A program made the position numbers and the translations under genes. This document shows, in pieces, positions 1 to 51,089 of a stretch of 51,089 nt of DNA. The first letter of the stretch is position 1. Each line of letters starts with the position of its first letter. This DNA comes from a virus. The notes beneath the pieces are model-generated. The model did not search any database. It was given only the letters and a program-made list of their open reading frames with translations, and was not told the origin of the DNA. The stretch is taken from the IMG/VR virus record IMGVR_UViG_3300048597_000630, positions 1 through 51,089 of that record, one strand, 5' to 3'.

Positions 1-237
1 ATGACCGATCCGACACCCGTCACGCTCACCCATGACGATCTCGCCTGGCTGCTTCGCAATCTCACCATCGAGGTCGTCGGGGCCTGCAGCGGGGAGGACG
101 ATCCCACCGGCCGGGCGATCTCGGCCCGGCTGCGGCGCATCGCGGACGGCCTGCGCCAGATGTCCGAACCGGCGCTCTCCCCTGCCCTGCGGCGTATCGT
201 GGCGCAGCTGGCGGACGCACTGGACCAGAAGTCCTGA
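1..237 (+). CDS. hypothetical 78-residue protein at the left edge
   Basis: An ATG-to-TGA frame of 78 residues with GC-rich codon use like the bulk of the window. The sequence is mostly helical in character, with Leu/Ala/Arg repeats and an acidic stretch (GEDDPTG) near residue 33. I recognise no domain. It points away from the minus-strand genes that follow and could be the last gene of a neighbouring host or phage operon. The window starts exactly on its ATG, so an earlier start cannot be excluded. Function unknown. Confidence 0.5.
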   Translation: MTDPTPVTLTHDDLAWLLRNLTIEVVGACSGEDDPTGRAISARLRRIADGLRQMSEPALSPALRRIVAQLADALDQKS

Positions 238-256
238 AAAGCGAAATGCTCCCCAC

Positions 257-274
257 CCCGATTGAGGGATCGGG
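257..274. terminator. hairpin after the first gene
   Basis: The arms CCCGAT (257-262) and ATCGGG (269-274) form a 6-bp stem with a 6-base loop, about 20 bases after the stop of the first gene. There is no T-run on either side, so termination is only a guess. Confidence 0.25.
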
Positions 275-377
275 CGCTTGATTTGCGAAGCGGGAGATTG
301 ATAGCAGGGGACCACTTTGGACGATCTCACACCGCGCCAAGTTAGCGATAAGCCACAGGCTTGGTCTTGTATGCGAT

Positions 378-980
378 CTAAGCCGCGCGTTTAACGCCGT
401 CCTTTAGGCCCGTAACCTTGGGCTCATTGCGGTGCAGTCGGTCCGACAAATAGTAAATTCCCAACGCTGAAGCGACAAACAGGTGAGCGACTGGGACAGC
501 GAAAACCAATATCCCGATCGCACGCGCCCAATATCGAATCTCTGGCCCCAGATAGCCTGCAAACGACCTGCTAAGCGGCATCCCCATCGCAATCGCGAGT
601 GAGAGGAACAAGCCTAGAAAAGACAAATATCCGAATATCGTGCACGCCAGCTCACGACGCGAGAGAGCATAATTCTCCCAAGCACCCTCAGAGTTTTTCC
701 TGCGAACGTAGACGGCACCTTTGGTGATCGGCGTGTCCAAATCGACGTGCTGAAAGGTGGCTGCAGCAATTAGCGCAGCAACAAAGAAGCCAGTGAGCGC
801 AGATACAATTGTGAGGATGCCATCCAGAAAACCGTCAGCACCAAAAAAGGGCGCCTGGGGCAGCAGCATGTAAGCCGCCACTAGGATTGCGACAATGCCT
901 AGTGTGGGCCAAAAATCGATCGCCGACTTTTCAGCGTTGATGAGCCAGAAATATCGAAGCGGCGCAAAAAGCGTTTTCAT
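378..980 (-). CDS. four-TM membrane protein, RexB-like partner (putative)
   Basis: A 200-residue integral membrane protein with four clear hydrophobic segments, at about residues 25-45, 52-76, 110-135 and 150-178. A polar, charged loop (about 77-108) separates the second and third, and a short basic tail follows the last. It lies 9 bp downstream of the 309-residue gene on the same strand, so the two are very likely co-transcribed. GC content is lower than in the structural genes, which suggests recent acquisition. In lambda, RexA (soluble) is followed by RexB (four TM segments, 144 residues) and the pair aborts infection. The order and topology here match that arrangement, but I claim no sequence identity. 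KwaA-like or another defence-associated membrane protein is an alternative. Confidence 0.55.
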   Translation of the reverse strand: MKTLFAPLRYFWLINAEKSAIDFWPTLGIVAILVAAYMLLPQAPFFGADGFLDGILTIVSALTGFFVAALIAAATFQHVDLDTPITKGAVYVRRKNSEGAWENYALSRRELACTIFGYLSFLGLFLSLAIAMGMPLSRSFAGYLGPEIRYWARAIGILVFAVPVAHLFVASALGIYYLSDRLHRNEPKVTGLKDGVKRAA

Positions 981-989
981 GGCTAAGCC

Positions 990-1919
990 TCAGGTCCACG
1001 ACGGATCGCCAATGATCGTCGTCGCGTGCTTTTGCAATTCTGAGCTAATCACACTCGTGCAAGCATCCAAAGCCTTTGCGAGCGTAACATATTCCCCCTT
1101 CACGAAAAGGGCAGTGGCGGCGCTGGTCCCAAACGGGACTGGTACCAATTTAGATCGACCATCGCCGGTCTTAACTTGGACGCGAAAGTCTTTCCACCCC
1201 TTGGCTTGCGCCCACGCTTGAAGGCCTGACACAATTGGCAGCGCGGATGCGCCCTTAGCTCGAAGATAGACTCGCATCGTCTCAGGCTTAGCTACTAGTG
1301 CGCTATCCATGCCAGCCGTATCGGGCGGGCGAGCGAGCTCGACGAATGGCATCGATCCGGAACCTAGGGCACTCCCAATATCCTCCGAGGGAACCCCAGC
1401 AAATTCTGCGACGCAATGCGTATTTTTCTCGATCTTATGTTCATTAGAGTACGGGTACTCGGCTTTGCGGAGCACCTTCTTAAAAAGGTGAAAAAGTGTG
1501 GTGCGCGGAAGGCCGGGCACGTCTTCAACGACGACCCTGTAGCGGTCGCTGCCAGGTACAATTTCGTTGAGTTCAACGAACATGTGAGCGGAGATCGCCT
1601 GCTGCTCCTTTTTCTGCTTTGGAGCTTTGCGGAGCTTCTCTGTATCGACATGCTCCCAGACGGGCGCTGCAGCGTTTGCGTCCCTTCGGCGAAATAAAAT
1701 ACCGACTATGGAGGTTCCGACCTCAACTCTCGTAATCTTTATAATTTCATCGGGGTTGTCGTCGATAATTGCAGTCTTGTCGGACACGGCCTTCTTCAAC
1801 AAATCCACAACATCGAGCGTGGTACCAGCTTCAAGCATTTTTAACGGCACGCCATTACCCCGAAAGGCTTTCAGCGTAACTTCATAGCGAACCAGATACC
1901 GTGATTTTGATAGTTGCAT
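990..1919 (-). CDS. 309-residue soluble protein, RexA-like (putative abortive infection)
   Basis: No signal peptide or membrane segment is seen. The N-terminal part is beta-rich. It is followed by a strongly basic stretch (KLRKAPKQKKEQQ, about 95-107), a segment ending FVEL near 116, and then VVEDVPGLPRTTLFHLF (about 130-146). From memory, lambda RexA has the same order: beta-rich N-terminus, a FxFVEG-like segment, a TxxxTxFL-type helix, then a C-terminal beta segment and a helix rich in Ser/Asp/Glu. Size (309 against 279) and the four-TM partner downstream also fit. This is architecture-level resemblance only. The ATG follows a GGGAG ribosome site 6 bases upstream and a TATAAT-like -10. GC content is clearly below that of the phage structural genes. 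Confidence 0.45.
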   Translation of the reverse strand: MQLSKSRYLVRYEVTLKAFRGNGVPLKMLEAGTTLDVVDLLKKAVSDKTAIIDDNPDEIIKITRVEVGTSIVGILFRRRDANAAAPVWEHVDTEKLRKAPKQKKEQQAISAHMFVELNEIVPGSDRYRVVVEDVPGLPRTTLFHLFKKVLRKAEYPYSNEHKIEKNTHCVAEFAGVPSEDIGSALGSGSMPFVELARPPDTAGMDSALVAKPETMRVYLRAKGASALPIVSGLQAWAQAKGWKDFRVQVKTGDGRSKLVPVPFGTSAATALFVKGEYVTLAKALDACTSVISSELQKHATTIIGDPSWT

Positions 1920-1948
1920 TTCGACTCCCCCCTAGGGGATACGATATT

Positions 1949-1954
1949 ATTATA
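1949..1954 (-). promoter_or_regulatory. -10 element for the 309/200-residue gene pair
   Basis: The minus strand reads TATAAT here, in an AT-rich patch. A start about 7 bases downstream would leave a leader of roughly 20-25 bases containing GGGGGGAG before the ATG at 1919. I see no convincing -35 at 16-18 bp spacing, so an accessory activator or an extended -10 would be needed. Confidence 0.4.
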
Positions 1955-2076
1955 TGATGGATTGCAAAATGGCCTGAGCGATCCCCTGACCGATGTTGCA
2001 CTGACTAGTCGCGCTTGATTGAAATATTTCGAGTGGTAGCGCTTCAGCGAGATCTACGGCGTTGATTTCATTGATC

Positions 2077-2276
2077 GACCCAGCGGCCGAGCCTTTCGCA
2101 GGCCATGGCGAACCAACGGCACTCCATTTCGATGCCGATGAACCGCAGCCCGGTGCGCAGGCACGCCAGCCCCGTCGGGCCGGAATCCACTTAGGTATTG
2201 GCCACCACCGCGCCGCGCGGCCCGCCCAGATCGGCAATGCACCACATCATGATCTGCAGGCTCTTCTGGGTGAGGC
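2077..2276 (-). pseudogene. broken 3' end of a DNA methyltransferase gene
   Basis: Read on the minus strand, this stretch is clearly homologous to the last third of the intact methyltransferase at 3829-4545. It keeps codons equivalent to QKSLQIMMWC, TGLACLRTG and FIGIE. The AdoMet-binding box (DPYMGSG in the intact copy) has decayed to NT-stop-VDSG, with an in-frame TAA, and later codons also contain stops. Similarity begins abruptly near 2276 and fades near 2077. The rest of the 1920-2353 gap holds only the promoter of the leftward gene pair and the ribosome site of the HEPN gene. Confidence 0.75.
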
Positions 2277-2353
2277 GCCAAGCCTAGCGCGCCTAGCGAC
2301 GTCAGGCCTAGTCTTCCAGCAAGGCAGAGCGCTCCAGCGAAGGGATATCGTCC

Positions 2354-3205
2354 TTGGGTGTTTTTTCATCGCTAACCGCGGAAGAACGGGTTCAGGAGGC
2401 GCGGCGGCATCTCGACGCGCTGGAATCATGGCTTCGCCGACTCACCCACGAGAAAATGTCCGCGCGCTACGGAGCGACCTACCTTTCAAGCTCCGCGCCT
2501 ATTCCCGCGGGCATTCGGACTGAGGTCAATGCGAAAATCTCAAAACACAAGGGCCGCTTCCCGCGTGAAGCTGACGCGACCTCGTTTGGTGAACTGACCC
2601 AGATCATCGTTCACCCCAAGCTCTATGATTCGCTATTTCGTGATGCTCTATGCGAAGTTTTTCCTGCCGGAGCGCGCGATGCGGAGCTATTTTTTTCGCG
2701 ACTGCGACCGGTCCGAAACGATGTATCACATGGTCGGACCTGCTCGCTCCGGCAGCTGGAACGCGCAGTGTGCTATACCAATGACGTCATAGACGCACTC
2801 AAGAGCCACTATAGCGCGATGGGAACGAGAGACGTTTTCGCAGGCCCTACTTTTACGCGCTATGTCGATAGCTTGGGAAACGACCGGGCACTGACGCTGA
2901 ACGTAGGCGGCGAAGGCAATGTTCTTCCTTGGTTCGAATATCCGAAGTGCGACCTTAAGCCGGGCGACGTTTTGACAATCGATGTCGAAGTTGACGCCAG
3001 CTATTATCCTGATAGCTATGAAATCTTGTGGAGGTCACCATACGATAGCGGCGTCGGCCCTCACATCGTTGTCCCCATTACAGTGAAGTACGTGGCTGAG
3101 TCTTTTCCGCTTAGCATCGAGCTAATGGCCCGGCGGGACTGGCACCGGTTTAGTAGGTTCGACGATTCCATCCGCCTCCTTTTTCGCGCACTGCCACTGC
3201 CGTAA
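2354..3205 (+). CDS. HEPN-motif protein, candidate RNase effector
   Basis: A 283-residue protein. The N-terminal half is helical and carries RPVRNDVSHG at 118-127, so Arg121 and His126 form the R-x4-H motif of HEPN nucleases, in the form seen in Swt1-type and MAE-28990-type HEPN domains. The C-terminal half (about 170-283) is beta-rich, with phrases such as KPGDVLTIDVEV, and could be a sensor domain. The start is TTG with AGGGA about 9 bases upstream; the first ATG lies at codon 35, inside the helical domain. GC is lower than in the structural genes, and the protease gene follows 59 bp downstream. HEPN proteins in mobile elements are often toxins or abortive-infection RNases; activity here is inferred from the motif. 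Confidence 0.55.
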   Translation: MGVFSSLTAEERVQEARRHLDALESWLRRLTHEKMSARYGATYLSSSAPIPAGIRTEVNAKISKHKGRFPREADATSFGELTQIIVHPKLYDSLFRDALCEVFPAGARDAELFFSRLRPVRNDVSHGRTCSLRQLERAVCYTNDVIDALKSHYSAMGTRDVFAGPTFTRYVDSLGNDRALTLNVGGEGNVLPWFEYPKCDLKPGDVLTIDVEVDASYYPDSYEILWRSPYDSGVGPHIVVPITVKYVAESFPLSIELMARRDWHRFSRFDDSIRLLFRALPLP

Positions 3206-3264
3206 ACTAACGATACAACTATGCTTGCGCCGCGGTGCCGTGCGCGAGGCGTGTGGGGGATACG

Positions 3265-3744
3265 ATGCCGCTGATCGTCCTTGGCGTAGCTCCAGTTAAG
3301 TTCGTTTCACAAGTGGGCGGGTCGCCAGGCAATGATCAATGCTGGATGCTGCCTTGCGTGGAGATTGAATTCGGGTTGCAGGCAGTGGTCGACCTCCCGG
3401 ATGGCCGAAGCGATGTAGCGATCGACCATCGGGTCCTAGCGCTCATAGACACAGGCTCTGACCTCAGCCACATCGACGAAGCACTTATGACGACCGCAAG
3501 GCCCGCCGAAGCCTCACTTCAAAGCCACGGTATCAATGGAACTGCTCAATCGAAATTACACCCCGTAGCGTTTCGCTTTCCCGGCATCGGTCTATTGATC
3601 CGATCGAATGCAATGCCGTTTCAACGCCGCCTGATTGAGCCTTATCAAGCAATACTTGGCAGAAACGTCCTTCTGCACACGCGTTTTGTGCATGACGATA
3701 CGCAGTGGATCTCGGGCCTCGAAATTATGTACTCGGCCACTTGA
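3265..3744 (+). CDS. retropepsin-like aspartic protease
   Basis: A 159-residue protein with the hallmark of single-lobe aspartic proteases: LALIDTGSDLSHID around Asp62-Thr63-Gly64, and the later hydrophobic-Gly motif AILGRNVL (129-136). A single DTG with about 70 residues between the motifs fits a dimeric retropepsin fold. The ATG at 3265 is chosen because GTGGGGGA precedes it closely; a GTG at 3235 would add ten residues without a ribosome site. It follows the HEPN gene on the same strand with a 59-bp gap, so the two probably form an operon. The substrate is unknown; processing of the neighbouring HEPN protein is a testable possibility. Confidence 0.65.
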   Translation: MPLIVLGVAPVKFVSQVGGSPGNDQCWMLPCVEIEFGLQAVVDLPDGRSDVAIDHRVLALIDTGSDLSHIDEALMTTARPAEASLQSHGINGTAQSKLHPVAFRFPGIGLLIRSNAMPFQRRLIEPYQAILGRNVLLHTRFVHDDTQWISGLEIMYSAT

Positions 3745-3828
3745 TCTTGGCCGCGGGGAGCAGCAGAGATGCGAAATTCTGCGAGGCCCGTTCGCGATCG
3801 ATGCGGCGATGCATGTCGGAATACCCAA

Positions 3829-4545
3829 TCATGCGGGGAATAACTCCCCCTGCGTCACCGACCGCGTCAGCCGCTCGCACGCCGCGTCGAACCAGCGGCG
3901 CTCCAGCTCGATGCCGATGAATCGACGCCCTGTCCGGAGACAGGCCAGACCCGTTGTACCAGAACCCATATAGGGATCGGCTACGATCGCCCCCCGCGGC
4001 ACGCCCAGCTCGGCCATGCACCACATCATGATCTGCAGGCTCTTCTGCGTCGGGTGCCAGTGCTCGCCGCGCTCGCTCCCTCGCGCCGCGCCGCTCCACA
4101 ACAGGTTCTTCACCCGCGCCGGCCGGCGGCTTGAGGTCCAGGCGAGCTCACCGTCCGCCTGGTGGGTGCGCAGTTTGCCGATCCGCTTGTCCCAGACCAG
4201 CCAGCCCGGCGAATCCGGCAGGCGCGAGGCATAATGGTTCGCACCCCACAGACAGGTGATCGGCGCCAGGCCCAACAGCGGCCGCGGATCGAACGGCCGG
4301 TCGTCGCCGGCGATCGCCACATGCGCGAACTTATGCTGCCCGCCGCCGCCCGGCACATAGCCGATGCCATAAGGCGGATCGGCAACAAGGGCGTCGATCT
4401 GCCCGCGCAGGATCTCCAGCGCCGCGTGGCAGTCGCCCAGGAACAGGGCCGCATCGCCGATGCGGACGTGATCGTGCATTACCGCCGCAATGGCGGCCGC
4501 CAAGCGATCGAAAGGGGTGGTGCGGGGTGTCTCTTTCAGCTCCAT
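3829..4545 (-). CDS. DNA methyltransferase, N6-adenine/N4-cytosine, beta-type order
   Basis: A 238-residue AdoMet-dependent DNA methyltransferase. The catalytic motif IV is ADPPYGIGY (Asp56-Pro-Pro-Tyr59) and the AdoMet motif I is DPYMGSGTTGLA (190-201), followed by RRFIGIEL. Motif IV before motif I is the beta-class order shared with CcrM and HinfI-type enzymes, although this protein is shorter and lacks the CcrM C-terminal extension. HPTQKSL (164-170) is the usual link into the C-terminal motif block. There is no restriction gene next to it, so it is probably an orphan enzyme that protects phage DNA or alters gene expression. The 3' end is duplicated as a pseudogene at 2077-2276. Target sequence unknown. 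Confidence 0.85.
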   Translation of the reverse strand: MELKETPRTTPFDRLAAAIAAVMHDHVRIGDAALFLGDCHAALEILRGQIDALVADPPYGIGYVPGGGGQHKFAHVAIAGDDRPFDPRPLLGLAPITCLWGANHYASRLPDSPGWLVWDKRIGKLRTHQADGELAWTSSRRPARVKNLLWSGAARGSERGEHWHPTQKSLQIMMWCMAELGVPRGAIVADPYMGSGTTGLACLRTGRRFIGIELERRWFDAACERLTRSVTQGELFPA

Positions 4546-4671
4546 CTTGACCTCGGCCCTTGGGCCGCGTCGGATGGTCCCGCCCTGGGCTCAGGGTGCG
4601 GGCCTGCCGGCGGCGGCCGTCGTCGAAAGGGCGAGGTTCACCCCTCGCGGTTCGGAGCGCGCCAACGCTCC

Positions 4672-4695
4672 AACCCCCGCCTCAGCGGCGGGGTT
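4672..4695 (-). terminator. hairpin ending the lysis operon
   Basis: The arms AACCCCCGCC (4672-4681) and GGCGGGGTT (4687-4695) pair with one bulged C. The hairpin begins five bases beyond the stop codon of the last lysis gene in the leftward direction. A second smaller stem, GCGAGG/CCTCGC, lies at 4631-4648. Neither has a good T-run, so the call rests on position and stem strength. Confidence 0.45.
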
Positions 4696-4699
4696 CGTT

Positions 4700-5050
4700 T
4701 CAGCGTCGCGCCAGAACGCGCCGCTTGGCGGCGTCGCCGGCCATCCAGTTGCGCATGGCGGTCGACGCCAGAAACCCCGCCCACGCCCCATTGAGAAGCG
4801 CTGAGAGGGCTTCCGTCCCCGGCTCACCCCGGCACGAGCGGTAGATGACGACGGCGAAGCCAAGCCCCGCCCCCAGCTTGATCCAGCGCCAGGCGGCATA
4901 GGGGCCACCGGTCCACTCGATCACGGCCGCCAACCAGGGATTGTCCTCGTCGAGCCCCCAGCGGAAATTGCGCACGGTCGAGGCGACGTCGGCGCCGTGC
5001 CCGACGACTGACGCCGCCGCGGCGATCGCCGCGATCAGTTCCGGCGTCAT
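4700..5050 (-). CDS. small membrane protein of the lysis cassette
   Basis: A 116-residue protein starting at an ATG that overlaps the stop of the Rz-like gene as ATGA, so it is translationally coupled to the spanins. Hydrophobic stretches lie at about residues 4-20, 55-75 and 83-100. It is the last gene before a hairpin. Holin, antiholin or a lysis-associated accessory protein are possible from position; I recognise no named family. A longer frame begins upstream at 5089 but has no ribosome site and would overlap the spanin gene further. Confidence 0.55.
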   Translation of the reverse strand: MTPELIAAIAAAASVVGHGADVASTVRNFRWGLDEDNPWLAAVIEWTGGPYAAWRWIKLGAGLGFAVVIYRSCRGEPGTEALSALLNGAWAGFLASTAMRNWMAGDAAKRRVLARR

Positions 5051-5655
5051 GGCGCCGCCTCCGCCGCTCGCCAGTGCGCTTCGAACCACCGGCTCATTTC
5101 GCCGGCGCGGGCGCGGGCCTTGCGTCGGTCTTCGGCGAGCCAGAGGAAGCCGCCGACGAGCCGATCGAACCCAAGCCCGGATAGGGCGCTGTCGGCTTTG
5201 TCACGACACCCGGCGGCAGCGGACAGCTCCGCGCGACGATCTGCGCCTCCGGCACGATCCGTGTCGTCGGCGGCGTTGTCGAGCACGCGGACAAGGCCAC
5301 AAGGCATAGGGATGCGAGCAATATCCTGCACATAACGGATCACCTCTCTCTCGGCTGTGCGGCCCGCGTCGATCGCGGCCGCTTCGGCATCGGCGGCGCG
5401 TTCGCTCGCCGCGTCGGCCGCCTCCCGCTGCTTGCGGGCATCGTCGGCGGCGAGCTCCGCCGCCGCTTTCCAGGTCTCCGCGGACTTGGCATTCGCCTCC
5501 GCCGCCGCCTGCGAGTCTTTCAGATCGCTCGCGGCCTCGGCCAGCTGCGCGTCCTTCCGATAGACCTCCAGGCGCTCGGCCTGCGCCCAAATGAAAAGGG
5601 CGGCTATCGCCGCCCCTGCCCCACTGATCAGATACCAGTTCACTGGCGCCTCCAT
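5047..5655 (-). CDS. i-spanin (Rz-like)
   Basis: A 202-residue protein with one N-terminal membrane anchor (about residues 7-24, cytoplasmic N-terminus) followed by a long Ala/Glu/Lys/Asp-rich coiled coil (about 27-105). This is the standard layout of inner-membrane spanin subunits. A second frame encoding a small lipoprotein lies wholly inside it, which strongly supports the call. Together the two would bridge the periplasm and fuse the membranes in the final step of lysis. It is longer than lambda Rz (153 residues) because of a C-terminal extension with two Cys and an Arg/Ala-rich tail. It lies 31 bp downstream of the 46-residue membrane protein. Confidence 0.8.
   Translation of the reverse strand: MEAPVNWYLISGAGAAIAALFIWAQAERLEVYRKDAQLAEAASDLKDSQAAAEANAKSAETWKAAAELAADDARKQREAADAASERAADAEAAAIDAGRTAEREVIRYVQDIARIPMPCGLVRVLDNAADDTDRAGGADRRAELSAAAGCRDKADSALSGLGFDRLVGGFLWLAEDRRKARARAGEMSRWFEAHWRAAEAAP
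5094..5333 (-). CDS. o-spanin lipoprotein (Rz1-like), nested in the Rz gene
   Basis: A 79-residue protein with a typical lipoprotein signal: hydrophobic residues 4-14, then the lipobox LSAC with Cys17 as the modified residue. The mature part is short and Pro/Ser/Ala-rich (TTPPTTR, PAPAPAK), as in Rz1 proteins. It is encoded in another reading frame entirely inside the Rz-like gene. Its ATG is preceded by GAGAGGTG at good spacing. Nested Rz/Rz1 genes are well established in lambdoid phages, and this is a clear example in an alphaproteobacterial phage. Confidence 0.82.
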   Translation of the reverse strand: MCRILLASLCLVALSACSTTPPTTRIVPEAQIVARSCPLPPGVVTKPTAPYPGLGSIGSSAASSGSPKTDARPAPAPAK

Positions 5656-5686
5656 TTCGGGTTTGCGTGAGAGGACACGGCCGCGC

Positions 5687-5827
5687 TCACCATGGCAGCA
5701 ACGCGCAGCGCGCGGCGGCGCCGTCCAGATAGGCGGCCGAGAGTTGGCCGCGCCAGGCCAGGCCCAGCACCATCAGCAGCACAATCAGCGCGAGATCGCG
5801 CCAATGCCGGAAGAGCCATCGGATCAC
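5687..5827 (-). CDS. 46-residue single-TM protein, lysis cassette
   Basis: The GTG start (5825-5827) overlaps the TGA of the upstream gene as GTGA. The protein has a basic N-terminus (IRWLFRHWR), one hydrophobic helix (about residues 11-25, LALIVLLMVLGLAW) and a short tail with one Cys. The size and position between the holin candidate and the i-spanin suit a small antiholin or pinholin-type protein. The tight coupling makes it very likely to be a real gene. Confidence 0.6.
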   Translation of the reverse strand: MIRWLFRHWRDLALIVLLMVLGLAWRGQLSAAYLDGAAARCALLPW

Positions 5828-6180
5828 GACGCACCCCCTTTCACGCGCGCGATCAGGGCGTCGACCCATTCCTGCAGCTTGGCGGCCAGCGGACGAAGGC
5901 CGAAGAGGAACATGACCAGCACCAACAGCGCGGTAGTCGCGGGTGCGACGGTGACGCCGAAATTCGGGGCGAGCGCAGTGAGGCCGAGCGCGATCATGTA
6001 GATCGCGGACGCGCTGGTCAGATCGGCCCCGAACCGCGTCCACCAGATGATCCACTTGCCGGTAACCGGGTCTTTCTCCGCCCAGCCGTTCGCCTTGAAG
6101 ATGAATCCGGCAAGAATACCGAACCCCGCCCAAATGGCGTGGTTGTCGGTGACGCCCGACCCGTCGAAATGCCCCCCCAT
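5824..6180 (-). CDS. holin candidate, three hydrophobic segments
   Basis: A 118-residue protein beside the endolysin. Hydrophobic segments lie at about residues 15-30, 55-73 and 80-97, with a charged C-terminus ending near VDALIARVKGG. Size, position and topology fit a class I-type holin, whose role is to permeabilise the inner membrane and release the endolysin. The other small membrane proteins of the cassette are rival candidates. It begins one base after the endolysin stop, so the two are coupled. Confidence 0.55.
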   Translation of the reverse strand: MGGHFDGSGVTDNHAIWAGFGILAGFIFKANGWAEKDPVTGKWIIWWTRFGADLTSASAIYMIALGLTALAPNFGVTVAPATTALLVLVMFLFGLRPLAAKLQEWVDALIARVKGGAS

Positions 6181-6181
6181 G

Positions 6182-6724
6182 TCAGGCCCCCTTCAGGAAC
6201 AGCGCCCGTTCCGCCTCGCGGCGCCGTACGAGCCCGTTGACAATCTTGCCGCCGGCGAATTTCCAGTCGCGGAAGTGATTGGCCGCTTGCGTTGTCTTCC
6301 CGGCATTCAGCGCGGCGAGCAGCGAACTGTCGGCGAGATCGCCCTTGCGGCCGTCCGCGATGCCGATGCCGACATTGTAGGCGAGCGAGATCAGCGCATT
6401 GGCCTGGCCCTGGCTGAGCCGCACCTTGATCAACGGCCCCAGTTTCGCAGCCGTCTTGCCGACCGTCACCGCGAGCAGGGCGTCGGCATCGCCCAGCGTC
6501 ATGCCGCCCGGATACAGCTCGCGCCACAGCGCATGCGCCTGGACGCGATCGCGCTCTCCGGTCAGCGGTCGCTTGCTGGCGAACAGGGCGTAGCCCCAGC
6601 CGAGCGTCCAGATGCCGATCGGGTCCATTTGCGGCTCGAGGATCGGCGTCGTCTTATCCCCGTCATGCAGCCCCTCGAACGACTTGATGAAGTCGAGGCC
6701 GGCCTTGTCAGCCTTCAGTTCCAT
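6182..6724 (-). CDS. endolysin, GH24 lysozyme family
   Basis: A 180-residue muramidase of the phage lysozyme (GH24) family. It has SFEGLHDG with catalytic Glu17, PIGIWTLGWG (35-44), which corresponds to the conserved Gly-rich Thr motif, QANALISLAYNVG near 105-117, and the C-terminal GLVRRREAERALF typical of the family. No signal peptide or SAR anchor is visible, so release should depend on the holin. It would cut the glycan strands of peptidoglycan at the end of the lytic cycle. A terminator-like hairpin lies just upstream, so it may be partly independent of the tail genes. Confidence 0.9.
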   Translation of the reverse strand: MELKADKAGLDFIKSFEGLHDGDKTTPILEPQMDPIGIWTLGWGYALFASKRPLTGERDRVQAHALWRELYPGGMTLGDADALLAVTVGKTAAKLGPLIKVRLSQGQANALISLAYNVGIGIADGRKGDLADSSLLAALNAGKTTQAANHFRDWKFAGGKIVNGLVRRREAERALFLKGA

Positions 6725-6747
6725 GGCTCTCTCCTCGTGAAATGAAA

Positions 6748-6768
6748 GACCCGCCTCGCGGGCGGGTC
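6748..6768 (-). terminator. terminator-like hairpin between tail and lysis genes
   Basis: The perfect arms GACCCGCC (6748-6755) and GGCGGGTC (6761-6768) have a 5-base loop. On the minus strand the stem is followed by TTTCATTT. It separates the long tail operon from the endolysin and could act as a partial terminator or an RNA-processing end. Confidence 0.5.
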
Positions 6769-6769
6769 G

Positions 6770-6823
6770 TCAGACTTCGGGCTTGTCAAAAGACAATCGC
6801 CACAGATGCGCGGCCAGGCTCAT
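6770..6823 (-). CDS. 17-residue micro-ORF
   Basis: The ATG overlaps the stop of the coiled-coil gene as ATGA and the frame (MSLAAHLWRLSFDKPEV) ends two bases before the hairpin. It fills the space between gene and terminator exactly, which is compatible with a real translated microprotein but is also easily a chance frame. Confidence 0.3.
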   Translation of the reverse strand: MSLAAHLWRLSFDKPEV

Positions 6824-6993
6824 GGCAAGCTCTCCTCCTCCGTCGCCGCCTTTGCGGACTGCTCCCGCAGCACGGCCACCTCCGCCTCCAGCTGCGCGAC
6901 GCGGCCGGAGAGCAGCGCTGCGTCATCGAGCGCGCCGTTGCGCTGCCGCTTCAGCGTCTCGATCAGGGCGCCATAGTCGATCGAACCCATCAT
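6820..6993 (-). CDS. 57-residue coiled-coil protein
   Basis: Starts at ATGATG behind a very strong AGGAGG site. After a short N-terminus the protein is one amphipathic helix with heptad-like Leu/Val spacing (about residues 20-46, RVAQLEAEVAVLREQ), then an acidic tail. Small coiled-coil proteins between tail-fibre and lysis genes are common in this type of phage, but no function is known to me. Confidence 0.6.
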   Translation of the reverse strand: MMGSIDYGALIETLKRQRNGALDDAALLSGRVAQLEAEVAVLREQSAKAATEEESLP

Positions 6994-7002
6994 GTCGGCC
7001 TC

Positions 7003-7443
7003 CTACAGCGCGGTGAGTTCGGGCGCGGCCTTGGCCTCGGCCGGCACAGCCGGACCGGTGCCCAGGCCCAACTTCTGGCGCGCCGTGGCGGCGATCGCGG
7101 CTGCCCGGTCGGACGGCGCGCCATAGCCGCCATTCTCGATCACCGTGGCGAAGGCGACGAGCGCGGTCAGCGCCGCCGTCGAGGCCGCTGCCGGCACCGG
7201 CTGCAATTCGGCCTCCGGGTCGGCCTCCAGGGCAGATGCATTGGCCGCCGCGACCAGCTCCGGCCCCATGGCGAGCGTGTAGAGCTGCTCCACCATGTCC
7301 ATGCACACGCTGGTGTTCGAACCCGCTTTCAGCAGCGGGCGGATCCGGGCGCGCAGCTCGGGGGGCAGGCTGTCGGGTTCGCTCAGTAGATCGGCGATGT
7401 AGATCTTCACATCGCCCATATGCGGGTTGGTAATTGGGTCCAT
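7003..7443 (-). CDS. phage protein of unknown function, paralogue of the next gene
   Basis: A 146-residue soluble protein, mostly helical and Ala-rich. Its C-terminal region contains IAATARQKLGLGTGP, which matches VARVARAKLGTGTLP in the neighbouring 134-residue protein. Both also share a central block with A-x-x-x-F-A and a Pro-rich end. The two look like diverged paralogues, probably from tandem duplication. Located just distal to the tip/fibre gene, they could be fibre-assembly or baseplate accessory proteins. Confidence 0.55.
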   Translation of the reverse strand: MDPITNPHMGDVKIYIADLLSEPDSLPPELRARIRPLLKAGSNTSVCMDMVEQLYTLAMGPELVAAANASALEADPEAELQPVPAAASTAALTALVAFATVIENGGYGAPSDRAAAIAATARQKLGLGTGPAVPAEAKAAPELTAL

Positions 7444-7497
7444 GGGGTACGTGCTCCTGGTGGTGGCGCCCGGCGGGCGCGGCGAAATCCGAATGCG

Positions 7498-7902
7498 TTA
7501 CAGGGCCGGCGGCGGCGCCGGCGGGCCAAGCGGCGCCACTGTCGGCGGCGCCTGCGTTTCGATGTCGGGCATCGGTTCCGGTAGAGTGCCGGTCCCCAGC
7601 TTCGCGCGGGCCACGCGCGCGACCAGGCCCGCACGATCGCCTTTGCCCATGAAGGGCCCATCCCGGACAATGTCGGCAAAGGCGGCGAGAAAGGCGATGA
7701 CACCCGGCGACGGGCTCTCTTCCGCCTGGACGTATTCGTAGAGAATTTCCATGGCCCCGGCGACGACCGGCACGGGGCTCACTTCGGCCTGCAGGGCCAT
7801 CAGCCGCTCGGCGCGGGTGGCTCCCAGATCGCTGCTCGAAGCAACGAGCACCTGCGTAATGTATTGCCGCACCTTGGATAGTTCGGCCGCGGGAATGGTC
7901 AT
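7498..7902 (-). CDS. phage protein of unknown function, paralogue of the 146-residue protein
   Basis: 134 residues. The N-terminal half is helical (KVRQYITQVLVASSSDLG), the middle has VVAGAMEILYEYVQAEES and FLAAFADIV, and the tail is very Pro-rich (PPTVAPLGPPAPPPA). It shares the KLGxGxxP C-terminal signature with the 146-residue neighbour. It overlaps the preceding gene as ATGA, so it belongs to the tip/fibre transcript. Function unknown; a tail accessory role is inferred from position only. Confidence 0.55.
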   Translation of the reverse strand: MTIPAAELSKVRQYITQVLVASSSDLGATRAERLMALQAEVSPVPVVAGAMEILYEYVQAEESPSPGVIAFLAAFADIVRDGPFMGKGDRAGLVARVARAKLGTGTLPEPMPDIETQAPPTVAPLGPPAPPPAL

Positions 7903-8267
7903 GGGCTGGGCTCCGTTGTGGGAAGAAGGCTGGTTTCGCTCAGGCCGATCGCTGCGCGCTGTTCGCGGATCAGCCGGCGCGCCAACGGCACGGCCATTTC
8001 GCGCGCCTGTGCGCCCTCGGCGCTGAGGGCATAGGCCGCGAGCACAGCCGCCGACGAGGCGAACAGGAACAGGCTGACGCCGGTCAGGTGCTCGGATTCG
8101 TCCTGCAGGGCGGCGAACACGGCGCGGGCTTTGGCGACGGGCGGGGTGACGCCGTCGACGGCCGCGGCGACGATCAACCGATGGTCCTCAGGAACCGCGG
8201 GGTTCAGCAGGAACAGCTCCACCGCCTGCGCAAGATCCTCGGGAACATCCAGCAGTTGGGTCTGCAT
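7899..8267 (-). CDS. tail-fibre-associated hypothetical protein
   Basis: 122 residues from the ATG at 8265-8267, which shares its A with the stop of the tip/fibre gene (TGATG). Upstream in-frame codons would lie inside the fibre gene and have Arg/His-rich shadow composition, so they are rejected. The protein is helical, with LAQAVELFLLNPAVPEDH at the start, a hydrophobic centre (GVSLFLFASSAAVLAAYAL, about 77-95) and a conserved-looking RRLIREQRAAIGL near the end. Coupling to the fibre gene suggests a chaperone or accessory role, as is common for genes following receptor-binding proteins. Confidence 0.55.
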   Translation of the reverse strand: MQTQLLDVPEDLAQAVELFLLNPAVPEDHRLIVAAAVDGVTPPVAKARAVFAALQDESEHLTGVSLFLFASSAAVLAAYALSAEGAQAREMAVPLARRLIREQRAAIGLSETSLLPTTEPSP

Positions 8268-11200
8268 CAGGTGGTCTCCACGAAGGTCAGGGAAACATCG
8301 ACGAAGGCGACGCGGCCGGTAACGGAGTCGGTCATGTAGCAACGCGCCGTCAGGGTCTGGTTTTCCCCGACGACGACCGGTTTGGTGAAGCTGGTGGTGG
8401 CTGAAGTGCTCGCCGAGAATGAGACCGTCCCGCTGCCGGTCATCTGCACCCACGCATAGGAGACCGAGCCGACATTGTTGACTGGCGAGACTGTGATCGA
8501 GCTGAGCGTGAGATTGCCGACGCCGGCGCGCGAACCGGTACGGCCCGATGGGCTGGCCGTGCCGTAGAACGACGAGGACGACAGCCGGGAACCCTGTCCG
8601 TTGTTGAATGTCGGGAAGGCCGTTTGGTTCGCCGAGACGTGGCAGATCATCGGGCAACCGACGAAGAGATACGGGTCACTTCCGCCGTTGCAGTGACCGC
8701 GCGCGAACCACACCGCAAAGGTTGCGTCAGATGGGACGGTATGGAAGCCGCCAATCCACCGGGCATTCTGCGGGTACCCCCAAGCGAAGCTATAGGAACC
8801 GTTCTCGCCAACGTCGACGCTGTGAACCTCACCGCCGCTGCTGACGTCCGTGCCGTCACCCCTTTTGAAAATCACCCCGATGTCGGCGCCGCAGCGATGG
8901 GTACCCACGTATGCTCCAGCGAAGATCCGGGCGCCGGGCTGCACGCGCGCGGCGTACTGCTGCAATTCGGCGAGACTTCCCCCTTTGGTCCCGATTACAT
9001 CGAAGACAGGGCCGCTGCTCTGCGCGCCAGAGCACGTCTTGAAGGCTGTGCGTATCGGGTTGCCGGACCAGGCGTACAGATCCAAGCCGAACGTCTTGGT
9101 CCCCGATGCAGTGCCGTCCCATGCGTTCTGGTAGCCCTCGGGCATGCCAGGCGCGCCGACCATCCATTCGCTATTGGGCAGCAGGTTGACGCCGTTGGAA
9201 TAGGCAAGGTCCTCGACAGCTGCCTGGCTGGCCAGTGCGCCCCAGCCCTGCCCGGCGATCGCCAGGGCGGTGCGGCTCTCGGTGACGTTGGCGCCGTACT
9301 CGGCCGGCCAGCGATCGTGGAGATACGCGCCGCTGGAAACGTCGCGGACGTACCAAGACCGCAGCCGATAGTCCCCGCCGCCCAGGTTCTCCATGTTGCT
9401 TACTTGGAAGCCGCTAGGTAGCCCTGTCAGGTTCGTGCTGTAGGCCGCGCCCAGTGTGGCGTTCAGATCGCCGCTGTAGAGCCCGCCGGACGCGTAGCCC
9501 AGCAGGGACGATGTGTTCCGGCGCCCAGTCGTGATGTTGCGATTCAGGTCGCCCGCGAAGTCGAGACCGCGATAGGACGCAATCTCCTGCGCCGTCGCGT
9601 GGCGCACGCTGCAGCGATGCCAGGTGATATCCTTGGCAACGCGTGCTCCGTTAAAGCCCGCCCAATCCGTCATCAGGTGGCAGACGCCACCTAGGTTTGC
9701 AGATGCAGTCCAGTCGACGATCGTTTTCCACGAGTAACGGCGACCGGCGGTGCCAGTGCCGACAACGGTGTTACTAACGTCCGGTGATGCGTGGAACGCG
9801 ATGCTGGCGGAAGGAGTGCCGCTGCCCTCGTAGAGAAATACGCCGGCACCGGCGAGCGAGCCGCTGTTCAGCGTGATGTCGGCTTCGATAACGTAGAAGC
9901 CTGGGCGCATCTGGGCCAGAGCCGGGTTGTCACCCGAGCTTTGATAAATTCCACACTCCTGGTTTGTTGTCGCTTGCCGGAATCCGAAGGGGCTGAAAAA
10001 GCCGGTGTCACGGGAAATCGTCTGGTTGCTGGCCCAGGTAAACCAGTCTGTCGGGAGGGAGCCAGACGCCGGGAAGTCGCTGAACGTGGCGTTTTCGGTG
10101 AGCGTATCGCCGCCCGCCGCACGCGCCACGTCATAGGCGTTCTGCGTCGGCGTTCGCGTGCTGTAAGTGCCCCAGGCGGTCTGCCCCGCATAGGCTAGCG
10201 CGGTGTTCACCGAGGTCTGGTCGGCAAAGCGATCCGGCGGCCCCTCTTCATAGGTCGGGTAGGTTTGGCCAGCCGCAAGCTTGCCCATAGCGGGACGGAT
10301 GACATAGCCGCTCGCGTTCGCTGCGCCTGTTCCGACGATCCGGAACATGAGTGCGGCCCACGCGCACCCCGAAGGGATTACCGTGGTGTTGCCGATCTGC
10401 TTGTAGTGGACGTAGTGGCCGTTTCCGGCCGCAGCATCGGCGCTGTAGTCGGTCGCATCCTGCACATAAGGCGCGTGGACAAGGGCGCCCGTCTCGGAGA
10501 AGCACAGCAGGTATAGCTGGAAGTACGCGGCGCGCTGACCCGCCATGCATGAGAAGAACACCGTATCGCCCGGCCGCACCGACATGCCGAACTTGTCGGG
10601 AGTCCACGCCGCACCACTCCAGCCCATGCCCTCGGTGACGCCAAAGTCGACCACAGCGCCATTGGCGAGCGTTCCGGCATTGTAGTTCAACGTCCAGTCG
10701 TAGGAGACCCCGTTGGGAAGTACTGGCACGCCGCCAGGCGTTCGCCAGCCGTAGCCCGGACCCTTCTTGAAGCTGCTGTTGATCGCCTGATTGGCGCCTG
10801 CGCCCAGTGATTCCGAGCCGCCGAGCACCGCGATATTGTAGGGTCGACCAGTGACGTTCGACCCCCATGCCGCCCCCAGCGTCGCGTTCAGATCGCCGCT
10901 ATAAAGTCCTCCGGATGTGTACCCGAGCAGCGACGAGGCATTGCGCCGCCCCGTCGTGATATTGCGGTTGAGATCGCCGCTGCCGTCAAGCCCGGCGGCG
11001 ATCCGCCCGTCGGTCAGTTCGCCCGGCCGCCCAGTGAGCGTCGATCCCCAGGCAGCGCCTAGGGTCGCATTGAGATCGCCGCTGTAGAGCCCGCCCGAGG
11101 CGTAGCCCAGCAGCGAGGACGTGTTCCGCCGCCCCGTCGTGATGTTGCGGTTGAGATCGCCGCTGCCGTCGAGGCCAGCGACGATGCGCCCGTCTGTAAG

Positions 11201-14200
11201 CTCACCCGGCCGCCCGGTGAGCGTCGATCCCCAGGCCGCGCCGAGCGTGGCGTTGAGGTCGCCGCTGTAGAGCCCGCCGGAGGCGTAGCCCAGCAGCGAA
11301 GACGTGTTCCGCCGCCCCGTCGTGATGTTGCGATTGAGATCGCCGCTTCCGTCGAGGCCAGCGACGATGCGCCCGTCTGTTAGCTCACCCGGCCGCCCGG
11401 TAAGCGTCGATCCCCAGGCCGCGCCGAGCGTGGCGTTGAGGTCGCCGCTGTAGAGCCCGCCAGAGGTGTAGCCCAGCAGCGACGAGGTATTCCGCCTGCC
11501 CGTCGTGATGTTGCGATTGAGATCGCCGCTGCCGTCGAGGCCGGCGACGATGCGACCGTCTGTTAGTTCACCCGGCCGCCCGGTGAGCGTCGATCCCCAT
11601 GCCGCGCCGAGCGTGGCGTTGAGATCGCCGCTGTATAGGCCTCCCGACGTGTACCCGAGCAGCGACGAGGTGTTCCGTCGCCCCGTTGTGATGTTGCGGT
11701 TGAGATCGCCCGCCGCATCGAGCCCGAGAAACGCGCTGTACTGTTCAAAGCCGGGGAAGCCGACCGAAACCCGGTTCCAGCGCAGCGTCTTGGTCGAGTC
11801 CGACCCGCCCGTCAGCCCCGAATAACTGCCCATCAGATAGAGCACCGCGCCAGTCGGCACGCCGGTGGGCGACCCGCCGACATAGGGGCCGGCCATCGTC
11901 TTCGCCCGGCGATACCGCGCGCCCGTCGCCGGCGAAGGGTGCTCGTCGTAGAGCGAGATCAGGTAATCCTTGTAGTTCGAGAAACCGCCATTGTAGCCGA
12001 CACGATAGAGGAAGCCGGCGCGCCGAAGATCGCCCGAGGCCAGCGTGACATCCCAGTCGATCGACGGCACGCCCTCCGGCGGCACGCTCATGTCGGCGGC
12101 CGCGCTGTTGGCAACCCAGGCCGCGCCACCGCTATAGGCGATGCTGTACGACCAGCCGCCGAACACCTTGTTCGTCGTGTCCTTGGTCGGCGTCGCCGTG
12201 CCGTTCGCCGACCAGTTGTCGGGATGCGTGCTCGTCCACACCTGGAAGGTCGGATTGCGGTTGAAGCTGCCGACGGCATCGACCTGGTCGTTGAGGATGC
12301 TCTCCGTGCCGCCCAGCCCTGCGAGATTGCCGGGCTTGCCGGTCAGGTTGACCGACCACGCCGCGCCCAGCGTTGCGTTCAGATCGCCGCTGTAGAGTCC
12401 GCCTGCGGTATAGCCGAGCAGGCTGGAGCCGTCGCGCCGCGCCGTCGTGATGTTGCGGTTAAGATCGCCCAGCCCGTTAAGCCCGGCAGTGATCCGCCCA
12501 TCCGTCAGCTCTGTCGGCCGGCTGAGGACGCCGCCCCATACCGCGATCTTTGCCGCCTCGCGGTCGATCGCGTCCTGCAGGGCTATTTGCTTTTCGAGAG
12601 CCGCCTTGTAGGCGCTGATCAGCGTAGCAGCCGTGACATTCGTGTTGCCGCTCTGATTGTTCCACGCGAACGGTGTCGTCAGCGTCGCGAGGAAGGCATT
12701 CAGCGTCGTCATCGCACTGTCGAACGCGGTTTTCTCGGTCGTGATGCCCAGTGCTGTCGCGCGATCGTCCAGCAGGGTTTGCGTGCTGATCAGCTTTTCG
12801 AGCGGCGGCCTAAGGGCCAGCTTCTCCGCCGGCGTCAGAACGCCATCGCTGACCGCGTCCGCAACCCCGGCAAGGACGGTTTCAGCGTCGATGCCACCGA
12901 GCGCCAGACTATCCGACGCCACCAGGTCGGACAGGCCGACGCTGTCGCTGCGGATCCAGTCGCTGAAGGCACCGCGCCGGGTTTCATGGCGAAACCGAAC
13001 ATCGACGACCCCGCCAGGCGGGGCGTTGATCGCAACTTCCCCCTTCCCTGCTTTCGGGTCGAGCGCTCCGGCCGAGACGAAATCGGCCTCGGCCGCATCC
13101 TCGGGACCCACCTGCACGACGAGACGCAGGATCCGGTCTTCGACATTGGGTGTGAAAACGACGCGGATCGCCGGTACCGCTGCCCCACCCGGGCCTGTCT
13201 TGGCGATGCCGATCACACTGACAATTGCAGGCTCGGGGACATCGTCGACGGGCACGATGGCGAGCCGCTGGACCGGAACGCCAGACTTGCCGGTGGGATC
13301 GAACGCGGTCAGTTCGACGTCCATGTAGACGCCGAGCTGCGGAGCGGGCGTCACCAGACGCCGGTCGCGAGCCCTCAGATCGGGCAATCGCTCCCACGCG
13401 CGCTCGGCCCCACTCGGCGGCGTTTCGCGCCAGCGCACTGCGAACCCGGCGACCTCTTGGGCACGGTTCGGCGGAATGGCGAAGTCGAGGATGATTCCGT
13501 CTTCGCGCCACACCACACCCACGACTGAGGGAGTCGGTGGACGCGGCCGGAACGGCAACGTGATGGCGCTGTCCCATGGCGGAATGGGGCCGGTCGTCGC
13601 GTCGTCGATCCCAGGGTGACCGTAAGGCTCGAACTCCAGCTCGACGCTCTTGTCCGCTGCCGGCCGACCCTTGCGCGTACAGACCGCCTCGATCGTCTCC
13701 AGACCCCGCACGCCGAACGAGACAAGATCGCCCGCCCGCGGCGCGTCGTTCGCTGCCACCGGGTCGACGAACATCACGTCGGTGGTGAATCCCTCTTCGG
13801 TAACGACCGGCAGGTCGAAAGTCAGGTCGCTGCGGCGGATTCGCAATCCGTACAGCGTGCCGTCCTGCATCGGCACCTCGTCGTCCAGCCGCACGCCGAT
13901 GACGAGCCCGCCCTCATTGACCAGTCGCATCACGACGCGGGCGGACGCGATACCGACCAGAATGGCATCGTGCTGCAGATAAGCGACATCGCCGACCGCA
14001 CTTGCGGCATGCTCGACATCGGCGGTGAGGGAATAGCTCTCCGGCCGCAGCTTCAGCTGCGCCAGATAGTACCGACCCATTTCGTGGATCTGGTCAGGGT
14101 CGGTGACGCCGTCGACCGGCATCACCTCGATCAGCGTTGCATTTTCCTTCGTGTAGCCGTCCGCGTAGACGGTCAGCTCGTCGGTTCGGTGCTCCTTTTC

Positions 14201-16012
14201 CCGGTTGGGAAACGGAATGCGCAGCGCATGCACCTCTGGCACGAAGCGCTTGCGCGCCTTGAACCCGCGGCTGTTGCGGGGCGTGTAGAGCTGCCCGCTC
14301 GTCACCCGCGGCACGTCGGCCCATACCCCGAAGCGCCCGTCGATGCGTGTCATCGCGCCGCGCCCGCACGCCGCGATCTGGCGCACCGTGTCGGCGACGC
14401 TGCGCCCGTCCTCGATCACGAAATCGGCGTACCAACCGCGCGCCGTGCACAGTTCTGCGAACGCGCCCAGATTGGCGATCGCCAGGCGCGACAGGGGCTG
14501 CGGCCGGCTGTTGCCCGGCCCGGTCAGCGCCGCGACGATCAGGTCGCCGGGATTGCGGGTCGGCGCCGCGCCCGTGAAGGCCGTGCCGTCCCATGTCGGG
14601 CGGATCGAGGTGACGAGCGCGCTGATCGGCTCGATCGTGCCTTGCAGCTGGTCGCTTGCCTTGATGGCAATGGCGACCAACGTCGCGCCTTCCGGCACCT
14701 TGGGCGGCGCGCTCTCGACCGAGCGCAACACGCTCCACTGCACCTCGTCGCTGATCCGGTCGCTGCCCGCATCCGCTGTCACCCGGCGGGTCGCGACCCG
14801 GTATTGCGCCGGCGGCACGGCCCAGCGCTTGTTGCGCCGCACTGGCTTGGTGTCCGCTGCCGTGACGGTGAATTCCGAATCTTCTGCGCCGGCCGCCGCC
14901 ATCGCCGTGCGCCAGGCCACATAGTCGGCGAGCGAAGTGATCTGCAGACGCGACGCGCTGTCGCCCGCCACCGTGCGGGCTGCGGTCTCCGCCTGTTCGG
15001 CGGTTGGCAGGACCGTCAACCATTCGCTCTGGTCTTCGCGGTCTGGCTCGTCGGCGCGCTTCCACTTGATGTCGAGCGTGACGCTTGTCTCTTTGCGCTT
15101 GCCGTCACTGTCGAACCGGACGAGGCCGCGCTCGAACAGCCAGTCCATGCTGATCTCGTCTGTGCCCTCTTCCGTGAACCGTTCGGTCCAGGACCCGGCG
15201 CCAACGAGGGTCGCACCGATCGACGCCTCGCGCGGCGAGGTGGTGAACAGCGTCACCGGCGGCTCGCCCGGCGCCCCGGTCCGGATCTCGATCTCCGGCG
15301 GCGTCGTGTAAACGCCGGGCGGCGTCGCCCCGATCAGGATATCGCTGATCTGTGCCGGACCGAGCCCGGCGGTAAGCAGCATGCGGTAGTGGACGTCGTC
15401 GCCGACGATCTCGCTATAGGGCCGCGCCGCGTGGAGCAGCACGACGCGCCGCTCGCCCAGCACCACCGGTACCTGGCCGAACAGCCGCAGCTCGTTCGAG
15501 GCGCCCTCGACGGCATAGGACGGCTTTTCGGCCGGGTCTTCCTTGCGCTGCGGCGGCTTGACGAGCGCCGCGTCGAGGATGCGGCCCAGCACATTGACCA
15601 GGCCGATCGCCCAGGGCGAGGCCGCCGGGAAGAAGACTGAGACGGCGAACAGCACGAGCTGCAGCAGGATGCGCAGCGGGCTCGACTTGCCGCGCCCGGG
15701 GCGGATGCCGACTGCCAGGCGCTCGCCGGCCTTCAGCCGCCGCGATTCCCATTCGGTCTGCGGTACCGTAACTCCGTCGAGCTGCACCACGCAGCGCCGC
15801 GCCCGCTTGGGCGCCACGTCACCAATCTCCAGTGCCTCCAGGATCGAGCTGCCTTCGGGCACCGGCACATGCCGCGGTTCCGACCCGAACGCCCGGTCGA
15901 GAATAAAGGCGTCGGCCGCACCGCTCAGCAGCTCGGGCTCACGCACCGCGTCGGCAGCGCGCGCGTGTGTGACCGCCCGCAGGGCGGGCCGGTCTGTCAG
16001 GGTGTCCGTCAT
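8267..16012 (-). CDS. J-like central tail tip and fibre protein, 2581 residues
   Basis: The largest gene in the window. The N-terminal ~1000 residues resemble host-specificity proteins of the lambda J/TipJ group: a short hydrophobic segment near 115-150, AxRPYSEIVGDDVHYRMLLTAGLGP, and fibronectin-like beta domains around 850-1050. A helical segment (about 1075-1165) leads into the fibre, which carries seven copies of a module built on GDLNRNITTGRR and SSLLGY; five are in tandem with a 183-bp period. Between copies are beta-rich domains that look like carbohydrate-binding modules, and the C-terminus has an Ig-like end. It would form the tail tip, contact the receptor and determine host range. 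Repeats at DNA level could drive expansion or contraction by recombination. Confidence 0.88.
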   Translation of the reverse strand: MTDTLTDRPALRAVTHARAADAVREPELLSGAADAFILDRAFGSEPRHVPVPEGSSILEALEIGDVAPKRARRCVVQLDGVTVPQTEWESRRLKAGERLAVGIRPGRGKSSPLRILLQLVLFAVSVFFPAASPWAIGLVNVLGRILDAALVKPPQRKEDPAEKPSYAVEGASNELRLFGQVPVVLGERRVVLLHAARPYSEIVGDDVHYRMLLTAGLGPAQISDILIGATPPGVYTTPPEIEIRTGAPGEPPVTLFTTSPREASIGATLVGAGSWTERFTEEGTDEISMDWLFERGLVRFDSDGKRKETSVTLDIKWKRADEPDREDQSEWLTVLPTAEQAETAARTVAGDSASRLQITSLADYVAWRTAMAAAGAEDSEFTVTAADTKPVRRNKRWAVPPAQYRVATRRVTADAGSDRISDEVQWSVLRSVESAPPKVPEGATLVAIAIKASDQLQGTIEPISALVTSIRPTWDGTAFTGAAPTRNPGDLIVAALTGPGNSRPQPLSRLAIANLGAFAELCTARGWYADFVIEDGRSVADTVRQIAACGRGAMTRIDGRFGVWADVPRVTSGQLYTPRNSRGFKARKRFVPEVHALRIPFPNREKEHRTDELTVYADGYTKENATLIEVMPVDGVTDPDQIHEMGRYYLAQLKLRPESYSLTADVEHAASAVGDVAYLQHDAILVGIASARVVMRLVNEGGLVIGVRLDDEVPMQDGTLYGLRIRRSDLTFDLPVVTEEGFTTDVMFVDPVAANDAPRAGDLVSFGVRGLETIEAVCTRKGRPAADKSVELEFEPYGHPGIDDATTGPIPPWDSAITLPFRPRPPTPSVVGVVWREDGIILDFAIPPNRAQEVAGFAVRWRETPPSGAERAWERLPDLRARDRRLVTPAPQLGVYMDVELTAFDPTGKSGVPVQRLAIVPVDDVPEPAIVSVIGIAKTGPGGAAVPAIRVVFTPNVEDRILRLVVQVGPEDAAEADFVSAGALDPKAGKGEVAINAPPGGVVDVRFRHETRRGAFSDWIRSDSVGLSDLVASDSLALGGIDAETVLAGVADAVSDGVLTPAEKLALRPPLEKLISTQTLLDDRATALGITTEKTAFDSAMTTLNAFLATLTTPFAWNNQSGNTNVTAATLISAYKAALEKQIALQDAIDREAAKIAVWGGVLSRPTELTDGRITAGLNGLGDLNRNITTARRDGSSLLGYTAGGLYSGDLNATLGAAWSVNLTGKPGNLAGLGGTESILNDQVDAVGSFNRNPTFQVWTSTHPDNWSANGTATPTKDTTNKVFGGWSYSIAYSGGAAWVANSAAADMSVPPEGVPSIDWDVTLASGDLRRAGFLYRVGYNGGFSNYKDYLISLYDEHPSPATGARYRRAKTMAGPYVGGSPTGVPTGAVLYLMGSYSGLTGGSDSTKTLRWNRVSVGFPGFEQYSAFLGLDAAGDLNRNITTGRRNTSSLLGYTSGGLYSGDLNATLGAAWGSTLTGRPGELTDGRIVAGLDGSGDLNRNITTGRRNTSSLLGYTSGGLYSGDLNATLGAAWGSTLTGRPGELTDGRIVAGLDGSGDLNRNITTGRRNTSSLLGYASGGLYSGDLNATLGAAWGSTLTGRPGELTDGRIVAGLDGSGDLNRNITTGRRNTSSLLGYASGGLYSGDLNATLGAAWGSTLTGRPGELTDGRIAAGLDGSGDLNRNITTGRRNASSLLGYTSGGLYSGDLNATLGAAWGSNVTGRPYNIAVLGGSESLGAGANQAINSSFKKGPGYGWRTPGGVPVLPNGVSYDWTLNYNAGTLANGAVVDFGVTEGMGWSGAAWTPDKFGMSVRPGDTVFFSCMAGQRAAYFQLYLLCFSETGALVHAPYVQDATDYSADAAAGNGHYVHYKQIGNTTVIPSGCAWAALMFRIVGTGAANASGYVIRPAMGKLAAGQTYPTYEEGPPDRFADQTSVNTALAYAGQTAWGTYSTRTPTQNAYDVARAAGGDTLTENATFSDFPASGSLPTDWFTWASNQTISRDTGFFSPFGFRQATTNQECGIYQSSGDNPALAQMRPGFYVIEADITLNSGSLAGAGVFLYEGSGTPSASIAFHASPDVSNTVVGTGTAGRRYSWKTIVDWTASANLGGVCHLMTDWAGFNGARVAKDITWHRCSVRHATAQEIASYRGLDFAGDLNRNITTGRRNTSSLLGYASGGLYSGDLNATLGAAYSTNLTGLPSGFQVSNMENLGGGDYRLRSWYVRDVSSGAYLHDRWPAEYGANVTESRTALAIAGQGWGALASQAAVEDLAYSNGVNLLPNSEWMVGAPGMPEGYQNAWDGTASGTKTFGLDLYAWSGNPIRTAFKTCSGAQSSGPVFDVIGTKGGSLAELQQYAARVQPGARIFAGAYVGTHRCGADIGVIFKRGDGTDVSSGGEVHSVDVGENGSYSFAWGYPQNARWIGGFHTVPSDATFAVWFARGHCNGGSDPYLFVGCPMICHVSANQTAFPTFNNGQGSRLSSSSFYGTASPSGRTGSRAGVGNLTLSSITVSPVNNVGSVSYAWVQMTGSGTVSFSASTSATTSFTKPVVVGENQTLTARCYMTDSVTGRVAFVDVSLTFVETT
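10860..11715 (-). repeat. tandem 183-bp coding repeats in the fibre gene
   Basis: The sequence tcgatcccca recurs at 11041, 11224, 11407 and 11590, exactly 183 bases apart, and the surrounding units are nearly identical. Each unit encodes 61 residues with GDLNRNITTGRR, SSLLGY, GGLYSGDLNATLGAAW and GRPGELTDGRI. Further single copies lie near 9420-9560 and 12350-12480. Most differences between units are silent or Thr/Ala swaps, which suggests recent duplication or gene conversion. Confidence 0.9.
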
Positions 16013-16013
16013 T

Positions 16014-16481
16014 TTAGGCCGCGACGCGCTCGTAACAGCCGACGAAGCGGTGCGGCTTGCCCCACCGGTCGTTCGTCAGGTCGATGGTGAAGGTGCCGCC
16101 GCCGCGCCCGTCTGCGCCGGGCATCAGGGCGTGGATGGCGATTGTCGGCGTCAACATCAGCCCGACATGCAGGAAATCCGAGCCGTGCCGGAACAGGGCG
16201 ATCCGCCCCGCCGCCGGCGGCACCGCGCGATAGAGCGGCAGCGCGTCCCGGATCATCGCGGCGACTTCGCCATTCGCCAGGCTGTCGCGTCCCTCGGTCG
16301 CTCGGGCGATCATGCCGGCAAAGTCGCCATGCTCCACGCCGAACACGGTGCGCCCGAGATAGATGACGAGGCCCCAGCAATCCCAGCCGTCGAGGTCGGA
16401 GAAGAGGACGCCGTTCGCGGGCTGGCGATACGGCACCGCCAGCCAGGTGGTGAGTTCGGGGTAGAGCTGGAGCAAACTCAC
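16014..16481 (-). CDS. tail-tip peptidase, NlpC/P60-like (lambda K analogue)
   Basis: A 155-residue protein in the position of the lambda K tail protein. It has the NlpC/P60 nucleophile motif DCWGLV with Cys35, and a downstream DFLHVGLML (His105), as in the catalytic Cys-His pair of this family. A last polar residue of the triad cannot be assigned with certainty (His117 in AIHAL is a candidate). The GTG at 16479-16481 is preferred because it overlaps the previous stop as GTGA; a GTG at 16493 is in frame but not coupled. It probably degrades peptidoglycan during DNA entry or acts in tip assembly. Confidence 0.78.
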   Translation of the reverse strand: MSLLQLYPELTTWLAVPYRQPANGVLFSDLDGWDCWGLVIYLGRTVFGVEHGDFAGMIARATEGRDSLANGEVAAMIRDALPLYRAVPPAAGRIALFRHGSDFLHVGLMLTPTIAIHALMPGADGRGGGTFTIDLTNDRWGKPHRFVGCYERVAA

Positions 16482-16936
16482 AGCGCGCTCCACTGCGACA
16501 GGGTGAAGACGCCGCCGAACGCCTGGGTGTCCAGATCGGGATAGCCGGCGTCGATCGAGATCTGCGCCGAATCGTACTCGACCTCCAGCACGTCCATCTC
16601 AGGATAGATGTCCTCGATCGTGTCGGGGTCGCTCTGCAGCACCTCGAAAATCGTCATAGTGGGGACGCCGCTGGCAGCGCGCACCGCCGGCACCATCTCG
16701 CGATCGATATTCTCCACCACGATTGTGCAGCGCGGCGACATCTTGTCGTCCTGCTCGGGCAGCGTCGCGCGGAAGGCGGCGGCGCTGTAGACCTCGCCCA
16801 GATGCACGATGTTGTCGAAGCCGTGCACCACGCGGATCGGCTCGCTGAGTGCGGCATGCTCGATCAGGACGCAGGTCAGCGTGTCGTCGTCGGTTTCGGC
16901 GGCATAGAACGCCTGCTTATAGGCGGTGCTGACCAT
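16478..16936 (-). CDS. distal tail protein, DUF1833 family
   Basis: 152 residues from the ATG that shares its A with the preceding stop (TGATG). The sequence opens with VSTAYKQAFYAAETDD and contains LTCVLIEHAALSEPIRVVHG, a pattern I associate with DUF1833 proteins, found between the minor tail M-like and K-like genes of lambda-type siphophages. It therefore occupies the place of the lambda L gene and is likely a distal tail or hub protein. A shared frame extends upstream to 17269 but is shadow sequence of the neighbouring gene. Confidence 0.7.
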   Translation of the reverse strand: MVSTAYKQAFYAAETDDDTLTCVLIEHAALSEPIRVVHGFDNIVHLGEVYSAAAFRATLPEQDDKMSPRCTIVVENIDREMVPAVRAASGVPTMTIFEVLQSDPDTIEDIYPEMDVLEVEYDSAQISIDAGYPDLDTQAFGGVFTLSQWSAL

Positions 16937-17313
16937 CAGCCGACGCGCTCCAGTGTGAAGGTCACGGTGAAGTCCGGCGGGTCGATGCCCTCGCTCGGCT
17001 CCTTGCCGATGACGAAACGGAACGCGCCCCAGGCATTGCGGCGCGGATCGACCATCGCGAAGCGCGCGCCCTGCTGTTGGAAATAGAACGTCCAGAACGC
17101 GTCGATGCTGGCCGCGTCGCCGATGATCGTGAACTGGCTGTCCCAGACCGGGTTGGCGCTGCCGCCGCGCTGTTTGGCGGGGCCCCGCTCGACCTCGAAG
17201 CGCGTGCCGGAAGTCTGGGGCTTGCGCCCGAACCCGGCGACGCGGATCGGCGGGATGTCTGAATCCCATTCCGGCAGACCGTCATATTCGGGGGGCTTCT
17301 CGGGGGCGGGCAT
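16936..17313 (-). CDS. minor tail protein (lambda M-like position)
   Basis: A 125-residue, beta-rich protein between the tape measure and the DUF1833 gene. It contains WDSQFTIIGDAASIDAFWTFYFQQQG and ends FTVTFTLERVG. These are features of phage minor tail M-type proteins, which fold like tail-tube subunits and join tube to tip. It overlaps both neighbours by one base. A role in initiating tail assembly with the tape measure is inferred from gene order. Confidence 0.68.
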   Translation of the reverse strand: MPAPEKPPEYDGLPEWDSDIPPIRVAGFGRKPQTSGTRFEVERGPAKQRGGSANPVWDSQFTIIGDAASIDAFWTFYFQQQGARFAMVDPRRNAWGAFRFVIGKEPSEGIDPPDFTVTFTLERVG

Positions 17314-19796
17314 CAGGTCGTCCGCGGCTTCAGGCCATAGCGCTGCGCCATCTGCGCGTCGAACGCACCGGTCGCCAGGCTGCTGCGCGTGGTTTCACGC
17401 ACCAGCACGTCCAGCTGCATCCCGTCCGGCCCTTCGCTCGGCTCGGCCTGCAGCCGCCCGCCGCTCTCGTCGCGCAGGGTGATGAGCAGGCGCTCGCGAG
17501 GTAGCGCTCCGGCCGCCCGGCCGTCCCGTTCGCCCATGCCGTACAGCGCCCGCATCTGCCCCGGCTTGAGGATGCTCTCATCGTCGGTCGTGATGACGGC
17601 GCGCTCGTTCGGCGCCAGATAGCCGGTGTGGTGGCGCGGCGCTCGATCCCAAAGCCAGGACGGCATCATGCGACGAAAGGCCGGATCGTCGCCCGGCCCG
17701 CCGCCGCCATGCCAGAACCCGGTGGGCCAGAATCCTGAGCCGCCGCCGCTGCCGCCCCCACTACCGCCGCCGCCGCCGCCAAAACCGAACAGGCTGGAAA
17801 AGGCATCGCCGAGCGAGCCCAGCAGGTCGCCCTTGTTCTGGCCGCCGAGGAAATCCATCGCCGCCAGTTCCAACAGCCGCTTGCCGAGCTGGATGAGGAT
17901 GTCCTCCAGCTCGATGCCCTTCTCGCTGACGCCCTCCAAGATGGTCATCCAGCCTTCGCCGGACTGCGCCGCCCGGCCCTGCGCCGCCGTCACGCCGTTG
18001 TAGCGGTCCTCGATCCGCTTCAGCGCGTCGGCATAGGCGTCGGCCGAGAGCGCCAGATTGGGGTCGTTCAGGATCTTCAGCGCGTCGGCCCGCTCCTGCC
18101 CGGCGCGCTCCTGCGGCGTCGCCAGCTGGCCCATCAGCGTGTCGAACGCCGCGCGCGCCTTGGCGGCCTGGTCGGCACCGGCGGCGGCCTCTAGGAAGGC
18201 CCTGGTCTCGGCCTCCAGCGCAGCCGTGAATGCGGCCGAGCCGCCGGGATAGGAATCCCGCTGCCCCGCCAGGTCGGCCAGCGTGTCGGCATAGGTTGCG
18301 ATCGCGCCGGGATCGCGCGCTTCCAGCGCCTTCAGCCCGTCGCTCAGACCGGCCGCCTTCGCCGCGGCCTCGAGATAGGTGCGCCCGGCGTCTTCGGTCG
18401 CCTCCCGAATATCCGCCTGCCGGCCGGGCAGCACCGTCCCCAGTTTCGCCAGCTCGTCCAGGCTGGCCATGTACGCACCCAGCGCGCCGCGGGATTTCTC
18501 CAGTGCCGCATCAAGCGATCGGGTAGCCTGCTCCAGTTCGCGCTGCGCGGCCGTCTCGGCTGCGGCCGCGCGCGCCGGCGATTCCGTATCGACGTCCGGC
18601 ACATCGAGCGTCAGCTTGGGCGGCCGCAACTTCGTCAGCGGCAAGGATTTGGGCAGGTCGCGCACCGCCGTCAGCAGCTTGAGCTGGGCCTCCAGCATGG
18701 CCAGCTCGGCCTTGGCCTTCTCGGGATCCTCGCCGCTCCACACGCCCAGCGGATCCGCGAAATTGAACCCGCCCTTCTCGCCGATGCTCAAGGTGGACGC
18801 GGGTCCTGCCGCCACTGTGCGCAGGGCCTCAATCTTCGCCGTCATCTGCTGGATACGGCCGTCCAGACTGCCGCCGATGTCGCCGTTCAGCAGATCGGCC
18901 ACCTCGGCGAGCGCGTCGGCAGCCACCTCTTTCAGATAGACCATGGCGGCGCCCAGGCCGCCTTCGCCCATGATGACATTGGTCGCTGCCGTCATCTTGG
19001 CGTTCGCGGTGTCGAGCCGGTCCGCCAGCGGGCCCGCGGCGGCGGCTGCGGCGGCCGTCTGATCGCCAAGGCCGCGGAACTCGTCCGCCAGGGCGAGCAC
19101 GCCGTCACGACCCCGCTCGAGCAGCGGAAACAGTGCGGACAGGCCTAGCTTGTCGGCGATGCCGGCGCGCTCGGCATGGCTTTCGATCTGGCTGAGGGCA
19201 TCGGCGATCAGCAACAGGCGCGCTTCGGCCGTCTCCGCCGCCTCCAGCTGATCGCGCGTGATGCCGAGCGCGCTCAGCGCCTTGCCGAAGCCGCCACCTT
19301 CCTTGCTCACGCCGGCAAGAAACGATCCGGCCTTCTCCTGAAAGGATTCCAACCCGGCGACCAGGTCTTCCTGTTTCCCGCCGGCGGCCTGCAGCGCAAG
19401 GCCATAGCGGGTCAGCACATCGACGCCGATATCGAGCCGCTGCGCAGTATCACCCAGATCGTCCAGCGACCGTACGGCATCCAGCGAGCGCTCCGCGAGG
19501 GCCGTGATGGCGACGACGGCGGCGCCGATGCCCGCCGCCGCGGCGAAACCCGCCGGGCCCATTGCCGTCAGCACGCGGCCCGCCGACCCGGCATTGCCGG
19601 CGAGGTCGGCCATGACGCCGCGCGCTTCCTTGCTCGCCTGGCTGAGGCCTTTCAGGGCTGGATTAGCCTTCGCATCGCCCTGCGCGATCTCGGCCCACAT
19701 CCGCTTGCCCGCATCGCCGATCGACGAGAACGTCTGCTTGACGAGCTCCGCCCCCGCCATGAACAGGCGGATGCCGATGCCGGGTTGCTCGGGCAT
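17313..19796 (-). CDS. tail tape measure protein
   Basis: An 827-residue protein in the lambda H position. The N-terminus has VKQTFSSIGDAGKRMWAEI, a hydrophobic stretch follows (about 85-110, Ala/Gly/Val-rich), then long helical, Ala/Leu/Glu-rich segments, and a Gly-rich hinge near 680-705 before the C-terminal domain. Tape measures set tail length at about 1.5 angstrom per residue, which would predict a tail of roughly 120 nm if most of the protein is uncleaved. It is passed into the host membrane during DNA entry. It starts one base after the T-domain stop. Confidence 0.88.
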   Translation of the reverse strand: MPEQPGIGIRLFMAGAELVKQTFSSIGDAGKRMWAEIAQGDAKANPALKGLSQASKEARGVMADLAGNAGSAGRVLTAMGPAGFAAAAGIGAAVVAITALAERSLDAVRSLDDLGDTAQRLDIGVDVLTRYGLALQAAGGKQEDLVAGLESFQEKAGSFLAGVSKEGGGFGKALSALGITRDQLEAAETAEARLLLIADALSQIESHAERAGIADKLGLSALFPLLERGRDGVLALADEFRGLGDQTAAAAAAAGPLADRLDTANAKMTAATNVIMGEGGLGAAMVYLKEVAADALAEVADLLNGDIGGSLDGRIQQMTAKIEALRTVAAGPASTLSIGEKGGFNFADPLGVWSGEDPEKAKAELAMLEAQLKLLTAVRDLPKSLPLTKLRPPKLTLDVPDVDTESPARAAAAETAAQRELEQATRSLDAALEKSRGALGAYMASLDELAKLGTVLPGRQADIREATEDAGRTYLEAAAKAAGLSDGLKALEARDPGAIATYADTLADLAGQRDSYPGGSAAFTAALEAETRAFLEAAAGADQAAKARAAFDTLMGQLATPQERAGQERADALKILNDPNLALSADAYADALKRIEDRYNGVTAAQGRAAQSGEGWMTILEGVSEKGIELEDILIQLGKRLLELAAMDFLGGQNKGDLLGSLGDAFSSLFGFGGGGGGSGGGSGGGSGFWPTGFWHGGGGPGDDPAFRRMMPSWLWDRAPRHHTGYLAPNERAVITTDDESILKPGQMRALYGMGERDGRAAGALPRERLLITLRDESGGRLQAEPSEGPDGMQLDVLVRETTRSSLATGAFDAQMAQRYGLKPRTT

Positions 19797-19797
19797 G

Positions 19798-20094
19798 TCA
19801 GTTCGGCGTCTTGGGGGCGGTCTTGCGGCGGTCCGCCATGGCGGCTGTCGCGGCGGCTTCGAACGCGTCGACCATATCCTCGGCCGCTTCGGGATCGGCG
19901 CCCGGCGGCAGGCGGCGCAGCAACTGCTCGCGGTCGATGCGCAGCGGCGCGAACCCGCCGCCTTCCCAGGCCGCGAAGCGCTTCACGAGGCGCAGCACGC
20001 TGAACCCCTCAAGCGTCACGGGCGCATGCTCCACCTGCGGGCACAGCCGGCCCGTCGCGCCGCGTCCGCCCGACGCACAGGCCGCACCGCTCAC
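19798..20094 (-). CDS. tail assembly chaperone T domain (product of -1 frameshift)
   Basis: A 98-codon frame from a GTG that overlaps the G-like stop as GTGA. The same frame is open for another 25 codons upstream, back to the slippery run at 20169-20176, and that stretch encodes AYCGRCRV with a Cys-x2-Cys pair; two more Cys follow in the frame. This fits a gpG-T fusion of about 269 residues (146 from G plus 123 from T), as in lambda. T contacts the tape measure or tail tube during assembly. Independent initiation at the GTG is an alternative. Confidence 0.7.
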   Translation of the reverse strand: MSGAACASGGRGATGRLCPQVEHAPVTLEGFSVLRLVKRFAAWEGGGFAPLRIDREQLLRRLPPGADPEAAEDMVDAFEAAATAAMADRRKTAPKTPN

Positions 20095-20606
20095 GCGGCA
20101 GCGTCCGCAATAGGCGAGGCCGCCGCCGTCGCCACCGCCGAAGAACCATCCGGCGAGGGCGGCGAGGCTTTTTTTTCGACCTCCAGCAGGCGCGCTGCCT
20201 GCTCCATCGCGGCGAGCGCACGGCGGCAGAACCTATTGTCCAGCATCGCCACCGTCAGCGTCGCGCGATTGATCGGCGCGGGCGAGCCGTCCGCCAGCGC
20301 CACCCCTTCCCAGGCCGCGAAGGCGCGCAGCGCCTGCTCGACGGCCGCGACCGTCACGCCCAGGCGGAACATCTGGGCCGGGTCGGCGGCGTTCATGCGC
20401 TGTCCCGCACTGTCGCGTCCGTCGAGGCCATAGGGCGCCAACGCCGCCTCGCCGTCCGAGAGCAGGCGCACCACGCGCGCGGCTTCCGTCTGCGCTTCCT
20501 CGATCTCGGCATGCAGCAGACGGCGCAGCGTCACCTTCACGCCGGGGAATCCCGCATCGGTGAAATCCTCCACGACGGGGTCGCGGAGGGTCTTCAGGAT
20601 CAGCAT
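20091..20606 (-). CDS. tail assembly chaperone G-like
   Basis: A 171-residue, mostly helical protein between the tail tube and tape measure genes. It starts MLILKTLRDPVVEDF and has HAEIEEAQTEAARVVRLL. Near its end Glu144-Lys145-Lys146 is encoded by GAA AAA AAA G, an eight-A slippery run that allows -1 frameshifting into the T frame. In lambda about 4% of ribosomes slip, and the G to G-T ratio matters for tail length. The C-terminal 25 residues (Ser/Pro/Ala-rich) are only in the unshifted product. Confidence 0.8.
   Translation of the reverse strand: MLILKTLRDPVVEDFTDAGFPGVKVTLRRLLHAEIEEAQTEAARVVRLLSDGEAALAPYGLDGRDSAGQRMNAADPAQMFRLGVTVAAVEQALRAFAAWEGVALADGSPAPINRATLTVAMLDNRFCRRALAAMEQAARLLEVEKKASPPSPDGSSAVATAAASPIADAAA
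20169..20176 (-). promoter_or_regulatory. slippery site for -1 ribosomal frameshift
   Basis: Eight consecutive A on the minus strand, in phase as GAA AAA AAA GCC, so A-AAA-AAA is a canonical X-XXY-YYZ heptamer. A shift of one base back joins the G frame to the T frame with no stop. GC-rich sequence follows (TCGCCCTCGCCGGATGG) that could form a stimulatory structure. Confidence 0.78.
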
Positions 20607-20615
20607 GGCGCAACC

Positions 20616-21593
20616 TTACGTGTACGACGTCACGTCGTTCGTGACGGTCACCTTCGCCGCGGGCAGGCTGGCGGTCTGCGCGCCCTCCCACGACCAGCTC
20701 CGCTCGACCTCGGCCGGGCCGTTGAAGGCGACGGGCGGGCGCGAGAACTTCACCGCCTCGTGGCGGAAATCGATCGCATGCCCCGAGACGGCGCCGATGC
20801 CGCCCATCGTCAGGTCAAAACTGTCGTCGGCGGCTTCCAGATCGTCATAGACCGCCCCGACCGCCCGAAACGTTGCCTGGCCCTGGAGGACGGTTTCCTT
20901 CGGCGAGTGGCCGGAGATATTCGGCGCGGCCGACAGGAAAATGTCCTCCTGCAGGGCCCGGTCCCAGCTCCAGCGGGCACTCAGCGCCCGGCTGGCCGCG
21001 TCCGTCCCGTCGATCTTGACGACGGTGCGCAGCAGCGGCGCGTCCGGCACCAGATTGCCGGGCGCCGTGCCGATGAAGTCGGAATCGTCCTCCTCGCGCA
21101 TGCCCTTGAAGCCGAGCGTGACGTCGAAATCCTTGGTCTTCTCGCCGGTGATGTCGAAGCCGACAGACCCGCCGGTGCAGCCGCGATAGATGCGCACCTT
21201 GTTGGACGCGAGCCGCACCTGCGCTGCGAACAGGCTGGTCGTCTTCACGCCGCTCGCCCAGGCATGGGTGAAGAGCGCCGGGTCTTCATCGCCAGCCACT
21301 GCCGCGGTCACCGGATTGCCGAACAGCAGCCACATGAAGCGCGCGAACTCGCGCGTGTCGGCGGGCACGACCAGGTCGCCGCTGAGGCGATAGAGTCCCT
21401 GCTGCGTCGCCTGCGGGTCCAGCGCGTTGTTCCGCGCCGTGTTGAGCAGCGGCCGCTTGCGCTGTTCGCGCTGACCGTTGAACGTCGCGCTGACGAAGGG
21501 CATCCGGTACCAGGTCGTGGGATCGGTCGTGGCGTCCGCCATGCGGCCGAACCGCACTTCGGATTCGGCGCCGTAGAAAATGTCGCTGGGCAT
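20616..21593 (-). CDS. major tail tube protein
   Basis: A 325-residue, beta-rich protein in the gpV position, between terminator and chaperones. It opens MPSDIFYGAESEVRFGRM, has phrases typical of tail-tube proteins such as GEKTKDFDVTLGFKG, and ends with SWSWEGAQTASLPAAKVTVTNDV, which may be an extra C-terminal beta-domain. Tube subunits stack as hexamers around the tape measure. It is longer than lambda V (246 residues), consistent with the phage tail tube group of alphaproteobacterial siphophages. It is followed 10 bp later by the chaperone gene. Confidence 0.78.
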   Translation of the reverse strand: MPSDIFYGAESEVRFGRMADATTDPTTWYRMPFVSATFNGQREQRKRPLLNTARNNALDPQATQQGLYRLSGDLVVPADTREFARFMWLLFGNPVTAAVAGDEDPALFTHAWASGVKTTSLFAAQVRLASNKVRIYRGCTGGSVGFDITGEKTKDFDVTLGFKGMREEDDSDFIGTAPGNLVPDAPLLRTVVKIDGTDAASRALSARWSWDRALQEDIFLSAAPNISGHSPKETVLQGQATFRAVGAVYDDLEAADDSFDLTMGGIGAVSGHAIDFRHEAVKFSRPPVAFNGPAEVERSWSWEGAQTASLPAAKVTVTNDVTSYT

Positions 21594-21605
21594 CGGTCTT
21601 CTCCT

Positions 21606-22091
21606 TCAGAGGGCGGGGGCGAGGCGCCCCAATGGGTCGCCCGCCGTCACGGCCAGGGCGAGCGGAATGGCGGTGATGATCGCCGCAGGCGGCGCGTCGC
21701 TGAGCTGCGGCGCGTCTTCCAGGTCGATGCGCTGCACGGCGCCGCCCAGCGTCGGATCGTCGCGCAGCACGGCGGCGACGATGTCCTGCACCGCACCTTC
21801 CAGCGTCTCGCGCTTCGCCTTGTCGGGATCGGCGGCGGCAAACTCGATGTTGAACAGCAGGTCGAGCGCATAGACCGGCCCGCCCCCGCCGATATAGACG
21901 CGGCGGACACGGGGCCCGACGCGCACCAGCGCCAGTGCCAGCCGGGCGCCGGAGGGCACGGCGATCGCCGGCAGCGGATTGATCGGCTTGTCGCCGATCT
22001 GCGACTCCGACGAGATCAGCTCCGCCGCCACCAGCCGCGCCACCAGCGCCGCCTTCAGGGCGGTCTCGCCGGCATCGATCGGCGCGGTCAT
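21606..22091 (-). CDS. tail terminator protein (gpU-like position)
   Basis: 161 residues between the DUF6441 neck protein and the tail tube. It contains ALKAALVARLVAAELISS, LPAIAVPSGARLALALV and a long central region with YALDLLFNIEFAAADPDKA. The helix-then-beta-sheet order fits terminator proteins that cap the tail tube and join it to the head. The ATG overlaps the preceding stop as ATGA. The assignment rests mostly on order and length. Confidence 0.6.
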   Translation of the reverse strand: MTAPIDAGETALKAALVARLVAAELISSESQIGDKPINPLPAIAVPSGARLALALVRVGPRVRRVYIGGGGPVYALDLLFNIEFAAADPDKAKRETLEGAVQDIVAAVLRDDPTLGGAVQRIDLEDAPQLSDAPPAAIITAIPLALAVTAGDPLGRLAPAL

Positions 22092-22807
22092 GGGCGGTAG
22101 CTCCCGGCGATGACGCGCGGGCGCGGCGTGCTGTTGAGGATCTGCGGCAGGCGGCGGCCGACATCGGCGGGGAAGTCCCGCTTCGCGCGTTCGCGGATCG
22201 TCGCGCCCTTCAGCAGCCGCGGCAGCCGCGCCTGGCGCACGAGGAAAAACACCACCACCGTGGCGAGGTCCGTCCCGGTCTTCATGGCGCGAGCAGACGC
22301 CTTACGGAACTTGCCCGGGGATTTCTGCGACGCCCGCAGCTCGGCGACGAGATAGGCGACCTGCTGCCCGGGCCGATAGACGAAGCGCAGCTTGCCGAAC
22401 CGCGCCTCGGCGGTCGCAAGCATGCTGGCATCACCGCGCAGCCGCCGGAAGCGGCGTGGCCAGACGGTCGGGTTCGGGATCGTCAGCCAATGGCCGGTCG
22501 GCGAGACGATCGTCGCGCCCTTTTCGAACGCCGCCACCACCTGCGGCATCTTCGAATAGACGAATGCGGCGGGATCGAGCGAGAAGCCGCGCTCGGGATA
22601 ACGCCGCTTGCGCCAGGTCGTGCGCAGGCGCTCGGCGCCCTTGAGGCCCGACTGGCGCACATCCTCGCGCAGCTTGGTCAGGAAATTCTCCGACGCCTCG
22701 TCCAGCGCCAATGTCAGGGCCTGCTCCAGCCAGGCCTGTGCCGAGCCGATCTCTTCCTCGAACGTGCCGCTGAGCGCCGCGTGCAGCTGCAGATCGAAAT
22801 CGCTCAC
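22088..22807 (-). CDS. neck or head-completion protein, DUF6441 family
   Basis: 239 residues from a GTG that overlaps the previous stop as GTGA. It begins SDFDLQLHAALSG and contains LRTTWRKRRYPERGFSL, AAFVYSKMPQVVAAFEKG and HWLTIPNPTVWP. I recognise these as DUF6441, a family found between the head-tail joining protein and tail terminator of alphaproteobacterial siphophages. It likely corresponds to the Z-like neck protein of lambda. The C-terminus is strongly basic. Confidence 0.7.
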   Translation of the reverse strand: MSDFDLQLHAALSGTFEEEIGSAQAWLEQALTLALDEASENFLTKLREDVRQSGLKGAERLRTTWRKRRYPERGFSLDPAAFVYSKMPQVVAAFEKGATIVSPTGHWLTIPNPTVWPRRFRRLRGDASMLATAEARFGKLRFVYRPGQQVAYLVAELRASQKSPGKFRKASARAMKTGTDLATVVVFFLVRQARLPRLLKGATIRERAKRDFPADVGRRLPQILNSTPRPRVIAGSYRP

Positions 22808-23136
22808 GATGCGGCCCCGATATCGGCGACGATGGCCCGCCACCACGCCCCGTCGCCCGGCCGTTCCGGCGCGCCCTCGATGCGCCAGCGCTGCCCGTCA
22901 AACACGACCACATCATTGGCAGCGAGGCCCGGCACGGTCGCATGCCGGATTTCCATGGTGGGCTGCTCCAGCACGAAGCCCGCCTCGCCCATCCGCACTT
23001 CATTTGTCGGCCTCTCCAGCATGACGCCGATCGAAACGCCTTCCCCGGCGCCCTGCGCGAAATACATGGCGGGGTCCGTCAGCCCGTCCTCGATGGCGTC
23101 GTCGAGCGACGCCATCTTGTCTGCGAACCCCGCCAT
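22804..23136 (-). CDS. head-tail joining protein (gpFII-like)
   Basis: 110 residues, with an acidic helical N-terminus (FADKMASLDDAIEDGL) and a beta-rich C-terminal domain containing NDVVVFDGQRWRIEGAPERPG. The pattern of a phage stopper or gpFII protein that uses a short beta-sandwich to connect head and tail is recognisable. The order capsid, FII, neck, U, V is the same as in lambda. Confidence 0.68.
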   Translation of the reverse strand: MAGFADKMASLDDAIEDGLTDPAMYFAQGAGEGVSIGVMLERPTNEVRMGEAGFVLEQPTMEIRHATVPGLAANDVVVFDGQRWRIEGAPERPGDGAWWRAIVADIGAAS

Positions 23137-23161
23137 GACGCTTAACCCCTGCCCTGACCCT

Positions 23162-24166
23162 TTAGGTCAGCGTGCCCTTGATGAGGGCCTTGGGCCGCGT
23201 GCAGATGGTGATCGGGTTCGACTGGCTCTCCAGCTCGATGCCGCGATCCATCCGCATCACTTCGGCCTTCGCGTAGCGCGGCAGGCCGACCGTGTTGACC
23301 GCTTCCATATAGTCCGCGGGCACGAAGGTCGTTTGGAACAGCTCCGGCACGCCCATCGGCACGAACCGGCAATTGTTCGACGAGATCGCAACGTCGCCAT
23401 ATCCGCGATAGTTTGCCCAGCGGAATCCGCCGAAGACGAAGGTCTGGAGCGGGCTCGCCTCGCGCAGATCGTTCGCCGCGGTCTGGTTGAGGTAGAGATT
23501 GACGAGCTCGGCATGGTTGGTCAGCGCGTCCCAGAACCCGTCGCCGCACAGCGCGGTAACGCCGCGCAGCAGACCGCGATAGGCGCCGAGCCCGTCTTCG
23601 ATCGCCCGGGTCACCTGGCTGATCCGTTTGCGGATCTGCGCCGTGCCGGCGGCCTGGTCGAGCTCGAACGTGATGTCGGGCGGCGCCGAAATACCGAACT
23701 TGCTGAACAGGTCGTAGATCGTCGAACCCGACGCATCGAGCACCAGACCCTGCACCGCGCCGAGGCGGTGATACTCCAGCGTCAGGTCCAGATTGCGGCC
23801 GGCCCTCGCCAGCTTCTGGTCGCGCTTCTGTTCCACACCCTGCAGCTGGTCTTCCGAACCGAAGGCGCGGACGTTCTGCACCTCGTCGGCCAGCAGGGCG
23901 TCCGACACCATCAGGCGCGGCGCGGCGAAGGCGACGCCGTCGCGCTTCGTGCTGGAGTTCGGCGTGCCAGGCGCACCACGCGGCGTGGCGGGCACGAGAC
24001 TGAGGGTCTCGTTTTCGACTTCGACGAAGACGGTCGTGGTCTCCACGCCCTTCTCTTCGAAGACCCCGAGTTCGCCGAGGAAATTCGGCACATAGGGCTG
24101 CGCATTGATGGCGGCGGTCAGAGACACCGTCTCGAACAGCCGCGAATTGAACACATCGGCCAGCAT
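23162..24166 (-). CDS. major capsid protein, gpE family
   Basis: 334 residues from the ATG at 24166, which follows AAGGAATCC. The sequence starts MLADVFNSRLFETVSLTAAINAQPYVPNFLGELGVFEEKGV, typical of the lambda gpE-type HK97-fold capsid family. It continues with QGVEQKRDQKLAR near 120 and GDVAISSNNCRFVPMGVP near 265. It forms the icosahedral shell together with the decoration protein encoded just before it. The longer frame upstream of 24166 is Arg/His/Pro-rich shadow sequence. Confidence 0.88.
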   Translation of the reverse strand: MLADVFNSRLFETVSLTAAINAQPYVPNFLGELGVFEEKGVETTTVFVEVENETLSLVPATPRGAPGTPNSSTKRDGVAFAAPRLMVSDALLADEVQNVRAFGSEDQLQGVEQKRDQKLARAGRNLDLTLEYHRLGAVQGLVLDASGSTIYDLFSKFGISAPPDITFELDQAAGTAQIRKRISQVTRAIEDGLGAYRGLLRGVTALCGDGFWDALTNHAELVNLYLNQTAANDLREASPLQTFVFGGFRWANYRGYGDVAISSNNCRFVPMGVPELFQTTFVPADYMEAVNTVGLPRYAKAEVMRMDRGIELESQSNPITICTRPKALIKGTLT

Positions 24167-24225
24167 GGCTGGATTCCTTCTTGTTACCGGACGCTGCGCG
24201 CCGGCATGGTTTCTGAACGGCCGCG

Positions 24226-24867
24226 TTAGCGGATGATGATGCCGCGCGCCCTGGCCTGGACCCGGGCGGCAGCTTTCTGGTCGGAGGTGAGCGAACCCCA
24301 CACGATGGCGTTGTCGCGCCACTCGAGCTGCCGCACGAAGGCGGTCGCCGCCAGCGTCTCGCCCGACCCCGTCGTCACGGCGTCGTAGAGGATGCCGGCG
24401 AAGACCTGCGCCCCGTCCGTCGCGGCCGGGTCATAGGCCTTGTGCTGCCAGACCACGTTGGCGACCGTGACATTGACGATGTCGCCGGCGGCAAAGTCGG
24501 TGTCGTCGGCGATCGTGAACTTGATCTCGCCGGCGAAGGCGACACCGACCTTGGCGATGCCGACGACGGCGCCGTCCGGGTCTTCCACCGAGAAGGTCCC
24601 GCCATTGCTGGCCGGTTCGATGCAGGTGACCTTGTACAGCCCCGGCTTCACGGCGCCGCCGAAGGCGGGGTTCGCGAGGGTCAGGACCCCGTTGCCGGTA
24701 TTGCCGGCGGCGGCGGCGCGGCTGACATCCGCGGCGGTCGCGACCTTGCCGAGCGGCTGCCCGGCCTTCAGCGTCTGGGATTCCGCGATCGTGACCGTAT
24801 CGCGGCTGAGAGTGCCCGGGGCTTCCGACAGGAGGCCTTCACCCGGGTAGATGCGCTCGGTGAGCAT
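24226..24867 (-). CDS. head decoration protein (gpD-like)
   Basis: 213 residues between the protease/scaffold gene and the capsid gene, in the lambda D position. It contains TLSRDTVTIAESQTLKAGQPLGKV, the N-terminal strand pattern of head decoration proteins, a Gly/Val-rich beta core, and FAGILYDAVTT near the end. It is longer than lambda D (110 residues); the extra central segment looks like an additional beta-domain. It should stabilise the expanded capsid at the threefold axes. Confidence 0.8.
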   Translation of the reverse strand: MLTERIYPGEGLLSEAPGTLSRDTVTIAESQTLKAGQPLGKVATAADVSRAAAAGNTGNGVLTLANPAFGGAVKPGLYKVTCIEPASNGGTFSVEDPDGAVVGIAKVGVAFAGEIKFTIADDTDFAAGDIVNVTVANVVWQHKAYDPAATDGAQVFAGILYDAVTTGSGETLAATAFVRQLEWRDNAIVWGSLTSDQKAAARVQARARGIIIR

Positions 24868-24901
24868 GATGATGTTCCTTCAGATGGGGATGGGGCGGCG
24901 G

Positions 24902-25342
24902 TCAGGCCGCTTCGCGGCGGCGGCGCGCCGCGGCCGCCGTGGCACTGCGCTTTTCGTAGATCGCGTTCGCGTCGATCGCCGCGGCCGCGGTGCCGGCCGG
25001 CTTCTTGCCGTCCGGGCCGAGGGGCTTTTCCCCCTGCATGCGGTGATCGAGACCGCCTTTGCCGCCCGCGGGCGCAGCTTTCGCCGCAGCCTCGAACTGC
25101 TTCAGGGTCATCTTCGACCCGATCGCCGCGATCGCGAGCTGAGGATGCTTGGCGGCCAGCGGCGAGGCCGCGATCTTCGCGGTCTCGTTGGTCTTGCCCT
25201 CAGGGTCTTCCTCACCTTCGCCCTCATCGGGCACCTCGCCTTCGCCCTCGACCGGATCATTCGTCTCCGGATCGGTGGCATTGCCCTGAGCCGTCGCAGC
25301 GGCTCCGGGTTTCTTGGCCGTCTGCGCCGGCTTGATCTTCAT
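24902..25342 (-). CDS. internal scaffold protein (Nu3-like), nested start
   Basis: In frame with the protease gene, an ATG at 25340-25342 is preceded by GGAGA with 8 bases spacing. It would give a 146-residue protein (MKIKPAQTAKKPG onwards): a Lys/Ala start, an acidic centre with many Glu/Pro, then a helix-rich Lys/Ala end. Lambda makes its Nu3 scaffold from just such an internal start in gene C. The ribosome site makes internal initiation plausible, but it is not proven. Confidence 0.5.
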   Translation of the reverse strand: MKIKPAQTAKKPGAAATAQGNATDPETNDPVEGEGEVPDEGEGEEDPEGKTNETAKIAASPLAAKHPQLAIAAIGSKMTLKQFEAAAKAAPAGGKGGLDHRMQGEKPLGPDGKKPAGTAAAAIDANAIYEKRSATAAAARRRREAA

Positions 25343-26362
25343 CGCTTCAGTCTCCGCTTGGGGTGACGGCGGGCTTCCCGGCTGCACGTCGTCGGATGGC
25401 TCAGGGTCCGGGCTGAGTTCGTTCGCAAGACGCGCCAGCAGCGCCGCCGGGTCGGCGGCGAAAGCGGCGAGCGTCTCGTCAAAGCTGGCGATGGCATCGA
25501 TCAGGCCGTTGCCCAGCGCCGCTTCGGCGGTGAACCATCCAGCCTCCATCGCGTCGATGGCGGCGACGGCGAGGCCGCGCTGCGCGCTGACATGGGCGGT
25601 GAACAGGGCCGCGGCGGCATCGACCTGCGCCTGGATCATCGCCTCGGCTTCTGGCTCCAGCGCCTTGGCCGGATCGGCCGCGCTCTTCAGCGTGTGGCTC
25701 TGGATGAACGTGTCTACGACGCCGTGCGCTTCCAGGAACCCCGCGTAGCTTTCATGGACGGCGAGGCAGCCGATCGACCCGGTGGAACCGGACTCGGCCG
25801 CGATGATCCCCTGACCGCTGCAGGCGACTGCATAGCCGGCGGAAAAGGCATAGTCGGCGAGATAGGCGAGGATCGGCTTCGCCCGGGATGCTGCGATCTT
25901 GGCGCACAGTTCGAAGCACCCGGTGACGAGCCCGCCCGGCGAGGCGATCCGCAGCAGGATGCCCGTGACCGCCTCGTCCTCGAGGGCGGCGTCGAGCGCC
26001 GCGGCAATCCGGTCATAGCCTTCGACATAGACGACGGGCTCGCCGCCGTCGTAGTCGCGATAGATGAGCGCACGGTCCAGCAGAACGCCCTCGATGCCGA
26101 TGATGGCGATGCCGCGGCTGAAGACGCCGTAGGCCCGGGCATCGCCGCATCCCAGCGCCAGGCGCGCTGCTGCCGGGCGCGGCCGTCCGCCGATTCCCAG
26201 ATGCCGCGCCACCCGGCGCAGCATGCCGTCGCGCTCGCCCTCGTCCGTTACGGCCCCGGTCAGTGAAGCGAAGGCCGAACCGACCATGTCGCGGCGCAAG
26301 GCCAGCGGGCGGCCATGCAGGATCGACGCAGCCCGGTGGGCGGCGGGTGAGACATTCGGCAT
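24902..26362 (-). CDS. head maturation protease, S49 family, with C-terminal scaffold
   Basis: 486 residues from the ATG at 26362. The protease domain (about 25-300) is of the SppA/S49 type used as lambda gpC: the nucleophile is Ser174 in FSAGYAVA, the GSTGSIG segment lies at 192-198, and Lys226 in SHTLKSAADP is the likely general base. The C-terminal 146 residues are acidic and low-complexity, then helical (KMTLKQFEAAAKAAP), as in scaffolds that are fused to the protease. An in-frame start at 25342 would give the scaffold alone, like lambda Nu3. Confidence 0.85.
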   Translation of the reverse strand: MPNVSPAAHRAASILHGRPLALRRDMVGSAFASLTGAVTDEGERDGMLRRVARHLGIGGRPRPAAARLALGCGDARAYGVFSRGIAIIGIEGVLLDRALIYRDYDGGEPVVYVEGYDRIAAALDAALEDEAVTGILLRIASPGGLVTGCFELCAKIAASRAKPILAYLADYAFSAGYAVACSGQGIIAAESGSTGSIGCLAVHESYAGFLEAHGVVDTFIQSHTLKSAADPAKALEPEAEAMIQAQVDAAAALFTAHVSAQRGLAVAAIDAMEAGWFTAEAALGNGLIDAIASFDETLAAFAADPAALLARLANELSPDPEPSDDVQPGSPPSPQAETEAMKIKPAQTAKKPGAAATAQGNATDPETNDPVEGEGEVPDEGEGEEDPEGKTNETAKIAASPLAAKHPQLAIAAIGSKMTLKQFEAAAKAAPAGGKGGLDHRMQGEKPLGPDGKKPAGTAAAAIDANAIYEKRSATAAAARRRREAA

Positions 26363-26381
26363 GATCTGGGGTCCGTCCTTG

Positions 26382-27998
26382 TCAGGCGCCGCGCGGCTGC
26401 ATCTGTTCAGGCTGGCGCGCCGCCGCAGCGGCCAGCGACAGCGCCCCAGCAGAGGGCTGCAGACCGAGTTCCTCGAGCAGGTCGAGCTCGATCTTGCGTT
26501 GCTCGATGACCTCTTCCCAGTCCTTGCCCTGCTCGGCGCACTCGTCTTCGAGCGTCGAAACGCCGGCCTCGATGCGTGCGGCGGCGGCGTCGATTTCCTT
26601 GGTCGGATCGACATAGCCGCGCGCCGGCCCGACCCAGCGCCCTTCGGCATAGGCCTCCGGCGCGTCGTAGAAATCCGGGGCACCCGGCGGCGGCATGATG
26701 TAGCCGCGATCGAACGCCTCCTCGAGCCAGCAGAGGTGATGCGGCGTCGCCATGCCGGATTCGATCCAGCCGCGCATCGCCAGCGTCTCCTGGTAGGCTG
26801 GGATCATCGCGGCGCGCGCCGATGAATAATTCGTCTGGCTGTAATCCATCGTCCCCTCTTCATAGGTGACGCCGGCGCAGGCGCAGGTGAGCCGCAGAAT
26901 GGCGCGCGTGAAGGGTTCGTAGTCCGAGACGTCGCGCGCCGTGGTCTGCATCTCCACCTCGTCGCCGAGGCCCAGCACCGGGATGCGCGCGCCGTTGGTC
27001 AGGCTGATCGGCGACTTGCCATAGGCGTCGTCGCGGCCCTTGGCCCAGTCGACCAGATCATCGGAGGTGAAGCTTTCCGAGACCGCGGCGGGACCGGCGC
27101 TCGATTTCACGAAGGCGATGAACAGCGCGTTCAGCACCGCCGCTTCGATCTGCGCGTCGGTGAGGTGCGACCAGCCCTTCATGGATTTGAGGACGGCGAC
27201 GAAGCGCGACACGCCCCGCGTCTGACCGGCGCGCGTCGCCTCGAACACGTGCAGGACGCGCGGCCGGCCATGGGCGGTGAAGCGCTCGCGCGACGTCCAG
27301 GTCAGCGAGCGCACGGTGCCGAGATCAGCCGGGTGCCCTTCGCGGATCCAGTAGCGCCAGGGCACGCCGTCCGCATTGTCCTCTACGCCGCCGCGCAGGG
27401 TCTCGCTGTCGGGGGCGCCGTTCGGGTTCGACAGGCGGTCGGGATCGACGAGCCGCAGGCGCGTGGCGTAGCGGGTCAGCCCCTCGGTGTCCCACTCCAT
27501 CAGACCGAGCGCTTCACCGTCGACCATGACGTGGTGGGCTGCGACGCGCAGCAACTGGCCGAAGGTCAGGCGCCGCTCGGCATCCGCCTGGAAAAACGCG
27601 CCCTGCGCGTAGCGCCGCCATTCGCCTTCGATCTGGCGGCCGAGTTCCGCCGCCGCCTCGCGGGTGATGCCGAGTGCCCGCCAGTCGGGCCGCGAGGTCC
27701 GGCGCCAGCCGCTACCGATCGCTGAATTGACCCGGCGCGTCACGATGGACGAGGCGACCGGATCATTGCGGGTGAGATCGCGGACCCGCGCGGTCAGGCG
27801 GTCGCGGTCGGGCAGATAGGAGGCATCGGCCGAACGGATCGACGGGCGCCATTCCCCCAGGAACGTACCCGCCTGGCGGGCGCCGTTATAGTGCGTGTCG
27901 CCGCGCACCAGCGCCGCCGCCACGGCCGAGGCGCGCACCTTGGCGACATCGGCCGTGCTGACCGCGCGGCCGTTCGGATAGATCAGTCCGGTGTTCAT
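26382..27998 (-). CDS. portal protein, lambda B type
   Basis: A 538-residue portal protein. It has DLTRNDPVASSIVTRRVNSAIGSGW near residues 75-98, the conserved start of lambda-type portals, and later LRLVDPDRLSNPNG and TCACAGVTYEEGTMDYSQTNYSSAR near 360-385, all typical of this family. Its 12-mer forms the vertex through which DNA is packaged and to which the neck is attached. It sits between the gpW-like and protease genes, as in lambda. Confidence 0.9.
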   Translation of the reverse strand: MNTGLIYPNGRAVSTADVAKVRASAVAAALVRGDTHYNGARQAGTFLGEWRPSIRSADASYLPDRDRLTARVRDLTRNDPVASSIVTRRVNSAIGSGWRRTSRPDWRALGITREAAAELGRQIEGEWRRYAQGAFFQADAERRLTFGQLLRVAAHHVMVDGEALGLMEWDTEGLTRYATRLRLVDPDRLSNPNGAPDSETLRGGVEDNADGVPWRYWIREGHPADLGTVRSLTWTSRERFTAHGRPRVLHVFEATRAGQTRGVSRFVAVLKSMKGWSHLTDAQIEAAVLNALFIAFVKSSAGPAAVSESFTSDDLVDWAKGRDDAYGKSPISLTNGARIPVLGLGDEVEMQTTARDVSDYEPFTRAILRLTCACAGVTYEEGTMDYSQTNYSSARAAMIPAYQETLAMRGWIESGMATPHHLCWLEEAFDRGYIMPPPGAPDFYDAPEAYAEGRWVGPARGYVDPTKEIDAAAARIEAGVSTLEDECAEQGKDWEEVIEQRKIELDLLEELGLQPSAGALSLAAAAARQPEQMQPRGA

Positions 27999-27999
27999 G

Positions 28000-28215
28000 T
28001 CACAGCCTGAAGATCAGAGCGGCGCGGCGGCGGACGCCGTCGCGGAGCGCTTCCAGTTCCGCGATGCGCGCGTCGATCCGGTCGAGGTCGGCGGCGGCGT
28101 ATTTCAGCGTGCGGCCGCTCTTGGTGATCTCAGCGACGGCGCCGCCCGAGATCAGCGCCGTCCGCGCGGCGATCAGCTGTGCCAGCTCCGCCGCCTGGTC
28201 GCTCGTCAGGCTCAC
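28000..28215 (-). CDS. head-tail connector gpW-like
   Basis: 71 residues from a GTG that overlaps the terminase stop as GTGA. The sequence has two helices around a short beta-turn: LTSDQAAELAQLIAARTALIS, then SGRTLKYAAADLDRIDARIAELEAL. The SG-x-x-x-x-Y pattern in the turn is the signature of gpW-family proteins, which stabilise packaged DNA and allow neck attachment. The small size and position between the large terminase and portal match lambda W. Confidence 0.82.
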   Translation of the reverse strand: MSLTSDQAAELAQLIAARTALISGGAVAEITKSGRTLKYAAADLDRIDARIAELEALRDGVRRRAALIFRL

Positions 28216-30278
28216 GCCGCCCCTCCCTTGCCTGCAAACACGGCGGCGAAACGCGACGCCCCGCCCCGCGGCTTGTCGGCGCCGGCGACGGTCGCTTCGG
28301 GCTGGACCGGGGCGTTCCAGAGCTTCTCCAGCGGCGCGGCGATCTCGGCGGCAGGTTTCGCCTTCGCCGCGAATTCCTGCTCCCACCGGGCCGCGTCCCA
28401 GCTCCAGATGCCTTTCCAGTGCGCGAGCGCCCAGGCATAGACCGCGAGATCGAGCTGTTCGTTCGACGGATACACGCGGTCCCACACGCCGCGCTCGCCG
28501 TGCCGGTAGGTCTTCGGCAGGATCAGGCGTTCGGCCGTGATCTGCTTGGCGTCCTCGTCCGTCGTATCGATCTCGAGCAGCAGGGACCCGCGGCGGCGTT
28601 CGCCTTCGTCGGCGCCAGCAACAAAAGCGGCCAGCGCGCCATAGACCTGGCGCTTGCCGACATAGGTATCGATGAAGAGGATGTGGTGCCGGACCTTGCG
28701 CCCACCGGGCAGCATCACCTTGACCGGCCGCTCCATCGCTGGCTGGAACGCGGGTAGCTCGCGGCTCGCGCCCTTCAGCGATCGGACGTTTCCGGCGCCG
28801 GCGCGCGTGCCACGGGCCCGCGTGAAGCGATAGACCTGCGGCGAGACGCCGTCCTTGCCGCCGGAATCGACGCCGACCGCGTCGAAGCCCAGATCCCCGA
28901 CCCGGGCGCCGGTATAGGTCCGCGCGGTGATCGCCGCCGCTGCGGTCCATGCCTCGACGGTCAGGGGATCGTGCTCGATGACGCCGCGATCGAAGCGCGC
29001 CCAGGCATCCGGGCCGAAGGCGAAGGCCGCCCACTCCAGCCGGTCACCTTGCACGTCGAAGGTGAGCGCCAGCCAGCAGGCCCAGGCGGGCACTTCGCCG
29101 CGGCGCACGCCGATCGCCTTCGCCGATTTGACGATCAGCGCGTGATCGGGCGCCGCGGCCGCAGGATCCGAGGCGAGGCCGAGCTTTTGCTGCCGGAACG
29201 CCGCGCGCGAGGCGGCACTGCCCTCCGATTCGCGAAAATCGGCGGCGAGGCCCGCCCAGGTCTTCAGTGGCGAGTGGACCTGCCAGAAATAATAGCTGGG
29301 TTCACGCCCCTCGACGTCCCGCATCGCCCAGCGGGCGAGTTCATCGAACGGCACCGCCCGCGGCGGCTCCGGATTGTCGCTGCCGGTCGAGACGAAGGTC
29401 GGCAGATAGATGCCCGCGGCGACCATGGCCGGCTTGTGCCGCTCTTCGACCACCGCGCCGCAGCACGGTGCCTTGATCGTGGGGGCGGTCGTCGCCTCCC
29501 TCGGCACGACGAAGTCCGGCCACTCCCAGCGATGATAGAAATCGCAGTGCGGGCAAGGCATGTAGAACATGCACTGGTCGCCGGCGTGGAAATCGGCCGT
29601 CACCGGACAGGTGCCGAGCTCGCCGGGCGTCGATTCGTGCAGTTCCTTCGTGCCGAAGGCCTCCCAGCCGTCCATGCGCGTCCGGGCCTGGGGGATCGGT
29701 GCGCCGCGGCCACCGACATCGGCCAGGAAGTTCGGCGTTTCGGTCATCCAGAGCGCGCCATAGCTGGTCATCTGCAGCGCGTTCGGCGACGACGCCGGAT
29801 AGATCAGGATGGAACCGCCGGGAAACGCCTTGTCGGTCGTCGTCGAGCCGCGTTCGTCGCGCGTCGAGACGGGCAGCACCAGGCGCTTCAGCGCCGGCGT
29901 GGCGTCGATCACCGGCTGCAGCTTCTTGGCGTTGAACTCGCGCACCTTCGCAAGGCTCGGCATGGCGATGCCGACAGCGCGTGGCCGCTCGGCAATGATC
30001 CAGCTGACCCAGACCACGCCGATATTCGATTTTCCCGACTGCGCGGCCGCCATCAGCGTCACGCGCGAGCAGGTGTCGTCGAAGTGCAGCCGGTTCAGCG
30101 GCTCGCGGCAGTACTCGAACCCTTTCCAGGACAGGGGTCCGGGCACCGAGGTGGAGGCTTCGGCGGGAATGACGATCCGGCCTTCGGCCCATTGCGAAAG
30201 GCTCAGCGGTTCCGGCGGCGCAAAGGCGCTGCAGAACGCGGCGATCAGCAGCGCTGCGCCTTTCGTCACCGGCTGCAT
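28212..30278 (-). CDS. terL: terminase large subunit, gpA family
   Basis: A 688-residue packaging ATPase and nuclease. The ATPase has FDDTCSRVTLMAAAQSGKSN (about 67-86) with the Walker A-like AAQSGKS, and SYGALWMTETPNF near 173-185 in the Walker B region. The C-terminal nuclease half has FDAVGVDSGGKDG near 475-487 with acidic residues suitable for metal binding, and a zinc-like CPHCDFYH segment lies near 237-244. The lambda gpA family is characteristic of cos-type phages that cut unit-length genomes. It is followed by gpW-like and preceded by the Nu1-like gene. Confidence 0.92.
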   Translation of the reverse strand: MQPVTKGAALLIAAFCSAFAPPEPLSLSQWAEGRIVIPAEASTSVPGPLSWKGFEYCREPLNRLHFDDTCSRVTLMAAAQSGKSNIGVVWVSWIIAERPRAVGIAMPSLAKVREFNAKKLQPVIDATPALKRLVLPVSTRDERGSTTTDKAFPGGSILIYPASSPNALQMTSYGALWMTETPNFLADVGGRGAPIPQARTRMDGWEAFGTKELHESTPGELGTCPVTADFHAGDQCMFYMPCPHCDFYHRWEWPDFVVPREATTAPTIKAPCCGAVVEERHKPAMVAAGIYLPTFVSTGSDNPEPPRAVPFDELARWAMRDVEGREPSYYFWQVHSPLKTWAGLAADFRESEGSAASRAAFRQQKLGLASDPAAAAPDHALIVKSAKAIGVRRGEVPAWACWLALTFDVQGDRLEWAAFAFGPDAWARFDRGVIEHDPLTVEAWTAAAAITARTYTGARVGDLGFDAVGVDSGGKDGVSPQVYRFTRARGTRAGAGNVRSLKGASRELPAFQPAMERPVKVMLPGGRKVRHHILFIDTYVGKRQVYGALAAFVAGADEGERRRGSLLLEIDTTDEDAKQITAERLILPKTYRHGERGVWDRVYPSNEQLDLAVYAWALAHWKGIWSWDAARWEQEFAAKAKPAAEIAAPLEKLWNAPVQPEATVAGADKPRGGASRFAAVFAGKGGAA

Positions 30279-30283
30279 GGCTG

Positions 30284-30904
30284 CTACTCGGCCGCCGCCG
30301 CCGGCGCATCGGCCGGGGGCTGCATCAGTGCGCCGAGTTCGCGCACCACAAGCGCGCGCAGGAGGCCCTCCTCCTCGCGCATGACGATTTCCGCCTGGCG
30401 TTGATCGTCGGCGCCGCGGATGCGCTGGCAGATGCGGCGGCGGGATCCGTCAAAACCCTGCACTAAAACGGCACCGATGGCGGTGAAGGCCGCTAGGGCG
30501 TCTGCCTTGGCGACGACCCGACCCTCGGCCTCGTCGGCCCGCACACGCGCCAGGCGGGCGTCGGATTCTTCCTTCTCGACCCTGGCGTTGCGCGAACGGC
30601 CCTGCACCTCGTCGAAGGCGACGACCTTGGCCTCGGCCGGCTTCGCTGTTTGCGGCGGCTCATCCTGCTTGCGCGCCGCCAGATCCGCGCGGTGCGCCTT
30701 CAACGCCGCGAAGTCGACGAAGACCGGCTCGCCCTTGCCGCGCTTCTGCGTCGGGATCTCGGGATGCTTCTGCAGATACCGCACGAGGGCGGACCGGGAG
30801 ACGATATCGCCCTCAGCCGTCAGCCGTTCCGCCGCCTCGCCTTGGTTCACCCACACTTGTGCATCCGGGGTGTGCGCTCCCGGAGGCTGTGCACAGGTCG
30901 TCAC
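30284..30904 (-). CDS. terS: terminase small subunit, Nu1-like
   Basis: 206 residues. The N-terminal region (about 17-55, VWVNQGEAAERLTAEGD then ALVRYLQKHPEIP) is a winged helix-turn-helix of the Nu1/MerR-like type that binds the packaging site. A long basic-acidic helix follows (RNARVEKEESDARLARVRADEAEG), then a C-terminal domain rich in Arg/Glu that should bind the large subunit. The start is a GTG with no good ribosome site, so a slightly downstream start is possible. It is the first gene of the late operon. Confidence 0.78.
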   Translation of the reverse strand: MTTCAQPPGAHTPDAQVWVNQGEAAERLTAEGDIVSRSALVRYLQKHPEIPTQKRGKGEPVFVDFAALKAHRADLAARKQDEPPQTAKPAEAKVVAFDEVQGRSRNARVEKEESDARLARVRADEAEGRVVAKADALAAFTAIGAVLVQGFDGSRRRICQRIRGADDQRQAEIVMREEEGLLRALVVRELGALMQPPADAPAAAAE

Positions 30905-31076
30905 AACCGCTTACTCGCGAACCCGGGGGCCCAGATATGCCGTATACGGATCGACGGCCAGGAAGGACCCGTGAAGGGGGGGTACCCCCTGCCCGCCCCG
31001 ATTTCAGGGCATGACGACGGCGTCAAGGGCGACCCACCCACCCGCCTGACGCTCCGTTGAAGGGCATCGGCCTATG
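30905..31076. other. non-coding region before terminase, candidate cos
   Basis: No gene is seen. The region contains the GC-rich palindrome GGGGGTACCCCC near 30976-30989. In cos phages with a gpA/Nu1 terminase the cos site normally lies directly before the small subunit gene, and cohesive ends are often GC-rich and partly palindromic. The exact nicks cannot be read from sequence. Confidence 0.35.
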
Positions 31077-31101
31077 AAAAAGGCCGCCTCGCGGCGACCT
31101 T
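31077..31101 (-). terminator. Rho-independent terminator before the late genes
   Basis: The arms AAGGCCGCC (31080-31088) and GGCGACCTT (31093-31101) pair with one mismatch around the loop TCGC. On the minus strand the stem ends in five T. It lies between the DUF6456 gene and the terminase genes and would block leftward transcription from reaching the late operon unless it is overridden. Confidence 0.75.
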
Positions 31102-31129
31102 CGGACACGTCTTTGACATTGGCAGCGTT

Positions 31130-31156
31130 TTTATATCGGCGAAGTCGCGAAGTCAA
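31130..31156 (-). promoter_or_regulatory. candidate late promoter overlapping the end of the DUF6456 gene
   Basis: The minus strand reads TTGACT (31151-31156), then 15 bases, then TATAAA (31130-31135). Spacing is short by 1-2 bases. Transcription would start about 20 bases before the terminator hairpin, an arrangement like lambda pR' followed by tR'. Confidence 0.4.
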
Positions 31157-31764
31157 TCTGCGTGCTTCAACCCATAGTGCCGCGCGAGCGCATCGAGCCC
31201 GAGATAGAGCACCGCCTGGTTGCCCGCGCGCTTCGCCGGCAGCGCCGCATAGCGCAGGCCAGGACCGTCCGCGGCTTCCATCGTGACGCCGCCGATTAGC
31301 ACGCCGAACACGACGGGGCGGGTCGCGCCCAGGATGCGATCGGCGGCTTCCCATTCCGCCTTCGCATCCATGCGCGCTTCCGATGCATCGCCGCGTCCGC
31401 CGCCGTCGACGCCCCGCTCCCATTTCTGCGTCATGCTCGGGCCGCACGCGCCGAAGAGATAGTCGGCGATGTAGCGATCGGCGGCCTTCACATGCTCGAC
31501 ATCGAGCAGGTCATGACCGAGCAGCGTCATGATGATGGCCGGCACGCTGGGCCGCACGCGCGCCACGCCCTCGCCGCGCGCGCTCCAGATCGCCCAGCCC
31601 TTGCCGGTCTTGGCCGCGCGCTCCCGGGTCGCGAGCGTATCGGCCGCCACGCCACCCACCCGCACGCGCTCGGCCGCCGTTTCACGTGACAGCCGCTTCA
31701 CCCGCTGACGCGCGATGCGGTCCGCCTTCTCCTCCGGCGTCTCTACCCGTGCCCGACGCCCCAT
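31153..31764 (-). CDS. DUF6456-type protein, candidate late regulator
   Basis: 203 residues, soluble. The N-terminal 60 residues are basic and helical (EEKADRIARQRVKRLSRE). The C-terminal part has EHVKAADRYIADYL and ends LYLGLDALARHYGLKHAD, which I recognise as the DUF6456 signature of alphaproteobacterial proteins that are often linked to helix-turn-helix domains. It is the last early gene, immediately before the terminator and late operon, the place occupied by Q in lambda, so an antitermination or late-activation role is a reasonable guess. The ATG follows GAGAGGAT and AGAAGG. Confidence 0.6.
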   Translation of the reverse strand: MGRRARVETPEEKADRIARQRVKRLSRETAAERVRVGGVAADTLATRERAAKTGKGWAIWSARGEGVARVRPSVPAIIMTLLGHDLLDVEHVKAADRYIADYLFGACGPSMTQKWERGVDGGGRGDASEARMDAKAEWEAADRILGATRPVVFGVLIGGVTMEAADGPGLRYAALPAKRAGNQAVLYLGLDALARHYGLKHAD

Positions 31765-31792
31765 CCTTCTATCCTCTCAAGATATAGTGGTT

Positions 31793-32061
31793 ACAGACAC
31801 ACACAGACCAAACGGACACATGCATAGGGCTCACACATGCGCGCACACGCGCACATGGGCCCGCCGCCGCAAAAACTGTCCGTTCCCTCCGTTCCGTCTG
31901 TTTTCGCCGCCGCATCAATATGTTCCGCCCACAGACGATTGCGGACAGACGGACACATGCGTGCACGAAACGACGCGCCGGGCGGGCACCACCCAGCGTC
32001 CGCAGCCGCCGCGCGCGCATGAACCGGCACGCAAGTGTCCGTCTGTCTGTCAACTGTCTGT
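31793..32061. repeat. cluster of ACAGAC/GTCTGT repeats with 21-bp inverted repeat
   Basis: The 388-bp gap between the DUF6456 gene and brnT holds eight copies of ACAGAC or its complement, at 31793, 31803, 31896, 31931, 31945, 32041, 32045 and 32056. Two 21-bp arms (31944-31964 and 32027-32047) are inverted repeats matching at 20 of 21 positions, and CGGACACATGC also occurs at 31813. The pattern suits a replication origin or multi-site operator. I see no gene in the gap. Confidence 0.8.
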
Positions 32062-32117
32062 GGGGGCGGCCGTCCGGCCAGGCTGCGCAATTTCCGCTTA
32101 TATGTATCCACGATAAA

Positions 32118-32146
32118 TTGACAGGCATAATTATCGTATTTACAAT
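32118..32146 (+). promoter_or_regulatory. strong sigma70-type promoter of brnT
   Basis: TTGACA (32118-32123), a 17-base spacer and TACAAT (32141-32146). The expected start lies at or next to the ATG of brnT at 32153, so the message would be leaderless. The palindrome ATAATTAT (32127-32134) in the spacer could be part of the operator for autorepression. Confidence 0.75.
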
Positions 32147-32152
32147 ATAGCT

Positions 32153-32455
32153 ATGCGGATCATTTACGACCCGAAAAAGCGCGACAAGACGCTTGCCGAC
32201 CGTGGGCTCGACTTCGAGCACGCAGCGGAGGTGTTTGCTGGCACCGTATTGAACGTGCCCGACATGCGCGTCGACTACGGCGAGGACCGCTATAATACCT
32301 ACGGCCTCCTGCATGGCCGGATGGTTGCGATCTCTTGGACGCAACGCGGCGAACTCTGCCGAATCATCAGTATGAGGAAGTGCAATGAACGGGAACAAGC
32401 CAGATACGCAGCGCAGCTGGCTCCTAGCGATCGACGAGCAGCTGATGGCGAGTAA
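32153..32455 (+). CDS. brnT: BrnT family toxin (RelE-fold ribonuclease)
   Basis: A 100-residue protein with the BrnT pattern: IIYDPKKRDKTLADRGLDFEHAAEVF at the start, the central RYNTYGLLHGRMVAISWTQRGELCRIISMRKCNEREQARY and a basic C-terminus. BrnT cleaves RNA and arrests growth, and is neutralised by BrnA. It is longer than typical (about 90 residues) because of a tail of some 15 residues. It lies on the plus strand inside an otherwise leftward early operon, with its own promoter, and its end overlaps the start of brnA by 71 bp. Confidence 0.88.
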   Translation: MRIIYDPKKRDKTLADRGLDFEHAAEVFAGTVLNVPDMRVDYGEDRYNTYGLLHGRMVAISWTQRGELCRIISMRKCNEREQARYAAQLAPSDRRAADGE

Positions 32456-33155
32456 GCCTTCTCTCGATGCGTTGAATGTGCTCGTGCTCGGCACGGCCGC
32501 TTCGCTGCCGTTTGCCCACAATCCGAACCATTTTGTTCTTGACGGCTTCTTTGGACAAGAGAAGCGTGTGTGGCGCCGAGCGACCTGCATGGTGGACGAG
32601 GGGACGCCGGGTATGTCGTATGCGTCTGGCGGCGACCCCGAGCCCAGGATTCTGGTCATGGCTGGTGGGGAGTCGGCCCAAGCTCCGCCAGAGACCAAGT
32701 CTCCCATTGAAGAAATACTGACCAAGATCTGGCAGCGAGTGGACGCGTTTTCGGATGTCGCCGAAGTCGTCAAAATTCTAGCGGAGCGTCTAACCGCGCT
32801 CGAGGCGAGCGCCCCCGCGCCACTCACCTTTAAGGGTCGAGGCAATTCAGTTGGACGCGCGCCAGCTCCGGCGTCCCATCCAAGAACGGATTTCGCCAAG
32901 GTGGACGCGCACGTCGTCCAGCCCGAGGAGTACGACGAAGTTCCGGAGCTAACGGATGACGCGGCGGCCGAAGCGGAAGTGTACCACGCCAATCGGCCCG
33001 CCAGGCGCGGCCGACCTCGAACAGGCAATGCCAAGGAGGCGATCAATATCCGCCTTTCGCAAGATGTGCTCACGGCGTTTCGGGAAACCGGTCCAGGTTG
33101 GCAGACGCGCATCGACGAAGCGCTGCGCCAGATGCTTGGTCTGGAGAGGCGATGA
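32385..33155 (+). CDS. brnA: BrnA family antitoxin with a large N-terminal insertion
   Basis: 256 residues. The start MNGNKPDTQ lies inside the NEREQ codons of brnT, as in ordinary brnTA pairs. The C-terminal 90 residues (167-256) are a recognisable BrnA: RTDFAKVDAHVVQPEEYDEVPELTDD, a GRPR basic segment and the ribbon-helix-helix IRLSQDVLTAFRETGPGWQTRIDEAL. About 150 residues are added between these parts (13-166), with a compact-looking domain (NVLVLGTAASLPF, GFFGQEKRVWRR) and a helical linker. Canonical BrnA has about 80-100 residues. The ribbon-helix-helix should bind and autorepress the operon. Confidence 0.75.
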   Translation: MNGNKPDTQRSWLLAIDEQLMASKPSLDALNVLVLGTAASLPFAHNPNHFVLDGFFGQEKRVWRRATCMVDEGTPGMSYASGGDPEPRILVMAGGESAQAPPETKSPIEEILTKIWQRVDAFSDVAEVVKILAERLTALEASAPAPLTFKGRGNSVGRAPAPASHPRTDFAKVDAHVVQPEEYDEVPELTDDAAAEAEVYHANRPARRGRPRTGNAKEAINIRLSQDVLTAFRETGPGWQTRIDEALRQMLGLERR

Positions 33156-33159
33156 ACTA

Positions 33160-34674
33160 TCATCCCGGTCCCTCGTACCCGTCATGCGGCGGCCGATCGT
33201 CGTCGCCATAACGCAGCTCGTTCGGGCGCAGCCGCGCCCCCTTGCGCGTCACTCGGCCCTTCGCGTCCTTGCCCGCGAACAGGACCTGCCGATCGGCGAG
33301 CGCGCGCCCGAACGCCGCCTGCTTGACCGGCTCGTGCCCGTTGTCCTTCGACCATGCCTCATAGTCGTGAAATAGCGTGCTTGAGAGCTCCCGGTGGCTC
33401 GGGTCGGCGATCACCCGGTCCATCCACCACTCGCCGAACGGGTTGGACGAGCGGCGGTAATCCTCGATCGCCGCCTTCATCTCGTCGGGCTCGTTCAGCC
33501 CCTCGTTCAGCCACCCCACGATGCCGGCGATGATCCAGTTGAGCACACCGCTCGCCTCCTGCTCGACGACATCGTCCTCGAACGTCTTCACCCGCTCTTC
33601 CTTGGGGATCTGGTTGGGCCAGAGGATCAGCTTCACGCGACGCCAGATGCCGTCGTCGTCGCCGCCGATGCGGATGCGCTTGTTCATCTCGATCCACAGC
33701 TTGAAGCTCGGCCGGTATTCGAAGAGGCCGAGGCCCAGATGCCGCGCGAGAATGGGCGTGCCGCCGGTGACGCTCTTGATGAGACCATCGTTCAGCACCG
33801 CATTGCGCGGCGGCTCGCCGGTCGAGCAGAGCCGCACATCGCCGCCCAGACGCGCGAGGTCGGGGCTGGCATCGGCGCCGCCCCGCATGCTCCCCTCCAG
33901 CCAGGTCTTGATGTCGCTCGTCGTGCCGTAGTCGCCGCCGACCCGGCGCAGGATGTTCATCGCGGTCGACTTGCCGTCGCCGCCCTTGCCCTGCAGCGCA
34001 ACGATGATTTGCTCGCGCGTCGAGCCGGTGAAGGTATAGCCCGCGGCATGCTGGAAGAACTGACGCACCCCATCCGAGGGCAGGCAGCGCACCAGATGCG
34101 ATTCCCATTTCGGCGCCGTCGCCTTGGGATCATAGGCGGCGGCCGCAATCCGCGTCATGCGCGCCTCGGGCGCATGCGGCTCCAGTTCGCAGCCCCATCC
34201 GTCCGGCCCGTTGCGCGTGAAGCGCAGGATCCCGTTCTGGACGTTGAGCGCGAAAGGATCGGGGTCGAGCTGCTCGCGCTTCACGTTGAGATAGGACTGC
34301 GCCTGCACCAGCATGGCGACAGTGCGGTTGCGATCGCCCGACCGCACCGACCAGCCAGCCAGCTTGTTGGCCCGCTCCTCGAGCATTTTCATATGTTCTT
34401 CGCCCTGGTCGCGTTGTTCCTCGATTAGGTCGCGGACGAATTTGGACTCCGCTGCGATGCCGCGCGCGGTTTCATGCGCCAGGCGGATCGCCAGCCGCTC
34501 GCCGTCGTCACTGCGCCAGGATTTCCCGTCCCAGCCGAACCACCCGACATCTTTCACGAAGATCAGCTTCCCCGCCGCCCGCGCCTCGAGGCGCATGGCG
34601 TTGCCGAGGTCGCCCATCTCCAGCCAGGCGAGCTCGCCCGGCGATGCGGCGGGGCGGAGCGTTTCGTCGCTCAT
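33160..34674 (-). CDS. phage/plasmid primase-helicase, P4/D5 type
   Basis: 504 residues from the ATG that overlaps the previous stop as ATGA. It is a superfamily III helicase of the P4-primase/D5 type: the Walker A motif is ALQGKGGDGKSTAMNILRR (near 230), followed by a KTWLEGSM-type segment and GEPPRNAVLNDGLIKSVTGG (sensor region). FEYRPSFKLWIEMNKRIRI is a conserved block of this group. The C-terminal winged-helix region contains LFHDYEAWSKDNGHEPV. It should unwind DNA at the phage origin together with the CHC2/Toprim primase two genes upstream. Confidence 0.88.
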   Translation of the reverse strand: MSDETLRPAASPGELAWLEMGDLGNAMRLEARAAGKLIFVKDVGWFGWDGKSWRSDDGERLAIRLAHETARGIAAESKFVRDLIEEQRDQGEEHMKMLEERANKLAGWSVRSGDRNRTVAMLVQAQSYLNVKREQLDPDPFALNVQNGILRFTRNGPDGWGCELEPHAPEARMTRIAAAAYDPKATAPKWESHLVRCLPSDGVRQFFQHAAGYTFTGSTREQIIVALQGKGGDGKSTAMNILRRVGGDYGTTSDIKTWLEGSMRGGADASPDLARLGGDVRLCSTGEPPRNAVLNDGLIKSVTGGTPILARHLGLGLFEYRPSFKLWIEMNKRIRIGGDDDGIWRRVKLILWPNQIPKEERVKTFEDDVVEQEASGVLNWIIAGIVGWLNEGLNEPDEMKAAIEDYRRSSNPFGEWWMDRVIADPSHRELSSTLFHDYEAWSKDNGHEPVKQAAFGRALADRQVLFAGKDAKGRVTRKGARLRPNELRYGDDDRPPHDGYEGPG

Positions 34675-35132
34675 GCCGAGGCCTCCGCCCGGCGCATCAC
34701 GCGCGCGATCGCCTGCGTCACGCGCAACGCCGCAGCATCGATATCGACCAGGCGATAGCCGACATTGACGACCGTCTCGATACGCTGCGCCCCGCCTTTC
34801 GTGGCGCGCCGCAGATGGCAGACCACCACCTTCACTGCCGCGCGATCGCGCCGGGCGCTCGCCGCCGTCGTTTCCATGACCGCGGCGAGGTCGCACGCGA
34901 GGACGGGATGGCCTTTGCGCTCGCACAGCACCCGCCACACCGCCGCCATCTGCGGCGACATCCGCACCGGCAGTTCGAGCCCGGGCACGATCACCTCGCC
35001 CGGCAACCGCGGGGGCCCATCCGCCCGCGCCAGCTCGCCAAGCTCGCGCGCGACGGCTTCCAGCTGGCGGCTGATACTTTCCACCTTCCGCGATAACTGC
35101 GCGGCGCGCACACTGTGGGCATAATCGGCCAC
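34671..35132 (-). CDS. winged-helix DNA-binding protein (OmpR-like fold)
   Basis: 153 residues. An N-terminal helical region (AQLSRKVESISRQLEAVARELGEL) looks like a coiled coil. A winged-helix domain follows: PQMAAVWRVLCERKGHPVLACDLAAV, a recognition helix with AAVKVVVCHLRRATKG and the wing RIETVVNVGYRLVD. The last phrase matches the C-terminal effector domain of OmpR/PhoB-type regulators. There is no receiver domain. It is coupled to both primase genes, so it may regulate the early operon or bind the origin. Confidence 0.65.
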   Translation of the reverse strand: MADYAHSVRAAQLSRKVESISRQLEAVARELGELARADGPPRLPGEVIVPGLELPVRMSPQMAAVWRVLCERKGHPVLACDLAAVMETTAASARRDRAAVKVVVCHLRRATKGGAQRIETVVNVGYRLVDIDAAALRVTQAIARVMRRAEASA

Positions 35133-35133
35133 T

Positions 35134-36357
35134 CTACCCTCGCGCCCTGTCCGCGATCGCGGCGTCGTTGAAATCCATGCCCGCCGGCGGGAACGCGGGC
35201 GTCACGCGCACCGCGCCCGCCCGCTGCCACACCTGTTTCACCAGGCTCGCTGCCAGCCGCGCCCGGTCGTCGGCGGTCAGCACCACGCGCGTCACCCGCT
35301 TGCGCCGGTCGCGCACCTTCGATTCGGCGGGCGCCATATCGCGGTCGATCAGCGCGATCACCTCACCCGCTTCCGGAAAGGTGAAGACCGGCCGCCCGCC
35401 GGGATCGAGCACCGGCGCCGCCGGGTCGAAACACCCGAACGCGTCGCGCTTCACCTTGCCCGTCAGATTGCCGAGATTGAGCGCCGCGGCGGCGCGATGC
35501 GGCCGCCCCTGGAAGTGCCGTGCCGCATAGGCCCAGACTGTCTCGATCCCCTCGCCGACCGCGAGCGGCCCGAGCGCGGCATCCATCGCCGTCAGCAGGG
35601 CGGCCCCGCCCAAGAGATCGCCCCATGCCTTGCGCGCCGGAATCGCTGCGCCCTCGCCGTCGATCAGACGCGCCTTCGCCTTGCCATCTCGCCGCAGATA
35701 GGTGCAGTGCAGCCCGGTCGGACGCCACGCCTGCAACGGCCCACTCCACGCCTCGACGCGCGCGAGCAAGGCGGGGCTGCGGATTTCCCATTCCCGCCCG
35801 TCCTCATAGCGCCCGGCGGCGGCGAGCGCCGCGGGATGAAAGCGCAGCCGGTCGAATCCGCCCGGGATCGCCTCGATCTCCAGCGCGCGGACAGCAAACC
35901 AGGTTTCCACGATCGTGCCCCGCGGCGACACCGCCTCGTTCCACATCTGCGCCGCCAGCCGCTGCACGAACTGCCGCCGCCGTTCGGCGCTTGCATCGTC
36001 CTTCGTGCGTCGCTCGATGTCGCGCGCCGCATCCGCCGCGCTGCGCGGCGCCGGACTCATGCCCGGCACCCAATTGATGATCTGCCGCGCCGCCTCCAGG
36101 CGATCGCAGCCCTGGCGTGCCGCGACCAGCTTGATCCCGTCGCCGCCATCGTCTTCCGAATGGCACCACCAGATGCCGCTTGCCTCATTCAAGGCGAACG
36201 GTGCCGAGCCCTTGCGGCCTGCTCCGCACAGCGGACACGCGGCGCGCAGCCAACCGCCGCTGCGCTGGAATTTTAGCGTCCCGATGAAGCGCGCCACGAT
36301 GTCGGTCAGCTTGACCCGCCGCGCTTCGGCGAAGATGGCGGCGGTGTCATCGCGCAT
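35134..36357 (-). CDS. DNA primase, CHC2 zinc finger plus Toprim
   Basis: 407 residues from the ATG at 36357, with GAGGTGGG upstream; an in-frame TTG at 36375 is less likely. The N-terminal zinc-ribbon has CPLCGAG and later IWWCHSE, as in CHC2-type primases with the order CxxC...CH. The middle contains RTKDDASAERRRQFV. The Toprim-like core contains ALGPLAVGEGIETVWAYA (Glu in GEGIET) and EVIALIDRDMAPAES (Asp-x-Asp in IDRD). It would synthesise primers for phage replication; the helicase is encoded separately. Confidence 0.85.
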   Translation of the reverse strand: MRDDTAAIFAEARRVKLTDIVARFIGTLKFQRSGGWLRAACPLCGAGRKGSAPFALNEASGIWWCHSEDDGGDGIKLVAARQGCDRLEAARQIINWVPGMSPAPRSAADAARDIERRTKDDASAERRRQFVQRLAAQMWNEAVSPRGTIVETWFAVRALEIEAIPGGFDRLRFHPAALAAAGRYEDGREWEIRSPALLARVEAWSGPLQAWRPTGLHCTYLRRDGKAKARLIDGEGAAIPARKAWGDLLGGAALLTAMDAALGPLAVGEGIETVWAYAARHFQGRPHRAAAALNLGNLTGKVKRDAFGCFDPAAPVLDPGGRPVFTFPEAGEVIALIDRDMAPAESKVRDRRKRVTRVVLTADDRARLAASLVKQVWQRAGAVRVTPAFPPAGMDFNDAAIADRARG

Positions 36358-36871
36358 CGCCCACCTCGCCGACAATGGCGTGGCGCGATCGCACGCCCAT
36401 GCTGTGCCTGGCCAGCTTGGCGCGCAGCCGCTGCAGATGGGTCTTCACCCAGCCCGCGCCGACCCTCAGATGGATCGTCAGCTCCTGCGTGCTCATGGAC
36501 CGCGTCAGCAGCGCGCGATAGAGCCGGTCCTCCGGCGCGGAGAGGCCGAGCGGATGGTAATCCGAAAAGCGCGCCTGATAGCCGCGCCGCGCCCGCGCGA
36601 GCGCGGTATTGCGGGCCCGCTGCGCCGCCGTGCGCCGGCCGCGTTTGGGCGGGGTGGCAACGTCCGGGGCGACGGGCGGGGCCTCCACCTTGGGTTCGGG
36701 CAACGTGGCCGGCGGCGGCGCCGTCACCGGCCGGACCGGCACGTGGGGGCTGGATGCGCCGCGCGCCAGTTCGAGGCGGCGCCGCTCCCAGGCCCGGCGC
36801 GCCTGCGCCTTGCCGGCGGCAATCGCGGCCCGCATGCGTGCGACATCGGTCGGCTCGATCTCGACGAACAT
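36347..36871 (-). CDS. hypothetical protein with C-terminal helix-turn-helix
   Basis: 174 residues from the ATG that shares its A with the GcrA-like stop. A helical basic N-terminus is followed by a Pro/Val-rich linker (about 45-80) and a C-terminal region with STQELTIHLRVGAGWVKTHLQRLRAKL, which resembles a helix-turn-helix. Two further upstream codons (MGSV) are in frame but not coupled. It is in the replication and regulation operon, between GcrA-like and primase genes. Function unknown; DNA binding is inferred. Confidence 0.55.
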   Translation of the reverse strand: MFVEIEPTDVARMRAAIAAGKAQARRAWERRRLELARGASSPHVPVRPVTAPPPATLPEPKVEAPPVAPDVATPPKRGRRTAAQRARNTALARARRGYQARFSDYHPLGLSAPEDRLYRALLTRSMSTQELTIHLRVGAGWVKTHLQRLRAKLARHSMGVRSRHAIVGEVGDAR

Positions 36872-37353
36872 CACAGATCCCACGCGCTGCGACGCGCCCG
36901 GCCGATATGCGTGCGCGGCTGATAGGGTTTGGACGGTGCGGTGCAGAGCGCGTCATGCGTCGGGCAATAGGAAGAGGGCCGCGATCCCCCGCCCGGCGTC
37001 GCCTTCAACAGCCGTGGCGCGCCGCACATCCCGGCCCCCGGCTCGCCGGGCGGGAACTGACAGCCGATCGCATCGCCGTGCACCGTGCGCCCCTCGACGA
37101 ACAACGGCGCGCGCAACGGCGCCACCGTCTGGGCTTTTCCGTCGCGGGGGACGCGGCGCTGCGGCGCCTTGGGCACGCGCGGCGCCTTCGGCACGGCCAC
37201 GCGCGCGCGGGCCCCCAGGCCGATACGATGCGCCTTGCTGATGCACCCATTGCGCGTCACGCCGCCGAGCGCCCGCGCGATCTGGCTGAACGACAGGCCC
37301 TCGGCAAAGAGCGTCTTCAGCCGGTCGATCCGATCGTCGGTCCATCCGCTCAT
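36871..37353 (-). CDS. gcrA: GcrA-family cell cycle regulator homologue
   Basis: 160 residues. The N-terminal helix-turn-helix reads WTDDRIDRLKTLFAEGLSFSQIARALGGVTRNGCISKAHRIGLGAR, nearly the textbook GcrA start. The C-terminal sigma-interacting part is kept: IGCQFPPGEPGAGMCG and SYCPTHDALC. In Caulobacter GcrA binds the housekeeping sigma70 and promoters methylated by CcrM at GANTC. Here it is directly downstream of an MT-A70 methyltransferase gene, with ATGA overlap. A phage copy could redirect host transcription or serve as the early-to-late switch. Confidence 0.88.
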   Translation of the reverse strand: MSGWTDDRIDRLKTLFAEGLSFSQIARALGGVTRNGCISKAHRIGLGARARVAVPKAPRVPKAPQRRVPRDGKAQTVAPLRAPLFVEGRTVHGDAIGCQFPPGEPGAGMCGAPRLLKATPGGGSRPSSYCPTHDALCTAPSKPYQPRTHIGRARRSAWDL

Positions 37354-37946
37354 GCGACGGCCCCGAACTTGGTGGATTCATTGCCCCAGACGGACCAACC
37401 GGGGCGCTCGGTCCGCGCAAACATTTCCAGACGCGGCACATCGCCGGTCAGGCGGACGATGCTGTCGGCGATGTCGTCGGGCTTGCGGCTGTGCTCGCGC
37501 AGCGGCGCGAAGACGACCTGCGCCTCACTTTGGGAAAGCCGGTCATAGCCCTTGCCGCGCGTCGCCAGCCAGCACTGTTCCGCGCCGCTGCGGGTGTGAT
37601 AGCCGAGCCCCAGGCGGACATCCTCGCCGGCATAGAAAAGGCGATCCTGCCCCTGCCGCTCCGCGACGCCTTTGATCTTGATCCACACATAGGCGACCGT
37701 CTTGAAGGTGAAGCCCCAGGCCTCGATGAGGCGCAGCGCGTCGGGCAGCATCGGCTGCACCACCCACATGAACAGCGCCGCATCGTCCGCCGCACACGCC
37801 GCCACCGGCAGCGCCGCCATGGCGGCCAGATCCATCACGTCATAATGCTGCGACGCGCCCTTGCCCTGCCCCCGATGCGACCAGGTCGCGAACGACCAGG
37901 CAGGGTCGGCATAGATGACGGAAAAGGGCCCGGGCGGGAGCATCAT
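37350..37946 (-). CDS. MT-A70 family adenine methyltransferase
   Basis: 198 residues from ATGATG at 37941-37946, coupled to the previous stop. The catalytic motif is FSVIYADPAWSF (Asp14-Pro-Ala-Trp17), a DPAW form of the usual DPPW. It continues with LFMWVVQPMLPDALRLIEAWGF and FKTVAYVWIK, the standard MT-A70 order, and ends with PRLEMFARTERPGWSVWGNE, which matches the C-terminal motif of phage members. It should methylate adenine in DNA at N6 (RNA possible). Shielding from restriction, or making the mark read by the GcrA-like protein, are both plausible. Confidence 0.85.
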   Translation of the reverse strand: MMLPPGPFSVIYADPAWSFATWSHRGQGKGASQHYDVMDLAAMAALPVAACAADDAALFMWVVQPMLPDALRLIEAWGFTFKTVAYVWIKIKGVAERQGQDRLFYAGEDVRLGLGYHTRSGAEQCWLATRGKGYDRLSQSEAQVVFAPLREHSRKPDDIADSIVRLTGDVPRLEMFARTERPGWSVWGNESTKFGAVA

Positions 37947-38164
37947 GCGCCGCTCCGCGCCGCGGCCGCCAATCGGATGCGGCCATACCCCTTGGGCGAC
38001 AGGCGGTAGAATTCGACGCGCCCCAAATCGCGCAGACCATTCCACGTCGCGCGCGTGAAGGGCGCCGTCTCGCCGGCGGCGAGGACGATGCCGTTCCGGT
38101 CCAGCGTGCCGTCGCCGTTGTGCTTGGCGAGCCAGTCGAGGGCCGCGCGTTGGGCCGCGGTCAT
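37943..38164 (-). CDS. 73-residue hypothetical protein, early operon
   Basis: Starts at the ATG overlapping the DnaA-like stop as ATGA and ends in the start of the MT-A70 gene. The sequence MTAAQRAALDWLAKHNGDGTLDRNGIVLAAGE looks like a small winged-helix or helix-turn-helix, with a second half TRATWNGLRDLGRVEFY. The two tight overlaps make it very likely to be a real gene. Function unknown. Confidence 0.6.
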   Translation of the reverse strand: MTAAQRAALDWLAKHNGDGTLDRNGIVLAAGETAPFTRATWNGLRDLGRVEFYRLSPKGYGRIRLAAAARSGA

Positions 38165-38571
38165 CGCGACGCCTCCGCCCCGTACAGCGCGACGATCTCG
38201 CCGCGCAGCGCATCGACGCTCAGGTAGTAGGCCCCACCCGCCTCCATCAGCGCGCGGCACCGCTTGATCCCGTGCGCGATCGCCGTGCGGTCCATGCCGG
38301 TATGCAGCGCGATCTGATAGCGCGTCAGGCCCGCCGCCTCCGCCGCGAGGAACAGCGCCGCGAAGCGCCAGGGCGCCACGGCCTTCGATTTGGGCACGCG
38401 CAGATCGGCGACCGGCAGCCGCGCCTCGCGCGCCGCCAGCTGGAAACACGTCTCTACGATGATCCCGGCGCGCAGCCGCGCCATGGCTTGGGCGCTGGCC
38501 TCGGCGGCGGCAGGGCGCGGAACCGGCGGCGTGCGCCGTTCGGCCCCGGCATAGGCGGCGAGCGCCTTCAT
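38161..38571 (-). CDS. DnaA domain IV-like DNA-binding protein
   Basis: 136 residues from the ATG at 38571 (ATGA overlap). The C-terminal half has VVDAL-like helices and LTRYQIALHTGMDRTAIAHGIKRCRALM, which parallels the signature of DnaA domain IV (GRDHTTVLHA-type helix) that binds DnaA boxes. There is no AAA+ ATPase domain. A stand-alone domain IV could guide the phage origin, block host DnaA or act as a transcription factor. Related small proteins occur near replication genes in other alphaproteobacterial phages. Confidence 0.65.
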   Translation of the reverse strand: MKALAAYAGAERRTPPVPRPAAAEASAQAMARLRAGIIVETCFQLAAREARLPVADLRVPKSKAVAPWRFAALFLAAEAAGLTRYQIALHTGMDRTAIAHGIKRCRALMEAGGAYYLSVDALRGEIVALYGAEASR

Positions 38572-38981
38572 GGCGAAGCACCGTCGGGTGTTCGCGAAAC
38601 CCATGCCACCGCAGCCAGCGCAGCCGCGCAGCGCGCCGTCCACCACGCGGGGTGACAGGCGGCGTGCAACAGGGCCGGCAGCGAATTGCGATACGTCTTC
38701 CCGTCCCGCACGACGGTCTCGACCTGACCGGTCAGCACGGCGACGAACGGCACCGCCGCATCGACCGCCTGGCCGCACTCCAGGCAACCCACCGCCGGCA
38801 GCACCGGTGGCAGCTTGGCCATGCCCGTATTGAGCGAGCCCCAGCCACCCGCGGGCACGGGGAGGATCGCCTCCCGCGGGGGCTGGGGCGCTGCCGCCGC
38901 GGCTTCGACGCGCACCGCCGCCACGGGCGCATCAACGTGCCGTCGCGGCGGCAGATCGAAGAGGGAGGACTGCTCGGCCAC
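38568..38981 (-). CDS. hypothetical protein with Cys/His cluster
   Basis: 137 residues from a GTG one base after the stop of the DUF2303 gene; a TTG at 39011 is in frame but overlaps that gene. The N-terminus (EQSSLFDLPPRR) resembles a beta-clamp or partner-binding peptide (QxxLF-type). A possible zinc site is made of CLECG (near 65) and HAACHPAW (near 107). The first feature could suggest attachment to the replication clamp, but this is only a motif reading. It lies in the early operon. Confidence 0.5.
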   Translation of the reverse strand: MAEQSSLFDLPPRRHVDAPVAAVRVEAAAAAPQPPREAILPVPAGGWGSLNTGMAKLPPVLPAVGCLECGQAVDAAVPFVAVLTGQVETVVRDGKTYRNSLPALLHAACHPAWWTARCAAALAAVAWVSRTPDGASP

Positions 38982-38982
38982 G

Positions 38983-39879
38983 TTAGGCAGCCGTGGTGAC
39001 GCCGGCGCCAATCCGTCCCGTCAGCACCTGGCGATCCGTGCGACCGGCAATGTCCTGACCGATGCGGTTGAAAACCGCCTGCTGGATGAAGACGGGCCGA
39101 TGCAGCTGGATACCGATGCCGAGCGCGCCGCTGTCGAGTTTCCAGCGGAGGAAGGCATTCACCTCCAGCGGCGGCTCATTCATGTAGACCGGGATCTGCA
39201 GCACGAACATGCGCGGCACATCGATCTGCCCGCTCTTGGCCTGCGCGACCGTCTCCTCGGCATAACCGAAGGCTTCATCGCCATTGTCGAGCCGGATCGC
39301 GCTCTTCCAGTTCACATTGCGCCGCGCCGACAGGTCTTTCGCGACCTCCAGCAGATCGGCGCCGCTCGGGCGCAACACGTCGGCGGCGTTCTCTTCCAGG
39401 AACTGCGCGAACTCCATCTGGGGCAGCAGCTTGCCGCTGATGCCAGACCAGCGTTTCCATTCCTCGCTGCGCTGCAGTTTCAGCGTCGCGCGGTGCTCGA
39501 TGAAGTTTGCTTCCTCGGCACCATGCCAATCGATCTGCGCGCTGAAGGTGTCGTCGAACGGATCGGCGAAGATGATCGTGGAATCCGTCCGGTGACGGAT
39601 GATGTATTCGCTGAGCGAGTCCTTATCGAGCAGCTCGACCTTCTGCTTGATGCGGCCCGGCGCCGGCACGATGAGGTTGTGCGGGTCCGTCACCTCCTTG
39701 GCGGTGACGCCCTCCGGCAGGATCATGAAGACCCGAGCATCAGGGGTAACGAGGATCTGCGCCTTGCCTGCCGCTTGCACGCCGAGGGCCGCGATCGCGG
39801 CTGCTTCGGTCGTGAAGCCGGCGGTATCCAGCTTCAGAACGTCGAGATCGACGGAAGCTGTCTTGCTTTTGCCTGCCAT
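38983..39879 (-). CDS. DUF2303 (YfdQ-like) protein
   Basis: 298 residues behind a strong ribosome site (AGGAG). It contains DPHNLIVPAPGRIKQKVELLDKDSL, FADPFDDTFSAQIDWHG and EFAQFLEENAADVLRPSGADLLEVAKDL, which I recognise as the DUF2303/YfdQ family, often found beside recombination or replication genes in prophages. Molecular function is not known. It is followed by the GTG of the Cys/His protein and preceded by the 108-residue partner gene. Confidence 0.78.
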   Translation of the reverse strand: MAGKSKTASVDLDVLKLDTAGFTTEAAAIAALGVQAAGKAQILVTPDARVFMILPEGVTAKEVTDPHNLIVPAPGRIKQKVELLDKDSLSEYIIRHRTDSTIIFADPFDDTFSAQIDWHGAEEANFIEHRATLKLQRSEEWKRWSGISGKLLPQMEFAQFLEENAADVLRPSGADLLEVAKDLSARRNVNWKSAIRLDNGDEAFGYAEETVAQAKSGQIDVPRMFVLQIPVYMNEPPLEVNAFLRWKLDSGALGIGIQLHRPVFIQQAVFNRIGQDIAGRTDRQVLTGRIGAGVTTAA

Positions 39880-39932
39880 AGAAACTCCTGCTTGTTGGAG
39901 CGGCCGTGCCGCCGTGAAATGAATTGCGCGGG

Positions 39933-40259
39933 TTACGCCTCGGCGGTCTTCTGACCGGCCTCGCGGAACAGCGTGTCCATCTCGCGCTGTTTGGGATCGG
40001 CGCGGTGCAGGCCGCCCTCCTCGTCCGCATAGAAGATCGCATCGGGCAGTGTTTCCTTGGGCGGCTTGCCATTTACTTCGCCGGCCAGGATGATGATGGC
40101 GCTGTCGCCCTTGTGCGGCTTGGCCGTCAGGGTCAGCGTCAGCGTGCCGGGCTTGCCGGTTTCCATGACGGCCCTGATGACCTTGGCGAAGACGTCGCTC
40201 GCCTCGTCGGCGAGCGCGCCCTTGCGATATTCGCGCAGCACGTCGGTGATCGGTTTCAT
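39933..40259 (-). CDS. hypothetical protein paired with DUF2303
   Basis: 108 residues from the ATG at 40259. It contains DVFAKVIRAVMETGKPGTLTLTLTAKPHKGDSAIIILAGEVNGK, a compact alpha/beta domain, and ends PKQREMDTLFREAGQKT. This type of small protein commonly sits just upstream of DUF2303 in prophages, but I know no function. It begins one base after the CII-like gene. Single-strand DNA binding or recombination roles would be consistent with the neighbours, not shown. Confidence 0.55.
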   Translation of the reverse strand: MKPITDVLREYRKGALADEASDVFAKVIRAVMETGKPGTLTLTLTAKPHKGDSAIIILAGEVNGKPPKETLPDAIFYADEEGGLHRADPKQREMDTLFREAGQKTAEA

Positions 40260-40260
40260 G

Positions 40261-40764
40261 TCAGCGTTTCCTCCTCGGGGGTTTGACGGGCGGCGCCGGC
40301 CGCAGGAAGTCGCCGGCAGCATCGAGCCGCACGCGCGCGGCGACCGCGGCGCGGATGAGATCGTCGAGTTCGCGGCGCATGACCGGCTTTTCGGAATCGT
40401 CGATTTGGCCGTCACCGAAGGCGCGGCAGAGTTCGCTGGAGAATTGCCCGTGCTCGCCGCAGACCTGTGCCGCCAGTTCGGCGAAGGCGGCATCGTCCAC
40501 CTCGCCGGGCACGAAGACGCCGCCCGCATCGGCGGCGAGCGCTTCGGCCGCGACGGTGCTGTGCGTCGCGACGGTCAGGCGGCGGACCTGGTCGAAGGTG
40601 ATCTGCGTGTCGATGTCGCGATCGCAGTAATCGTAGACCGCGCGCTCCTTGCGCTCGAGCACGAAGGCAGCGGGCTTCACCCCGCCGGCATCGTCGATGA
40701 AGCGTTGCACGACCTCCTTGGTCGTCGCGTAGCCGGCCGGGGCCTTGTAGGGCTTGAAGCTCAC
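40261..40764 (-). CDS. CII-like phage regulatory protein
   Basis: 167 residues from a GTG overlapping the preceding stop as GTGA. The N-terminus has TTKEVVQRFIDDAGGVKPAAFVLERKERAVYDYCD, and the middle has FAELAAQVCGEHGQFSSELCRAFGDGQIDDSEKPVMRRELDDLI. This layout, a DNA-binding front and a helical tail with the FGDGxI-type segment, resembles the phage regulatory CII/CP76 family. It is the third gene of the leftward operon after Cro-like. It could promote lysogeny by activating cI or int promoters. The C-terminus is Pro/Arg-rich. Confidence 0.55.
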   Translation of the reverse strand: MSFKPYKAPAGYATTKEVVQRFIDDAGGVKPAAFVLERKERAVYDYCDRDIDTQITFDQVRRLTVATHSTVAAEALAADAGGVFVPGEVDDAAFAELAAQVCGEHGQFSSELCRAFGDGQIDDSEKPVMRRELDDLIRAAVAARVRLDAAGDFLRPAPPVKPPRRKR

Positions 40765-40949
40765 AACACGCCCCCGCGCCGCCAGGCATCGAGCATTGTG
40801 CCGGTATCTGCCCCCACCTTCGCGGCAGGACGTGAGCCCTTGCGGCCACCGATGACGCCGAGGATGCCGGCCTTCCGCTTGGGCGACGCCATCCCCCACC
40901 CCAGCACGATGGCGAAGGACAGGATGACGAGGGCGAGGGTCGCGCTCAT
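40761..40949 (-). CDS. 62-residue single-TM protein, early operon
   Basis: Starts at an ATG that overlaps the Cro-like stop as ATGA. It has one membrane helix (TLALVILSFAIVLGWGM, about residues 3-20), then a Gly/Lys-rich segment (RKAGILGVIGGRKGSR). The close coupling on both sides supports it. A phage small membrane protein made early could act in superinfection exclusion or modify host metabolism; nothing specific is visible. Confidence 0.55.
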   Translation of the reverse strand: MSATLALVILSFAIVLGWGMASPKRKAGILGVIGGRKGSRPAAKVGADTGTMLDAWRRGGVL

Positions 40950-41284
40950 GCCGCCCCCTCGACCCGCCGCAATTGCGCCGCCCCATTGCGGTCGCATTCC
41001 GGCCCGTCAGCCGTCATGTTTCCGGGATGGACGACCTCACCCCCCTGCTCCGCCGCCGCCCGCATCGCGGCATCCGCGTCGAGGTCCTCGAACAGCCGGT
41101 CGAGGCGTTCATGGGCGCGCAGCAGCGTACGCGTGCCGACATCGGCGCCGTTGCGCAGTGCGCCGATGCGCTTCCCGTCGCCGAACAGGTGATCGGAAAG
41201 CCCGCCTTCCTTGCGGCCGCTGCGCGCACAGTAGTCGTCGATGCGCGACAGCAAGGGGCTGATGAGGGTGTTGGTCTGGGTCAC
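40946..41284 (-). CDS. Cro-like regulator
   Basis: 112 residues from the GTG at 41282-41284. It contains ISPLLSRIDDYCARSG, SDHLFGDGKRIGALRNGADVGTRTLLRAHERLDRLF, a helix-turn-helix with a D-G-K-R-I type turn that I have seen in small Cro-type repressors of alphaproteobacterial prophages. It is transcribed away from the cI gene and its start lies beside the operator cluster, as expected for Cro. It should repress cI and shut off early transcription at later stages. A frame continuing upstream crosses the operators and is not used. Confidence 0.62.
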   Translation of the reverse strand: MTQTNTLISPLLSRIDDYCARSGRKEGGLSDHLFGDGKRIGALRNGADVGTRTLLRAHERLDRLFEDLDADAAMRAAAEQGGEVVHPGNMTADGPECDRNGAAQLRRVEGAA

Positions 41285-41299
41285 GGCGCGGATGATTAT

Positions 41300-41371
41300 C
41301 GGGATTTTTCCCGAATGCAAGTCCGTGATTCTTCCCACATGCAAATTGGCGGAAAATCGGGGAATTTCCCT
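41300..41371. promoter_or_regulatory. operator cluster between cI and cro (OR-like)
   Basis: Three related sites. O1 41300-41313, CGGGATTTTTCCCG, is a palindrome with arms CGGGA/TCCCG. O2 41325-41338, GTGATTCTTCCCAC, matches mainly in one half. O3 41358-41371, CGGGGAATTTCCCT, is close to the cI start. O1 and O2 are each flanked on the minus strand by TTGCAT, 24 bases apart. The cro promoter probably uses TTGCAT and TAATCA on the minus strand, with O1 between them. Confidence 0.75.
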
Positions 41372-41374
41372 ACT

Positions 41375-42136
41375 ATGGCTGCCAAATCAGATCTGACCAC
41401 CGTTCCCGCGACCCCCACGGCGCTCAAGGAACGCGTGCAGTCCCGGCTCGATGCCCTCGGTCTCTCCGCGCTGGCGGCCTCCACCCAGGCCGGCCAGGGC
41501 GAATCCTTCGTGCGGGATATCCTCCGCTTGCGGGTGCGCAGCCCGCGCGCCGCGGCCCTGGCGGAACTCGCCCGCGTGCTGCAGTGCTCGACGGACTATC
41601 TCTTGGGCCGCAGCGAGGAAGTTGGCGCACCGCCGGTGCCGGCCGTTTTCATCGCCGGGACCTTCGACACGTTCCCCTTACACGTTCGCCACGATGTGGC
41701 CGCCGGGGTCTGGCTCGAGCTGGAAGATCATTCCCAGGTCCCGCCCCCGCTCTCCCCGTTGCGGTCAGCGCCCGAGTGGCCGTCCGCCGATCAATGGGTG
41801 GCCCGCGTGGTGGGCGATTCAATGAACGAGCTTTATCCGGAGGGCTCCTATGTGCGGCTCGTCAGCGTCTTCGCCATGCAGAACTTCCAGCCACGCACTG
41901 GCGACCATGTCGAAGTCGTCCGCAAGCGCGACGGCGGCGCGCTGCGCGAGACGACGCTGAAGGAAGTGCGCGTCAACGACGACGGCAGCATCGACCTCGT
42001 CTGCCGCTCCAACAATCCCCGGTGGAAGGATCCGATCCCCTACCGTGACGGCGTGAAATCGCCGGACGACGGCGCCGAGGTGATGATAACCGGCCTCGTG
42101 ACCGGCGATGCCCGGATCCGTCCGGTCCGGCGCTAG
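41375..42136 (+). CDS. CI-type repressor with S24 peptidase domain
   Basis: 253 residues. The N-terminal domain (about 15-80) is a helix-turn-helix of the XRE type, with ERVQSRLDALGLSALAAS and CSTDYLLGRSEE at its end. The C-terminal domain is a LexA/S24-like peptidase: cleavage-site-like Ala110-Gly111, catalytic Ser149 in GDSMNELYPEG, and Lys196 in TTLKEVRV. It should keep the prophage silent and cleave itself after RecA activation by DNA damage. The ATG at 41375 overlaps the third operator and lacks a strong ribosome site, compatible with weak or autoregulated translation. Confidence 0.88.
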   Translation: MAAKSDLTTVPATPTALKERVQSRLDALGLSALAASTQAGQGESFVRDILRLRVRSPRAAALAELARVLQCSTDYLLGRSEEVGAPPVPAVFIAGTFDTFPLHVRHDVAAGVWLELEDHSQVPPPLSPLRSAPEWPSADQWVARVVGDSMNELYPEGSYVRLVSVFAMQNFQPRTGDHVEVVRKRDGGALRETTLKEVRVNDDGSIDLVCRSNNPRWKDPIPYRDGVKSPDDGAEVMITGLVTGDARIRPVRR

Positions 42137-42170
42137 GCTTTTGCAGGCACGATCGAGGGGAAGGCACATC

Positions 42171-42578
42171 ATGCGGTTCCCGGATACCAAGTCAGCCCGC
42201 TCCCTGACCGACTATGGCTGGGTGCTCATCCCGGTTTTAGCGATCGGCGTGGGGGTCTACTGGCTCGTCGCCAACCACCGCGCTCCGACCGAGGAAGAAA
42301 CCCGCGCCAGGCAAACATATAGCGAGGCCGCAGCGCAGCTGCGCTACGCCGCCAAGGATGCCGACAGCGTGAAGTTTCGCGAGGTCCGCGCCAGCGCGGA
42401 CGGCTGGCGGGTTTGCGGCGAGTTCAACGGCAAGAACAGCTTTGGCGCGTATGGCGGCTTCAAGCTGTTCGCCTACTCGCCGCTCGCTACACCGAAATTG
42501 GCGGTCGAGGACGACGCCGACTTCTCCGTGACTGTCACCGAGCGCTGCGCCGATTTATCGGCAACTCTAGCACGCTAG
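42171..42578 (+). CDS. membrane-anchored exported protein
   Basis: 135 residues behind GAGGGGAAGG. One transmembrane helix lies at about residues 19-36 (VLIPVLAIGVGVYWLVAN). The extracytoplasmic part contains KDADSVKFREVRA, WRVCGEFNGKNSFGAYGGFKLF, a widely seen domain with a PDSVKFR-type start and a CGExNxKNSFGxYxGF core. Two Cys may form a disulfide. It lies directly behind cI on the same strand, so it may be expressed in the lysogen. Function unknown; lysogenic conversion is a plausible role. Confidence 0.65.
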   Translation: MRFPDTKSARSLTDYGWVLIPVLAIGVGVYWLVANHRAPTEEETRARQTYSEAAAQLRYAAKDADSVKFREVRASADGWRVCGEFNGKNSFGAYGGFKLFAYSPLATPKLAVEDDADFSVTVTERCADLSATLAR

Positions 42579-42748
42579 CTGCCCGTCCACGCGCGCCCGC
42601 GACCATAAGGCCAATAGTGGCATGGCTATCGGACAACATATTCTACGACATTGTCGCTCCGTCAGTACCTGGGTGGGGGTCTAGGGCCCACGAAGTTTGT
42701 CCACCATCCGGCAATGCTGAAAGCACATAAGAAATTGGGCGGGGATCC

Positions 42749-43429
42749 ATGAAAATATTGGCTGCGGTGCTGGCATGCCTCCTTGTCGGAGGATGCGCGA
42801 CTCAAGCTCAAAAGCAGGCACAAAGGGAGGAAGGGATTGCGCAAGCTGCCGCCGGCCAACTCGAGCAGTGCCAGGCAAGGCTGAACGCAACAGCGTCGTT
42901 TCGTATCGTCTCCAGCATATTGCTCGCTCCCGGAACGGATCCGCAGCGAGTCTACAAAATGAGCATCGCCCGAAAGGCGACCACGCCGGAGAAACAAGCC
43001 ATCTTGCAGTTTTCGTCCGATGCCCAGGTTTGCAGACAAATCCAGATGGAGGCTGCAACGCAGATCGACGCGAACGTATTACGCGCCCTTGGCGAGCTTT
43101 ATTCAGCCGTCGACGGAGTATTCGTCGAAATTGTGAGCGATGAAGTGACCCTTGGAGAGGGCAACAGAAGACTGGCAAAAGCCCGCGAGGCAGGGGATCT
43201 CCGCATCGCGGCGGCGATTGCCGCACATGACCGGCAACTTGCCCAGTCTCACGATCAGGAAATTGCGCAGCGGCAAGCGGCGCTGGCGGCATACCAGAAC
43301 TGGCTGCAATCCCAACAAGCAGCGGAGAGCCAGCAGCTGGCGGCCCAGAATGTCGCGAACGCAATCAACAGGCCCGTTCACACGGTTTGCCGATCCCAGG
43401 GAAATCAGGTGGTCTGCGTCTCCCGCTAG
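42749..43429 (+). CDS. lipoprotein, likely lysogenic conversion gene
   Basis: 226 residues starting behind GGGGA. The signal is a lipobox: hydrophobic KILAAVLACLLVGGC with Cys16 as the lipidated residue. After Cys a helical, Gln-rich region follows (QAQKQAQREEG), then the main domain with two Cys pairs, and a Gln-rich coiled-coil end (QRQAALAAYQNWLQSQQAAESQQ). It lies between cI and the rightward operon, with lower GC than phage structural genes. The 170-bp gap before it holds no gene I can see. Exported proteins here may alter the envelope of the lysogen. Confidence 0.65.
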   Translation: MKILAAVLACLLVGGCATQAQKQAQREEGIAQAAAGQLEQCQARLNATASFRIVSSILLAPGTDPQRVYKMSIARKATTPEKQAILQFSSDAQVCRQIQMEAATQIDANVLRALGELYSAVDGVFVEIVSDEVTLGEGNRRLAKAREAGDLRIAAAIAAHDRQLAQSHDQEIAQRQAALAAYQNWLQSQQAAESQQLAAQNVANAINRPVHTVCRSQGNQVVCVSR

Positions 43430-43509
43430 AATTCCAGCGGAAGGCCCCAATGGCGGCCGCATTCGTCCGAGCGGCGCCCTTGAGCGTGTCGATGGCGTCT
43501 CACGTGAAA

Positions 43510-43552
43510 CGGGATTTATCCCGATTTCACCCTTGACTAGGGATTTTTCCCG
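43510..43552 (+). promoter_or_regulatory. second operator cluster and early rightward promoter (OL-like)
   Basis: Two sites. 43510-43523, CGGGATTTATCCCG, is a perfect 6-bp-arm palindrome, within a longer inverted repeat GTGAAAC...GATTTCAC (43504-43530). 43539-43552, AGGGATTTTTCCCG, differs from O1 near cI at one position of 14. A -35 TTGACT (43533-43538) and a weak -10 TAGCGT (43556-43561) at 17-bp spacing place the second operator inside the promoter. Repressor bound there would silence the operon starting at 43615. Confidence 0.72.
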
Positions 43553-43614
43553 AATTAGCGTCCCCCTCCATCAGCCCAGCCGGATCGCCCGGCGGCCCAC
43601 GATGGAGGTTTCCC

Positions 43615-44454
43615 GTGCACCCAGCGACCGCGTCCCGCGTCACCCCCCACCCTGAGCCCCTCGACGCGGGGCGCGGCCCTGGCCTCGAACTGGCGACCGC
43701 CGAGGGCGAAGGCCTCGCCGGCCCCTTCGTGATCTTCCAGCTCGGCGGCGCTGTCCTCGCCGCTGGCCATGACCTGACGGAGGTCGACGCCCGCGTCCGT
43801 GCGCTGCTCGAACGCTACGGCCAGACCGGCCTCGCCCGCCGCCTGCCCGCCGAGGACGCCGGCATCGACCTGCGCGGCACCACGATCCGCGTCTGGGAGG
43901 AGGGCCAGTGCACCATCGGCGCGCTTTACCGCGCCTGCTGCGATGACGACCTGGTGCGCTGCGTCGCCCGCGGCGAGCGCCTCGAGGTCCCCTACTCCCT
44001 CTCCCCCGGCGAGCCGATCGTCCTGCGCGAAGGCCCGGTCCGCCTCCACCTCGAAGCCGCGCCCGAAGTGCTCGTCACCCACGCCAACGACGCGGACGAA
44101 ACGCAGGAACGCCCGCTGGGCCCGGCCCCCAAGCCGTTCACGGCCGCGGACATCATCGGCCTACGCGAGTTCGGCCGCGACCCGGCCCTCCCCACCGCCG
44201 CCGTCGAGCAGGCGGTCCGCAGCGCCTCCGAACGCCTGCTGCGCAGCTTCGCCAGCCTTGTGTCTCGTCCCTCCCTCGACGGCTGCAACGATCTCTGGCT
44301 GGCCAAGGCCGCCCGCCAGCTCGCCCGCGCCGCCGATTGCATCGACAACGCGCTGCGCTTCGGCCCTGAAGCGCCGCCAGGCTTTCGGCACTCCGGCCAC
44401 CCGGCGGCACCCTCGCTGCGCGCCCAGATGGCCGAACGCGAAGGGCGCGCCTGA
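43615..44454 (+). CDS. hypothetical protein, first gene of the rightward operon
   Basis: 279 residues from a GTG behind GGAGG. The N-terminal half is acidic and rich in Gly/Ala/Leu, with GPFVIFQLGGAVLAAGHDL, and has three Cys near residues 100-116 (QCTIGALYRACCDDDLVRC). The C-terminal region is helical, with LWLAKAARQLARAADCIDNALRFG near 229-252. I recognise no known domain. Its first place after the repressed promoter suggests early expression, where such genes often act on host functions. Confidence 0.5.
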   Translation: MHPATASRVTPHPEPLDAGRGPGLELATAEGEGLAGPFVIFQLGGAVLAAGHDLTEVDARVRALLERYGQTGLARRLPAEDAGIDLRGTTIRVWEEGQCTIGALYRACCDDDLVRCVARGERLEVPYSLSPGEPIVLREGPVRLHLEAAPEVLVTHANDADETQERPLGPAPKPFTAADIIGLREFGRDPALPTAAVEQAVRSASERLLRSFASLVSRPSLDGCNDLWLAKAARQLARAADCIDNALRFGPEAPPGFRHSGHPAAPSLRAQMAEREGRA

Positions 44455-44711
44455 TGCAGAGGCTCGATAATCGCCTACAGGGCGTCGAATGCGTCATCGT
44501 CTCCGGACCGATGGCTTGCGGTAAAACCCGCAACGCGGAGGCGCTTCGCACCGGCCTCAACTGCGCTGCCGTATACGAATACGAGGAGAAGTACCCCCTC
44601 CCCGAGGGCCGCCCAGTCCTCGTGCTCACGAATAAACCCCTCGAGCACTTCACGCACCTCAGCGGGGCGATCCTTATCTCGTTCGACCGCGCCATGCAGG
44701 CGACGCCATGA
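44454..44711 (+). CDS. 85-residue protein with Walker A motif
   Basis: The ATG shares its A with the previous stop (TGATG). The sequence contains VIVSGPMACGKTRNAEALR, a clear GxxxxGKT P-loop near residues 18-25, then the beta-strand-like RPVLVLTN and AILISFDRA. It is much shorter than normal P-loop NTPases and has no obvious Walker B Asp, although SFDRA near 75-79 could contribute one. A truncated kinase or a nucleotide-binding regulator is possible. Coupling on both sides supports a real gene. Confidence 0.55.
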   Translation: MQRLDNRLQGVECVIVSGPMACGKTRNAEALRTGLNCAAVYEYEEKYPLPEGRPVLVLTNKPLEHFTHLSGAILISFDRAMQATP

Positions 44712-45172
44712 CAGCCCTGCGCCTCTATGAGCTGATCAATCCCAGCGACAAGATCACCTTCCGCGCGACTCCGACTGACGCCGCGGTCATCGCCGAGATT
44801 GTCGCCATGTCGATGCTGTTCGTGAAGGACATCGAGACGGGCGATACGCCGACGATCCCGGACGTGTGGTCGGAGCGCGCGGTGATCTGGGCGAGCGCCG
44901 AACGCATCGCCGCCTATGCCGACGCTTTCGACTCGTTCCTGATCGGCTCGCCGCGCAAGCGCGCGATGTTCGAGCGCGCCGCGCCGGAAGGCGAGGAACG
45001 CAAAGCGTTCGAGCTGCGCCGCGCGGACTATCACACGCGCGCCTGCACCTCGCTGAACGACATCTGCACCCGCTTCTGGAGAATCGCGGCCGAGATTCGC
45101 GCCGAGCATCCCGCGCCGCCGCCGGCGGCCGACATCGGGGCGAATGCCGCGCCGGCCGCGGGGTTCTTCTGA
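44708..45172 (+). CDS. hypothetical helical protein
   Basis: 154 residues, ATGA overlap with the previous gene. It is mainly helical, with LRLYELINPSDKITFRA, DAAVIAEIVAMSML and ADYHTRACTSLNDICTRFWRIAAEI, and an Ala/Pro-rich tail. No domain is recognised. It sits inside the rightward early operon. Confidence 0.5.
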   Translation: MTALRLYELINPSDKITFRATPTDAAVIAEIVAMSMLFVKDIETGDTPTIPDVWSERAVIWASAERIAAYADAFDSFLIGSPRKRAMFERAAPEGEERKAFELRRADYHTRACTSLNDICTRFWRIAAEIRAEHPAPPPAADIGANAAPAAGFF

Positions 45173-45642
45173 TGCCCACTCCATCGACCCCCGAGGCGGA
45201 GCTGCGCGCCTTCCTCACCGAGCGCACCGAAATGGCGCCGGGCTTCATCCTGTCGCATGAACGGCTCTACAAGGCCTATCGCGCCTGGCACGCGGCGCAG
45301 CCCGAACGGCGCACCCCGCGCCCGATGGCAAGCGGCCTCTTCACCCGCCTTCTCAAGCAGCGCGGCCTCAAGCGCGCCAAGTTCGCGCACCGGCCCGACG
45401 ATCACGCCTGGCAATGGGTGGGGCTCGACTTCAAGCCGGGCTGGGCGCCGGAGGTGAAGACGGCGCAGCGCATCAGCGCCGACATCTGCAAACACGGCAC
45501 AGTGCGCCTGCACCTCTACGACGAGCTGCGCCGCGTCTTCGCCGTTGCACCGATGGATCAGGCGACCGCCCTGGCCCTCGCCGCCGAGATCAGCGCCACC
45601 GTCACCGCCGGTGGCCGCGAAACCTGCGCAGGGTCCGCGTGA
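45172..45642 (+). CDS. winged-helix protein resembling primase C-terminal domain
   Basis: 156 residues, TGATG overlap. It contains LRAFLTERTEMAPGFILSHERLYKAYRAWHAAQ and MASGLFTRLLKQRGLKRAKF. This is the pattern of the winged-helix domain at the C-terminus of P4-type primases and related D5 proteins (compare LFHDYEAWSKDNGHEPV in the primase-helicase at 33160). The rest includes AWQWVGLDFKPGWAP. It could regulate or recruit the replication proteins; it lacks any catalytic motif. Confidence 0.5.
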   Translation: MPTPSTPEAELRAFLTERTEMAPGFILSHERLYKAYRAWHAAQPERRTPRPMASGLFTRLLKQRGLKRAKFAHRPDDHAWQWVGLDFKPGWAPEVKTAQRISADICKHGTVRLHLYDELRRVFAVAPMDQATALALAAEISATVTAGGRETCAGSA

Positions 45643-45665
45643 TGTATGCACAAATCCGAGGCCCG

Positions 45666-46547
45666 TTACTCCGACCAGATAGCTTTGCGTTCCTTGATGA
45701 AGGCATCCACCAGGGGCGACAGGAGATTGAAGACCGCGGTATTGTCCGAAATATCAGGCGCCTCGTCGATTGCCTTATCCAATCTGGCGTAGATCTCCCC
45801 GTGGTTCAGAACCACGCCGGTAGCAACGGCCTCCAAATTCGTTTTCTGAAACCGGTCAAACGCTTGGATGATCTCGACGAGCCAACCTGCCACCATTTTT
45901 TGTTCATTCCTCATCTCAAGCACGGCGCGATAGGAGCTCGAACCGATCCTACCGGCATCGTCGAAGTGCCCGACGAGCCGGCGAATCCCCATTTCCGACC
46001 GTTCGCCGAGAAGTTGCACTTCGATCGAAAGTGCGAGCGGAAGAGCAGCGAGCGCGCGCGCCTCGAAAAAGTGGACCCGCATCTCGATCATGTCCCGCAG
46101 CTCGCGGCTGCCAATCTTAGCGTCGTTATCCGCCCAAAACTGGACTTCATGAACGTCCCAGTAGTGCGCGGCAACCTCGCGAAGCGTTCGTGCGGCAGCC
46201 GAGATCGCAATTGCCGGCTCGAGGCGACGCACGTTCCCCAAAAGCCGCGATGCCGTGTGTTGGAGGAAAATGCTGGATCTCTGCGCTTCCTCGCCGGCAA
46301 CTACTGCAGCCTTGCGGTCGTCTTCTCGGTCCTCAAATCGCACAATTTCGACGGCAGCGATGATCGCGATTCCAGCGCCAATCAGTGCGCCCATGTCGAA
46401 TGCAAAACCGCCAGCCCACCACATCGCCGCCAGCGCGATTGTTGCGCCAACGACGACACCGCCCTTCTGAAATGCGTTCAGCCGATCCCAATTAGACCGC
46501 GCAGCGCGCAGGCTGAATATCGTTTCACGCTGTTTCCCATCACTCAT
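45666..46547 (-). CDS. membrane protein on the opposite strand, candidate moron
   Basis: 293 residues from the ATG at 46547. Residues about 30-72 form two adjacent membrane helices (GGVVVGATIALAAMWW, ALIGAGIAIIAAVEI). The remaining 220 residues are soluble and helical (EDREDDRKAAVVAGEEAQ, WLVEIIQAFDRFQK). Two N-terminal helices followed by a cytoplasmic helical domain are seen in SLATT-type effectors and some exclusion proteins, but I claim no family. It faces against an otherwise rightward, coupled operon, and its GC is lower than that of neighbours. A moron with a role in exclusion or lysogen fitness is likely. Confidence 0.55.
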   Translation of the reverse strand: MSDGKQRETIFSLRAARSNWDRLNAFQKGGVVVGATIALAAMWWAGGFAFDMGALIGAGIAIIAAVEIVRFEDREDDRKAAVVAGEEAQRSSIFLQHTASRLLGNVRRLEPAIAISAAARTLREVAAHYWDVHEVQFWADNDAKIGSRELRDMIEMRVHFFEARALAALPLALSIEVQLLGERSEMGIRRLVGHFDDAGRIGSSSYRAVLEMRNEQKMVAGWLVEIIQAFDRFQKTNLEAVATGVVLNHGEIYARLDKAIDEAPDISDNTAVFNLLSPLVDAFIKERKAIWSE

Positions 46548-46606
46548 GGAGTGAAGAGGCCCTGCCCTGCCATTCGCCGCAATGCGACATGGAGGCTCGC
46601 CGCCTG

Positions 46607-46957
46607 ATGCCGATCCGCCCCGAGAATCGCGCACGCTACCCGAAAGACTGGCCCGCCATCTCGCTGGAGGTGCGCGAGCGCGCCCGTTGGCGCTGCGAGG
46701 GTTCGCCGGCATTTCCTGAATGTCGCGCCCAGCAGGGCAACCCGCATCCCAGAACCGGCGGCACAGTCGTGCTCACGGTCGGCCACCTCGACCACACGCC
46801 CGAAAACAATGGCGAGCCGGGCAATCGGCCGAACCTCAAGGCGTGGTGCCAGCGCTGCCACAATACCTATGACGCGCCGACGCGCCGTGCCGGCGTCAAG
46901 AGCCGCGCGCGTGCTCAGCGCGCGGCTGCGGATCTCTTTGCGGACGCCCCCACATGA
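46607..46957 (+). CDS. HNH-type zinc-binding nuclease-like protein
   Basis: 116 residues from an ATG with GGAGG upstream. It contains RARWRCEGSPAFPECRAQQGNPH, VVLTVGHLDHTPENN and LKAWCQRCHNTYDAP. The HLDH motif, the Cys pairs (CEGS/PEC and CQRCH) and the downstream Tyr fit the HNH fold: His of HLDH as the catalytic base and CxxCH as metal ligands. Related small HNH-like proteins are frequent in prophages; their targets are unknown. An in-frame ATG at 46589 has no ribosome site. Confidence 0.72.
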   Translation: MPIRPENRARYPKDWPAISLEVRERARWRCEGSPAFPECRAQQGNPHPRTGGTVVLTVGHLDHTPENNGEPGNRPNLKAWCQRCHNTYDAPTRRAGVKSRARAQRAAADLFADAPT

Positions 46958-47445
46958 AGGCCCTGACCATCTGGCAACCATGGGCCTCGCTCATCGCGAT
47001 CGGGGCGAAGCCCTACGAGTTCCGCAGCTGGCCGGCACCGCGCGCCCTCCGCGGCCTGCGCATCGTGATCCATGCCGGCGCGCGCCCGGTGCGCAAGGCC
47101 GAGGTGAAGGGGCTGCTCGCCCAGCTGGCGTCGGAGCATCACTGGCGCACTGGCCTCGCGCGGGAAATCGCCCTGCCGATGCTGGAGCGCGTCGTGCGCG
47201 ACGAGCTCGTGCTGGCGCTCGGGCACGGTCTCGGCACCGCCATTCTCGGCGAGCCGACCAAGGCACCGCACCTGCCCGGCATGCCGGCGCTCGGCTACGG
47301 CTTCAACGATTCCGATCGCGACGAACACGCCAACTATGGCTGGCCCCTCATCGACTGGCGCGCCTTCGAACCCGCCGTGCCGTGCCGCGGTGCGCAAGGC
47401 TTCTGGGACTGGCCCCGCGACCTTCCTCAATTGAACACACCATAG
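46954..47445 (+). CDS. ASCH domain protein
   Basis: 163 residues, ATGA overlap. It opens MKALTIWQPWASLIAIGAKPYEFRSWPAPRALRGLRIVIHAGARP, the standard ASCH/PUA-like opening found in phage proteins (KALTIWQPWA...GxKxxExRSW). The ending has YGWPLIDWRAFEPAVPCRGAQGFWDWP. ASCH domains bind RNA or modified nucleotides, and some act on N4-acetylcytidine. The substrate here is unknown. It is located with HNH and cupin-like genes. Confidence 0.8.
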   Translation: MKALTIWQPWASLIAIGAKPYEFRSWPAPRALRGLRIVIHAGARPVRKAEVKGLLAQLASEHHWRTGLAREIALPMLERVVRDELVLALGHGLGTAILGEPTKAPHLPGMPALGYGFNDSDRDEHANYGWPLIDWRAFEPAVPCRGAQGFWDWPRDLPQLNTP

Positions 47446-47455
47446 AGGAGTGACC

Positions 47456-48022
47456 ATGCTCAAGGATTTCACCCCCACCAAGGAGACCATAAGTCTACAT
47501 GGTCTTGGCTTCATCCAGGTCGTGCTGGGCGGCCATCAGCGCCTGCACGTTTGGCACCCTGATCTGCCGCGCCGAAATTGCTTCGAGCACTCCGCCGTCC
47601 ACAATCACCGCTTCAGCTTCACTTCGCGCGTTCTGAAAGGCGTGCAGGTCAACCAGCGCTGCGACGTCGAGATCGTGAAGCCTGAGACCGGATCGCATTT
47701 GCTGATCAGCCACAACGGGCCGCGCAGCGAAAAGGGTGGGCGCCTCAGCGATCCCGTCGCCGATGTGAACATCTACGAGCGACCGCTCGAGCGCTACGAG
47801 GCCGGGTGGAGCTACGAAATGCCGGCCTATGAGTATCACTACACGCCCTGCGCCGGCATTGTCGTCACCTTGATGACCAAGCATGCCGAGCATGCGGTTC
47901 ATGCCAACAGCACGTGCCGTCGCGGGATCGATTTTCACTACGACTTCGACCGCTTCCAGCTCTCTCCGGCGCAGCTCTTCGCCTTTGTCGCGGACGCATT
48001 GGGAGGATCAATCGATGCCTGA
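47456..48022 (+). CDS. cupin-like phage protein
   Basis: 188 residues from the ATG at 47456, behind GAGGAG at 6 bases; a GTG at 47450 is in frame but overlaps that ribosome site. It contains EHSAVHNHRFSFTSRVLKGVQVNQ, a His-x-His with a following Gly as in the first cupin motif, and later SYEMPAYEYHYTP with another His. These could bind a metal in a double-stranded beta-helix. Substrate unknown. Confidence 0.6.
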   Translation: MLKDFTPTKETISLHGLGFIQVVLGGHQRLHVWHPDLPRRNCFEHSAVHNHRFSFTSRVLKGVQVNQRCDVEIVKPETGSHLLISHNGPRSEKGGRLSDPVADVNIYERPLERYEAGWSYEMPAYEYHYTPCAGIVVTLMTKHAEHAVHANSTCRRGIDFHYDFDRFQLSPAQLFAFVADALGGSIDA

Positions 48023-48362
48023 GTCACACCTGAATGCAGCAGCCACCGATGTACTCGCTGAACGGCATCGCCAGATCACTCTTGAAGGCTGGAGCCCAGA
48101 GCACGACGACAAACATGCTGACGGCGCCCTCGCGCGCGCCGGCGCTGCCTACGCCCTCATGGCTGATCGCGAGCTGCATCTAAAGCGCGAGATGACGCCG
48201 GGATGGTGGCCTTGGGCAGCCGTGTGGTGGAAGCCGAAAGACCGCCGCGCCGACCTCGTCCGCGCCGGAGCTCTCATCCTCGCAGAGATCGAGCGTCTTG
48301 ATCGCGCTTCCCCGCCTCAGCAGCGAAACCACCCTGGCGCCGAAATCGCGGGCGACGACTGA
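48015..48362 (+). CDS. conserved phage protein with HDD motif
   Basis: 115 residues starting 8 bases before the previous stop. It contains LAERHRQITLEGWSPEHDDKHADGALARAGAAYAL, then WPWAAVWWKPKDRRADLVRAGALILAEIERLDR. This ERxRQ...EGW...HDD...WWKPxDxRRxLVxAGALILAEIERLDR pattern is common in tailed phages of Proteobacteria. The Glu/His/Asp-rich helices could coordinate metal as in all-alpha nucleotide pyrophosphatases, but no function has been shown to my knowledge. Confidence 0.65.
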   Translation: MPESHLNAAATDVLAERHRQITLEGWSPEHDDKHADGALARAGAAYALMADRELHLKREMTPGWWPWAAVWWKPKDRRADLVRAGALILAEIERLDRASPPQQRNHPGAEIAGDD

Positions 48363-48449
48363 TGTTGTCGCAAAGGCGTCGACGCCGAAAGACAGATTCG
48401 GGCAGGATGCAAAGTGTCGCCCTAGCAGCGGCCCCGGGTGTACCCTGTC

Positions 48450-49205
48450 ATGACTTCAAACGCCGATTCTTTTGCAGACGCCCCGATCGCCTTCTTGGAC
48501 GAGGCGGGAACATCGCGCGACGAGCGCTATTGCACAGTTGGCGGCTTCGTCACGACAAGCCAGGCGCACCGCGACAGCGCGCATCGGCATATCGAGCGAC
48601 TACTAGATCAACTAGTGCCGGCGGTCGATCGCGACGGCTACATCTTTCATGCAACAGATATCTACTCCGGGCGCGGCGTTCACCAGAATTGGTCGCTGCA
48701 GACACGCAAGACCCTCATGACGCGTCTCGCGATGGTGCCCGTCGAGCTAGGTCTACCGGTAATCATCGGTCACAACGACAAAGAGAACACGCAATATGTC
48801 CCCGAGCATCCTGGCGACGTCAGCAAGGATGCCTACTCTTACAGCCACGCCTTTGCACAGGCCCTGCCACGCCTCGAGTTCTACGCACGCGAGACAACAC
48901 CTCCGGGCGTCAAGGTGTCCATCGTCGCAGAGGAGAATGGCAAGCTGCGACAGATGGCGCTCTACGGGCTAGCGCGATTGAGCGATCCCGAGAAAGTCTG
49001 GACGCCCTCGCCAGGCACTACAATTGTCTGGCCTTTGGAACGCATTGCAGAACCCGTGTTTGTCGCGAAGGCGGCCGAGCCTCTTTTGCAACTTGCCGAT
49101 CTGATCGCCTTCGTGACCCGTCGAGCCTACCTCGAAAAGCCGGACGCAAAGCCGATACTCCGCCTCTTCCATCGTCAGATCGTGTTGTTGCCCCATCAGC
49201 GATGA
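48450..49205 (+). CDS. DUF3800 family protein (RNase H-like fold)
   Basis: 251 residues from the ATG at 48450; a GTG at 48438 would add four. The N-terminus has PIAFLDEAGTSRDERYCTVGGF, with the acidic DExG typical of DUF3800, and the C-terminus has LLQLADLIAFVTRRAYL, the conserved QLADLIA motif. The fold is thought to be RNase H-like with acidic metal-binding residues. GC is slightly lower than neighbours. Members occur in phages and defence islands; activity is uncertain. Confidence 0.78.
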   Translation: MTSNADSFADAPIAFLDEAGTSRDERYCTVGGFVTTSQAHRDSAHRHIERLLDQLVPAVDRDGYIFHATDIYSGRGVHQNWSLQTRKTLMTRLAMVPVELGLPVIIGHNDKENTQYVPEHPGDVSKDAYSYSHAFAQALPRLEFYARETTPPGVKVSIVAEENGKLRQMALYGLARLSDPEKVWTPSPGTTIVWPLERIAEPVFVAKAAEPLLQLADLIAFVTRRAYLEKPDAKPILRLFHRQIVLLPHQR

Positions 49206-49212
49206 TCGGAGA

Positions 49213-49587
49213 ATGGCCATCCTCGTGACCAATCCCGTCCGCCTTCAGCTCGGCCGCACCAAGGGCTTCAACCTCCTGGACGTCAGCCTGGCGACCAACG
49301 GCCTGCCGGTGACCAGCGTTGCCCGGCCCAGCCCGCTCGGCAACCCATTCGTTGTCTGCGTCGACAGCGATCAGACCACCTGCGTCGCGCTCTATCGCGC
49401 CCTCGTCGTGGACGGCAGCCTGGTGCCGCACAGCCATGCCCGCAGCCCCGATTTGGCCGCGCAGCGAAAAACCATCAAGGCCGTGAACGCCGCCCTGCCC
49501 GGCCTGCACATGCGCAACCTCGCCTGCTGGTGCGCGCCCGGCACCCCCTGCCACGCCGACGTGCTGCTGGAGCTCGCCAACCCATGA
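49213..49587 (+). CDS. DUF4326 protein
   Basis: 124 residues. It contains VARPSPLGNPFVV near residues 36-48 and ends LACWCAPGTPCHADVLLELAN, the complete DUF4326 signature with conserved CWC and CHAD. The Cys/His set may bind metal. DUF4326 genes are frequent in phages near integrase or accessory genes, with no experimental role known to me. It begins 7 bases after the DUF3800 stop. Confidence 0.82.
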   Translation: MAILVTNPVRLQLGRTKGFNLLDVSLATNGLPVTSVARPSPLGNPFVVCVDSDQTTCVALYRALVVDGSLVPHSHARSPDLAAQRKTIKAVNAALPGLHMRNLACWCAPGTPCHADVLLELANP

Positions 49588-49676
49588 GCAAGTGGACCGA
49601 GCGCGCGCTCCTCGCAGTCTTCTGGGCCGTCATGGCCGTCAGCGCGGCCCTGTTAGTCCGGGGGTGCGTGGGATGA
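49584..49676 (+). CDS. 30-residue single-TM protein
   Basis: ATGA overlap with the DUF4326 gene and the same arrangement with the AlpA-like gene that follows. Sequence features: a charged start (SKWTERA), one hydrophobic helix (LLAVFWAVMAVSAALLV) and an end with RGC. Coupling on both sides suggests that it is translated. Role unknown. Confidence 0.5.
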   Translation: MSKWTERALLAVFWAVMAVSAALLVRGCVG

Positions 49677-49981
49677 CGCCCGCTGAGATTTCCGCCCTTC
49701 CCGCCCGCATCAAGATCGGCGTCGTGGCTCACCTGTCCGGCTACAGCCGGTCGACCGTCAAGCTGCGCATCGCCGACGGCCTGTTGCCAAAACCCGTGGA
49801 TGGAACATTCTATGAGACGTCCGCCGTCCTCAAAGCCCTTGGTATTGAAAACCGAGGCGGCGCCCCGATTGGAAATGCCCCGCCTCAAAACCGTGGAACT
49901 GGTCGTCCCGCAGTACCTCGTCGGCCGGCCCAACGCCGCCGGACGGTGGTCGTTCCACTTTCAGGTGCCCGCGCGCCATAG
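49673..49981 (+). CDS. AlpA/excisionase-like DNA-binding protein
   Basis: 102 residues, ATGA overlap with the previous gene. The N-terminal 60 residues form a MerR/AlpA-type helix-turn-helix: ARIKIGVVAHLSGYSRSTVKLRIADGLLPKPVDGTFYETSAVLKALG. The C-terminal 40 residues are Arg/Pro-rich and overlap the integrase gene in another frame by up to 182 bp. Small proteins of this type next to integrase are usually excisionases or regulators of int. The C-terminal tail may be dispensable. Confidence 0.65.
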   Translation: MTPAEISALPARIKIGVVAHLSGYSRSTVKLRIADGLLPKPVDGTFYETSAVLKALGIENRGGAPIGNAPPQNRGTGRPAVPRRPAQRRRTVVVPLSGARAP

Positions 49982-51089
49982 GCCCGAAGGCTGGCCAGGC
50001 GCCCGCCGGCTGCCGCTCGACCCCGCCCTGCGCACCGGCCTGGGCGACGATGTGGAGTGGCGCGCCGCGATCGCCGACGCCGAACAGCTCTACAAGCAGA
50101 TGGCCGCCGAGAAGGCCCGCCTCCGGCCCGTCCTCGAGCCCCACGGCACGATTCACTGGATCGTCGCCCGGATCACCGACGCGGAGGTCAACTATGCCTG
50201 GGATGAGCACAGCGCGGCCACCCGCAAGAACTACTTGAGCGACTTCCGGACCCTGAAGGATTGGGCGATCGAGCTGGGGCACCCGCACATCGCGCAGGTC
50301 AGCCGCAGCCAGCTAGGCGACCTCCTGAAGAGGTTTCGGGCCAAGCCCTTCAAACAGAAGCACCTGAAATCTGCCCTCGCCTACATCTACAAGCGGGCGA
50401 TCGCCGACGAGCTCGTCCAGGCCACCCTCATCGACAAGCACCTCGCCCTCGCCCAGCAGCCCAAGTCTGAACCGATCGAATGGACGGCCGCGGACGTCGA
50501 TGCGTTCTGCGCCCGGGCGATCGCGCGCGGCCAGCCCTCCCTCGCCAAGGCCATCCGCCTGAAATGGTGGACGGGCATGCGCAATACCGACCTGTTGGCG
50601 CTCACATGCCCTAAGCATGTCTTTCGCTCCCAGGGCCAGTGGATGGTCGACATCAACACGTCGAAGCGGGGGCGGCCGGTGATCACCCGGCTAACAGCTG
50701 ATGTCGCCGCGCTGCACGAGGCCGAGCTGGCCGGCGCCGCCAAGCCCGGCACAGAGGCAGGCCCGCGCCCGTTCCTTGTGAATGAGCATACAGGGGGGCC
50801 GTGGACCGAGCGGCCCTGGCAGCACAACGTCGCCGAGATCCTCGGGGAGATCGAACGGGGGCATCTGAAGCCCGGCTGGCTGCGCCATACGGTGATGACC
50901 ACGATGGACGAGGCCGGCATCAGCGACGCCGCCAGCGCCGCGGTCGTCGGCCATTCGCCGAGCGGGCATGTCCGATTGAAGGAGCGCCACTACCGAATGC
51001 GGACGAAGGTGCTTGCCGAGCAAGGTCTGTCCGGGCTAGAAGCCCACCGCTCCGCTGCACAGAACAAAGAACGAAAGTCTGACGACTGA
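49800..51089 (+). CDS. int: tyrosine recombinase, prophage integrase
   Basis: 429 residues from 49800; starts at 49812 or 49875 (MPRLKTVEL) are also possible, since none has a strong ribosome site. The N-terminal arm-binding part and SAM-like domain (about 105-225, with ATRKNYLSDFRTLKDWAI) precede the catalytic domain. Catalytic residues: Arg261 in TGMRNTDLLAL, Arg362 in PGWLRHT, His385 in VVGHSPSG and Tyr398 in ERHYRM. The usual first His of the HxxR box is Gly359. It should integrate and, with the AlpA-like protein, excise the prophage. It is the last gene in the window. Confidence 0.88.
   Translation: MEHSMRRPPSSKPLVLKTEAAPRLEMPRLKTVELVVPQYLVGRPNAAGRWSFHFQVPARHRPEGWPGARRLPLDPALRTGLGDDVEWRAAIADAEQLYKQMAAEKARLRPVLEPHGTIHWIVARITDAEVNYAWDEHSAATRKNYLSDFRTLKDWAIELGHPHIAQVSRSQLGDLLKRFRAKPFKQKHLKSALAYIYKRAIADELVQATLIDKHLALAQQPKSEPIEWTAADVDAFCARAIARGQPSLAKAIRLKWWTGMRNTDLLALTCPKHVFRSQGQWMVDINTSKRGRPVITRLTADVAALHEAELAGAAKPGTEAGPRPFLVNEHTGGPWTERPWQHNVAEILGEIERGHLKPGWLRHTVMTTMDEAGISDAASAAVVGHSPSGHVRLKERHYRMRTKVLAEQGLSGLEAHRSAAQNKERKSDD

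Follow-up and report, generated by a model that had tools for sequence, protein, structure and literature searches.

Late-gene control has been worked out for the lambdoid phages. For phages that carry a DUF6456 protein, the papers found make no such assignment. The locus described here raises the question of how such a phage turns on its late operon, and which part its DUF6456 protein plays. The stretch of DNA analysed, hereafter the window, is 51,089 nucleotides long and corresponds to IMG/VR virus record IMGVR_UViG_3300048597_000630, positions 1 to 51,089. The junction between its early and late operons is read on the minus strand.

The junction of the early and late operons

A preliminary description of this DNA had placed a TTGACT-15-TATAAA element at the end of the last early gene, followed by a terminator and then the late operon. 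Direct reading and the matches of the two terminase subunits bear this out. In the 3' direction from the DUF6456 gene, the promoter element is followed by the hairpin, a probable cos region, TerS and TerL:

31153 to 31764, minus strand: DUF6456 (GafZ-like) gene, 203 aa, last gene before the late operon (PF20057; counterpart in L002/L003; predicted sigma-4-like fold)
31130 to 31156, minus strand: promoter-like element TTGACT-15-TATAAA (direct reading; kept in L003; enriched across groups)
31139 to 31148, minus strand: inverted repeat GCGA-CT-TCGC, candidate binding site of the DUF6456 protein (direct reading; kept in L003; position like that of the Caulobacter GafZ element)
31077 to 31102, minus strand: intrinsic-terminator-like hairpin and five T (direct reading, scan and folding; core kept in L003)
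30957 to 30970, minus strand: GGGTCCTTCCTGGC, common to the window and the right end of phage R4C (direct reading and R4C end)
30284 to 30904, minus strand, start possibly at 30856: small terminase subunit TerS, first late gene (phrog_57, E 7e-9)
28212 to 30278, minus strand: large terminase subunit TerL of the lambda gpA type (PF05876 and PF20454)

The TGA stop codon with which the DUF6456 gene ends (31155-31153) lies inside the -35 hexamer TTGACT (31156-31151), and the -10-like TATAAA occupies 31135-31130. The spacer between them, GCGACTTCGC, measures 15 nt, which is short and counts against the promoter reading; an alternative -10, TAAAAA with a 17-nt spacer, is also possible. The hairpin core GGTCGCC-GCGA-GGCGGCC (31099-31082) forms a 7-bp stem with a GCGA loop, extended to 10 bp once the flanking A-T and G-T pairs are counted, and is followed by TTTTT (31081-31077). 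The leader folds with -21.7 kcal/mol (z -2.6). The -10 and the hairpin are separated by 27-30 nt (30 nt to the 7-bp stem), a longer gap than the 20 bases or so previously given.

When motifs are counted within the window only, the junction element could be chance. A simple scan of 12 kb yields 8 terminator-like sites where shuffles give 5.8; as the scan accepts only spacers of 16-18 nt, the junction promoter is not on its list. The inverted repeat GCGA-CT-TCGC, taken singly, is not significant (shuffle p 0.18). Two tandem copies of the 8-bp GACTTCGC were considered as a Q-like binding site and rejected, as the repeat is not kept in the close relative (7/8). The case that the predicted element is real, and beyond chance, comes from comparison with other phages, because it is conserved in the close relative and its layout recurs in unrelated phages.

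The sole close relative found is one virus contig, IMGVR 3300048597_000670 (loci L002/L003), in which the gene order through the early operon and the late start is the same as in the window and the DUF6456 gene, 89% identical, occupies the same place. The interval from -35 to -10 is identical at 25 of 27 positions in L003, where the -35 is the better TTGACA, and the terminator core at all 23. The corresponding values are 23/30 for the leader between promoter and terminator and 146/203 for the third codon positions of the DUF6456 gene. The putative promoter and terminator are conserved above their flanks in L003. The block upstream of TerS that contains CCGTATACGG is fully conserved there as well.

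GGGTCCTTCCTGGC lies between the hairpin and TerS. The same sequence is found at the right end of R4C, and the cohesive end (cos site) of that phage is located upstream of its TerS (PMC6836515); the region around GGGTCCTTCCTGGC in the window is thus probably cos, by analogy with R4C. GGGTCCTTCCTG, present in the window and at the R4C end, turns up again in locus L141, some 150 nt beyond the DUF6456 stop, hinting at a cos core shared by unrelated phages.

The MT-A70 methylase gene (37350-37946, minus strand) is 99% identical in L003, most of its neighbours being 64-96% identical. On the opposite strand, between the D5 primase and DUF6456 genes, the window holds a BrnT/BrnA toxin-antitoxin pair (32153-33155, plus strand) that is missing from L003; a promoter-like site, TTGACA-17-TACAAT (32118-32146), is located upstream of it.

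The DUF6456 protein and its early neighbours

The DUF6456 identity proposed for the last early protein holds: PF20057 scores 41.4-42.3 bits, above the curated cut-off of 26.3. At E<=1 the Pfam search gave only DUF6456 and one unrelated sub-threshold family, with no Q antiterminator family. No match of the protein was found in the phage and plasmid collections, and two scans of the genome collection gave no confirmed relative. Phages phi2LM21 and AmM-1, whose TerL is similar, have no DUF6456.

The domain connects the protein to the regulators of gene transfer agents. The BLAST matches of the regulator GafA bear a DUF6456 annotation (PMC9638019). In Caulobacter, GafA is split into the DnaA-like GafY and GafZ, the latter being homologous to the GafA C-terminus; GafZ is loaded at an inverted repeat between the -35 and the -10 of the gene transfer agent promoter, and its read-through of terminators (antitermination) was published in 2024 (PMC11150451). 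A GafA homologue beside a CtrA gene is reported for RDJLphi1 (PMC6363796). The DUF6456 model also matches RDJLphi1 gp38, RDJLphi2, R4C gene 039 and RcRios gene 59, as well as the Caulobacter control genome, where the matching gene is presumably gafZ. Taken together, the Pfam matches and the published homology make DUF6456 the counterpart of the C-terminal (GafZ) part of GafA. R4C gene 048, the last before TerS, was considered as another DUF6456 gene and discarded, Pfam giving nothing for it at E<=1.

Two proteins of the family were modelled with AlphaFold, the one from the window (pLDDT 71) and a second member (pLDDT 79), and both models consist almost entirely of helices. The top VIA-align matches are sigma region 4 domains, with Z 6.4-5.6 for the window protein and 8.1-6.9 for the second member. 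The Q21 antiterminator (6p1c) appears below them, at rank 10 for the window model (Z 4.6, 88 residues) and rank 28 for the second (Z 6.0, 90 residues). The Foldseek E-values of the fold matches are about 1 and the Z scores mostly under 8, and sequence profiles of DUF6456 against the PDB gave nothing significant. These modest matches hint at a sigma-factor-like helix-turn-helix (HTH) fold for the DUF6456 proteins. The published comment that models of GafZ are unlike any known antiterminator (PMC11150451) argues against a strong reading of the Q21 match.

Other putative regulators are encoded upstream of the DUF6456 gene:

34671 to 35132, minus strand: receiver-less OmpR/CtrA-type DNA-binding domain, early operon (PF00486, 26.4 bits)
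36871 to 37353, minus strand: GcrA-like protein, early operon, set aside as junction regulator (PF07750, 67 bits)
38161 to 38571, minus strand: DnaA domain IV-like protein, candidate GafY partner (Bac_DnaA_C, E 0.015, below the Pfam cut-off)

The DnaA-like protein is 98% identical in L003, and its weak PDB matches include the M. tuberculosis DnaA domain. Bac_DnaA_C exceeds the cut-off in 6 of the 44 DUF6456 records tested, the window match being weak. The protein is a possible counterpart of GafY. A receiver-less CtrA-type domain is likewise found beside GafA in RDJLphi1/2, and in RcRios gp59 DUF6456 is fused to such a domain. A Phage_CP76 (CII-like) regulatory protein (38 bits) is encoded at 40261-40764 on the minus strand. 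Over the whole window GANTC is strongly avoided (78 occurrences against 227 expected from dinucleotide shuffles), in a phage that carries genes for both GcrA and an MT-A70 methylase.

The junction in other DUF6456 phages

Two DNA patterns for the ALDxLAxHYG motif retrieved 19 and 63 stretches from IMG/VR. DUF6456 was detected at E<=0.001 in 12 of 18 and 33 of 50 searched records, with 11 and 27 over the curated cut-off, and one further new locus lay outside the 50 searched. The sample, including the window and L003, comprises 47 contigs in 19 groups at 50% identity, several contigs being near-identical; all DUF6456 contigs except the window and L003 came through ALDxLAxHYG-like patterns, so that the sample is biased. 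A third pattern, WPARSAK, used in IMG/VR as a second probe, gave 17 stretches, none with DUF6456. A large terminase gene is found within about 3 kb downstream of DUF6456 in 14 of the 19 groups, and these terminases belong to several unrelated families. L137 and L138 gave no large-terminase match with one ORF tested in each, and L071, L075 and L135 fell outside the scan.

The unit of the test was one representative per group, picked blind to the junction, and 185 other gene ends from the same loci served as controls; because the test was fixed after the junctions had been read by eye, the data had a part in shaping it. TTGAC within about 35 nt of the DUF6456 stop is present in 6 of 19 representatives against 5 of 185 other ends (Fisher p 1e-4), and in 46 of 1140 shuffles. 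The composite of TTGAC and a hairpin with a T-rich tail is present in 5/19 against 3/185 (p 2e-4; shuffles 13/1140). Leaving out the window group gives p = 0.0006 for TTGAC and p = 0.0013 for the composite. Thirteen representatives have no TTGAC within 45 nt of the stop, and 14 lack the composite. Reading by eye finds the element in other members of further groups (L128, L139-L141, L150 and L153), and finds none in L147/L148, L152/L155, L160, L136, L138, L143 and L075, in most of which coding sequence follows directly. A looser composite count of 8/19 groups was set aside for its spurious matches in L157/L159 and the called -35 of L145.

In a set of 21 elements selected by eye, the distance from the first base of the -35 to a strong hairpin is 30-66 nt, in most cases 41-57 nt; the -10 or the -35 is poor in several of them. 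The first gene with a ribosome-binding site begins only 15, 18, 44 and 48 nt past the hairpin in L137, L139, L076 and L134, respectively, which leaves little or no room for a separate promoter. The late genes of these four loci probably depend on read-through of the hairpin.

Inverted repeats in the spacers of TTGAC sites near the stop are longer than those at 320 TTGAC sites elsewhere (p 0.004-0.007, n=9 groups). Each group has a repeat sequence of its own, as expected of private loading sites. In L146 (group L146/L149/L151), the DUF6456 stop is closely followed by CGGACTAGTACGCTTTT and, after a long loop, by its complement, which together form a perfect inverted repeat of 17 bp.

The geometry of lambda Q, pR' and tR', to which the junction had been likened, is real and recurrent in unrelated phages. 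A layout common to so many unrelated viruses suggests a widespread late-gene switch.

Control of the late genes

A late switch with the DUF6456 protein as a GafZ-type antiterminator at the junction is the best explanation considered, and a fairly probable one. What the DNA itself shows is which predicted parts are present and in which order, that one close relative conserves them and that the layout recurs in unrelated phages. At the junction, a temperate phage of lambda style would switch on its late genes. RNA polymerase would start from the promoter whose -35 overlaps the DUF6456 stop codon, the start site being assumed, and unmodified polymerase would be halted by the hairpin within about 25-50 nt. 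If it behaves as Caulobacter GafZ does, the DUF6456 protein, of GafZ type and with a predicted sigma-region-4-like fold, would bind the promoter spacer and join the early elongation complex, allowing read-through of the hairpin. The modified polymerase would then transcribe the probable cos region and the operon of terminase and structural genes. The DnaA-like protein is assumed to be a possible helper in the manner of GafY.

That the DUF6456 protein could be an antiterminator was already proposed in the preliminary description, and the idea is well supported by its GafZ-type domain and the published antitermination by GafZ. The addition that it would be of a new type is not supported, since a gene transfer agent had already provided a published case of GafZ-type antitermination in 2024. 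At the junction, control would be a phage-borne variant of GafZ control with a lambda Q-like layout, and not a categorically new type.

The DUF6456 protein might instead be an initiation activator only, with the sigma-4-like domain aiding promoter use and the hairpin merely lowering the output. Such a role has been proposed for Rhodobacter GafA, which binds near the -10/-35 and to the omega subunit of RNA polymerase (PMC9638019); a sigma-4 fold fits a role at the -35, and so do the poor -10 or -35 sequences of several elements. On the other hand, many groups have a -35 close to consensus, at which little help should be needed. In several groups a hairpin stands right after the promoter, and in four a gene begins 15-48 nt past the hairpin, an arrangement that is hard to explain without control of read-through. 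Caulobacter GafZ does read through terminators (PMC11150451). Activation alone is considered unlikely.

A simpler possibility is an ordinary gene end, where the hairpin ends the early operon, the promoter is a chance match and the late promoter is located between 31076 and 30904 or elsewhere. Terminator-like sites are indeed common, the conserved CCGTATACGG block upstream of TerS could hold another promoter, and more than half of the group representatives are without the element. However, promoter and terminator are conserved above their flanks in L003, the layout is enriched relative to the 185 other gene ends, and a promoter before a terminator is the reverse of the order that separate operons need. 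This possibility is judged quite improbable.

The GcrA homologue, the other regulator that had been put forward for the junction, would act as late activator together with the phage MT-A70 methylase. Both genes belong to the early operon and are kept in L003. GcrA requires a methylated GANTC promoter site, and the junction has no GANTC between 30569 and 32360, within a window depleted of the motif; the gene is also 5 kb upstream of the junction. Owing to the missing GANTC site, GcrA is a very unlikely regulator of the junction.

The least credible proposal, that the hairpin is a put-like RNA antitermination signal or the element makes a small RNA, with DUF6456 not needed, agrees with the recurrence of a short leader with a stable hairpin, but put-like RNAs have two stems and no T tract whereas these hairpins are mostly of intrinsic-terminator form with T tails, and the link to the DUF6456 gene would be left unexplained.

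Beyond the window, there is about an even chance that the DUF6456 proteins as a whole are late antiterminators of phages, a large family that has gone unrecognised and whose members would do the work of Q. The gene of each protein would adjoin its own promoter, which would carry an inverted repeat as a private loading site and be followed at once by a terminator. The fold of the proteins would be sigma-4-like and may be shared with Q21, and the GafZ half of the gene transfer agent master regulator would be a captured phage Q-like protein. If true, many of the 19 divergent groups would have a predicted late antiterminator in what is so far a domain of unknown function, along with a compact cis element. 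Gene transfer agents, which carry host genes from one bacterium to another, would then have a control system of phage origin. In the openly licensed papers searched, none places DUF6456 or GafZ at a phage late junction; a 2025 paper by Korotaev on antitermination in the Bartonella gene transfer agent (BaGTA) is outside that set, and claims of priority are consequently weak.

Compared with the Q systems of lambda and phage 21, the window likewise has a predicted promoter-terminator pair at the head of the late operon, with the last early gene immediately before it and a probable cos region further on, and Q21 is among the fold matches of its protein. The protein differs in having no Pfam Q-family sequence match at E<=1. 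The leader to the hairpin is about 24 nt in the window, whereas in lambda it is about 200 nt, and the lysis genes are not first in the window. GcrA, a sigma-70 cofactor of the cell cycle, has a homologue in the early operon, but the junction is without GANTC.

The roseophages RDJLphi1/2 and R4C and the Rhodobacter phage RcRios likewise carry DUF6456, and in RDJLphi1/2 and RcRios receiver-less CtrA-type domains are nearby or fused. The domain is joined to an N-terminal HTH in RDJLphi1, RDJLphi2 and R4C, and to Trans_reg_C in RcRios. In the stretches seen of these phages DUF6456 does not adjoin the terminase genes, whereas the window gene does precede them.

The closest likeness in mechanism would be to the GafZ system of Caulobacter. 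GafZ and the GafA C-terminal part have the same Pfam domain and predicted sigma-4-like HTH as the window protein, and both systems present a promoter with a terminator downstream and terminase first in the operon; the inverted repeat between -35 and -10 is, in the window, a candidate counterpart of the GafZ element. The arrangement differs: gafYZ is away from its target in Caulobacter, whereas the window DUF6456 gene abuts it, and the Caulobacter terminator consists of 150-bp repeats after the first gene, whereas the window hairpin is directly behind the promoter. Owing to a poor -35, the Caulobacter promoter depends on GafY and IHF, whereas the window -35 is near consensus. GafY is the split-off partner of GafZ in Caulobacter, and in the window its DnaA-like candidate is encoded 6.4 kb away.

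Follow-up and report, generated by a model that had tools for sequence, protein, structure and literature searches.

The stretch of DNA analysed here (the window) is the whole of IMG/VR virus record IMGVR_UViG_3300048597_000630, 51,089 bases in length. It probably belongs to a temperate phage of an alphaproteobacterium, with an early operon transcribed opposite a CI-type repressor gene (Table 1). The leftward operon encodes, in order, a CII-like activator, a DUF2303 protein, a protein resembling DnaA domain IV, a 73-aa protein, an MT-A70 class adenine methyltransferase, a GcrA-like protein, a 175-aa protein with no family match in Pfam or PHROG, a primase-like protein, a winged-helix regulator and a D5 helicase. 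A near-twin phage (IMGVR_UViG_3300048597_000670; G001/L134) served as the reference for dN/dS and conservation. Genes were called with a home-made codon-usage caller and not a standard program; across the 78 gcrA loci described below, this caller missed gcrA in 9, which were mostly handled by position. The segment 32062-33159, which the twin lacks and whose flanks are contiguous there, carries a gene for a BrnA-type antitoxin (32385-33155; Pfam 1.2e-20). Near the left end, positions 2354-3205 gave a HEPN_Swt1 match that is weak (2.6e-4) and falls below the family cut-off, and positions 2068-2280 hold what is left of another copy of the beta-class methyltransferase's C-terminal part, 75% identical over 40 aa to that enzyme in the twin.

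Table 1. Features of the window that bear on the gcrA and methyltransferase genes.
Feature	Position	Strand	Evidence
Beta-class N6/N4 DNA methyltransferase, 238 aa, near left end beyond late genes	3829..4545	-	Pfam N6_N4_Mtase 2.8e-15; PHROG 67 2.4e-36
D5-type replicative helicase/primase	33160..34674	-	PHROG 1156 3.8e-108; Pfam D5_N 1.5e-20
Winged-helix regulator, Trans_reg_C type	34671..35132	-	Pfam Trans_reg_C 7.6e-6
Primase-like protein (DUF7146, zinc ribbon)	35134..36357	-	PHROG 510 DNA primase 9.8e-31; Pfam DUF7146
Next operon gene after gcrA, 175 aa, C-terminal half helix-turn-helix-like by eye	36347..36874	-	Gene call; dN/dS 0.53 against twin
gcrA-like gene, 160 aa	36871..37353	-	Pfam GcrA 3e-18
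MT-A70 class adenine methyltransferase, 198 aa, motif DPAW	37350..37946	-	Pfam MT-A70 5.1e-22; PHROG 359 1.5e-75
Small 73-aa protein, just upstream of the MT-A70 gene, which it overlaps by 4 bp	37943..38164	-	Gene call; 96% identical in twin
DnaA domain IV-like protein	38161..38646	-	Weak Pfam Bac_DnaA_C 0.015; 98% identical in twin
DUF2303 early protein	38983..39879	-	Pfam DUF2303 1.3e-53
CII-like transcription activator, early in the same leftward operon	40261..40764	-	PHROG 101 3.1e-17
CI-type repressor with S24 peptidase domain, transcribed away from the operon; true start probably ~41372	41027..42136	+	PHROG 4 9.4e-13; Pfam Peptidase_S24
Tyrosine integrase	49875..51089	+	PHROG 1 1.1e-12; Pfam Phage_integrase 2.6e-7

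The sequence-only reading of this DNA had described a GcrA gene overlapping that of an adenine methyltransferase with a DPAW motif, together with a second, beta-class methyltransferase at the left end. All of these features were borne out: the family matches of gcrA and the MT-A70 gene are far stronger than chance would give, the near-twin phage has both genes in conserved form, the methyltransferase carries the motif as VIYADPAW, and the beta-class gene lies where it had been placed. The two genes share 4 bp (37350-37353). Overlaps of 4 bp are common to five consecutive genes of the window, from 38646 down to 36347, and that between gcrA and the MT-A70 gene is thus ordinary operon packing; we therefore rejected it as a sign of special coupling.

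The window GcrA scored 67 bits against a Pfam cut-off of 26.9. It comprises a Myb-like DNA-binding domain (residues 1-46), a variable linker (~47-92) and a diverged sigma-interacting segment (~93-160), a layout that can be set beside that of C. crescentus GcrA, with its DNA-binding domain at 1-45, a linker and a sigma-interacting domain at 108-173 (PMC7403470). The predicted model has a mean pLDDT of 77, with 83-97 in the DNA-binding blocks, and its DNA-binding domain matches that of C. crescentus in complex with methylated DNA (5yiv and 5yiu) at 0.6 Å over 43-46 residues with 60% identity (0.6 Å and 60% to 5yiv_A; Z 7.8 to 5yiu). Both Pfam and the structure match place the N-terminal GcrA DNA-binding domain (residues 1-45) in the window protein. 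The sigma segment retains C98, P101, C110, Y129, C130 and H133, columns that are invariant in 35 phage GcrAs, within the motif C-x-[WF]-P-x-G-[DE]-P...CG...YC..H; it has diverged by a W to F change and a longer insertion. A direct sequence search of this segment against solved structures returned nothing, and the sigma-interacting domain 5yix was reached by sequence alignment through a phage intermediate. VIA-align rows for the model cover residues 1-53 only, with the DNA-binding domain, a result that does not count against a sigma segment, and the Foldseek alignment with 7ye1_G spans 149 columns at 17 Å because the linker is flexible. Judged by these residues and matches, the phage protein is truly of the GcrA type and has kept both of its functional ends. 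A preference for m6A-methylated GANTC, for which the conserved features are the fold and the family residues, is putative, as is binding of sigma-70 domain 2 and RNA polymerase.

The neighbouring enzyme covers the Pfam MT-A70 profile whole (positions 1-172 of 172), matches PHROG 359, annotated 'DNA methyltransferase', and finds METTL3 and other MT-A70 chains in the PDB (~1e-9). At the position of the catalytic DPPW motif it reads DPAW, as do 17 of 80 phage relatives (58 have DPPW), and DPAW is on this comparison a natural variant of the motif. We rejected the enzyme as a GANTC methyltransferase of the phiLM21_p027 type on both homology and motif, since BLASTP against phiLM21_p027 gave no significant alignment (E 0.15) and DPAW stands in place of the NPP[YFW] of that type. 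Enterobacterial phage MT-A70 enzymes act on GATC or on 16S rRNA: an E. coli prophage enzyme with a partner protein prefers 16S rRNA, and its close relative M.EcoGV methylates GATC in DNA when overproduced (PMC10810198). Phage records with MT-A70 enzymes numbered 350 and were mostly from Vibrio, Klebsiella and Escherichia, outside the alphaproteobacteria. Among the best 80 viral relatives of the window enzyme, a GcrA match was present in 9 records, one of them weak. GcrA, a protein of alphaproteobacteria, would not be expected in the E. coli host of M.EcoPA8orf6770P and M.EcoGV. The closest relatives of the window enzyme (58-72% identity, including Hoeflea prophages) have no gcrA; they lie in early regions, where several adjoin primase or helicase genes.

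Comparison with the twin gave 82% amino acid identity and a dN/dS of 0.39 for gcrA, with most differences in the linker (changes affect about 3 of 46 DNA-binding positions and 5 of 70 sigma-segment positions). The MT-A70 enzyme is 99% identical with a dN/dS of 0.04, which suggests a working enzyme, and the beta-class methyltransferase is 95% identical with a dN/dS of 0.06. These ratios indicate purifying selection on both gcrA and the MT-A70 gene, and both look functional.

Using a GcrA profile search of viral records, we identified 78 loci, whose records contained MT-A70 enzymes in 12, Dam-type enzymes in 7 and N6_N4 enzymes in 17; the majority had none of these matches. In records of at least 20 kb, to which the uniform-placement test was limited, an MT-A70 gene lay less than 1 kb from gcrA in 5 of 9, against 0.38 expected. 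When all classes were considered, 28 non-redundant gcrA loci had a methyltransferase no more than 5 kb away, and in 20 of them the nearest one was within two genes of gcrA; a further class from PHROGs, phrog_799, directly followed gcrA in several loci. Adjacency of MT-A70 and gcrA requires at least 6 changes on the MT-A70 tree and so arose or was lost repeatedly, and in L188 and L191, phages related to each other, the methyltransferases upstream of homologous gcrA genes belong to different families (MT-A70 and Dam).

RusA, an early recombination gene, provided a control. It lies at most two genes from gcrA in 9 of 11 loci and is the commonest annotated direct neighbour of gcrA by Pfam (7 of 111, beside 3 for MT-A70 and 1 for N6_N4), while in Rhizobium phages RHph_I3_18 and RHph_Y25 RusA is directly followed by the same kinds of methyltransferase with no gcrA between. 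As RusA lies as close to gcrA as the methyltransferases do, much of the clustering reflects early-module layout, and the uniform-placement statistics alone are insufficient as proof of pairing. Proximity of gcrA and methyltransferase genes is thus recurrent and explained at least partly by module layout. Four loci (L146, L164, L168 and L170) share a conserved order of RusA, gcrA and a small methyltransferase (phrog_799, with NPPW in most), sometimes with a Dam-type enzyme next; this arrangement resembles the site of the late regulator Q, beside RusA in some lambdoid phages. Separately, the 252-aa GcrA of L083, encoded at 1303-2061 (-) immediately next to an MT-A70 gene, has its DNA-binding domain twice in tandem, and the doubled domain is also found in L090 and L091.

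One phage of this set, L162 (IMGVR_UViG_3300031454_000230), carries a gcrA gene (4986-5462) that overlaps by 4 bp a methyltransferase gene (5459-6175) whose product is 51% identical to phiLM21_p027, a proven GANTC-specific phage methyltransferase (PMC5537653). Homology predicts GANTC specificity for the L162 enzyme, and it is L162, not the window, that holds the best candidate for a true reader-writer pair.

GANTC sites are depleted in both phages, with 78 against about 179 expected in the window and 57 against 181 in L162. Conservation of GANTC between window and twin was 45%, inside the 38-79% range of other words, and special conservation was rejected on this basis. No GANTC occurs in the early promoter region of the window (40950-41026 or 38647-38982). 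A single site lies in the probable CI-Cro gap of the window (41327) and of the twin (9523), the gap sequences of which do not align; the L162 gap has no GANTC, so this site is not a recurring feature. Two sites in a divergent region of L162 (9914 and 9964) were set aside, as the flanking genes are not a repressor pair and the sites may be due to chance. Across 63 gcrA loci, GANTC density was 1.76-fold higher in promoter-type intergenic than in coding DNA (p 4e-7), compared with 0.99-1.27 for five control words of the same composition. In gcrA-free alphaproteobacterial loci the value was nominally lower, at 1.34-fold (p 0.07). The promoter enrichment fits GcrA acting on phage promoters and is a lead, not proof.

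On balance, we think it probable that the phage GcrA acts like its cellular counterpart and that MT-A70 is a parallel orphan enzyme linked to it by co-expression. The Myb-like domain would bind promoter DNA, with a preference for GANTC already methylated by the host CcrM, and the C-terminal C/C/C/H segment would dock on domain 2 of sigma-70, steering host RNA polymerase to phage promoters and/or host S-phase genes. MT-A70 would meanwhile protect phage DNA from restriction or alter host marks, tied to gcrA through the early module and not as its dedicated writer. This early-operon account is supported because the closest MT-A70 relatives sit in early regions that are free of gcrA, and because RusA is as close to gcrA and pairs with methyltransferases without gcrA between. 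Against it count methyltransferases nearer gcrA than module-scale placement predicts (20 of 28 loci; 5 of 9 against 0.38), the six or more adjacency changes on the MT-A70 tree and the 1.76-fold promoter enrichment of GANTC in gcrA phages, which fits GcrA reading phage promoters.

These same observations bear on the self-contained write-and-read switch that the sequence-only reading had proposed. In a dedicated module of this kind, MT-A70 would methylate phage or host promoters, GcrA would activate them via sigma-70, and methylation after entry or replication would time expression. A genuine GcrA does adjoin an adenine methyltransferase in the early operon of a temperate phage, and the two genes are directly adjacent and probably co-expressed; the proximity recurs across several methyltransferase families, L188 and L191 have different families upstream of homologous gcrA, and in L162 the overlapping gene resembles a GANTC enzyme (PMC5537653). 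The part of the proposal that was not supported is MT-A70 as the writer of GcrA's mark: the enzyme is unrelated by BLAST to phiLM21_p027, its near relatives occur in phages without gcrA, and its enterobacterial counterparts act on GATC or 16S rRNA (PMC10810198). With GANTC depleted and conserved no better than control words, and most gcrA phage records lacking an MT-A70, Dam or N6_N4 match, we consider such a dedicated module unlikely in the window. A portable form, in which unrelated methyltransferases (MT-A70, the phiLM21 type in L162, the Dam type and small NPPW enzymes) would write a mark that the neighbouring GcrA reads on phage promoters as a methylation-timed switch, is doubtful to the same degree. 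Somewhat less probable again is that MT-A70 acts on RNA such as 16S rRNA, making its proximity to GcrA irrelevant to DNA marks; the E. coli prophage enzyme with its partner prefers this substrate, and the solved structures nearest to the window enzyme are those of eukaryotic MT-A70 proteins, of which several methylate RNA, but M.EcoGV methylates DNA when overproduced (PMC10810198) and no partner gene was identified in the window. We give least credence to a decoy role, in which the phage GcrA would compete on sigma-70 or methylated sites, block host GcrA and slow the host cell cycle: the diverged sigma segment (W to F, longer insertion, no solved-structure match) could bind without activating, yet comparison with the twin shows strong conservation at both functional ends and every invariant residue of the 35 phage GcrAs is present.

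Compared with C. crescentus GcrA, which acts with CcrM as a cellular sigma-70 cofactor dependent on methylation, the window protein has a matching DNA-binding domain (60% identical, 0.6 Å) and keeps the C/C/C/H motif; it differs in being phage-borne, with an MT-A70 enzyme and not CcrM as its neighbour and with putative sigma binding and methylation dependence. A GcrA with a Pfam match is also encoded by phiCbK-like phages, which differ as giant lytic Caulobacter phages, and the passages describing it mention no adjacent methyltransferase (PMC3556154). GcrA of this type was not found by tblastn with the window query and was reached only from another phage GcrA, at ~30% identity. Agrobacterium phage Atu_ph08, like the window, combines GcrA (gp5) with several methyltransferases, although these are other enzymes and no MT-A70 gene overlapping gcrA is described (PMC6630229). 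Enzymes of the phiLM21_p027 type are, like that of the window, phage orphan adenine methyltransferases near a replication module, but belong to the NPPY/F/W family, to which the window enzyme has no significant BLAST similarity (PMC5537653), while M.EcoPA8orf6770P and M.EcoGV are likewise phage MT-A70 enzymes, with a motif of the DPPW type, whose targets are 16S rRNA, if a partner is present, or GATC, on overproduction (PMC10810198). Sinorhizobium phiLM21-like prophages also include GcrA genes (PMC12429752), and in Brevundimonas host GcrA is needed for expression of the structural operon of a prophage, a precedent for GcrA-dependent phage genes (PMC7987155). The novelty earlier attached to a phage methylation reader and writer was therefore overstated, as phage GcrA (PMC3556154), phage GANTC methyltransferases (PMC5537653) and both kinds of gene in Atu_ph08 (PMC6630229) have been published. 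Our search, which reached few subscription papers, found no report that treats gcrA and a methyltransferase gene as partners in phages; apparently new is that the two lie side by side and do so repeatedly, the partner in L162 being closely related to an enzyme of proven GANTC specificity.

Should the neighbouring enzyme prove to be GcrA's writer, these phages would possess both halves of an epigenetic reader-writer pair, and GcrA, familiar from control of the host cell cycle, would double as a switch for phage genes. L162-type phages make this question directly testable. Even if MT-A70 is not the writer, the phage GcrA is a small, testable candidate sigma-70 cofactor, and the recurrent order of RusA, gcrA and methyltransferase suggests that GcrA is a frequent part of the early module in these phages.
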